A program made the translations under genes and the position numbers. The notes below the pieces were generated by a model that was not told the DNA's origin, made no database searches, and was given only the letters and a program-made list of their open reading frames with translations. From a virus, in IMG/VR virus record IMGVR_UViG_3300025093_000058, positions 1 through 36,563 of that record: a stretch of 36,563 nt of DNA, one strand, 5' to 3'. Of the stretch, positions 1-36,563 are shown one piece after another; the stretch's first letter is position 1; each line of letters begins with the position of its first letter.

Positions 1-2
1 TA

Positions 3-2876
3 AAAAAAGAAATAGACGACTTTGTAGATGCTTCTGTAAATAGAGATATCGGATCTTCTGAATTCAATCGTGAATTAAACCAACTTGTAAGGAAAATTAA
101 AAATGATAAAGGTCTTCAAAAAGTAACTAACAATTATAATGAAGTTCAAGAATTACTAGAATTAAAGGAAAAATGGATTGCTGAAGACGATCCAAATAAA
201 TATGCACCTGAAGTTTGGCACGAAGCAGAAAAAAGGATAGAAGCATATACTAGTGCTGAAGGAAAGGGGTACTTAGGTGATATAGACCTTTTGGGTGTAG
301 GTGATATAACAGGTGGAGTAGACATAAGAGAAAAAACGGCAAACTGGTTTGACGAAGTTTCAAAAGACACAGATACAGGATTGGATCCTGCAGGTTGGGG
401 ATGGAGCTATGATAGAATGACTTCTGAAGCAGAAACTCTTTATTCATCTTGGCTATCATCTACCGAAGGTAGACAATACTTAAGACGATATGACCAAAAG
501 AATGGATACTGGAGTGGGAATGTTGCAGAAATGAGTAGAGAAAAAAATAAAACAGTATTAGATGCTGATGGAAATCCAACAGATAAAAAGATTAGTGAAT
601 ACGATGAGTATATACTAAATAAAAATCGAGACGCTTATAGATTTTTTCAAGATGTAGCATTGCAAAAAGTTGGACAAAGACGGTTAGATGGATCTGATCC
701 TGTTAAAACTAAAACAGAATTTGATAAAGATATAAGTGGAGAGAATGTAAAAGTATCTGGTCTAACAACTGCAGAACAAGCATCTGATTACAAAGAAGGG
801 TTAGAAGAGTACAGAAATGTAACAGCTGAAATAAGAAAATTAGAAGAATTAAGTGCACAAGAAAATTTAAGCGATCTCGATAAAGAAAAACTAGAAAACC
901 TTAAAACCTATAGACATAGCCTTAAAGAAAAATCACGTGCTACATATAATAGAATAAAAAGTGTAGATGATCAAGTAGCAGTTGATTTAGGTCTTGCAGA
1001 TAATATTGAAGACGTTCAAAAAATTCAAGCTGAAAAAGAAAACATCTTAAAAAATTCAGAATATAAGGATGAACTAAATGAAACTTTAAATGGACAATCT
1101 ATAGCTAACGAAATATTAGAACAAGCTAGAAAAGAACTTCGAGCTGAGATAGATAAATTGCCACCAGGTGAAGCACACGACAGACTTATTGAATATGCAC
1201 AACAACACTTTCATCCTGACAGTTTTGCAGGAGAAATGTACAATTCACCAATAACTGGAATATTTGATGCAATGGAAGTACTAGAGTGGTATTTCTTCTC
1301 TGGTACAAAACTTTATAATTATATAGAGGATGGAACTGCAGATGGAATTATGTCAATTGCTAATAAGTATCTACTAAAATTAGATGAAGCTGCAGATAAT
1401 TTCATAGCAGATGCAACAAGTAATGAACAAACTGTACAAAATAAATCAAATCAAATGGATGCATTCTTTGAAAAAGATGATTATACGTACAAAGAAAATA
1501 CTGACTACCGAGAAGACGATAAAGTTTTAGAAAATCAACAAACCGTTAATCAAGGTGAAAAATCAGTTTGGGTTACTAATCAAGCTTTAATGGATTTTCA
1601 AAAAAGCGATGAATATTATAAATGGTATCGAGCTGAACAAGGAATATCTAAAGAAGATCTATTAAGAGATCTAAAAAATAAGTTAAATGCAAAAAAGAGT
1701 GGCGTAGGAACTATTGACTATTCAGAAGAAGAATTACAAACCGCATATAATGCAATATCTGAATTATACGATATGAAGGGAGATCTAACTTGGGATCAAT
1801 TTGAAAATAAAAAGAACGACTATCATGATGTATCAGAAGCATTGTATATGGATGACAAAATAAAAGCTGCAAAGTTTGATGAAAATGGCAAATGGTCTGA
1901 TAGTTATAATGAAACATTCAATAGGATTGTTCCTCAAACAGAAATTGCTGGTGCAGAGGTATTATACAAAAATGAAAAAGAGTATTTGAATGAAATGTAT
2001 AAGCCTGATACAATACTAGAAACTGCTATTGTAACAGATTCAACTGGTGCTACAATAGATAATGAAAAATTAAGAGAAATGACAACGCTCAAAATTCCAG
2101 AAAATGCAGAGTTTAAAGTGATTGGTACTAATTGGGATAAAAGATATTTGAATAGAGACAAGAGTGGAAACTTTAACTATACTGGAACTCTTAATGTAAA
2201 AGCAACTTGGATTGATGATGGAAAACCTCAAGAGTATGAATTTACAACACCTGGTGTTAAAATAAATACAGGTAATAAAGTAGATCCAGAGGGAATAAAA
2301 AACAAATTGATATCAATAAAAGCTAATGAACTTAACGATATAGATGCTCAGTTTAAGCGTGATATGAATACAGCAATAAAACAAGAAAACGATGATTTAA
2401 AAATTCAAGCCATTAACAGAAAGGTAAGAAATGAAAATGAAAATATGTTGGAAATCTCAATGTTAGAAGATCCTGAATTTTATCGAAACATGAAAGATGT
2501 TACAAAGACCTTTAATGCTAATGCGTATTACAAATTGAATGCAGATGGTACATATAGACACTGGTCTATACCTTCAGTATCTATAAATAGATACAGTCCT
2601 GATGGTAATATACAAGACAATTTCAAAATTATAAAAATCCAAGAAGGTCCAGATAGAGGTAGATTTATGATTGATTTTACAAGTACTTTTGATGGACAAC
2701 GTTCAGAAGAAGTAAGCGAAGGACCTTTTAATGATTACAATGCTGCACTAAATGTAATTTACAATTACAGAATAGAAGCTAAAAAGCATGAAGCTAAATC
2801 AAAATTAGATAAAAATGCAGAATCTATGAATGCGGAATCAACATTCACAGATATATCTGATGAAATTGAGATATAA
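3..2876 (+). CDS. Coiled-coil-rich putative virion protein, 5'-truncated by window edge
   Basis: The reading frame is open from the first complete codon at position 3 to the TAA at 2874-2876, giving at least 957 residues, so the true start lies outside the window. A TTG at 291 could be mistaken for a start, but there is no stop upstream of it and the upstream codons encode the same charged, helical type of protein. The product is rich in Lys, Glu, Asp and Asn. It has strongly heptad-like stretches (for example around nucleotides 790-1130) and no hydrophobic segment that looks like a membrane anchor. I see no enzymatic motif. It is the first of four tightly spaced plus-strand giant genes, 12 bp ahead of the next. 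By position it is probably a structural or internal (cargo) virion protein of the RNA polymerase block. That role is inferred from context, not from a recognised domain. Confidence 0.75.
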   Translation, partial: KKEIDDFVDASVNRDIGSSEFNRELNQLVRKIKNDKGLQKVTNNYNEVQELLELKEKWIAEDDPNKYAPEVWHEAEKRIEAYTSAEGKGYLGDIDLLGVGDITGGVDIREKTANWFDEVSKDTDTGLDPAGWGWSYDRMTSEAETLYSSWLSSTEGRQYLRRYDQKNGYWSGNVAEMSREKNKTVLDADGNPTDKKISEYDEYILNKNRDAYRFFQDVALQKVGQRRLDGSDPVKTKTEFDKDISGENVKVSGLTTAEQASDYKEGLEEYRNVTAEIRKLEELSAQENLSDLDKEKLENLKTYRHSLKEKSRATYNRIKSVDDQVAVDLGLADNIEDVQKIQAEKENILKNSEYKDELNETLNGQSIANEILEQARKELRAEIDKLPPGEAHDRLIEYAQQHFHPDSFAGEMYNSPITGIFDAMEVLEWYFFSGTKLYNYIEDGTADGIMSIANKYLLKLDEAADNFIADATSNEQTVQNKSNQMDAFFEKDDYTYKENTDYREDDKVLENQQTVNQGEKSVWVTNQALMDFQKSDEYYKWYRAEQGISKEDLLRDLKNKLNAKKSGVGTIDYSEEELQTAYNAISELYDMKGDLTWDQFENKKNDYHDVSEALYMDDKIKAAKFDENGKWSDSYNETFNRIVPQTEIAGAEVLYKNEKEYLNEMYKPDTILETAIVTDSTGATIDNEKLREMTTLKIPENAEFKVIGTNWDKRYLNRDKSGNFNYTGTLNVKATWIDDGKPQEYEFTTPGVKINTGNKVDPEGIKNKLISIKANELNDIDAQFKRDMNTAIKQENDDLKIQAINRKVRNENENMLEISMLEDPEFYRNMKDVTKTFNANAYYKLNADGTYRHWSIPSVSINRYSPDGNIQDNFKIIKIQEGPDRGRFMIDFTSTFDGQRSEEVSEGPFNDYNAALNVIYNYRIEAKKHEAKSKLDKNAESMNAESTFTDISDEIEI

Positions 2877-2888
2877 TTCTAAAGTAAA

Positions 2889-5800
2889 ATGGCAGAAGAA
2901 ATTCTAAGTAACGATGAATTGCTAGACTCTAACGAAGTTCTAGGAAATGATTCTGAACCAAAACCTGGTTCAGGAAAAGACTTATTAAAAAAAGCTGTCA
3001 AAAAAGGCTCAATTACCAACGATTACGTTCTTGGTAAAAGCTATTTATTAGATGAGCAAAAAGGGAAAAAAGTTATGGGAGATGCATTTCTTCCATACAA
3101 ACCAAAGTTTGCAAGTTTATATACAGAAGCACAAAAAAACTACGAATTACGTTTAGCAAAAAAGAAAGCTGAAGATCAAGGATTTTGGGGTGAAGCTGGT
3201 GGAGCAATTGCTCAAGCTTTAGCAGAAATAGTAGGAGGTACAGTAGAGGGTGCAGGATATCTACTTGATTTCAAATCAATGGGAGATGGCACTTTTGGAG
3301 AAGGTAATTGGTTTTCATATTTAGGTACAGCTCTTAAAGATTGGACGAGAGAAGTTGCACCAATACATGTTGACCCTGAAGTACAAGGTACATTTTCACC
3401 TGCTAGTAGAGAATGGTGGTTTTCTAATGTTCCAAGTATAGCAAGTGCATTATCAATTTTGATTCCTGTAGCTGGATGGGCAAGAGGTGTTGGAATGGTT
3501 GGTAAAGGTGTTGGAATGGGGGTAAAAGCAGCAAGAGCTGCAAAACTTGCAAAACTTGCAAAAGCAGGTAAAAAAGCAACTGGGCTTGGTGGTCTCAATG
3601 GCATTGACGATGCAGTAAGAGCAGGAATGGCATATCAAGATAAATTTTCTAAAATCTGGAATGCTGTAGCAAAAAACAGAACTTTAAATGCTGTACATCA
3701 AGGTATTGTTTCTAGACATATTGAATCCAGCATGGAAGCGTCAGGTGTCTATCAAGAAGTATATGAACAAGTTCTTGCTGAAACTGGAAATGAAGCAGAA
3801 GCAAAATATGCAGCATCAGATGCGGCAGCATTTTCATATAAAGGAAACTCAGTATTAGTATTTCAAGATATCCCACAATACATTCTATTAGGTAGAGGTT
3901 TAAAAGCAACAAGAGCTTTTAACGGTCGTGCTCAAATGGTTGCTGCAGGAAAGTCTGGAACCAAAGGTACAATGAAGTCTGCTGGAAGATATATGTCAGA
4001 TATGGCAAGTGAATTTGGGGAAGAAGCTTGGCAATTTGTAGTCGGAGAAGAAGCAATACATTTTGGTAATGTAATGGGTGGAATTGCTGAAGATAGTAAC
4101 TTTTCATCACGATTTGGAGAATATTTAGAAGATGGAGAATTCTGGACGGCAGGCTTTTTTGGTGCTATAGGTGCAGGAGTAATGCAGGCTGCTAAACCAA
4201 TATACGATAAAATAAAAGGTAAGTCAGCAGTAGATAGTAGAATAAAAGAACTTGAAGATAGAGGAGCTAGATTTGCATATCATAATAAAAAGATAAGAGC
4301 TGCAGCAGAAAGTGGATTACCTGACATATATGAACAAGCTATGCTTGATGCGTCAAGTGATATGGCAGTAACTGCAGCAAGGGAAGGAAATCTTGATCAC
4401 TATAGACAAGAACTTGAAACTCTAAAAACTGCAGATGCTGAGACAAGGAAAAAGATGGGTGTTGATGAAACATTCGTTGAAAACATAGATCGATTAATAA
4501 ACGACGCTAATACAGTAGAACAATTATGGGATGCTAATGTAAACAGATTTGATCCATCAATATTACCATATGTTGTTCAAAGTAAATTTGCAATATCAAA
4601 ACTTGATAAAGATCGAGGTAAACTTATATCTAAGATAAATGAAAACAGAAATGGTGTTTATAGATATAATGAATTAAGTGCTGAAGGTAGAATTGTATTT
4701 GATGCAAAACTGAATATAACAGCTGCTGAAAGAGGTGTAGAGCATGCAAAAAAATTACTAAACGATAAGTCAAGAAAGCTCACGAAAGAGCAGAAAGAAA
4801 ACATTCAGGAATATATAGATAAGCAAGAAAAAAGAATCGCTAAAGATAGAACAGCAATATCGGCAGTTGAAGCGGATGATAGTATTGCGTTACCTGATTC
4901 AGACAAAGACATATTGAAACTGTTAGATAATGAAGCGTTGATTGGAGAAGCAGTTTCAAATATTGAAAAATTATCGTGGCAAGATCAGCTTATAGATGCT
5001 CACATAAAAAGATTAAACTCGCTTACTAACCGTGAAATAATAGGACTGGCTGCAAAGAATAAAGCTAATCTTGACAAAGGAAGAGAAGACTTTAGACGAG
5101 TACAAGATCTATACACTAAGATATACAAAGGTGCTAAAGAAGAAATATTAGGTAAGCGTAAAACAATAGGTGTCGATAAAGAAGGTAAACCTATAAAAGA
5201 AAAATCCGACGATTGGAAAGATAAAGAAGGCAGTCCTAAAGGAACTAGTGATTTTGAATTAACTAGAAGATACGAAGTAGAACTTACACCTAAAGAAAAG
5301 CAGGCTGCAATCGATGAGGCTAAAGAGATCTTAGCAAGAACTACTGATGAACAAGACAAAGAGAACATTGCTAAGATGATTGAAAAAATGGAAGAAGTCG
5401 TAAATGACGGTATATCCAGATTTCAACAGCAGGAAAAAAGAAAACTTAAAGCAATACGAGATGCACAGGCAAGAGCGCTTAAGAAAATAAAGCAACTAGA
5501 GGCTCAAGCAAAAAGAAAAGAAACATTAACCATAAAGAACGAGATAGCATTAGCATATGATCAATATGAAATGATAGACCATGCATATGATGATGTTCCT
5601 CTTGGAGATCTTTTTATTGATGATTCAGATGTATTATCAGTATTTTATAAAGGAGAAAAAGGAACATTATTTAAGAATGATCTAGGTGAAGCAGTATTTA
5701 AATCATCAAGCTCTGGTGAAGAAATAATAATTTCAAGCAGTGGTAATCTTGAATGGAATAAACTTTTTTATAGACGTACCGCATCGGATCTAAATCTTGG

Positions 5801-8800
5801 TATTGTAAAAGATTCATATTATCCGATAGATATTACATTCGATGAAGATCATCCTAGTATATGGATAGGTGATAATGAATTTGATTATAGTGGAAACTTT
5901 CCACAAGAATCAATTAAATACGATAAGGCAGGCAATTTAAAATCTGTAACACTCATAAACAAAAACACAGGCAATCCTATAGAAATAACAGGTGAGATCT
6001 TAATGTATGAAATAGCTGATTTATTACTTGTGTATCAATTAGCATTAGAAGAATTCTTATATACTACTGAGACTGCTCCTGACGGTACTACTAGACAAAT
6101 ACCAGGAACATTTGTTGTAAATGGAATTGAATATCAAGTAGATTACAATATAAAGGATCCTTCGAAATCTAAAGTATTTAGTGTACTTAGGATTGACGAT
6201 GAGTGGGTTGCTGATAAAGAAATGTTGCTAGCAAGAAGAGATTACGTCATAAATGAAGTTAGTAAACAATTTGCCGAACAATTAACTGCTGATATCGAAG
6301 GTTATGTTGATAAGGAAACAAAAACTTTGTTTGCTCCAAGAATTCAAAGAGAAAGAGAAACTGTACGTGAATATGTTAAAAGAGGGGAAGGACCATTAAC
6401 TAAGAAAAGTGGGGAAACAAAAGATGAATTTGCTGAAAGAACCGCAGATACCAAATATGAAATTAAAGGACACAATAAGTGGATATTAAACAAACAAAAT
6501 AAACCTTGGAAAGATGAAGAAACAGACTCCAAAGACATACCTCCTCAACCGCCTGCAGGACCAGAAACTCAAAAAGAAACTGATGGGACTGAATCCACGG
6601 GAGCGAGTAAGGGAGATCCTCAAACAGAGGATGAAATAGTAAATCAAATACCCGATGGGGATTTACCAACAAGTGAGCTAGAATTAATAGCTATCAATAA
6701 AGCGCTACAGGAATTAGAACCTAAAGCATCACAACTAACTGAAGATCTTAAAAATGCTCAATCTATTGAAGATCTACAAAGATTACTAATCAAAAAAACA
6801 GAAGAGCTTGCAGGTACTACTAATGTCGATCCAACAGTGGCAGCAGCAGAGGCAGTACCGCCATCCCCAATATACAAAAAAGGAAAATCAACAAGCACAG
6901 AAGTTAAAGTAATAAAAAGATCATCTATAAAAGCACCTGAAGATTTAGGTCTTACGGCAACAGCAGAAGCAAAAGCAGCAGCAAAACCAAAGAAAACAAC
7001 ATTAAGTGCAGAAGAAGTTTCAAATCTTGACAATGAGATTAAAAGAATTAAAAATTTCATAAAAAAGGTAGAAACAGAATTTGATACAATAAAAGATGAA
7101 GCGGTAAAAGCTAAACTGGCAGCTAAGAAAAGTACTGTACTAGTAGATGAAGATGTTGAAATTGGTGATGTCAGAATAGAATTAACCAGTAATCTTAAAG
7201 GTTTAAAGAAAGTAGAAGAAAACGGTAATAGATACTACGAAGATAAAGACGGCAATAAGTATATAGGCATGTCTAATATCGTGAATCCTTCTGACTTTGA
7301 AGATGAAAAAGGAGAATGGACTGACGCTAAATTCATAGGTAATGCGGTAGATGAAGTATTAAGAAATTTCTTTGCAGGCAAACCTACAGAGTATACGGGT
7401 GAAATTGCAAAGAGAATGTCTGAAGAGGCATATAACGAACTATTAAAAACAGCTGAAGGATTTAAAGAAAGTCTTAAAGACGAAAATGGAAGTTTAGATC
7501 ATATTGAGTTTTTAACAGAAGGGTTATTTATTGCAAATAATGATATTAAAGCAAGTCAAGAACATATAAACAAAGCAATTGAAGATCCTAAGTTAAGAAA
7601 ACAAGAGTTTGGAATAGCTACTGAAATGGATATGGTAATTGTAAATAAGAAAACAAATACTGTAGAGCTTGTAGATTTCAAAGCAGTAAGGCTTGGAAAA
7701 TTCAAAACACCTGAAAGTAATCTAAAAAAGGAATGGGGTGGTAAACCTTCTAAAAAACATGGATACACCAAACAGCAAAATGCTTCAAGGATAATACTGG
7801 AGCTCAATACAGGAATAAAATTTGAGGCATTGTCATTATTACCTATTGCATCACAATATGGTCCCAAACAAAGTAATACTACTAAAGCTAAAGTAAGTTC
7901 AAGATTGATGCCGCTAGATAAATTGGAAGTAGATAAGGTTTTTCCAAAAGCGTATGCAGAGCAAATTAAAAATATCTTAGAAGAGAAAGATGATTCTCTT
8001 TCTACACTAGAACCTAGCAATGTAGGACTCGAAAGAGTAGTATCTATTCTACCACCTTTTACAACAGGTCAAGTACAAAATGAGTTTCAGATTACTATTA
8101 AATTAGATAGTGGTCAAGAATTAGTAATAATTCCAAGAAAAGTAAATAAAAACGATGGGTTTAAATATGAAGAGTTAGCATTTGAAGCTTGGGTTACAAC
8201 ACAAGATGGATTTTTAATTCAAAAAAATGAAAAAGATGAACGCATAGTACCTAGTAATCGTGAAATAACAGACAATGTCGACAAATTTTTACCTGCAGAG
8301 TTAATAGAATTACTAAAGGAAGCTGTTACTTTAAGAGATAGATTTCATGATGGAAAATTAGGAGATAAATCTAAAGGATTAGAGCCCTATCAAAATGAAC
8401 TATTAGAACGTTTTGAAAAATATACTGATCCCTATCAAGAAATAATTTTAGAAGAAGAAATAGCTTATAAACAAAATGAGTTAGATACAGCCAATGAGAA
8501 AATAAAAAATAGTAAGACAGGAAAAGAAATACAAGCTGAAATAAATAAACTTAAAAAGAAACTAGCTAGCTTAAAAAAACAACCTGAACCATCATTTGAA
8601 CTAGAAAGTACTGAGCCTGCAGCAGATAGTAGAAAATCAAAATTTACACAGCAGACCCCAGGTAATGTTGATGGAAGCATAGAAACAAAAACTTTTTCAT
8701 ACCAAAAGAAAAAAAATAGTTCAGGTGCTTATTATTTAGTCTTTGATGAAAATGAAAATCCTATAACAAGAGACAAAGATTTTGGTATAAGCTTTAATGA

Positions 8801-10676
8801 TGATCTGCTTGCAAATCCTAATCTAATAAATGAAAACACTAAAGTATACGTAAGACCTTTTGAAACTCCTTACTTCAGAAACGAAATAGCAAATAATCCA
8901 GGTCGTAATCCTTCCAATGATTATATGGAGATTCCAATGATCTTGTATATCGAACATGAAGGAAATAAAGTAGCAGTAGGTATATTAAAAGCAGCTAATA
9001 CAACAGAAGAAGAACAACAAATTCGAAATGCTATATTTCAAAATTGGACTAAAACTAACAAAGAGGGTTATACAGTAGCGAACTTAGTACCCACAGACGA
9101 AGATGTGTTTATAAATTTCACAGGTGGTCAAAATCTAAGAAACGTAAGAGATGATCAGAATAAACCAGTACTTAAACCTGTAGCAGAAAGATGGACATCA
9201 GCATGGCAAGACGATGGAGAAGGAAACATTGAATTCTACACAGATGAAGATGTGGAGCTTAAATTTGGATATGTAAATAAACCATTAGAAGGAGCACCAC
9301 AAATAATAATTCCACAAGAAGGAACTTCTAACTTATCAAGGGAAGCAAAGGTTCTTAGACCAGAAAGAAGTGAAGCAGGTCAAATATACGGTGTTATTTT
9401 AAATGGTAATGGACAATATATTTTTCCAAAACTATCGACATCACAAATAAGTGAAAAAGCAGCTAAAGTAATAAGCGATATTTTAAATCAGGATAAAGTT
9501 TCCAAACAAGATGTTGAAGCAATACAAGAAATTATATTCACTGAATACGAAAATTCAGACATAATAGAAGCTATTGCAAGCTTAACAAATGTTCCTGATA
9601 ATAGAAATATTGACCCTATTATTAGAATAGCTTGGAATCACACTAAAAAAAATGCCTATATCCAATTTATACATAATGATAAGGTTTATAGTGTAGATGT
9701 AAACGATCTAAAAGATGATGAACCTGCAAGTCTAAGAAGAAAAAAAGTAGTAGTAAAAGAAAATGCAGCTGCTAATAAAAAGGAACAATCACTTTCAACA
9801 GAAGGTATAGATGCTAAAGTCATATATAATGAGTTAGGTGTGCATCCACTTGTAATAATTAATGAAATTATAAAAAGAAAAAAATACAATGTTCGAAGAG
9901 AAAGTCTAAATGACTTTACAGAGGAATATACAAGTCGTGTTACTGGTCAAGTATACAAAAACTATAATGACTATATATCTGGAAGAAAAGATCAAAACGG
10001 AAATCCAAACAATGAAATCAATAATAAAAGAGCAATTCTACAAACCGACATACAACCATCGAGTGAAGGAAATTACTTCTATGATTTACAATTACAAATC
10101 ACAATCAAAAAGGAAGAAGTTCAGGAAGAAGATGCCGAAGTTAAGGAAGAAAGTAGAATGCCAGAGGATCTTGAAGAACCAGAGGATAAATATGATAAAT
10201 TCGCAAAAGGAAAGAACTTATTTGGACTTGGAAAGGACCCATCTGAGAATCCATCTGGAACTATAGGAGGCATACCTTCAATGTCACCTAGAGGAAGATT
10301 CAATATGTTCCTTAACAAATTCAATATTCAAATATCAGGGTTTAGCTCGATAAGACCAGGAAAGGTAGATCCAGTAACAGTAAAGCAATTTAAGAATGAA
10401 GCTAAAATATTTGGACTGGAAGGAAGAGTATCTACTAATGGGTCATTGTATCTGTATGATCCATCAACAAAAAAAGCGTTAGTAAAAGATAACAGTCCAT
10501 CAAATAATCCTAACTTTAAATTGAAATTGAGTAGAGTAAAACCAATTAAGACGGATTACCCTTATCAAACTACACGTACTAAAAATGGAAGAACAATATT
10601 CCAACTTGGAATAACTCCTATTGAATGGGCGACTACTCCCGTTAAAGAAAAAGAAAACATTATAAATTGTAACTAA
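2889..10676 (+). CDS. Giant multidomain putative ejected virion protein with PD-(D/E)XK nuclease-like domain
   Basis: A 2595-residue protein starting at ATG 2889 after an A-rich leader with no clear Shine-Dalgarno. Residues 98-240 and about 415-435 hold Gly/Ala-rich hydrophobic stretches (SALSILIPVAGWARG, FFGAIGAGVMQAA) and a basic AKLAKLAKAGKKA run, which could insert in membranes. Residues about 470-930 are largely charged coiled coil. Low-complexity linkers lie near residues 1215-1245 (Pro/Thr/Glu) and 1316-1370 (Ala/Lys). About residues 1435-1690 look like a PD-(D/E)XK nuclease: D1581 in TEMDMVIV, then VDFKA with D1596 and K1598, then a YTKQQ motif with Q1629, as in RecB/Cas4-like nucleases. 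The remaining C-terminal 900 residues show no motif I recognise. The stop overlaps the next start as TAATG, implying translational coupling. The ejected-virion role is inferred from the neighbouring polymerase gene. The nuclease call rests on motifs only. Confidence 0.8.
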   Translation: MAEEILSNDELLDSNEVLGNDSEPKPGSGKDLLKKAVKKGSITNDYVLGKSYLLDEQKGKKVMGDAFLPYKPKFASLYTEAQKNYELRLAKKKAEDQGFWGEAGGAIAQALAEIVGGTVEGAGYLLDFKSMGDGTFGEGNWFSYLGTALKDWTREVAPIHVDPEVQGTFSPASREWWFSNVPSIASALSILIPVAGWARGVGMVGKGVGMGVKAARAAKLAKLAKAGKKATGLGGLNGIDDAVRAGMAYQDKFSKIWNAVAKNRTLNAVHQGIVSRHIESSMEASGVYQEVYEQVLAETGNEAEAKYAASDAAAFSYKGNSVLVFQDIPQYILLGRGLKATRAFNGRAQMVAAGKSGTKGTMKSAGRYMSDMASEFGEEAWQFVVGEEAIHFGNVMGGIAEDSNFSSRFGEYLEDGEFWTAGFFGAIGAGVMQAAKPIYDKIKGKSAVDSRIKELEDRGARFAYHNKKIRAAAESGLPDIYEQAMLDASSDMAVTAAREGNLDHYRQELETLKTADAETRKKMGVDETFVENIDRLINDANTVEQLWDANVNRFDPSILPYVVQSKFAISKLDKDRGKLISKINENRNGVYRYNELSAEGRIVFDAKLNITAAERGVEHAKKLLNDKSRKLTKEQKENIQEYIDKQEKRIAKDRTAISAVEADDSIALPDSDKDILKLLDNEALIGEAVSNIEKLSWQDQLIDAHIKRLNSLTNREIIGLAAKNKANLDKGREDFRRVQDLYTKIYKGAKEEILGKRKTIGVDKEGKPIKEKSDDWKDKEGSPKGTSDFELTRRYEVELTPKEKQAAIDEAKEILARTTDEQDKENIAKMIEKMEEVVNDGISRFQQQEKRKLKAIRDAQARALKKIKQLEAQAKRKETLTIKNEIALAYDQYEMIDHAYDDVPLGDLFIDDSDVLSVFYKGEKGTLFKNDLGEAVFKSSSSGEEIIISSSGNLEWNKLFYRRTASDLNLGIVKDSYYPIDITFDEDHPSIWIGDNEFDYSGNFPQESIKYDKAGNLKSVTLINKNTGNPIEITGEILMYEIADLLLVYQLALEEFLYTTETAPDGTTRQIPGTFVVNGIEYQVDYNIKDPSKSKVFSVLRIDDEWVADKEMLLARRDYVINEVSKQFAEQLTADIEGYVDKETKTLFAPRIQRERETVREYVKRGEGPLTKKSGETKDEFAERTADTKYEIKGHNKWILNKQNKPWKDEETDSKDIPPQPPAGPETQKETDGTESTGASKGDPQTEDEIVNQIPDGDLPTSELELIAINKALQELEPKASQLTEDLKNAQSIEDLQRLLIKKTEELAGTTNVDPTVAAAEAVPPSPIYKKGKSTSTEVKVIKRSSIKAPEDLGLTATAEAKAAAKPKKTTLSAEEVSNLDNEIKRIKNFIKKVETEFDTIKDEAVKAKLAAKKSTVLVDEDVEIGDVRIELTSNLKGLKKVEENGNRYYEDKDGNKYIGMSNIVNPSDFEDEKGEWTDAKFIGNAVDEVLRNFFAGKPTEYTGEIAKRMSEEAYNELLKTAEGFKESLKDENGSLDHIEFLTEGLFIANNDIKASQEHINKAIEDPKLRKQEFGIATEMDMVIVNKKTNTVELVDFKAVRLGKFKTPESNLKKEWGGKPSKKHGYTKQQNASRIILELNTGIKFEALSLLPIASQYGPKQSNTTKAKVSSRLMPLDKLEVDKVFPKAYAEQIKNILEEKDDSLSTLEPSNVGLERVVSILPPFTTGQVQNEFQITIKLDSGQELVIIPRKVNKNDGFKYEELAFEAWVTTQDGFLIQKNEKDERIVPSNREITDNVDKFLPAELIELLKEAVTLRDRFHDGKLGDKSKGLEPYQNELLERFEKYTDPYQEIILEEEIAYKQNELDTANEKIKNSKTGKEIQAEINKLKKKLASLKKQPEPSFELESTEPAADSRKSKFTQQTPGNVDGSIETKTFSYQKKKNSSGAYYLVFDENENPITRDKDFGISFNDDLLANPNLINENTKVYVRPFETPYFRNEIANNPGRNPSNDYMEIPMILYIEHEGNKVAVGILKAANTTEEEQQIRNAIFQNWTKTNKEGYTVANLVPTDEDVFINFTGGQNLRNVRDDQNKPVLKPVAERWTSAWQDDGEGNIEFYTDEDVELKFGYVNKPLEGAPQIIIPQEGTSNLSREAKVLRPERSEAGQIYGVILNGNGQYIFPKLSTSQISEKAAKVISDILNQDKVSKQDVEAIQEIIFTEYENSDIIEAIASLTNVPDNRNIDPIIRIAWNHTKKNAYIQFIHNDKVYSVDVNDLKDDEPASLRRKKVVVKENAAANKKEQSLSTEGIDAKVIYNELGVHPLVIINEIIKRKKYNVRRESLNDFTEEYTSRVTGQVYKNYNDYISGRKDQNGNPNNEINNKRAILQTDIQPSSEGNYFYDLQLQITIKKEEVQEEDAEVKEESRMPEDLEEPEDKYDKFAKGKNLFGLGKDPSENPSGTIGGIPSMSPRGRFNMFLNKFNIQISGFSSIRPGKVDPVTVKQFKNEAKIFGLEGRVSTNGSLYLYDPSTKKALVKDNSPSNNPNFKLKLSRVKPIKTDYPYQTTRTKNGRTIFQLGITPIEWATTPVKEKENIINCN

Positions 10677-13600
10677 TGGCATTAGGTTGTATAAACATAT
10701 TATCCCCTGACTTTTTAGATCTCAAAAAACAAACAGGGCTTAACGAGCATATTTTAGCTGCTAAAATAAAGTCTTGGCAAGATCGTAATAAGCGTGAGTT
10801 AGATGAATTTCCTACAGCTGATGATTTAGGATACATTGCTAGGTACAATTTCAGTAGCGATATAGATACAAATACTATAAACTATAATCTTAAAGTTGTA
10901 GATGCCCTTTTAAAAATATCCGAAAATAGAAAAACAATACGTCTAAATACAAAAGACAAGCCTTACATAGAAGAAAACCTTACTAAAGCTCTAGCCACAT
11001 CTGTACCTAAAGCTCAGATCAAAATGGTATTTGATAAGCTTAGAGAGAAAGGTGTAACAAGCATGCCTGTTGATCAATTGATCACTGATCTATTAGCTGA
11101 AAATAGTTTTGCTATTGAAATTAGCACTGCTGTTGAGTATACTAAACGTGATAAAGCTTCGGGAGTAGAAACATTTATTTCAAATGGGTATGTGTATAGC
11201 GGAGTTCAAGGCATATATAATAGATATAAGTTAAAAGACAGTTCTTTAGAAGATAGTTCTGAGTCTAATGTTGATTTTGATACAGAAGAAACTATTTCTG
11301 AAACTGATTTTGAAACAGCTAAGAAAACAGCAGTTGGTTTTAAAACACCTAGTCGACATTTTGATTATGTAAACATTACAGGAGGTGAAAATTATAGAGA
11401 AAATGCTATTAGAACTCCTGGTATTCTAAATATTTCTTCTGGTCTAGGTAGTCATATTACAGACTTTAGTGAGGGTATACCTGATATGTTAGGTTGGTTT
11501 AGAAGCGACGATAGAGCTATGATATCAAAAGCTAAATTAGCATCTGAGCTTACAAAAGATCTAAAAGATAATTTAGTAGTACAAATAACAAATGGTAAAA
11601 TAACTGTACTTGATAGTTGGGAAGATGCAGATGAGTCTGAACATCTAGATCAAATAATGGAATACCCCAATGTATTTGATAGTTCAGAGTTATACAATGG
11701 AAAATTTGTAGTTGATAAATCAGTTATTGAAGAAGCTGTAGGATCGGGATACACATTAGATTCCGTAGAAGTATCCGAAGACGCTTATACACGTAGAATA
11801 CTAGAACTACAATCTTATTTATTTCAGGAAAATAGGGATAAAAGTAAGTTAACTAAGCAAGAGTATAAAAAAGGTGATAAGGTTTTCGTAAACGGTGAAG
11901 CATATATATTTGGTAAAAAAGCTATACCTTCTACTGGACTTGAACCAAAAATATATTTACATCATGTAAACAATACTACTCAGCAAAAATATGATTTAAT
12001 AGTAGACCCAAGTTCTGTGACTTCTACCAGTAATCAATTCCTACAACTATTAAACACAGACAATAACTGGGTAACATTCTTTGTTAAATCTATACTACAA
12101 GATAGTGCTAGAAGAGGGTATGAAAAAGTATTATTTCCTACAGGTAGAACTGCTGCTAAAATTGAACAACACGTTCCTCTTAAAGACCAATTAACAACAC
12201 TAGAAGAACAAATTCAAAAGCTTAGTGATTTTGATAAAGCAAAATTACAAGAAGAACTTAAACAAACTCAAATAGAGGTTAAAGAAAAAGAAGATGAGAT
12301 TGCAGAATTAGAAGAAAAAATGCAAGCTCTTGTAGATAAAGCTGAGTTTGGATTTCAAGAGATTTATGTAAACGTTGAAGGATATGACAATGCAAGAATA
12401 CAGCATACAGATAGCCCTGCTAGAAAAGGTAATGACACGTATCTTGCACTACTTCCTGAAAACTATAAAGGTTACTATATCTATGCCTATAATGTAGGAA
12501 GGGACAGGGACAATAATGCATTTCCTCCAATTGTACCTTCAAAAGTTGCAATACCTATTACAGATGAAAAAGCTTTAGAATATTATGAAGCTGAAACTCA
12601 TACTATTCTTAAACTTAATGTACATGATAGACAGGAGTATCTAAACCTTAAAAATAAAGTTGATTTTCTCTCACAGGAAGGTAAAATTATACAACTTAAA
12701 GACAATATTAAAAACTTTGAAGTAATAAAGCGTTCAAATGAAAAAAGAATAGAAGAGTACAGAAATGAGAAAGCTGATCTGTTAAAAACTGGTCCCCCTA
12801 TTGAAAGTTTTTATGAAAACCGTGTAACAAATACTTTGAATAAAATTTTTGGTAAAAGTAATGTCAAGAAAATTACTGATGAACACAGTAATACCTGGAA
12901 TGAAGTTAATGTAGGAGAAGAACAATTAGCAGATGTAGCATTTAGTAGAAAACCAGTAACATCAGCATTTAGAATTTCAAAAACCAAAAGTGGTCAAAAA
13001 GAATATGACCTGGATAAAAAACCAAAAGGTGAGTCTACTGAAGTAGAACTCGTAATTGATCCTTCAAGAACACTCGATATTACAGAAGCTCAAGAAAGTG
13101 GAATAGCTACCAATGACATGCTTATATATGAGCAGATATTAAGAGAGGCTAAGTATGAGTACGATTATGTTACAAGTGATACATACAAGCAAATGTCACC
13201 ATTATCTCGTGATGAAGATATAGGTGCTATTGTAGCTAAGAAAGCATTAGAGAAAGGATATGAAGGTGTAATACAATACAAATCGCCTTATGCACCAAAT
13301 GTACAAGCAATACGAGATAAAGGACGTAAGTACACAAAGTTTGGTTCATTAAATCCTAATCAGATAGATCTGGATGATGCTAAACAATGGCTTGAATCAA
13401 GAGGTCTTTCTTTTGATATGGCTCAACAAACCATTGAAATAGCTAAAGGAATGCCTCATGGTGTAGAAGGATTATTCTCAGAAGGTGTTATTTACTTATC
13501 TAAGTACGCAACCAAGGGTACAGAATATCACGAAGCATTCCATGCAGTGTTCAGAATGTTTCTTACAGATGAGCAACAAGATGCAATACTTGCTGAATCT

Positions 13601-16600
13601 AAAAAGCAACGACCTGTAAGTCAAGAAGAACTTGATGAGCTTGAGGAAGCAGGATACTTTAGAATAGGAGATGATGGAAAGATCTATAAGAACATTGATG
13701 TAAAGGCACAAGGAAAAGGTAAACCTACAATTATTACTGGAGAAGAGTTAGAACGATTAGTTCTTGAAGAAAGACTTGCTGAACAATTCAGATCTTACGT
13801 AATATCAAATCAAAAAGTAAAATCATTAAGTGAAAAAATACAAAAGTTCTTTAGTGATCTATGGAAGTATATCAAATATTACTTCTCAAACAAGATGACA
13901 ATCGACAGATTGTTCTTCAATATTGACAAAGGTAGAATCAATAAAAAGAATCTCAATATGAGATTTGCTTCTAAGGGAGCAGCTGCTTCTTTTAGTAGAA
14001 ATGAAAGTAAACTATACAACAAATTCAGCGATAGTCAAATAGAAAATATCATAAATGACATAAACAGTTATTTCATTTCACTCAATAAACAATTCCCTGA
14101 AGATTCACCTAATGATCTGTACTCTGCTATAAGAAGACAAATTAAAAAAGGAATATTCGTAAAAAACAATAATCTGCTAACATCAAAAGAAGCAAGTTTT
14201 CATATTGAAAACCTAAAAATGTTACTTGATGATGATCTCAACATAACAAAAGAGTTTCAAGATTATATGACCAATAATAATTTAGTCTTCCGTCAACACA
14301 ACGGTATTAAAATTGGTAAAACCTTATTGTTTACCGATTTATTATGGGAAGATGCTTCAGCAGAATACGGTAACATAGAAGACCGTGGTATTCTATACAA
14401 AGCAAAAATTGGACTACAAAGATTTGGATACAAAGTGTATGGTGATGAAGTAAGTATTCATGAAGATCAAGATGATATAGATGAAAAAATATACGATAAG
14501 TCACACCTTGAAGAGAATAGAAAAGACACTCTATCAAAAGATATAAAAGAGTTCTTAACATTTATTCCAGTATTGGTCAAAGACAGCAATGACCAATTTG
14601 TTAAAAAAGTAGGAATACTTGGTGCGGATGTTTATTACAATTTTGACGAACTATACTCCAATATTGCTTTCTCACTTACAAATAGTAAGAGTTATGATCA
14701 CATGATCAAGAACCTTGAACTAAGATCTAATAATTTTCCAGAGTTAAAATCTGTATTAAATGAGTTAAAGTCAAAGCAGAAAAATGAAATGTTCAAATCA
14801 AAATTCTATTCTGCAATGGCAAATACTTATAACAACTTCATTGGGGCCATTGAAGAAGTAATGTTAGATGCTAATGGTACGAAAGCTGGAATAAGAGTAA
14901 GATACTATAACTCGAATTTAAATAATGTTGAAAAGAAGTTATTGAAAAGATGGAAAAATAACTCTAGAGCAAGTGACGGTACAGGCTTATTAACTAATTC
15001 TGATGAAAATGAATTAGTGATAAATGAAGACATTTTAGATAGACTCAATGATACATCTGAAGATTCAATAGGTAATGTACTAATGAATTACTATAACAGA
15101 AGAAAGAGATCATTAAATAGCATTCCATTAGATGAAGAAATAGATGCAATAGCTGAATTTGCAAACCTATTAGGTATGGATATACCAAGAGAAACTTTTG
15201 AGTTAGCTTTTAACAACGGAATAATAATTAAAAATCAACCTATAAAAGGCTATGATCTATTTGGATATCTTACTGGTGGCGCTTCAACTGTAGATGACGC
15301 ACTAAAATTGAAACTGTACGAAAAAGCAAACGACAATACTCCCGTAGCTACTTTAGTAAAAGAGGATGCGAATGGATACATAATGGATCCTTATACAGAG
15401 TATGTAAGCGTAATAAAGAAGTTTGCACTGTTAAGTGCTTCTTTTGAGAGAAACGCCCACGGATCATTTATAAATGCAGCAAATAAAAGTACATATCCAA
15501 TAAATACAAATACTACACTTGACAGAATAATAAATGCTGCAAAAACATACGATTCTAAATCTACAGAGTTTTGGGATGAATGGCTCAGACAGTTCAAAGA
15601 AGATCCTTTTTACATGCCAAGTAGAGGATCTAGCAATAGAGATAAAAGAAAGTATGATAGCATATTAATTAGTGAGATTTTAAACAGCACCTCAACATTT
15701 ATCAATGACATGCTTGAAATCTCAGATTTCGATGCATACAAAAAGAGAAATGAATTTGTAACTAAAAATACATTTGAATTACTTTCTGACAAATTATCAT
15801 TAATTCATAGATTAAACGCTTTCGGTAATAATGGTAACGCAAATGAAATGCTTATTGTATTACCTACCCTTGCAGATAGAACTAGAATGATGATGCTTAG
15901 TTTGCCAAGACTAAGTCATTATTTTACAAACAATGATGGGTATACGTTTACAAATACAAATAAACTACAAGACAAGGATGGGAACTATTCAATTTTCATG
16001 AGGTATGTAGTGCAGGATATACTTGATGCACAGAATGGTGAAAAAATGACTACTAGAATAAAGAATTATGATAAAAATCATAAACTCTTTAGACAACTTC
16101 CATACCTGAATGAAACAGAAGCAGGTAAAAAATTAATGGAATATGCTCTTGCTAATCCAGATGCCCAGCTTACAAATCCATCTGAAGAAGTAAGTAAACT
16201 ACTTGATCAAGTACAGCTCGAAATAAATAAATACGTTGAAAATGAAATTCAGCAAAAAACAAGAACGTATAAAACAACAGTAGGGAAAAACATATCTGAT
16301 GAGGTTTTAAACATATATGAGAAAAAAGGAAGAGGTCAATCTGATTTAAGTAAAAATGAAAAGAAATCAATGTTCATAAAAGATTATATAGTGAACACAA
16401 TGATCTTTGAAGCTGAAATCATAAAACTAACTTCAGGTGATCCTGGTCTATATAAAAATAGCCTTAAAGGCGATGAGCAAATAAATACTTTAGAAAATGA
16501 AAGTAAACGATATGGTAGTTTAGCTACACCTGGAACTGAATTTAGGATACAAGATGCTCCTGATAGCTATGGTAGTAAACCAAAATATACAATAGGTGTA

Positions 16601-19600
16601 ATAAATGATATTTTCAGAAAGAATGAAACACTTCTAGAATCACTTGATAAGATAATAACTGATAAGCGTGTACTAGACGTATACAAAGAAGGAAACAAAA
16701 AACAAGGTTCAAATGTAGCAGATGGTATGGGGATAACCACTCTTGAATATTATAGAAGTATTTCTAGAGGTAATGGTACATGGGGCGATAAGAACGGTGT
16801 CAAAGAACAAGCATATCAAAACTATAAAAAAAACGGAGGAAGATTTGTAGATAACAAAGGAAGGCAAGTAAAACTTAAACCATTAAAGACATATTCTGAC
16901 GGATTATACCTAAAGGATTTTGGTAATGGTGTGAAAAAAGTAGTTAGGATAATGGTTAAGCATTCAACCTTTCCATTACTTGCTGAATTTACAAAGGGTA
17001 CGGGATTCGATAATATTAGAATGCGAATGGAAAAATCAGGTCCATTTGAAAAAATTGAAAACATTAGTCCTATAGATGAAATAAATATGGATTCTGCAAT
17101 AAAGTCAGGATTGCACAACGCCATAGATCTCGAATTAGATAATGATGGTAATCCTTCAATAGAGTCACTATCTAAAATGCAAGGAATAGAACTGGATACA
17201 CATTTCTTAAGAATGCCTCAGATAATTCCAGATACTGCAAAAGAATCAAGAATAGGTTCACAGTTCATGAAATTATTAATCACAAACCTCAAAAAGAATT
17301 TTGATAACCCATATGTAGTAGGAAATACAGTATTAACTGGTAAACAACTTTATGACATATATGGTGAGCTAATAGAACAGCAACTTGAAATGGGTGTAGA
17401 TAAAGTATTCAGTGATTTTGGAATACCTAAAAATGAAAAAGGTCAATATGACTTAGACGGTGTGTTTAATTCTGCTGATAAGACATTGGCAATGTTAAAA
17501 AACATAAGAAAAGTACTCAATAATTCAATAGAGGAAAGAGAGCTACCTGACACATATCTTAAAGCATTGAATATTGTAAAAGTTGAAGAAAGTAATGAAA
17601 AAGATTATGACTTTGCCAGTCCTTTAGCTATGCCCGTATTTGCAGAAAAATTTGCCAATATAATATTAGCTATATGTAAAAGAGGATTCATGAGAATCAA
17701 CATTAATGGGCAAGGTCTTGTGCAAATAGCAGAGATAGGTAAGGTCAAAACAGACGAAGAAGGTACTCATGGACTTAAGTTTATACAAGGAAAAGAAGAA
17801 ACAGTAAGTGCTAGTGCAGTAGAAAATGTGGTTAAAGATGTAGATGAAGAAACAGGGAAAGAAACTTTCTATGAAAAGATTGTACAATACAATGATGAAT
17901 ACTGGACTGTAAAAGAAAAAAGAGGCGATAAAGTAAAAATTCAAAAAATAATTAGTGCGGAGATTGCCATGCCTTGGGAGTTTGCACAACGTCTTAATCT
18001 ACCAAAAAATAAAAATGGTGAGTATGATATTAGTTCAATTCCTAAAGATGTATTAACGCTTATCGGATACCGTATACCTACACAAGGTAAGAACTCAATG
18101 CTACCGTTAAAAATAGTTAAGATACTCCCTAAGTCGATGTCAAAAATGATAATGGTTCCTGCAGAGATCACTACTCAAATGGGATCTGACTTTGATATTG
18201 ATAAACTATTCACAATGATACCTAATCTAAAGGTAAAAGGTACATTGAAAAATGGACAAAAGTTTGATTGGTTTGAAACCTATAAGAGTGAGCTGCTAAA
18301 GAACTTACCTAAAAACATCAAGCTATCAGACAAGCAGATATCATTATTGCTTGAAGATACTGAGTACTACCTTGAAATCGAAGGTTTAGATGCAGATGAA
18401 GAAACTGCAGTACATGGTGCAGCAATACAGGCTAAAAAGAAAACAGTAAAAGCACTCAATAATCTTAAAAACTGGACCATATCTAAAGTAAAATACGATA
18501 TAAACAATCTTAAAAAAGCTACTAAAAAAGGTCTTGAAAATGCATACATAGATATTGCACATGCAATGCTTACAAGTCCATATCATATAGATGATGTACT
18601 TAAAACTATTGATTCACCTTTACTTCCTGGATTAGCCAACTTCTTTAAAAGAACAATAGCTGACTATAATGCAATACTTGATCGTAATAACGTAGATTCA
18701 CAAAGAGCTCTTGAGGAAAGAAATAAGGCTGGTAGTAAAGGTATTAGTATTTCGGCAGTTGCAACTACAGGTCAAGCAGGAAGACAATTTACGAAACTTA
18801 AAACAGGCATTCCCTACTTAATAGACAATAAAAAATATAGTGATCTCACATTAACAGAAGATAAAGAAGGTAATGATATAAGCTATCAACTACAGCAACA
18901 CCTTACGATAGCTGTAGATAATGCAAACGATCCTATAATGCTCTTCTTAATGGATAATGCATTTACTTCTGGTGTACGTAATGCCATTATATCTTTAGGT
19001 ATTTCTCATGAAAGCATGAAGGGAGATAGTCTAAAAAAGATGTCTAAAGAAAAGGGTATTGACGTAGAAGGACTTGATGATCTTTTTAAATCAGCTAACG
19101 GTGATGCAGTTGTATGGGCTTCTTTCTTTTTAAATCAACCAATAATCAGAAAACTCTATAAAGAATACATAAACAAAGAAGGTACTCCTGGAAAACTATA
19201 CAGAATTGCCAATAGTATATTGAGCAGTAAAATGAAAGCTGAAATTATAAATGCAACTGGAGATACAGAATTAGATAGCTTAGTAAATTACGTACAGTTG
19301 GATATCCCACTAAAAAGTGAAAAATTAATAGAAAACTTTAATAAGTCACTAGACGATAAAAGTGATGTTTTTGCCAAAGATCAATTACAAGTACTTGGGT
19401 TATTTTTACAATTGTTCACCACAGGAAATGACATAAGCAAAGTAAACAGGATATTAAATAGTGACAGAATCAAAGACTTTAATAATCCTGCAGGTATTGA
19501 AGCACATCTTGATCTTATAGATTACTTCGAAAAAAAGAAAATAATTACAGAAAGAGTTAGAGCAGTTGAAAAAGCAAATGTAAATATATACAAAGGAGGA

Positions 19601-21709
19601 TTTGAAGATAAAGGTAAAGGAACTCCCCAGGGGGATGGTAAAGACAAAGCTATGCGTAAAATAGCAGACGGATTTATTGGAGAAGTTTCAGATAAATCCA
19701 AAAAATCAAGTACGCTTACTAGTCATACTAAAATTAATTCTGAAAAAAATAGATTAGAATACCCTGATTCTCCTACCGTATCTTATGAACCTTTTAATAT
19801 AGCTCCTAAAGTAATAATGCTAGCTAGAAACGGGGCTTTAAAAGGAAAAGACCTAAGTTCTTCTACTTTGGGAATGATAAAATTATCTCATGAAAACGGT
19901 GCTAAATTTGTTGTTGGTGATATGCCTGGAGTGGATAGTCAATTTATAGATTATCTAAAAGAGATAGGTGCTAATTTTACTATTTATCATACAGGTAAAA
20001 CACCTAGAATTAAAGTTAGTGTAACTCAACCACAAGTTAAAATGGAAACAGATGTTGAATACATACCCACTCGTGGTATTGATGACATCTCAAGTATACT
20101 TGAAGGAGATTATCCAATAGCAAATTCCTACATCAAGATGATAGGTACAGCTAAAGCATTAGTATCAAAATTTTTCCCATACTATGAATCTGGTTTAGAA
20201 GATGCAAAAGCAAATATCGCAAACGAACTTGCCACTGAGTCATTAACAATAGATCAAATAAAAGCTATCAATAAAGATGCATTCATGCACCTAATAAGTC
20301 AAAAGCAGGAAGGATATGCACCATCTCCATTTGCTCCATTGTTTTCAACACAATGGGAAAACAAATTGTTAACTGGAGACAATAATATTGCAGTACAATT
20401 CAGAAAACTAAGAAGTGAAATTGCTGATGCAGATCCAACGGATTCAATAAAAACATTAATGAACCCTGATACTGCAGAGTCTAAGTTTTTTAGTAAACTC
20501 GATGAGAATGAAGATAACACTGCAAAAGAAAAAACCACTAGTATTACAATGGATGGTCTTAGAACCATGCTTAGAAAAAGATTTAGTATCACAAAGAATG
20601 AAAAAGACATGATACGGAATAAAAGAAAACCCAAATCTTTGCTTCTAAGGACAAAAAGATCTAATGAATTTTCAAGAATAGGTAGTGAAAAGAATATCAA
20701 AATTGGAAATGAAATGTATACCATTAAATACAAAGGGGCTCATACATTAGACACAATAAAAACATCAAAAGATGTATTGATCAAAAAATTAGCATTAAAG
20801 AAAGCAGACAAAAGAAGACAAAAAGATTACAAGAACAATTATCTAGTAAAAAACTCTAAAGGGGAGAAATTTATCATTCAAAGAAAAACGTTCAAAAATT
20901 TCCTGGAAGGAACTGGAAAACAAATACACTTGTATGATATCTTTAGAACACCTCCAAAACAACAAAGAAAAATAGAAGAGAAAAAAGAAACTGATAGATA
21001 TAGACATAAAACATTATCGTTCAATCAAGACTTTGCATATAGTAAAGAAGAAAAAGATACAATGACTCAAGGTTTTATGAATATGTTAACTCATGAAAAT
21101 GAAAAAGTAAGAGAGTTTGCGAAGAATCTTGTATACTATCACATTTTATCCAGAGGATTTGATAATGGTGTAAACGCATTTATTGATATGATTCCAAATG
21201 AAGTGTGGGATGATCCAGGAATGTCTTTGCTATACAAGAAAGATGAAGAGGGAAATTTAGTACAAGAGCTAATCTCACTAAACGAATACATTAGAAAGCA
21301 CCAGCTTAATTACTTCAAGGATCCTAAATTTTTCAAAACCTTCATTGAAGATTTTATTGCACATAGGAGTGCAACTCCATATTTAATTAGACAAGTAAAA
21401 CTTAAATCTGGTGAGATCAAAAAACTAAATAATAACAAAAGTGTTAGTTTGCCACCTGATAGCAAATTAGGATTGTATCCTAAGTTTTACAAAACTTTAC
21501 ATCAAGGTAAATTTATGCTATTGGTAAGAACAGCCCCAGGTAAATATGTAAAGTTTAATTCTTATGATCCAGCTAATACAAGCGGTGAAATAAATGATAT
21601 GTGGAGATTTCAAAGATTTAATATTGAAAGACTAAAAGACAAAAAAGATTTAACTACAAACAGCGATAGACAACAAGATCAAAATGAGAATTTTATCTGT
21701 GCATTTTAA
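10676..21709 (+). CDS. Giant crAss-like virion RNA polymerase protein with zincin, polyvalent and SLOG-like domains
   Basis: A 3677-residue protein whose ATG overlaps the previous stop by one base. Seen in order: residues about 470-490, RGYEKVLFPTG, and about 708-725, FYENRVTNTLNKIFGK, which resemble segments of phage polyvalent proteins, with a coiled-coil insert at about 500-560; about 860-895, GYEGVIQ ending FGSLNPNQI, similar to the end of ART/polyvalent modules; residues 952-956 HEAFH followed by EERLAEQF near 1031, a zincin protease signature; about 2465-2476 RIPTQGKNSM, then GSDFDID with D2505, D2507 and D2509, the metal-binding DxDxD motif of two-barrel RNA polymerases; about 3045-3115 a SLOG-like domain with VVGDMPGVDSQF and TIYHTG; about 3280-3460 very basic. 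In crAss-like phages this polymerase is packaged and transcribes early genes after ejection. The polymerase call is firm, the zincin good, the SLOG and polyvalent calls moderate. The single reading frame is unbroken for 11 kb. Confidence 0.9.
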   Translation: MALGCINILSPDFLDLKKQTGLNEHILAAKIKSWQDRNKRELDEFPTADDLGYIARYNFSSDIDTNTINYNLKVVDALLKISENRKTIRLNTKDKPYIEENLTKALATSVPKAQIKMVFDKLREKGVTSMPVDQLITDLLAENSFAIEISTAVEYTKRDKASGVETFISNGYVYSGVQGIYNRYKLKDSSLEDSSESNVDFDTEETISETDFETAKKTAVGFKTPSRHFDYVNITGGENYRENAIRTPGILNISSGLGSHITDFSEGIPDMLGWFRSDDRAMISKAKLASELTKDLKDNLVVQITNGKITVLDSWEDADESEHLDQIMEYPNVFDSSELYNGKFVVDKSVIEEAVGSGYTLDSVEVSEDAYTRRILELQSYLFQENRDKSKLTKQEYKKGDKVFVNGEAYIFGKKAIPSTGLEPKIYLHHVNNTTQQKYDLIVDPSSVTSTSNQFLQLLNTDNNWVTFFVKSILQDSARRGYEKVLFPTGRTAAKIEQHVPLKDQLTTLEEQIQKLSDFDKAKLQEELKQTQIEVKEKEDEIAELEEKMQALVDKAEFGFQEIYVNVEGYDNARIQHTDSPARKGNDTYLALLPENYKGYYIYAYNVGRDRDNNAFPPIVPSKVAIPITDEKALEYYEAETHTILKLNVHDRQEYLNLKNKVDFLSQEGKIIQLKDNIKNFEVIKRSNEKRIEEYRNEKADLLKTGPPIESFYENRVTNTLNKIFGKSNVKKITDEHSNTWNEVNVGEEQLADVAFSRKPVTSAFRISKTKSGQKEYDLDKKPKGESTEVELVIDPSRTLDITEAQESGIATNDMLIYEQILREAKYEYDYVTSDTYKQMSPLSRDEDIGAIVAKKALEKGYEGVIQYKSPYAPNVQAIRDKGRKYTKFGSLNPNQIDLDDAKQWLESRGLSFDMAQQTIEIAKGMPHGVEGLFSEGVIYLSKYATKGTEYHEAFHAVFRMFLTDEQQDAILAESKKQRPVSQEELDELEEAGYFRIGDDGKIYKNIDVKAQGKGKPTIITGEELERLVLEERLAEQFRSYVISNQKVKSLSEKIQKFFSDLWKYIKYYFSNKMTIDRLFFNIDKGRINKKNLNMRFASKGAAASFSRNESKLYNKFSDSQIENIINDINSYFISLNKQFPEDSPNDLYSAIRRQIKKGIFVKNNNLLTSKEASFHIENLKMLLDDDLNITKEFQDYMTNNNLVFRQHNGIKIGKTLLFTDLLWEDASAEYGNIEDRGILYKAKIGLQRFGYKVYGDEVSIHEDQDDIDEKIYDKSHLEENRKDTLSKDIKEFLTFIPVLVKDSNDQFVKKVGILGADVYYNFDELYSNIAFSLTNSKSYDHMIKNLELRSNNFPELKSVLNELKSKQKNEMFKSKFYSAMANTYNNFIGAIEEVMLDANGTKAGIRVRYYNSNLNNVEKKLLKRWKNNSRASDGTGLLTNSDENELVINEDILDRLNDTSEDSIGNVLMNYYNRRKRSLNSIPLDEEIDAIAEFANLLGMDIPRETFELAFNNGIIIKNQPIKGYDLFGYLTGGASTVDDALKLKLYEKANDNTPVATLVKEDANGYIMDPYTEYVSVIKKFALLSASFERNAHGSFINAANKSTYPINTNTTLDRIINAAKTYDSKSTEFWDEWLRQFKEDPFYMPSRGSSNRDKRKYDSILISEILNSTSTFINDMLEISDFDAYKKRNEFVTKNTFELLSDKLSLIHRLNAFGNNGNANEMLIVLPTLADRTRMMMLSLPRLSHYFTNNDGYTFTNTNKLQDKDGNYSIFMRYVVQDILDAQNGEKMTTRIKNYDKNHKLFRQLPYLNETEAGKKLMEYALANPDAQLTNPSEEVSKLLDQVQLEINKYVENEIQQKTRTYKTTVGKNISDEVLNIYEKKGRGQSDLSKNEKKSMFIKDYIVNTMIFEAEIIKLTSGDPGLYKNSLKGDEQINTLENESKRYGSLATPGTEFRIQDAPDSYGSKPKYTIGVINDIFRKNETLLESLDKIITDKRVLDVYKEGNKKQGSNVADGMGITTLEYYRSISRGNGTWGDKNGVKEQAYQNYKKNGGRFVDNKGRQVKLKPLKTYSDGLYLKDFGNGVKKVVRIMVKHSTFPLLAEFTKGTGFDNIRMRMEKSGPFEKIENISPIDEINMDSAIKSGLHNAIDLELDNDGNPSIESLSKMQGIELDTHFLRMPQIIPDTAKESRIGSQFMKLLITNLKKNFDNPYVVGNTVLTGKQLYDIYGELIEQQLEMGVDKVFSDFGIPKNEKGQYDLDGVFNSADKTLAMLKNIRKVLNNSIEERELPDTYLKALNIVKVEESNEKDYDFASPLAMPVFAEKFANIILAICKRGFMRININGQGLVQIAEIGKVKTDEEGTHGLKFIQGKEETVSASAVENVVKDVDEETGKETFYEKIVQYNDEYWTVKEKRGDKVKIQKIISAEIAMPWEFAQRLNLPKNKNGEYDISSIPKDVLTLIGYRIPTQGKNSMLPLKIVKILPKSMSKMIMVPAEITTQMGSDFDIDKLFTMIPNLKVKGTLKNGQKFDWFETYKSELLKNLPKNIKLSDKQISLLLEDTEYYLEIEGLDADEETAVHGAAIQAKKKTVKALNNLKNWTISKVKYDINNLKKATKKGLENAYIDIAHAMLTSPYHIDDVLKTIDSPLLPGLANFFKRTIADYNAILDRNNVDSQRALEERNKAGSKGISISAVATTGQAGRQFTKLKTGIPYLIDNKKYSDLTLTEDKEGNDISYQLQQHLTIAVDNANDPIMLFLMDNAFTSGVRNAIISLGISHESMKGDSLKKMSKEKGIDVEGLDDLFKSANGDAVVWASFFLNQPIIRKLYKEYINKEGTPGKLYRIANSILSSKMKAEIINATGDTELDSLVNYVQLDIPLKSEKLIENFNKSLDDKSDVFAKDQLQVLGLFLQLFTTGNDISKVNRILNSDRIKDFNNPAGIEAHLDLIDYFEKKKIITERVRAVEKANVNIYKGGFEDKGKGTPQGDGKDKAMRKIADGFIGEVSDKSKKSSTLTSHTKINSEKNRLEYPDSPTVSYEPFNIAPKVIMLARNGALKGKDLSSSTLGMIKLSHENGAKFVVGDMPGVDSQFIDYLKEIGANFTIYHTGKTPRIKVSVTQPQVKMETDVEYIPTRGIDDISSILEGDYPIANSYIKMIGTAKALVSKFFPYYESGLEDAKANIANELATESLTIDQIKAINKDAFMHLISQKQEGYAPSPFAPLFSTQWENKLLTGDNNIAVQFRKLRSEIADADPTDSIKTLMNPDTAESKFFSKLDENEDNTAKEKTTSITMDGLRTMLRKRFSITKNEKDMIRNKRKPKSLLLRTKRSNEFSRIGSEKNIKIGNEMYTIKYKGAHTLDTIKTSKDVLIKKLALKKADKRRQKDYKNNYLVKNSKGEKFIIQRKTFKNFLEGTGKQIHLYDIFRTPPKQQRKIEEKKETDRYRHKTLSFNQDFAYSKEEKDTMTQGFMNMLTHENEKVREFAKNLVYYHILSRGFDNGVNAFIDMIPNEVWDDPGMSLLYKKDEEGNLVQELISLNEYIRKHQLNYFKDPKFFKTFIEDFIAHRSATPYLIRQVKLKSGEIKKLNNNKSVSLPPDSKLGLYPKFYKTLHQGKFMLLVRTAPGKYVKFNSYDPANTSGEINDMWRFQRFNIERLKDKKDLTTNSDRQQDQNENFICAF

Positions 21710-21720
21710 AATAAGCAGTA

Positions 21721-24700
21721 ATGGCAATATCATGTAAGCATCAAATAGATGCATTAAACAATAAAGGCAGACTTGTAAAAGAGGATAGTGCGTTATATAA
21801 AGAGTTAAATGATCTTCTAGGTAAAGAAGATCTTGCTGATCTTACGTACAATCAAATAAACAGTGATGAGTTTAAAGCTGAGTTTGGAAATTTTAGACTG
21901 TACTACAACTTTGACGTTATTCAAAAGAAAGAATTGAAAAGCGTATACACAGAAGAAACAGCAAAGTCAGAAGCACAAAGAATAAACAACATTTACGGAG
22001 AAAATAGTGCTGTGGCAATTAAATCTGGAGATAATTGGGATGTAACGTTAATATTACCTTCAGATAACTCAGTAACAAAAGCAGTTAACCGACAGGGTGA
22101 ACCATTGATTTTTTATCAAACGGGAGAAAATACATTTACAACTAGTCTTGCTGAAGCAGGATTATATGAAACTCCTGAAGACTATGAAGGTACATTGCCA
22201 AGAGTTAAAAAAGGAGAAACTTTTCCATTATTCTTGAACATAAAGACAAAAGAAGATGGAGAAATTGAAGAAATGGGCGATCTTTTTGAAAACGTAAAAG
22301 CAACAATAAAAAATGAAGGTGTTGCCTATTTTGCAGCTACAGGTAAAGCAATTACGATAATTACTGAAGAAGAGATAAAAAAAGAAATAGAACTTGATGT
22401 AGACGCAACTGAAGAAGAGATAGAAAGAAATCGAGAATTAAATACACTTGCCCTTACGACAATAGAGTCTCTTGAAAAGAAACTTGAAATTATAAAAAGA
22501 AAAGAAGAGAAAAAGGATAAGAGTAAAAGAAGAGGTACGTTAGTAGGAAAATTATCTGAACAAATAAAAGAACTTAGAAAACTTAGATCGCTAACTGGAA
22601 ATATAAATGATGAAAGTGTAGCAGAAAGAAATTTACTAATACTTCATAAATTTTTACAATTCGCAAAAGACTCAGTAGAAGCTGTAGATAAAAGAGTAAG
22701 TCTTATCGAAAAAGAGATCAAAAGTGGAAAACTTGAACCAAAGCAACTATTAAAAAGAATAGCTACTGCAAAAGATTACATGTCAGTATTTGATATGGCA
22801 ACTGATATAGCCGACACCATAAAAGATCTTGAAGGAATTGTTAGCATTGACTTAGACTTAAGTGAAGAGAAATTAAGAACAGAATTTGTAGACCCTATAA
22901 TGGGAAGCATTAATATGTTGAACGGTAAATACATCAGATTAGCTAAACCTATAATTGTTGACTTTTTAAGTAAATACACTGGTGACACTAAGCTTACAAA
23001 AAGAGACATTCATAATATGCTCACACACGTACATGATGATATTGATTATATAACATATTTAGCAGACTCTTTAGCAGATTCAACAGATAGGGTGTTAGCA
23101 CTAGTTGATAAAGTGATCAAGACTGAAAAAGCAAAAATAAATTTTGAGATGGTAAGTTTCAGAAACACAGAAATGAAAAAGGTAATAAACGATCTCAAAA
23201 GATCACAATCTGTTTCTGCAAACAATCACGAAAAGTTCTACAATTTTATGTTAGATCGTGATTCAAAAGGAAAACTAACTGGAAAATATATAGAAAAAGA
23301 TTCACAAAGGTATAAAAGCTTAACAGCAGCTCAAAAAGCATTTTATGATTTGTTTCATGAAAATTATCAAGAACATCAAAAAAGACTTGGTGCAGGGTTT
23401 CAAAGGAAATATTTTATTCCATCAATTTTGAAACCAGGAAGCGAAAGAGCATTTCAAGACGTAAGGGGAGTTTCATCAGCAGTTAATGCTGCAGCTAAAT
23501 CAATGGGAGACTTAGTAAAAAGAAGAGAAGATGAAAAAGACTACATAGAAGTTTATACAGATGAGCAAGGTAGAGAATTTAAATTTATTCCTATAAAATA
23601 CACCTCAAGGATAAGTAGAGAAAAAGATAAAGGAGTTAATCCAGATGATATATCTCTGAATTTAGAGGAAAGTCTGCAAATGTTTATGACAATGGCTAAA
23701 AATTATACAGCAATGACCAGCGTTGTAACAGAAATTATGGCAGTTCAAGATCTTGTAGCTGTAAGAAGAGTTACTCAAAAGAAAGGAACTAAACAAATGG
23801 TTACTGGTACTTTTAGTAAATTAATAGGTGGTGAAGAAAGAAAAGAAGTTACTGAAGCAGGAATTACAAGTAATGCTTACAAACAATTGAAAACATATCT
23901 TGATATGCAAATGTTTGGTGAGCGAAAGAAAGATGAAGGTAACTTATTATTTGACTCATTAGACAAAGCAAAAACTCTTGACCTGCTTGGTAAATATACA
24001 TCTCTAAGATCACTTGCAGCCAACCTGTATTCAGGTATCAACAACGTATCTGTGGCAAACGTAATGAACATGATCGAAGGAGCTGGTGGACAGTTCTATG
24101 AAAGAAAACATTTACGACAAGCTAAAGCAGATTACGCTAAGAACATATATGGATTTGTAAAAGATGCGGTATCAGAGTTTCCAGAGAATGAAATAAGCAT
24201 ATGGATGGATTCATATGATATCTTTCAAGAGTTCGATCAATATGGTAATAAGCTACCATCAAAATCTCTTGCTAGACGTTTAGCAAGTAAAGTAACCTAT
24301 ATTATGCAAAGCTCTGGAGAGCACATGATACAGACCGAAGTTGCTTTAGCAATGGCTAGAAGTCATAGAATTATAAACAAGCCAGGATCGAAAGATGGAA
24401 CAATAATGAGCTATCAGGACTGGTTAATCGCTAATCCAGATAAACCAAATAACAAACAAAGTAAAAAAGAATTCGAAAGCTACCCAACAGTAAAAGATTC
24501 TATAGGTGTAAAGGACGGAGTATCGTGGACACAGACAAAAGACGGAGTAAAAATTACTCAGGAACAAATGATCAGGTTCACAGAACGAATCAAAGGTGTT
24601 TACCAATACCTACATGGTAATTACTCTAAGAATGATGCAGCTGTATTGCAACAAAAAGCATTTGGAAGACTTCTTATTTTATTCCGTAAGTGGCTAATGC

Positions 24701-25323
24701 CTGGATGGAAGAGAAGATGGGGTAAAGATACATATGATAATAGAGATGTATACAATGAAAGATTAGGTGCTAACACTGGAGGATATTATGTAATAACTTA
24801 CAAATTTCTTAAACAGTACATAACTGAGGTAAAAGGAAATGTACTTGCAATGGGAGTGCTTAAAGAACAATGGAGCGCATTACCTGAATGGAAAAAATCA
24901 GCAGTTAAAAAAACAGTAGCTGAATTCGCAATAGGTGGAGCAGTAATGCTATTACTTACACTTTTAGGAAGTCTTGAAAGTGATGATGAAGATGATTGGA
25001 TGAGATCAATGTTAGTATATCAGCTGCACAGGCTTGATTCAGAAATATCTTTCTACAGAAATCTAGGATCAGGAATAGAAGTATTACGATCTCCTTCAGC
25101 TGCTATGAGTACTATAGGAGCAGTAGGAAAAGCATTTAAGACTTCATTTGGTCCAGCATTTAACTTTGGAGAAGACTGGATGGAATATGAAAAGTATGAA
25201 CGTGGTAAACATAAAGGTAAAACTAAAGCAAGTGTAGCACTTAAAAAACTAGTACCTATCACAAGTCAGATAGAAAGAATGCTTACACCATATGATGTTG
25301 CGAAATATTTGGAAAGTTTATAA
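21721..25323 (+). CDS. Putative ejected virion protein with polyvalent N-terminal module and C-terminal membrane segment
   Basis: A 1200-residue protein starting at ATG 21721, 11 bp after the polymerase gene. The N-terminus (LYKELNDLLG, then INSDEFKAEFGNF) followed by NRQGEPLIFYQTG near residue 125 and FPLFLNIKT near 170 follows the pattern of phage polyvalent proteins, in which a region ending in an S-x-EF-xx-WFG-like motif precedes an ADP-ribosyltransferase-like GEPxVVYHGT module. Here YHGT reads YQTG, so catalytic activity is doubtful. Residues about 230-300 are a Lys/Glu coiled coil. The rest is mostly helical, with a basic segment (FRKWLMPGWKRRWG) near residue 1000 and one likely membrane helix (FAIGGAVMLLLTLLGSL) near 1067-1086, followed by an acidic patch. 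It is the last gene before the terminator. A role in DNA or protein ejection across the envelope is plausible but inferred. Confidence 0.75.
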   Translation: MAISCKHQIDALNNKGRLVKEDSALYKELNDLLGKEDLADLTYNQINSDEFKAEFGNFRLYYNFDVIQKKELKSVYTEETAKSEAQRINNIYGENSAVAIKSGDNWDVTLILPSDNSVTKAVNRQGEPLIFYQTGENTFTTSLAEAGLYETPEDYEGTLPRVKKGETFPLFLNIKTKEDGEIEEMGDLFENVKATIKNEGVAYFAATGKAITIITEEEIKKEIELDVDATEEEIERNRELNTLALTTIESLEKKLEIIKRKEEKKDKSKRRGTLVGKLSEQIKELRKLRSLTGNINDESVAERNLLILHKFLQFAKDSVEAVDKRVSLIEKEIKSGKLEPKQLLKRIATAKDYMSVFDMATDIADTIKDLEGIVSIDLDLSEEKLRTEFVDPIMGSINMLNGKYIRLAKPIIVDFLSKYTGDTKLTKRDIHNMLTHVHDDIDYITYLADSLADSTDRVLALVDKVIKTEKAKINFEMVSFRNTEMKKVINDLKRSQSVSANNHEKFYNFMLDRDSKGKLTGKYIEKDSQRYKSLTAAQKAFYDLFHENYQEHQKRLGAGFQRKYFIPSILKPGSERAFQDVRGVSSAVNAAAKSMGDLVKRREDEKDYIEVYTDEQGREFKFIPIKYTSRISREKDKGVNPDDISLNLEESLQMFMTMAKNYTAMTSVVTEIMAVQDLVAVRRVTQKKGTKQMVTGTFSKLIGGEERKEVTEAGITSNAYKQLKTYLDMQMFGERKKDEGNLLFDSLDKAKTLDLLGKYTSLRSLAANLYSGINNVSVANVMNMIEGAGGQFYERKHLRQAKADYAKNIYGFVKDAVSEFPENEISIWMDSYDIFQEFDQYGNKLPSKSLARRLASKVTYIMQSSGEHMIQTEVALAMARSHRIINKPGSKDGTIMSYQDWLIANPDKPNNKQSKKEFESYPTVKDSIGVKDGVSWTQTKDGVKITQEQMIRFTERIKGVYQYLHGNYSKNDAAVLQQKAFGRLLILFRKWLMPGWKRRWGKDTYDNRDVYNERLGANTGGYYVITYKFLKQYITEVKGNVLAMGVLKEQWSALPEWKKSAVKKTVAEFAIGGAVMLLLTLLGSLESDDEDDWMRSMLVYQLHRLDSEISFYRNLGSGIEVLRSPSAAMSTIGAVGKAFKTSFGPAFNFGEDWMEYEKYERGKHKGKTKASVALKKLVPITSQIERMLTPYDVAKYLESL

Positions 25324-25368
25324 TATTGTCCTACATTAGTAGTCGATTTTCTAATTTCTGTTTTTCAT

Positions 25369-25379
25369 AATTAATAATT
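25369..25379. repeat. AATTAATAATT motif, copy 1
   Basis: An 11-bp AT motif found in three non-coding gaps (also 28805-28815 and 35110-35120). Here it lies between the last virion gene and its terminator. It may be a phage regulatory element or chance in A+T-rich spacer. Confidence 0.3.
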
Positions 25380-25429
25380 TCTGATTGTTAATTGTTTTGA
25401 TTTGATTTATAATTTGCTCATCTAGCAAG

Positions 25430-25457
25430 CCCTCTACCGCCAGGTAGGGGGTTTTTT
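25430..25457 (+). terminator. Intrinsic terminator closing the giant virion-gene block
   Basis: A 9-bp stem CCCTCTACC / GGTAGGGGG with the tetraloop GCCA (25439-25442), followed immediately by TTTTTT at 25452-25457. One pair is a T-G wobble in the plus-strand RNA and would become an A-C mismatch in the minus-strand RNA, and the T run is on the plus strand only. The structure therefore points to termination of plus-strand transcripts, 107 bp after the 1200-aa gene. It probably also protects the minus-strand genes from antisense transcription. Confidence 0.88.
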
Positions 25458-25499
25458 CTTAAATAGCAAATAAAAAAAAAGTAAACGGCCCCTAACGTA

Positions 25500-25745
25500 T
25501 TAGTTCAAGCACTCCAGGTCATCGGTGGGAAATGCAACGAATGGACACCAATTATCGTCATTGATGGACCATAGTGTATCGTATCCTTTACTACACAACA
25601 TCTCAACTGAATACTCCCGTTCTCTAATCTGAGCCATGACATGAAAATAAGCCAATGCTTCACTACATTGCTTATCTGCTACAACGGTTTCTTTTTCAAA
25701 CATATCACTAATATAAAAAAAAGAACAAGATAACATCCAGATCAT
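25500..25745 (-). CDS. Small unknown protein at block junction
   Basis: Up to 81 residues with an ATGA overlap with the upstream 68-residue gene (start at 25745, upstream stop at 25742-25744), which suggests coupled translation. A later in-frame ATG at 25703 would give 67 residues beginning MFEKET and drop the hydrophobic, Cys-containing leader MIWMLSCSFFYI. I cannot decide between them: the longer form would carry a short signal-like N-terminus. The body is soluble, acidic at the C-terminus and has four Cys in the longer form (three without the leader). No family recognised. It is the last minus-strand gene before the convergent region. Confidence 0.5.
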   Translation of the reverse strand: MIWMLSCSFFYISDMFEKETVVADKQCSEALAYFHVMAQIREREYSVEMLCSKGYDTLWSINDDNWCPFVAFPTDDLECLN

Positions 25746-25960
25746 GATTTCTCATTCTCATAAAGCTTTACAACAACATACCACTGTCTCATCAATACTA
25801 TCATAAACGACATAGCAATTGCTATCTCAAAGTATAATGGAAGGATTACAAGAAATAGCAACACTATTCCGCCTAAACATACTATGTGAAGCAATAGTAA
25901 TCTGTAGAAAGCTTCATGATTACTTAATAACCATCGAAATAAATCCATCTTGTTCTTTTT
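25718..25960. repeat. 14-bp perfect inverted repeat spanning the small membrane-protein gene
   Basis: AAAAAGAACAAGAT at 25718-25731 is the exact reverse complement of 25947-25960. On the minus-strand transcript the upstream arm covers the A-rich leader and the first two bases of the 68-residue gene's start codon, and the downstream arm lies in the early codons of the 81-residue gene. Pairing would occlude translation initiation of the membrane protein. The arm is A-rich (4 of 14 bases G or C), so stability would be modest. Confidence 0.5.
25742..25948 (-). CDS. Small membrane protein, two predicted membrane segments
   Basis: A 68-residue protein from ATG 25948. About residues 17-35 (LLLLHIVCLGGIVLLFLVI) and 38-53 (LYFEIAIAMSFMIVLM) are hydrophobic, followed by a short charged tail, so a small two-pass inner-membrane protein is likely. 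AAAAAGAACAAG abuts the start codon, and the same sequence sits 115 bp further upstream after the glycosylase gene. The stop overlaps the next start as ATGA. Phages often keep small membrane proteins (holin, superinfection exclusion, inhibitors) at such places, but there is no motif here to choose a role. Confidence 0.55.
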   Translation of the reverse strand: MDLFRWLLSNHEAFYRLLLLHIVCLGGIVLLFLVILPLYFEIAIAMSFMIVLMRQWYVVVKLYENEKS

Positions 25961-26078
25961 AAAAGTTAGATAAATTCTTGCTCATTTCATGATTAAGTGC
26001 ATGCGTATGTTCTTGTTTGTATTCTTGCTTATATTCAGAAATCAATGTCTCATGGACATTAAACTTGTTCTTTTTAAA
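25949..26078 (-). other. Spacer with 15-bp direct repeat and a short stop-free frame
   Basis: A gap of 130 bp between the uracil-DNA glycosylase gene and the small membrane-protein gene. CTTGTTCTTTTTAAA occurs at 25949-25963 and 26064-26078 (plus-strand reading), so the same A-rich leader follows the glycosylase stop and precedes the next gene. On the minus strand the frame of the glycosylase stays open for about 39 codons after its TAA (LISEYKQEYKQEH...), ending at TAA within 25959-25965. It lacks an ATG at a useful place. An ATG after the first repeat opens only a five-codon frame. It could be a remnant of a duplicated small gene. No firm gene called. Confidence 0.35.
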
Positions 26079-26783
26079 TTATATACCCCAATTGATACAG
26101 CTTTCAGCCCCGTTATTCTGGGTAATTATATCATTGGTTTTGCTAAAGTGTTTACAACCCCTAAATGGCGTTGTAGTATTCAAGGGACTGGGATGTCCAG
26201 CCTCTAGAATATAGTTCATCTTTTCGGAAATGTATTGCTTGTAGTCTTTAGCATGATTGCCCCATAATAAATAGATCAATCCTTGCTTCTCTTCACGCAA
26301 TAAACGAAATACTTCCTTAGTAAAACTTTGCCAGTATTTCTTATGACTACCAGGTTTCTTCTTCTCAACAGTAAATGCTGTATTTAACAACAACACACCC
26401 TGTTTAGCCCAACCTGAAAGGTCATAATTACTTGCTCTGTCAAGATTAAGGCCATTATAGCAATCATCTTCTACCTCCAGTAGTATATTAGCAAGAGATT
26501 TAGGACATTTTGTATTACGGGAACCACTAAAGGCTAACCCATCTGCAGATCCATCGTGATACGGGTCCTGTCCTACTATAACAACTCTTACTTCATCAAA
26601 TGGAGTGAGCTTAAACGCCCTAAAACAATCTTCAAATGAAGGATAAACAATACTAAATGTTTTCTTACCCTTAATTGCTTTGAAATTATTTACCATTTCC
26701 TCTGAGGATAGAAAAGGCCAGAGTAACTCTAGCCATTTCTTATCCATTATTTTTTCAAATGCTTCTTTATTCATATTCGACAT
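26079..26783 (-). CDS. ung: Uracil-DNA glycosylase, family 1 (UNG type)
   Basis: A 234-residue protein, close to the usual family length (E. coli Ung is 229). It has the water-activating motif GQDPYHDGSADGLAFS with catalytic Asp73, the conserved LLLNTAFTV segment at about 131-139, LLWGNHAKDY near 172-181, and the leucine-loop motif HPSPL at 197-201 followed by GCKHFSKTND. It should remove uracil from DNA, giving abasic sites, in the cytoplasm during phage replication. It overlaps the end of the upstream unknown gene by 17 bp. An alternative ATG three codons later (26774) is possible. In this neighbourhood of primase, SSB and nuclease genes it most likely acts in repair of phage DNA. crAss-like phages are known to carry this gene. 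Confidence 0.96.
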   Translation of the reverse strand: MSNMNKEAFEKIMDKKWLELLWPFLSSEEMVNNFKAIKGKKTFSIVYPSFEDCFRAFKLTPFDEVRVVIVGQDPYHDGSADGLAFSGSRNTKCPKSLANILLEVEDDCYNGLNLDRASNYDLSGWAKQGVLLLNTAFTVEKKKPGSHKKYWQSFTKEVFRLLREEKQGLIYLLWGNHAKDYKQYISEKMNYILEAGHPSPLNTTTPFRGCKHFSKTNDIITQNNGAESCINWGI

Positions 26784-27603
26784 TTGGTTTAATTATTTTT
26801 TTGATCTTATACTTCTCCAGATACATTTCTTCTTCCAGTAATGGAGGATCATGTAACTCTGCAGCAGGATCGATCTTAATTATATCTGATTCCCTCTCTA
26901 CAATACCTGTAAGCTTCGTTTCCAGCTTCTCCCGAAACTGTCTTGTCTTCCACAGAATACCATATAGATCAGATGTTCTTGGAGCATTATGAAATGTCAA
27001 TATTTGTTCTTTGTATTTAATATGGAATTTGGAATACTTACCATTCATAAAATGTACATATTCATCAAATAGATGTTCTGGTATCTTGAGCACATATAAT
27101 ACATGAAAAGAATCTACATCATACATCTTAATGAATAATTCATTATTCTGTATTTTCTTCTCAAAACTACTATACTGCATACTCTTAGAAAATCTATACA
27201 ATAAATAGACACACGGTAGATCACAACCGTGATCCAGGTATATATCACTCTCCGTACTAACAAAACAATTAACAAAGTGCTTAGACCACATAAAATAACT
27301 CCTGGTTTCCCCTATAGTCGGCATTAGAAAATAACTAGCCTTAGTTAGTTTCGATGCATGTAATAAAAAATCAGGATCTGCATTTTCAATGTAACTAATT
27401 TTGAATGGTTCTTTCCCAAGACTAACCTGACTACCCCTCTCTAAGATAAATGACTTGTCATATATCAACTTTACAGTCTCATCATCATCGTTGAGAAGAG
27501 CTGTAGGTTTTATTCTCATAGAACTAACTGAAACAGATCTTGCATTAAGTGGAGTCAGTATTACAAACTGATTTGTCCCTGTCTTTAGTGTAGTTCTCTT
27601 CAT
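26767..27603 (-). CDS. Unknown soluble protein (278 aa)
   Basis: A 278-residue protein starting at ATG 27603, only 4 bp after the stop of the upstream nuclease gene and overlapping the glycosylase gene by 17 bp, so it is co-transcribed with both. It has no membrane segment and no motif I can assign. The middle is aromatic-rich with mixed strand/helix character (FHVLYVLKIPEHLFDEY near 165-181), and the C-terminal 60 residues are charged (LLEEEMYLEKYKIKKIIK). Its tight placement between a recombination nuclease and a DNA repair enzyme hints at DNA metabolism, but that is context only. Confidence 0.75.
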   Translation of the reverse strand: MKRTTLKTGTNQFVILTPLNARSVSVSSMRIKPTALLNDDDETVKLIYDKSFILERGSQVSLGKEPFKISYIENADPDFLLHASKLTKASYFLMPTIGETRSYFMWSKHFVNCFVSTESDIYLDHGCDLPCVYLLYRFSKSMQYSSFEKKIQNNELFIKMYDVDSFHVLYVLKIPEHLFDEYVHFMNGKYSKFHIKYKEQILTFHNAPRTSDLYGILWKTRQFREKLETKLTGIVERESDIIKIDPAAELHDPPLLEEEMYLEKYKIKKIIKPNVEYE

Positions 27604-27607
27604 TACA

Positions 27608-28765
27608 TTAGTTTGCAGAATTATTAGAATCGGGTTTAGTAATATTAGCTAGAGTCTCGAACAGATCACCTACCATTTCCTGTGTTGGAACTGGAAGATT
27701 TATATTCGTACCATCATTTCTGAAATTATCAATAACAGTAACACCGTTATTTTGATATACCTCACGATGATAATCCCACTTATCTGTCTCTCTGTGCCAT
27801 ATAAGATCCTTTATCAATTGACGATAGCCCTTAACTTCCTTACCAAATGTAGTAACTCCACCATGCTCGCCTGTCATAATATCCTGTGTGGACATCTTGT
27901 AGATCATAGGAGGATTTATATTAGCCTGTTCTGCAACAATGAATTCTGGATTCATTACTGTATAATCAGGAAATACATTTCTTAGGAAATTAGTTGCTGC
28001 ACGAAAATAGAAAGAACCTTGACGGAAGTATCCAAACTTCATATAGCTTGAGCTAAATGAATAAACACTTTGTCCAGTAGTTTTGATATCGAATACTCGA
28101 ATCTCTTTATTCTTATGATCGATAATAAGAAGATCAAGTAACGCCTTACACGTTATTGTTTCATCATCTACTTTGTAGTCAAATACAATAGGTAATTGCC
28201 ACCATCTCTCATACTCATCTCCACTAATAAAGATTTTGGTAAACTCATTGTTATTCAAGCTTTCAACTACAGCTACTATAGATTCAAACTCTTCTTGTTT
28301 AAGAATCTCTTTACCGTTTGAATCAAATAGCTCATTGAAATAGCTGCTACCTGCATCAACAACTTTCTTTACAAGCGTTTCAGGTTTCCAGGATTGACCA
28401 TACTGCTGATAAGCCGCATGCTCTAATATCTCATTAGAAAAATCAGAGAGCTGTGAAAAAGCATGAAGAGAATCTGCTATATCAATTTCATTGTATACTC
28501 CAGTAACGATCTTTTGAATTGTTTCTGAAGGTGGTTCGCTTATGCTACTCACATAATACCTTTCTTGAAACTCACTGGAATCCTGTGTAATCATACAATC
28601 TACAGCACTACCGAATCTCATAGCTGCAGTAGGTTCCTTTTCTACAGCCTCAAGGTTTTGTTTGTACAATAACGGAGAATAAGAAAGGTCATTCAGTCTT
28701 GAAACAGAAATTGCATCAGTTCCTCGAAATTGTTCAAATGTTAGAAATTTCATTTTATTTGCCAT
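27608..28765 (-). CDS. PD-(D/E)XK exonuclease, RecE/Cas4-like
   Basis: A 385-residue protein. FGSAVD near 51-56 matches the N-terminal G-x-x-x-(H/D) position of RecB-type nucleases. ALLDLLI with Asp211 and FDIKTT with Asp226 and Lys228 form the D...DxK metal site. FRQGSFYFRA (Gln249, Tyr253) is the trailing QxxxY helix. This arrangement is typical of RecE/exonuclease VIII-like and Cas4-like phage nucleases that resect double-stranded ends. Start ATG 28765 lies just past a terminator hairpin; the in-frame ATG four codons later (28753) is a possible alternative. Together with SSB, the Sak4-like ATPase and the RusA-like resolvase in this block, it would complete a phage recombination pathway. 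Exonuclease polarity cannot be read from sequence. Confidence 0.85.
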   Translation of the reverse strand: MANKMKFLTFEQFRGTDAISVSRLNDLSYSPLLYKQNLEAVEKEPTAAMRFGSAVDCMITQDSSEFQERYYVSSISEPPSETIQKIVTGVYNEIDIADSLHAFSQLSDFSNEILEHAAYQQYGQSWKPETLVKKVVDAGSSYFNELFDSNGKEILKQEEFESIVAVVESLNNNEFTKIFISGDEYERWWQLPIVFDYKVDDETITCKALLDLLIIDHKNKEIRVFDIKTTGQSVYSFSSSYMKFGYFRQGSFYFRAATNFLRNVFPDYTVMNPEFIVAEQANINPPMIYKMSTQDIMTGEHGGVTTFGKEVKGYRQLIKDLIWHRETDKWDYHREVYQNNGVTVIDNFRNDGTNINLPVPTQEMVGDLFETLANITKPDSNNSAN

Positions 28766-28770
28766 AATAT

Positions 28771-28796
28771 AAAAAGGGGAGCATTACACTCCCCTA
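28771..28796 (-). terminator. Terminator-like hairpin ahead of the exonuclease gene
   Basis: On the minus strand: AGGGGAG, loop TGTAATG, CTCCCCT, then TTTT. The 7-bp stem (28775-28781 with 28789-28795) and T run form a canonical intrinsic terminator in the gap after the rIIB-like gene. The T run ends only 5 bp before the ATG of the exonuclease, so it may act as an attenuator, or the exonuclease may rely on readthrough or a promoter overlapping the hairpin. Confidence 0.78.
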
Positions 28797-28804
28797 TAGT
28801 TAAG

Positions 28805-28815
28805 AATTAATAATT
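28805..28815. repeat. AATTAATAATT motif, copy 2
   Basis: It lies after the rIIB-like stop and just ahead of the terminator hairpin on the minus-strand transcript. Same 11 bases as the other two copies, with T/A-rich flanks. Confidence 0.3.
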
Positions 28816-28818
28816 AAA

Positions 28819-30015
28819 TTACAATGCATTGAGCTCATTAAGCTCGTCTTCTCTCACTTCTTCAAGTTCACCAAATTCTTTGATGATCTCTTCACGCATC
28901 TTAATCCACTGAGCATCAGTTAAAGCAGCGTATTCTGAAGAATGGTAAATAGAACCATTAACTCCAGCAAATGAAGAATGAACAAAGTATTGCAAACATC
29001 TTAATGCTCCATCTCCATCAGTATGACAGTTAGGAATAGCACCAATATGCATAGGATCTATGAATACATTGTGAGTAACTCTATCACCAGTCTGATAACC
29101 TCTTATGTAAGATAGTCCACCAACATGCAAACCTTTAACACAAGAAGCATCATTATTTGTATTCACATAAGACCAATCTGGTAATCTATGTGTACAACCT
29201 ACTTTGATAAAATGACCTGGATCTTCATAACCATTATCACCTTCGCAATAGAATGCATCTCCGCTGTCACCCATAAGAGCAGGTTTAAATACTCGCTTTT
29301 CTACATGCTCTGGTTCATCATAGCTTACAATACCTGTATCAGAATCAATAACTTTATTGTATCTTGAAACAGTTATTGGATTACCATCTTCATCCAATGC
29401 AAACTTCTCGGTAACTTCTGTAGATACCTTATATGTGCACAACAATCCCTCTTTGGTAATCTTTACCTGTAGAACCTTTGCTCTTTCTTCAGCAAGATCT
29501 AGTGTTATACCATGTTCTTCTACAAGCTGTTCTTTTACCTCATCATCCATGAACAATGCATTAACATAATTCACTACTCTATCAGAGAAGTCAAGCTGAC
29601 TAGCTGTATTCTTTCTTCTAAGAACAGGGTTTCTTAGCCATCTGGTCCAGAACTTTATCAAAGGCTCTGGATCGATACCTTTATCGATAGAATCCTTTAT
29701 TCTTTCGACGAATGACTTAGGCATAGCTACGGAGCTTACCTTGTCACCAACCTTAAGATGAAATTGACCTGTTGCTTTATTCACATAGATGTTAGGGTAT
29801 TCAGACTCAATAATAGTTTTGAAGTCTTCTTTTGCAAGTTCTGCAAAATCCTCAAGAATCTGGTTGATCTCATCAACACTTGATGCGTTGAGAGAAGCTT
29901 CTTCCAGTTCTTGCATTTTACTCCAGCGTTCCTCATTAAAAGAAACACCGAAGTTGGTGTTCCCATAACTACCTGTTATGGAATCACCAATTCGATTAAT
30001 TGAAATATATGACAT
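28819..30015 (-). CDS. T4 rIIB-like protein
   Basis: A 398-residue protein. Its middle (FVERIKDSIDKG, then LIKFWTRWLRNP at about 119-130) and C-terminal part (CVKGLHVGG at 292-300, NVFIDPMHIGAIPNC at 316-330, LRCLQYFV at 338-345) line up in order with T4 rIIB as I know it (LVDRILDSMEKG, LENLLENPS, CSRGLHVCS, VHPRDVVSIPIDY, MRTCQYEVV). T4 rIIB is 312 residues and begins with a helix-turn-helix. Here that part is absent and a separate HTH gene lies 6 bp upstream. A large insert sits around residues 200-280. In T4, rIIA and rIIB affect exclusion by lambda Rex and lysis, by a poorly defined mechanism. The rIIA-like gene two positions upstream supports the call. Residue-level similarity is judged by eye. 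Confidence 0.8.
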   Translation of the reverse strand: MSYISINRIGDSITGSYGNTNFGVSFNEERWSKMQELEEASLNASSVDEINQILEDFAELAKEDFKTIIESEYPNIYVNKATGQFHLKVGDKVSSVAMPKSFVERIKDSIDKGIDPEPLIKFWTRWLRNPVLRRKNTASQLDFSDRVVNYVNALFMDDEVKEQLVEEHGITLDLAEERAKVLQVKITKEGLLCTYKVSTEVTEKFALDEDGNPITVSRYNKVIDSDTGIVSYDEPEHVEKRVFKPALMGDSGDAFYCEGDNGYEDPGHFIKVGCTHRLPDWSYVNTNNDASCVKGLHVGGLSYIRGYQTGDRVTHNVFIDPMHIGAIPNCHTDGDGALRCLQYFVHSSFAGVNGSIYHSSEYAALTDAQWIKMREEIIKEFGELEEVREDELNELNAL

Positions 30016-30021
30016 TTAGTT

Positions 30022-30321
30022 TTAGTTTTCTTCGTATGCATACTCTGCGTCTTCAACTTCTTCTTGATCGGTAGTTTCAAACTCTGATGTTTCCTCAGTA
30101 GCTTCTTCTTCCGTATCAAGAGTAAGATCGTCTACGTATTTCACCTCGTAGTTTTTCTTTAAACTCTTACCTTTTACCATTCCAAAAGTAATTAAACCAT
30201 CCATAACTTCAGATGATGTAATTCCAAATCTCTTGGCGATTTGAGCATTAGTCTGACCTAGACCTTTGTAAGTTGCCAATGCTCTTTTTGTAACTTCAAT
30301 CGTTTTAATTTTTGAACTCAT
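30022..30321 (-). CDS. Small helix-turn-helix protein, probable split-off N-terminal domain of rIIB
   Basis: A 99-residue protein from ATG 30321. Residues about 22-48 (GQTNAQIAKRFGITSSEVM...) form a classical helix-turn-helix, followed by a short basic stretch and a very acidic tail (about 68-99, mostly Glu/Asp/Thr). The gene ends 6 bp before the rIIB-like start and begins 35 bp after the rIIA-like stop. T4 rIIB has a similar HTH at its own N-terminus, so this looks like the same domain as a separate polypeptide. The acidic tail could mimic DNA or contact a partner. It could also be an ordinary small regulator of the block. Confidence 0.75.
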   Translation of the reverse strand: MSSKIKTIEVTKRALATYKGLGQTNAQIAKRFGITSSEVMDGLITFGMVKGKSLKKNYEVKYVDDLTLDTEEEATEETSEFETTDQEEVEDAEYAYEEN

Positions 30322-30356
30322 GATTTATATTTATTTGTTATTAATTTACGGTTTAT

Positions 30357-33014
30357 TTAACTGATTTCCAAACGTTTAGACAATAAAATGTCTTTTACAA
30401 GAACTTCTTGTTCATTAGAAATATCTTTAGAATTTGATAAAAATTCAACATTATTCAATAATGGACCTACCTCTTCAGCATATTCCAACAGCTCCTGTAG
30501 AATATCATATATTTCGATATCTACAGCTATTGCATTCTTTGCATCATCTATAGAGAATAACTGCATTGATCTCTCTGCTATAGCTTCAGGATCATTTGGA
30601 TTATCCTTTACGAATAATTGAAAGTTGAAAACCTTGTCAAAGTATTCCATTATTTCATCTTTCATTTCTGTAGTAGAATATGAATACCATCCAAATGCAT
30701 GCTGATGTTGGTCATAGAACTTTATTAACTTCTCATACTTTTCTGAAAGATCAGAATTGAATACTTCAAAATTTCTAAACATCTTAAGATTGTTCAACTT
30801 ATCGGATATCAATCTGGCAGTATGCCAGTTTACTAATTTATTATCCATCGTAATTGTATCGTTTATCATTATCTTAAAGAATCTATCAATATGTAGAAAC
30901 TCATTCAAATACTTCTTATTGATATTACTTATCTTAAGAAACTTGTATGGGTTTTCAGAATCTGTATTAGGTTTAAATGTATCCCAGTTTTCAAATTCAT
31001 ATTGACTCTTACCTCTAACTACAAAATGAGCAGCAAAGCATAACTTCTTATCATCTGCATTATGACCATAATAAATTATGTCTTCACTCTGTTGTAGCTC
31101 TGGAATTTTGATATCTGTCATTTTCCAATGATGAAATCTAGAATCGTAATCATCCTTACTCCATTGAGTATTCTTCCAATAACGTACAATATACTTTACG
31201 GGCATCTTATTCTCAAGCTTACGTAATTCTGCAGGAGTTAACTCCTCATGTTCTGCAAGCTTACCCTCTTCCTCATCACGATCGTCTATCTTTTTCTGCC
31301 AGTCTTCGGGAACTTCAAGACTATCGTAATCTTTATAGAGCTTTGATTTAACAAGATATTCATATACAAGATCTCTACGTTTAATGTAATGCTTTTTCAT
31401 TTTAGCAATATCACTATCGTTTGCATCATCACTAAGATCTTTTACATTGAACTCCTTGGGTATTTCTCCCATCTCAATCATAGTAAATTGACCCATAGTT
31501 TGAATAATATATTCATCCTTGTATTTACTTGTCGAACCTTTCTTATAGAATAACCTTTCAGTATTAAGATCCCACCAAACCTCAACATCATCTCTTGTTA
31601 CAACTGTTTTCTTCTTACTTCTATCAAAGTGAGAATTTACTCGTCTTATGTTATAAGACCAAAACAATTCTTTAACGTTAGTATACTTTAATAAAGGTTC
31701 AGGTTGAAACGCTGGTTTTAGTTTAGACTTATCTATAAGCATAGACATTCTACCTATAACACTTGACCTGTCAACATTACTGATCACAGTTCTACATTTT
31801 TCCAACCACTCAATAAAGTCATCTTCTACAAGCTCTTTAGCTACAAGAATACTTGCCTCATTAACCACGTCCTGTAGTTTCTTCAACAAGAATTCTCTTG
31901 TATGATCATCCCATATCACTGACTCTCTTGACGGAGTAACCGATACACCATCAATAAGAACCGTTTCCTCACCAGTGATTTCATCACGAACTGTAGAACG
32001 TATAGGACATTTGATACCAATATTACCCTTGAGATTCTCCATCTCAAGCTGAGTAAAATCAATATAACCGTAACATACACCCGTAGTATCAAATGAATCA
32101 TCACCTTTTACAATGACTACATGTGGTTTACTAAATTGATGATTGTTGGAGATAATGATATTGTCAGAATTGTAAATAACATCCGCAAGAAAGTCAACAC
32201 TTTCACTTGCTTCTTCATTTTCATACCTATAGTCAAATGTAACATTATTGAAATACAATAGCTGAGATCTTACAGCATTCTTGATATTACTTCTATGATG
32301 TCTTTTACAAAAGACAGTTACTTTGGTATAATTCTTATCATCAGTATTCTCATAATACACTTCAGTACCATCAGAAAGTATGATGCATTCATTATTCTCT
32401 CCTGTGTTTAGATTGAATTTACCTATCGCAAAATCTGTCTTATATGCATAACAATTGAAGATAAATTTTCTTCCATTGTGTACAGTTTCTATTCTATAAT
32501 AGTCAGATCTCATTGATAGTGCAACCTTTGCACCTAAACCCCATGCACCAAGAACAGCTTTGTTATTTCTCTTGGTTGAATAACCTAAAGAGATAACACC
32601 TTCTATTCTTGAATCACCAATACCCACACCAAAATCTTTAATTGTGAGTGTATCACAAAATCCCACACCTTCATTCTCTGTGTATTGTATTTCAACATGG
32701 TTGTTTTCCATATCAAGATGATTCAGGTCATAGTATGAAGGATCCCAATTACTATCCTTATACTTTTCACCGTCTCTCTCGATAAAATATTTAGATGGAC
32801 TTGCTTTATCTCGCAAGATATCTATAGCAATGTTCTTCTCACGCTGAGAATCTACTGCATTGGAAGCCAGCTCTCGAACCGTACTTTCCTCTGGCTTTTG
32901 ATATTGCGTTGCCTGCAAAATATCAAATACCATACGCTTTGCACCAGAATCGATTTTCTTAGCAAAGCCTTTAGTCCCCTGTGCGGAACTAACTTCGATT
33001 TCCTGTATTGCCAT
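30357..33014 (-). CDS. GHKL-family ATPase, T4 rIIA-like
   Basis: An 885-residue protein with an N-terminal GHKL (gyrase/Hsp90/MutL) ATP-binding domain: N-box ELASNAVDS with Glu48 and Asn52, DFGVGIG at 127-133, and a glycine-rich lid GAWGLGAKVALS at 156-167. The remaining 700 residues are charged and helical with no other motif I recognise. T4 rIIA (725 residues) has the same N-terminal ATPase fold and sits next to rIIB, as here (an HTH gene and the rIIB-like gene follow directly). ATP binding is well supported. The cellular role of rIIA is poorly understood even in T4. The start at ATG 33014 is 16 bp after the RusA-like stop, and the gene is likely in the same operon. Confidence 0.85.
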   Translation of the reverse strand: MAIQEIEVSSAQGTKGFAKKIDSGAKRMVFDILQATQYQKPEESTVRELASNAVDSQREKNIAIDILRDKASPSKYFIERDGEKYKDSNWDPSYYDLNHLDMENNHVEIQYTENEGVGFCDTLTIKDFGVGIGDSRIEGVISLGYSTKRNNKAVLGAWGLGAKVALSMRSDYYRIETVHNGRKFIFNCYAYKTDFAIGKFNLNTGENNECIILSDGTEVYYENTDDKNYTKVTVFCKRHHRSNIKNAVRSQLLYFNNVTFDYRYENEEASESVDFLADVIYNSDNIIISNNHQFSKPHVVIVKGDDSFDTTGVCYGYIDFTQLEMENLKGNIGIKCPIRSTVRDEITGEETVLIDGVSVTPSRESVIWDDHTREFLLKKLQDVVNEASILVAKELVEDDFIEWLEKCRTVISNVDRSSVIGRMSMLIDKSKLKPAFQPEPLLKYTNVKELFWSYNIRRVNSHFDRSKKKTVVTRDDVEVWWDLNTERLFYKKGSTSKYKDEYIIQTMGQFTMIEMGEIPKEFNVKDLSDDANDSDIAKMKKHYIKRRDLVYEYLVKSKLYKDYDSLEVPEDWQKKIDDRDEEEGKLAEHEELTPAELRKLENKMPVKYIVRYWKNTQWSKDDYDSRFHHWKMTDIKIPELQQSEDIIYYGHNADDKKLCFAAHFVVRGKSQYEFENWDTFKPNTDSENPYKFLKISNINKKYLNEFLHIDRFFKIMINDTITMDNKLVNWHTARLISDKLNNLKMFRNFEVFNSDLSEKYEKLIKFYDQHQHAFGWYSYSTTEMKDEIMEYFDKVFNFQLFVKDNPNDPEAIAERSMQLFSIDDAKNAIAVDIEIYDILQELLEYAEEVGPLLNNVEFLSNSKDISNEQEVLVKDILLSKRLEIS

Positions 33015-33030
33015 TTTTGATTTTCTATTT

Positions 33031-33474
33031 TTAATTTACTTTAATCCATACTCCAGGATTTTCCTTATCGTAGGTATACCACTCACCTTTTACTTTGAAA
33101 GGCATTGGTATAAAATGGTCCATATCATCATCCTTAATAAAATCATGTGCCACAAGCAAATCAGCAATAATTTGCACCATATTATGGAAATCAAATTTAT
33201 GCTTGGTTGCTCTGACAAAATGAAAAGATATAATCATATCGCCCTTAGACTTATCAACAAGTGATTTAAACTCGTCTTTGAATTTTGCGAATTCATTATC
33301 TCGTCTGGCATAACCCATGACTTCTTTTTTAGATACTGAATAACGCTGAATCCCTAGACTGTGTAGATACTTCTTAACTGTCTTTGACGCAAATATCCCA
33401 TGCTTGGTTTTTATTTTGGAATTCTTAGATGATGGAACATTACCTGGAATGAAAATTGCATTCCGTACTTTCAT
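33031..33474 (-). CDS. RusA-like Holliday junction resolvase
   Basis: A 147-residue protein. GNVPSSKNSKI near the N-terminus and FDFHNMVQIIADLLVAHDFI with Asp95, Asn98 and Asp105, followed by KDDDMDHF with Asp115-117, match the RusA pattern (PPS-x-N ... D-x-D-N-xx-K ... D-x-L ... DD). Two positions differ from E. coli RusA: the second Asp reads His97 and the Lys reads Gln101. Similar substitutions occur in phage RusA-like proteins, but the activity is not assured. It would resolve branched DNA before packaging or after recombination. The start overlaps the primase stop as ATGA, indicating coupling. Confidence 0.7.
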   Translation of the reverse strand: MKVRNAIFIPGNVPSSKNSKIKTKHGIFASKTVKKYLHSLGIQRYSVSKKEVMGYARRDNEFAKFKDEFKSLVDKSKGDMIISFHFVRATKHKFDFHNMVQIIADLLVAHDFIKDDDMDHFIPMPFKVKGEWYTYDKENPGVWIKVN

Positions 33475-34463
33475 ATTATTGAATCAATTATTTCTTTCAA
33501 TTCTATAATCCCATTGTTTTTAACAAAATCACTTGCATCTTTAGACCCATACTCTGGCGTAAACATTATAGGCTGAATGCCATATAACTTACGCATCTTC
33601 TGTGAAGATAACATTCCCATGCGATCGTAGTCGTAATTTGATATTACATACGTAAATCTTTCAGAGAGCTGTTCTATGATCTGTGTATTTGGTATTACGC
33701 TTTCTGCCTGTGGGGCAATAGCAGGAACACCTAAACTATCATAGACCATTACGTCTTTTAAGCTTTTTGTTATAATTACAAACTCACCGTTCTCTGGCAG
33801 TTGTGCCCATCCCTGGATAACACTTTGAGAACAATTGGTAAGCCATTTGTATTCTTCAGAATAAGGCTGATAGATCTTGTACATATAGTTCCCAAAATGG
33901 TAACAATATACAGGATGATCTTTTCTATATCTGAACCATCGATTATTTACATTTACTGCAGAGACGGGACTAACACCAAACTTATTAAGAATACTCACTG
34001 AAATACCATATGGCTTCCAGTAATCTCTGTCTGTTGTTGAATTCCACTTTCTTCTGCACACACGTATTTTACAAGGAACATGTAGCTTTGAAGCATCTAC
34101 TCCCGTAGTTACTCCCACATAGCCCTTGGTTAAATCCTTTTCAAAATTATCTGGATTCAAGCCAAGCTGGAAATCATTATCTATGATCTTCAAACATTGT
34201 CCAAATGAAACTGCATACAGTCTCATAACAAGGTCAAAACAACTACCTGATTCGCCTGTACCGTGGTCTTTGTACATTATTTTACGAATCGTATTAGGAC
34301 TGTAAAATATGTCAAATGATGGATTTTTATCTTTTCTGAATGGAGATGATATAGTACCTATTTTAAACTTACTACCTATATAATAGCTAAAGATATCGTA
34401 TTCCGATATCCGCTTCAATATTTCAACAGTAGTAAGATCTTTTACATCTTTGGTACTATACAT
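33471..34463 (-). CDS. DnaG-like primase (CHC2-like and TOPRIM domains)
   Basis: A 330-residue protein when started at ATG 34463. An in-frame GTG at 34493 is rejected because those ten codons are encoded by a terminator hairpin. Residues about 30-95 (SPFRKDKNPSF, YKDHGTGESG, then CFDLVMRLY) follow the layout of the primase N-terminal zinc-ribbon domain but lack a set of zinc-binding Cys. Residues about 228-315 are TOPRIM-like: ITKSLKDVM at 231-239, SNYDYDRMG at 275-283 and SKDASDFV near 307-314. The usual catalytic Glu of TOPRIM appears as Lys233, while Asp237 and the DYD pair (278, 280) remain. It would make RNA primers together with the DnaB-like helicase encoded at the right edge. Its stop overlaps the RusA-like start. 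Confidence 0.8.
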   Translation of the reverse strand: MYSTKDVKDLTTVEILKRISEYDIFSYYIGSKFKIGTISSPFRKDKNPSFDIFYSPNTIRKIMYKDHGTGESGSCFDLVMRLYAVSFGQCLKIIDNDFQLGLNPDNFEKDLTKGYVGVTTGVDASKLHVPCKIRVCRRKWNSTTDRDYWKPYGISVSILNKFGVSPVSAVNVNNRWFRYRKDHPVYCYHFGNYMYKIYQPYSEEYKWLTNCSQSVIQGWAQLPENGEFVIITKSLKDVMVYDSLGVPAIAPQAESVIPNTQIIEQLSERFTYVISNYDYDRMGMLSSQKMRKLYGIQPIMFTPEYGSKDASDFVKNNGIIELKEIIDSII

Positions 34464-34474
34464 ATTATTGAAAA

Positions 34475-34508
34475 TAAAAAAGGGGAGAAGCACTAATTCT
34501 CCCCTTTT
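34475..34508 (-). terminator. Terminator-like hairpin between SSB and primase genes
   Basis: On the minus strand: AAAAGGGGAGAA, loop TTAGTGC, TTCTCCCCTTTT, then further T. The 12-bp stem is perfect and runs into six consecutive T followed by ATTTTC. It lies 19 bp after the SSB stop and 11 bp before the primase ATG. It shares the GGGGAG/CTCCCC core with the hairpin before the exonuclease gene. It probably makes SSB transcripts more abundant than those of the primase and later genes. Confidence 0.85.
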
Positions 34509-34527
34509 CGCTGATTAACTGTAAAAA

Positions 34528-35094
34528 TTAGAAAGGGGCATCATCTTCTGCTGCTTCTTCAACCTCGCTAGAGATCTCAACATCAGCAGTAGGAAGAGGC
34601 TTCCAATCATACTTGTTAGTTTTATCTAAGACCAGCTTAGTTTCTTCATCACTTACAGGATCGTATTCTGCACCTTTCTTAGTAGCTTCTGCAAATGTTG
34701 GTAATCCAATACCTGCTTTCCACCAGCTACCTTTGTTGCCGTCTACTTCCTCACCTGTAAATTTAACTCTACAGGATTTACCTCCAAGCAATGTGTCCAA
34801 TGCTGAACCATAGTCTTCAAGATTATCTGCCTCAATTGCATCGATCTTTTCTTCTGTAACCATCTTTGTTGCAAGATGTTTGATCTTTTGTATAGATCGT
34901 GCAATAGCTCGTTCACTCATATAAAATCGGATCTGTGCAGTTTTCTCATCAACATCTTCAAATGTTATCTGAACATAAGAAGCACCTGTTTCTGAGTCTA
35001 CGCCCTCAATGCCTGCAATTCTAACTTTGTGAACTCCTGGTTCGATGTATTTACTTACGAACGTTCTTTCTGCTGTACCAGCTGTTGTGTACAT
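34528..35094 (-). CDS. Single-stranded DNA-binding protein
   Basis: A 188-residue protein. The N-terminal half has the alternating strand pattern expected of an OB fold (GVHKVRIAGIEGVDSETG, SYVQITFEDVD, AQIRFYMSE), and the C-terminus is an acidic tail ending EDDAPF, very like the DDDIPF tip that bacterial and phage SSBs use to recruit partners. It lies directly after the Sak4-like ATPase gene and before the primase, the usual company of a phage SSB. A terminator hairpin right after it would allow higher expression than downstream genes. The OB fold is inferred from pattern; the tail is visible. Confidence 0.78.
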   Translation of the reverse strand: MYTTAGTAERTFVSKYIEPGVHKVRIAGIEGVDSETGASYVQITFEDVDEKTAQIRFYMSERAIARSIQKIKHLATKMVTEEKIDAIEADNLEDYGSALDTLLGGKSCRVKFTGEEVDGNKGSWWKAGIGLPTFAEATKKGAEYDPVSDEETKLVLDKTNKYDWKPLPTADVEISSEVEEAAEDDAPF

Positions 35095-35109
35095 AAATTC
35101 AAATTTAAA

Positions 35110-35120
35110 AATTAATAATT
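35110..35120. repeat. AATTAATAATT motif, copy 3
   Basis: It lies in the 27-bp gap just upstream of the SSB start on the minus strand, where a promoter or translation signal for SSB would be expected. No Shine-Dalgarno is visible there. Confidence 0.35.
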
Positions 35121-35121
35121 A

Positions 35122-35913
35122 CTATTTACTCGTTGATGTATAAATTTTCTTCCACGAAAACTCAATGTTCTGTCCTCTCAAATGATCACATCTAGAGCCA
35201 CAGTTCACCTCATCTGCAGATTGAAAATTAATATACAGTTTCTCATCAGTACGATAAAGATAACCTATAGCATCTGCTTGTGCACATACAATACGTTTCA
35301 ATTTACCCGTAAGATCTAAATCTTTTGCATTAACTTCTTTACCTTTCTTCTCGATCATCTTATCCAATAAGTGACCTACAAGAATAATATGTGGAGCAAG
35401 TGTGTAGATTTTATCAAGCCAATCTTTCATAGCTGACCTTAACCACATATAACCTGCACCGTTTGGTAAAGTCAAAACAGAGTTCCATTTACTTCTAGGT
35501 AAAATATTACCCTTGTTATCTCTGTTAAAATTCTTACCCTGGACTGAGCTCATATACATACTTGTACCTTCCCACTCACACCATTCTTCCAACTTGGTAA
35601 CCGTGTCAATAGCCACATACTTATATGGTTTACCCTTTTCGTGAATAGCTTTACCTATTTCATCCAGATAGTATTGATTCTTCTCTTGCCTTTCAGCCAA
35701 AGCTTTATCAGATTCTACAGGTTTTTTCAAACCTATTACCTGAACTCGCATTGAATCAAGATACTTAGTACCGTCTTCAAGGTCTATTATCAAACAATCA
35801 TCCAACTGACTTAACACAGTTGTCTTACCTACTTTAGGGGGACCATAAAAAAGCATAATGTGTGGATCAACATACGTTGCCGTCATCTTTTTTGTTGGTA
35901 GTTTAATCTCCAT
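35122..35913 (-). CDS. Sak4-like RecA-family ATPase
   Basis: A 263-residue protein with Walker A GPPKVGKT at 24-31, an acidic strand LIIDLEDGT at 41-49, and Walker B KYVAIDT at 98-104. This is the compact single-domain layout of phage Sak4/AAA_24 recombinases, which act with an SSB in single-strand annealing or exchange. The SSB gene follows 27 bp later. The gene ends with TAG immediately followed by TAA. The upstream small gene ends with TAG, two codons before this ATG and in the same frame. Confidence 0.85.
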   Translation of the reverse strand: MEIKLPTKKMTATYVDPHIMLFYGPPKVGKTTVLSQLDDCLIIDLEDGTKYLDSMRVQVIGLKKPVESDKALAERQEKNQYYLDEIGKAIHEKGKPYKYVAIDTVTKLEEWCEWEGTSMYMSSVQGKNFNRDNKGNILPRSKWNSVLTLPNGAGYMWLRSAMKDWLDKIYTLAPHIILVGHLLDKMIEKKGKEVNAKDLDLTGKLKRIVCAQADAIGYLYRTDEKLYINFQSADEVNCGSRCDHLRGQNIEFSWKKIYTSTSK

Positions 35914-35916
35914 ATT

Positions 35917-36258
35917 CTACTTTGTTTTTTCATTTATAATTTCAGCTGAAACCTCATCAGCCAATTCTTTTTTAACTTTTCTATTGCCGCATAGATATTT
36001 TTTATCAGGATCTTTTGCAGCGTTCTCCTGAATTAATCTTCTAGCTCTGGATATCACAGGAATAGAAGGAACCTCTCCTTTTACAACTGCTTTAAGATAA
36101 TCCTTCAGGGACAAGTCCAAATAATTCATAAGTGGATTGTTCTTGTCTAACTCTTGAACTAAATAAAAATAAAGAATGTTGTCGTCGTCTCTTGACCTAG
36201 GGTGATTTTCCAATATGTCAAGAACTATATCTTTAAATTTAGTGATTTTACGTGCCAT
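35917..36258 (-). CDS. Small charged phage protein of unknown function
   Basis: A 113-residue protein with ATG at 36258. A TTG two codons earlier is in frame but less likely. The pattern VLDILENHPRSRDDDNILYFYLVQEL ... IPVISRARRLIQ recalls a short protein common in gut phages, with an arginine-rich helix near the C-terminus that could bind nucleic acid; I know no function for it. It sits between the DnaB-like helicase and Sak4-like genes with gaps of 9 and 3 bp, so it is probably a replication accessory. It ends with TAG. Confidence 0.7.
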   Translation of the reverse strand: MARKITKFKDIVLDILENHPRSRDDDNILYFYLVQELDKNNPLMNYLDLSLKDYLKAVVKGEVPSIPVISRARRLIQENAAKDPDKKYLCGNRKVKKELADEVSAEIINEKTK

Positions 36259-36267
36259 ATGCAAATT

Positions 36268-36563
36268 TTAAAAGTCATCAGTTGACCACTTAACTTTCTT
36301 TTTTGGTTCAACTTCAAGGACTTGATTATGTTTTAAATTATTAACCATCTGAGCAATAATAGGATCACCGTCACGTACCTTTAGATAATGCCAGTAAATG
36401 AGATCTTTAGTTGGTAGCTTATCAGGTCCATACTCCCTAATGCCAAGCATTTCTGGACGATGACTAACCAATACCACATCTGAATACTGATACAATGCAT
36501 CTGCACCGAAAATATCTGTCTTCATTGGATAATGCATATCTGTATTCTGTATACGATCTACAG
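36268..36563 (-). CDS. DnaB-like replicative helicase, C-terminal fragment (truncated by window edge)
   Basis: The frame is open through the right edge, so the 5' part of the gene is outside the window. The visible 97 codons contain SDVVLVSHRPEM and YWHYLKVRDGDPIIAQMV, matching the end of the RecA core of DnaB-type helicases, where an aspartate-containing strand and the arginine-finger region (KxRxG) occur. An internal ATG at 36537 is not the true start. It would unwind DNA with the primase encoded 1.8 kb downstream in the same block. Confidence 0.72.
   Translation of the reverse strand, partial: VDRIQNTDMHYPMKTDIFGADALYQYSDVVLVSHRPEMLGIREYGPDKLPTKDLIYWHYLKVRDGDPIIAQMVNNLKHNQVLEVEPKKKVKWSTDDF

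Follow-up and report, generated by a model that had tools for sequence, protein, structure and literature searches.

The reading frame and its neighbours

The window, by which we mean the whole stretch of 36,563 nucleotides analysed here (IMG/VR virus record IMGVR_UViG_3300025093_000058), holds on its plus strand an ORF of 3677 aa (10676..21709) that joins a zincin-like region, a crAss-like virion RNA polymerase and a SLOG-like cassette. The ORF has an ATG start and zero internal stops; three of the five other frames of the same stretch have 248, 335 and 559. An earlier note on this DNA had placed three motifs in one uninterrupted frame, and translation of 10676-21709 confirms this: HEAFH lies at aa 952-956 (13529..13543, +), GSDFDID at aa 2503-2509 (18182..18202, +), with the polymerase metal site DFDID at aa 2505-2509 as the note had it, and VVGDMPGVDSQF is present but begins at aa 3079, not at about 3075. 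Shuffling the residues of this protein 2000 times gave HExxH by itself in 3.4%, HExxH with ExxAxxF 50-110 residues further on in 0.1%, G[SA]D[FY]DxD likewise in 0.1%, and VVGD-x(1,2)-GxD in 0.05%.

It is extremely improbable that an error of assembly or annotation has joined distinct genes here, as the separate and divergent zincin and polymerase genes of crAss001, cr85_1 and cr128_1 might suggest. The window shares 23,123 bases with a second IMG/VR record, L001, which differs at 4 positions; 2 of these are substitutions inside the ORF. We take the frame to be real and not a misassembly because this record encodes the same chain, and because further contigs likewise hold zincin, polymerase and cassette in one frame. 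Zincin and polymerase also share an ORF in 67 of 79 other loci, these being the best 80 of 370 confirmed zincin loci minus the window's own virus, otherwise without de-duplication.

The stop codon of an upstream ORF of 2595 aa (2889..10676, +) overlaps the ATG of the 3677-aa ORF by one base. This neighbour has a weak match to crAss001 gp47 (E 0.001, aa 1484-1657), and it matches the part of the giant ORF of contig L035 that lies upstream of the zincin there (E 2e-14). The next gene downstream, of 1200 aa (21721..25323, +), is the partner gene linked to the polymerase, a homologue of crAss001 gp49 (E 3e-67) and phi14:2 g065 (E 4e-43), RNA polymerase-associated virion proteins. Phi14:2 g065-g068 are annotated from MS/MS, and excerpts of PMC10172136 report gp47, gp49 and gp50 of crAss001 in virions by mass spectrometry.

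The whole 3677-aa protein had no useful match in Pfam or PHROGs, and a single-sequence phmmer search of the PDB returned nothing at E <=1; domain pieces gave only chance-level or coiled-coil matches in Pfam and PHROGs. The stretch GYEGVIQY...NPNQID (aa 861-898) looks like the tail of an ADP-ribosyltransferase (ART), which raised the possibility of such a domain in aa 560-900. We do not claim one: across 56 sources searched, aa 561-880 matched solely the window's own ORF.

The polymerase and the zincin-like domain fused to it

By sequence the polymerase belongs to the crAss-like virion type: about 900 aa of it are homologous to g066 of Cellulophaga phage phi14:2 (PDB 6vr4), and the earlier note's assignment is strongly supported here. 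The core spans aa 1879-2779 (16310..19012, +); BLASTP against g066 gives E 1e-25 over 921 columns, GSDFDID included, and the DxDxD metal site is present, the window's GSDFDID aligning with that of gp66. A polymerase profile built without phi14:2 retrieves 6vr4 at E 1.1e-29; a match at E 9e-35 was discounted as circular because its profile contained phi14:2. We infer two double-psi beta barrels in this one chain.

The zincin-like metallopeptidase domain (aa 919-1098; 13430..13969, +) was delimited by a profile match and includes HEAFH and a predicted second helix, LEERLAEQF (aa 1030-1038; 13763..13789, +), with a conserved E, A and F, the Glu being the predicted zinc ligand. The H-E pair and the second-helix Glu, Ala and Phe are invariant in 23 of 23 sequences selected by profile and not by motif. 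In a larger alignment of 81 sequences the same E, A and F are conserved at >=90%; there only the second-helix residues count, because the sequences were chosen by their HE motif. HEAFE replaces HExxH in 2 of 18 zincins (L046, L061), so protease activity is not kept universally. Among zincins in the PDB, the best sequence-profile matches are to Zmp1/PPEP proteases, whose HE..H and EE..AE fall in register, but weakly (E 0.075); with the larger alignment the PPEP match falls to E 0.35, ranked under an unrelated chain. Pfam Tox-MPTase4 is reached at E 0.005 by 1 of the 23 relatives. In a 396-aa model, most blocks of the two helices that carry HExxH and the Glu score pLDDT 84-96. The zincin of the earlier note is supported by HExxH and the conserved downstream Glu. 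Fold comparison adds no significant match: Foldseek found none at E 0.001, and the top zincin row in VIA had Z 4.6 (137 aligned, 5.1 A). VIA Z scores reach at most 6.7 for the zincin and SLOG-like models, and a family missing from the Foldseek or VIA lists for either is not thereby excluded.

The zincin region is homologous to the C-terminal end of gp47, part of the virion cargo of crAss001, so a gene boundary has shifted in the window. The earlier note saw something special in the joining of protease and polymerase. This is not supported, one ORF being the usual arrangement in the loci surveyed: within the best 80 of 370 loci, alongside the 67 of 79 already given, zincin and polymerase lie in separate ORFs in 9 and are cut off in 3. 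Their pairwise divergences are correlated (rho 0.51, reached in 0 of 2000 permutations). The fusion is ordinary in crAss-like phages and has a published parallel in coliphage N4.

Named relatives show how the parts are shared out. Phi14:2 gp66 (6vr4) is like the window in its single-chain polymerase core, its GSDFDID and its adjacent g065-like partner gene, but it has 2180 aa, its ORF lacks HExxH and no cassette was found in the record. CrAss001 has homologues of the zincin region in gp47, of the partner in gp49 and of the polymerase in gp50, but its zincin and polymerase lie in separate divergent genes and no cassette was found. The giant protein of cr55_1 (Suoliviridae, 4551 aa) carries a HEAFH zincin and a GADFDVD polymerase in one ORF, but with about 2000 aa before the zincin in that ORF and no cassette found; homology between this leading part and the window's 2595-aa ORF was not detected. 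According to excerpts of PMC5512222 (Iyer et al. 2017), the N4 virion RNA polymerase is likewise an ejected chain fused to a zincin-like metallopeptidase, although it is T7-type, not two-barrel. Polyvalent proteins related to it have other effector domains too in the same excerpts, which define such a protein as a large phage protein with multiple distinct effector domains, encoded with virion genes; the term SLOG occurs 0 times in the main text of that paper. The window's chain fits this definition: it is one large protein with several distinct domains, and known virion cargo has homologues to either side of the zincin boundary as well as further downstream.

The SLOG-like cassette

The unusual part of the chain is the SLOG-like cassette, not the zincin-polymerase fusion. 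It consists of two conserved parts that occur together (aa 2972-3125; 19589..20050, +): a first part, YKGGFEDKGKGTPQGDGKDKAMR... (aa 2972-3005; 19589..19690, +), conserved among relatives, and a second part with a 69-aa core, KVIMLARNG...KFVVGDMPGVDSQF...FTIYHTGKTPRI (aa 3045-3113; 19808..20014, +). The unit is of about 150 residues, 23 of them invariant in 38 sequences. Cassette, zincin and polymerase share one ORF in 18 non-redundant viral contigs, the window included, and the cassette takes three positions in them relative to zincin and polymerase. L018, L015, L001 and L064 were dropped as the same virus as the window and L049 as the same contig as L016. The non-redundant count further leaves out L096 (contig of L035), L052 (99.8% identical to L019) and L062, which is identical to L041; L060, its cassette broken over three frames, stands outside the ORF counts. 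Across the 18 contigs the core is about 66% identical, as against about 30% for the zincin and polymerase regions, and cassette and polymerase divergence are uncorrelated (rho -0.10, p 0.75). This is as expected of a mobile module, as far as sequence can indicate, because the position varies in related chains and the divergence is independent of theirs.

A search of 10 named crAss-like records found the cassette in none of them, and within the best 80 of 370 zincin loci it occurs in 1 of 79 other than the window's virus (L096). The contig scan relied on near-exact peptides and is blind to distant or unpermuted relatives; the cassette profile was run against 299 genomes, all from a single phylum. 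A tblastn search with the window's cassette listed 15 Lak megaphage records at E 0.05-0.9. At 19 loci the cassette ORF has no crAss-type polymerase match. One is a bacterial-bin contig (L063), and 10 of the other 18 had their ORFs scanned (L026, L033, L034, L036, L053, L055, L057 and L058 being left out). In 7 of these 10 (L027, L031, L032, L044, L047, L051, L059) the same or a nearby ORF matches an internal virion protein, terminase or portal, the cassette lying inside an ORF that matches an internal virion protein or beside terminase or portal genes; in L045, L048 and L054 the ORFs tested had no virion match.

An AlphaFold2 model of the cassette alternates strands and helices, with pLDDT 83-96 where the sequence is conserved and 67-74 across the linker. 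In Foldseek, DprA and Moco carrier protein are listed only at E 0.5 or worse, nothing being significant, and VIA places HAD-type phosphatases on top (Z 6.7). The SLOG-like assignment proposed by the earlier note finds partial support in this confident alpha/beta prediction and in a profile match (E 2.7e-12) of the second part to a bacterial GSR/GDxxGxD family (L145), but not in Pfam, whose SLOG models match neither the 38 cassettes nor L145; curated SLOG models leave some clades uncovered. An hhalign comparison with four near-identical YAcAr domains, a set of little sequence diversity, did not rise above shuffles, and a YAcAr model met the L154 protein at E 0.005, under the cut-off. The L145-family proteins, of 125-286 aa, are encoded both on chromosomes and on plasmids, in some cases immediately downstream of a ComF-like gene, and their profile found nothing significant in the PDB (DprA E 1.2). 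They differ from the cassette in having the halves in reverse order and in belonging to no giant chain.

To judge by these alignments, the cassette fits the bacterial family as though circularly permuted. With halves exchanged in hhalign (L150 outside the test), none of 200 shuffles attains a fit as good as the observed one; the overall score is 75.1 with or without exchange, and only alignment extent and summed confidence increase. Taken alone, the first part matches the bacterial second half with a probability of only 6.7%; 1 of 200 shuffles attains its score and 6 of 200 its summed confidence. In HMMER, exchanging the halves of the bacterial proteins gains 2.7-3.6 bits in 5 of 7 and nothing in 2 of 7, several cut points being equally good. 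The permutation claim therefore rests on hhalign.

Possible roles of the chain

We think it probable that the chain is the catalytic part of a crAss-like virion RNA polymerase in the form of a multi-domain, 'polyvalent' protein, with the zincin and cassette playing the roles proposed below. Most likely the particle packages and ejects it, and its main task is early transcription: to judge by its homologues, the chain would be packaged and threaded into the host before the DNA, and its polymerase would transcribe the early genes. The zincin, a predicted peptidase, would most likely cut the giant chains in cis or in trans, within the particle or after entry, because it travels attached to, or separate within, the same cargo. 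It is also conceivable, if somewhat doubtful, that the zincin does not process the phage's own chains but is an effector aimed at the host, or a structural remnant that has lost catalysis. Excerpts of PMC5512222 count host targeting among the options and describe the zincin-bearing N4 virion RNA polymerase as packaged unprocessed, and the HEAFE variants point the same way; yet the catalytic glutamate and second-helix Glu do not vary in the 23 profile-selected sequences, and even where gene boundaries shift, the domain remains linked to the polymerase or to its partner in the cargo.

The counter-defence function that the earlier note suggested for the particle is compatible with the evidence and would concern mainly the cassette. 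Our tentative reading, to which we give rather less than an even chance, is that the cassette is a permuted, essentially phage-only SLOG-like domain that hops among pre-loaded particle proteins (crAss-like virion RNA polymerases, internal virion proteins of other phages, and terminase- or portal-adjacent proteins) and that antagonises a nucleotide-derived bacterial alarm signal before phage expression, in the first minutes after ejection. In the reading of the chain that we think probable, the cassette would most likely bind or cleave a nucleotide-derived host ligand, for example an ADP-ribose-type alarm signal, and supply a pre-loaded, defence-blunting activity ahead of any phage gene expression. 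The identical role, countering host ADP-ribose signals, is proposed for viral SLOG domains in excerpts of PMC9503650; those domains typically stand alone, whereas the window's cassette is fused in a polymerase chain and apparently permuted. We consider it unlikely that the cassette is instead a packaging or ejection module, docking cargo to the portal or guiding its passage through the tail. Such a module might well turn up in the giant polymerase chains as well as inside or close to virion genes of other phages, shift position, and have a core far better conserved than the fused enzymes, but the cassette appears dispensable for packaging, because many crAss-like polymerase and cargo chains are without it, as the 10 named records and the best 80 of 370 zincin loci indicate, and the GDxxGxD loop and kinship to a stand-alone bacterial family indicate a ligand-binding fold. 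If the cassette does act on a host signal, some phages would deliver anti-defence activity in the very chain that starts transcription, and one small domain would be common to unrelated delivery systems. Searching for the cassette is a route to more particle-borne cargo proteins. As a lead on function, the polymerase ORF of cr126_1 carries NADAR, another predicted ADP-ribose-processing domain.

The giant reading frame and its protease-polymerase body

The window spans a complete viral record of 36,563 bases. Its giant ORF (10676-21709, plus strand) runs stop-free for 3677 aa, and the ATG of this ORF overlaps the stop of the upstream 2595-aa ORF by 1 base. The earlier note was right that a zincin motif, a polymerase metal site and a SLOG-like motif share this one uninterrupted frame: HEAFH lies at aa 952-956, GSDFDID at aa 2503-2509, and VVGDMPGVDSQF begins at aa 3079. 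We regard the frame as real and not a misassembly because a second record of the same virus, L001, agrees with the window, with 4 mismatches across 23,123 shared bases.

The polymerase is, as had been proposed, of crAss-like type. Its core (aa 1879-2779) aligns with phi14:2 g066, a known crAss-like virion RNA polymerase, at E 1e-25 over 921 columns, and a 31-sequence profile made without phi14:2 reaches the structure of that protein (PDB 6vr4) at E 1.1e-29; phmmer with the whole 3677-aa chain as query, unlike the profile, gave no match. A tblastn search of 50,697 phage records with aa 1301-3677 matched 143, and among the 40 listed of these the matched span is aa ~1770-2880, with many annotated as RNA polymerase. 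The following ORF (21721-25323) is a homologue of crAss001 gp49 and phi14:2 g065, and on the strength of this neighbor and the polymerase homology we assign the region, from sequence, to a crAss-like transcription block. Further downstream, an ORF on the minus strand (26079-26783) carries a GQDPYHDGSADGLAFS stretch, which we take to be typical of uracil-DNA glycosylase.

Matches to aa 1-1300 came from 36 phage records and all fell within aa 875-1123, around the zincin (aa 919-1098). In crAss001, cr85_1, cr128_1 and Dulem virus 41 this region forms the C-terminal end of a cargo protein encoded on its own; in the window this gp47-type end is joined to the polymerase. The upstream 2595-aa ORF probably supplies the remainder of the gp47-like protein, because it matches the giant ORF of another contig, L035, in the part 5' of the L035 zincin (E 2e-14); compared directly with gp47, the 2595-aa ORF gives a weak match (E 0.001). 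As for the zincin itself, the proposal holds at the level of residues, since neither the H-E pair nor the E, A and F in the next helix vary across 23 profile-chosen sequences. In a larger set (n=81) the second helix is at least 90% conserved, and only that helix is informative there because the set was chosen by the HE motif itself. Support for the fold is weak: the best zincin matches in a PDB profile search are PPEP/Zmp1 proteases (E 0.075, or 0.35 with a larger alignment), and the predicted model gave no significant Foldseek match. HEAFE replaces HExxH in the giant ORFs of L046 (aa 188) and L061 (aa 1253), so these zincins are perhaps inactive or have an altered metal site. A segment of the form FYEN...TDE..NTW(N/Y)E, located 5' of the zincin in the window (12809-12907), is found in L046 (ORF 8381-14938) and L056 (ORF 12129-19523) one ORF beyond the polymerase chain, a differing placement that is a further sign of domain shuffling.

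The co-occurrence of protease and polymerase had been singled out as special, but such fusion is ordinary for this phage group. Among the best 80 of 370 confirmed IMG/VR zincin loci, minus the window's own virus (n=79), the two share one ORF in 67, lie in separate ORFs in 9 and are truncated at a sequence end in 3; cr55_1, like the window, holds both in a single ORF, of 4551 aa. crAss-like polymerases are described as giant multidomain proteins (PMC7886860) with sizes up to ~6000 aa (PMC10136315), and a zincin-polymerase fusion has been published for N4-like phages (PMC5512222). Our literature search, whose coverage stopped short of the 2018 and 2021 founding papers (which may mention a zincin), showed, among the papers listed, none on crAss-like phages that brings together three or more of the themes crAss-like phage, RNA polymerase, zincin and SLOG. 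With the fusion itself already ordinary, the part of the giant ORF worth attention is the SLOG-like cassette (aa 2972-3125).

A conserved cassette in changing positions

Two IMG/VR scans for the cassette returned 2 and 45 loci. Its two conserved parts, GGF..GKGTP.GDGKDKAMR and IMLARNG...FVVGDMPGVDSQFIDYL.EIGA.FTIYHTG, occur together in 44/44 ORFs. Counting the window and later finds, the cassette stands in an open frame at 46 loci. At 21 of them it shares its ORF with both zincin and polymerase, at 6 with polymerase only (where the zincin was possibly missed or cut off), and at 19 the ORF lacks a match to the crAss-type polymerase profile. The 21 three-domain loci reduce to 18 non-redundant contigs. 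Fifteen of these arrange the parts as zincin-polymerase-cassette, two (L028, L037) as cassette-zincin-polymerase and one (L040) as zincin-cassette-polymerase.

Between the window and its 17 relatives, identity is 58-71% in the 69-aa cassette core (aa 3045-3113), 26-40% in the zincin and 25-40% in the polymerase active-site region; over its full length, variable linker included, the window cassette shares 43-61% identity with 37 others. Averaged over every pair among the 18, identity is 66% for the core, 29% for the zincin and 31% for the polymerase. Third codon positions of the core show 54% identity, so its similarity reflects conservation of the protein and not very recent copying. Across these 18 contigs, zincin and polymerase divergence are correlated (rho 0.51, 0/2000 permutations), cassette and polymerase divergence are uncorrelated (rho -0.10, p 0.75), and cassette and zincin divergence are weakly correlated (0.14, p 0.13). 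We read this as a zincin-polymerase body that evolves as a unit while the cassette moves between bodies, with the short core limiting the power of the test. In L060 (about 600-1400) the cassette is split over three frames, through either sequencing error or decay. The giant cassette proteins of L016 and L063 have in common a segment FVFGSN...HG.G.AK, which inspection by eye did not find in the window protein.

Possible roles in packaging and in the host

In the main rival reading the cassette would be a packaging module, and its surroundings beyond crAss-like polymerases bear on this. The L032 cassette ORF, which lies close to a tail gene, resembles an internal virion protein family in its C-terminal part (E 4e-51); the ORF upstream in L031 also matches an internal virion protein. 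A large terminase precedes the cassette ORF in L051, a portal follows it in L047, terminase and portal lie upstream in L059, and a terminase lies downstream in L027 and L044. Scanned ORFs of L045, L048 and L054 gave no virion match, and L050, with a partial polymerase match, has a replicative helicase nearby. The 4801-aa ORF of L027 (1919-16321) joins an ART-PolyVal match (E 2e-47), a polymerase-like GADFDKD motif and the cassette, and falls outside the crAss-type polymerase profile.

Homologies, co-occurrence and changing cassette position are directly supported; we infer further that the cassette would handle a nucleotide-derived host ligand. This is suggested indirectly by a second fusion and by the role proposed for viral SLOG domains, which are described as typically stand-alone and were proposed to act against cyclic ADP-ribose signaling (PMC9503650). 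The polymerase ORF of cr126_1 (L006; 7322-14527) carries a NADAR domain near its N-terminus (record 12151-12537, E 2.4e-16), the only one over cut-off in 19 records; the L038 giant ORF has a sub-threshold match. NADAR would join the cassette as another type of domain, predicted to process ADP-ribose, that is fused to a crAss-like virion polymerase. Mass spectrometry places crAss001 gp47, gp49 and gp50 in the virion (PMC10172136), and annotation of phi14:2 g065-g068 is based on MS/MS. By analogy, the window phage's giant chain would be packaged and then ejected, the polymerase would make early transcripts and the zincin would trim large cargo.

Fold and relatives of the cassette

AlphaFold2 confidently predicts an alternating strand-helix domain (pLDDT 83-96 where the cassette is conserved and 67-74 across the linker). 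Foldseek matches include DprA and Moco carrier protein, presumably SLOG-type, at E 0.5 or worse, and the highest VIA score, Z 6.7, is to HAD phosphatases. Comparison with the curated YAcAr SLOG model did not establish a link, which is why we write 'SLOG-like'; what stands of the SLOG claim is the confident strand-helix prediction and a profile match to a bacterial family.

A peptide-pattern scan for the cassette in 84,980 species genomes found one locus, a 2247-aa ORF (3258-10001) on L063, a contig binned as uncultured Neisseriaceae that has phage-like giant ORFs and neighbors and is probably a misbinned phage. The cassette profile, which does detect G001 and G040, had no match in 10 named phage records. 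Tblastn of the window cassette against the 50,697 phage records reached only 15 Prevotella phage Lak megaphage records, weakly (E 0.05-0.9) and on the second part (e.g. MK250016.1 269695-269937).

In 299 genomes of one phylum, the profile matched one bacterial protein (E 6e-4) besides the phage-like contig. This protein's GSR/GDxxGxD family occurs in 5 of those genomes and on 97/72,556 plasmids, in the order GSR...GDxxGxD...PRNN, then KD..M..ADYGLMIWD.KSxGT. With hhalign, the second part of the cassette aligns with the first half of the family (E 2.7e-12). Swapping the bacterial halves leaves the raw score unchanged but lengthens the alignment through the cassette's GDGKDKAMR..AD part, with summed probabilities of 78.7, where 200 shuffles reach at most 71.4. 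Taken by itself, the first part matches the second bacterial half weakly (probability 6.7%; shuffles reached its score in 1/200 and its summed confidence in 6/200), and plain HMMER on rotated bacterial proteins gave no discrimination. The cassette is likely a circular permutation of this family. On three of six plasmids inspected (L151 1912-3346, L152 1923-3370, L155 1908-3361), the family gene directly follows a gene with the annotation ComF family protein, a possible two-gene system, and the family's domain there forms part of a longer protein that bears a transcriptional regulator or antidote annotation.
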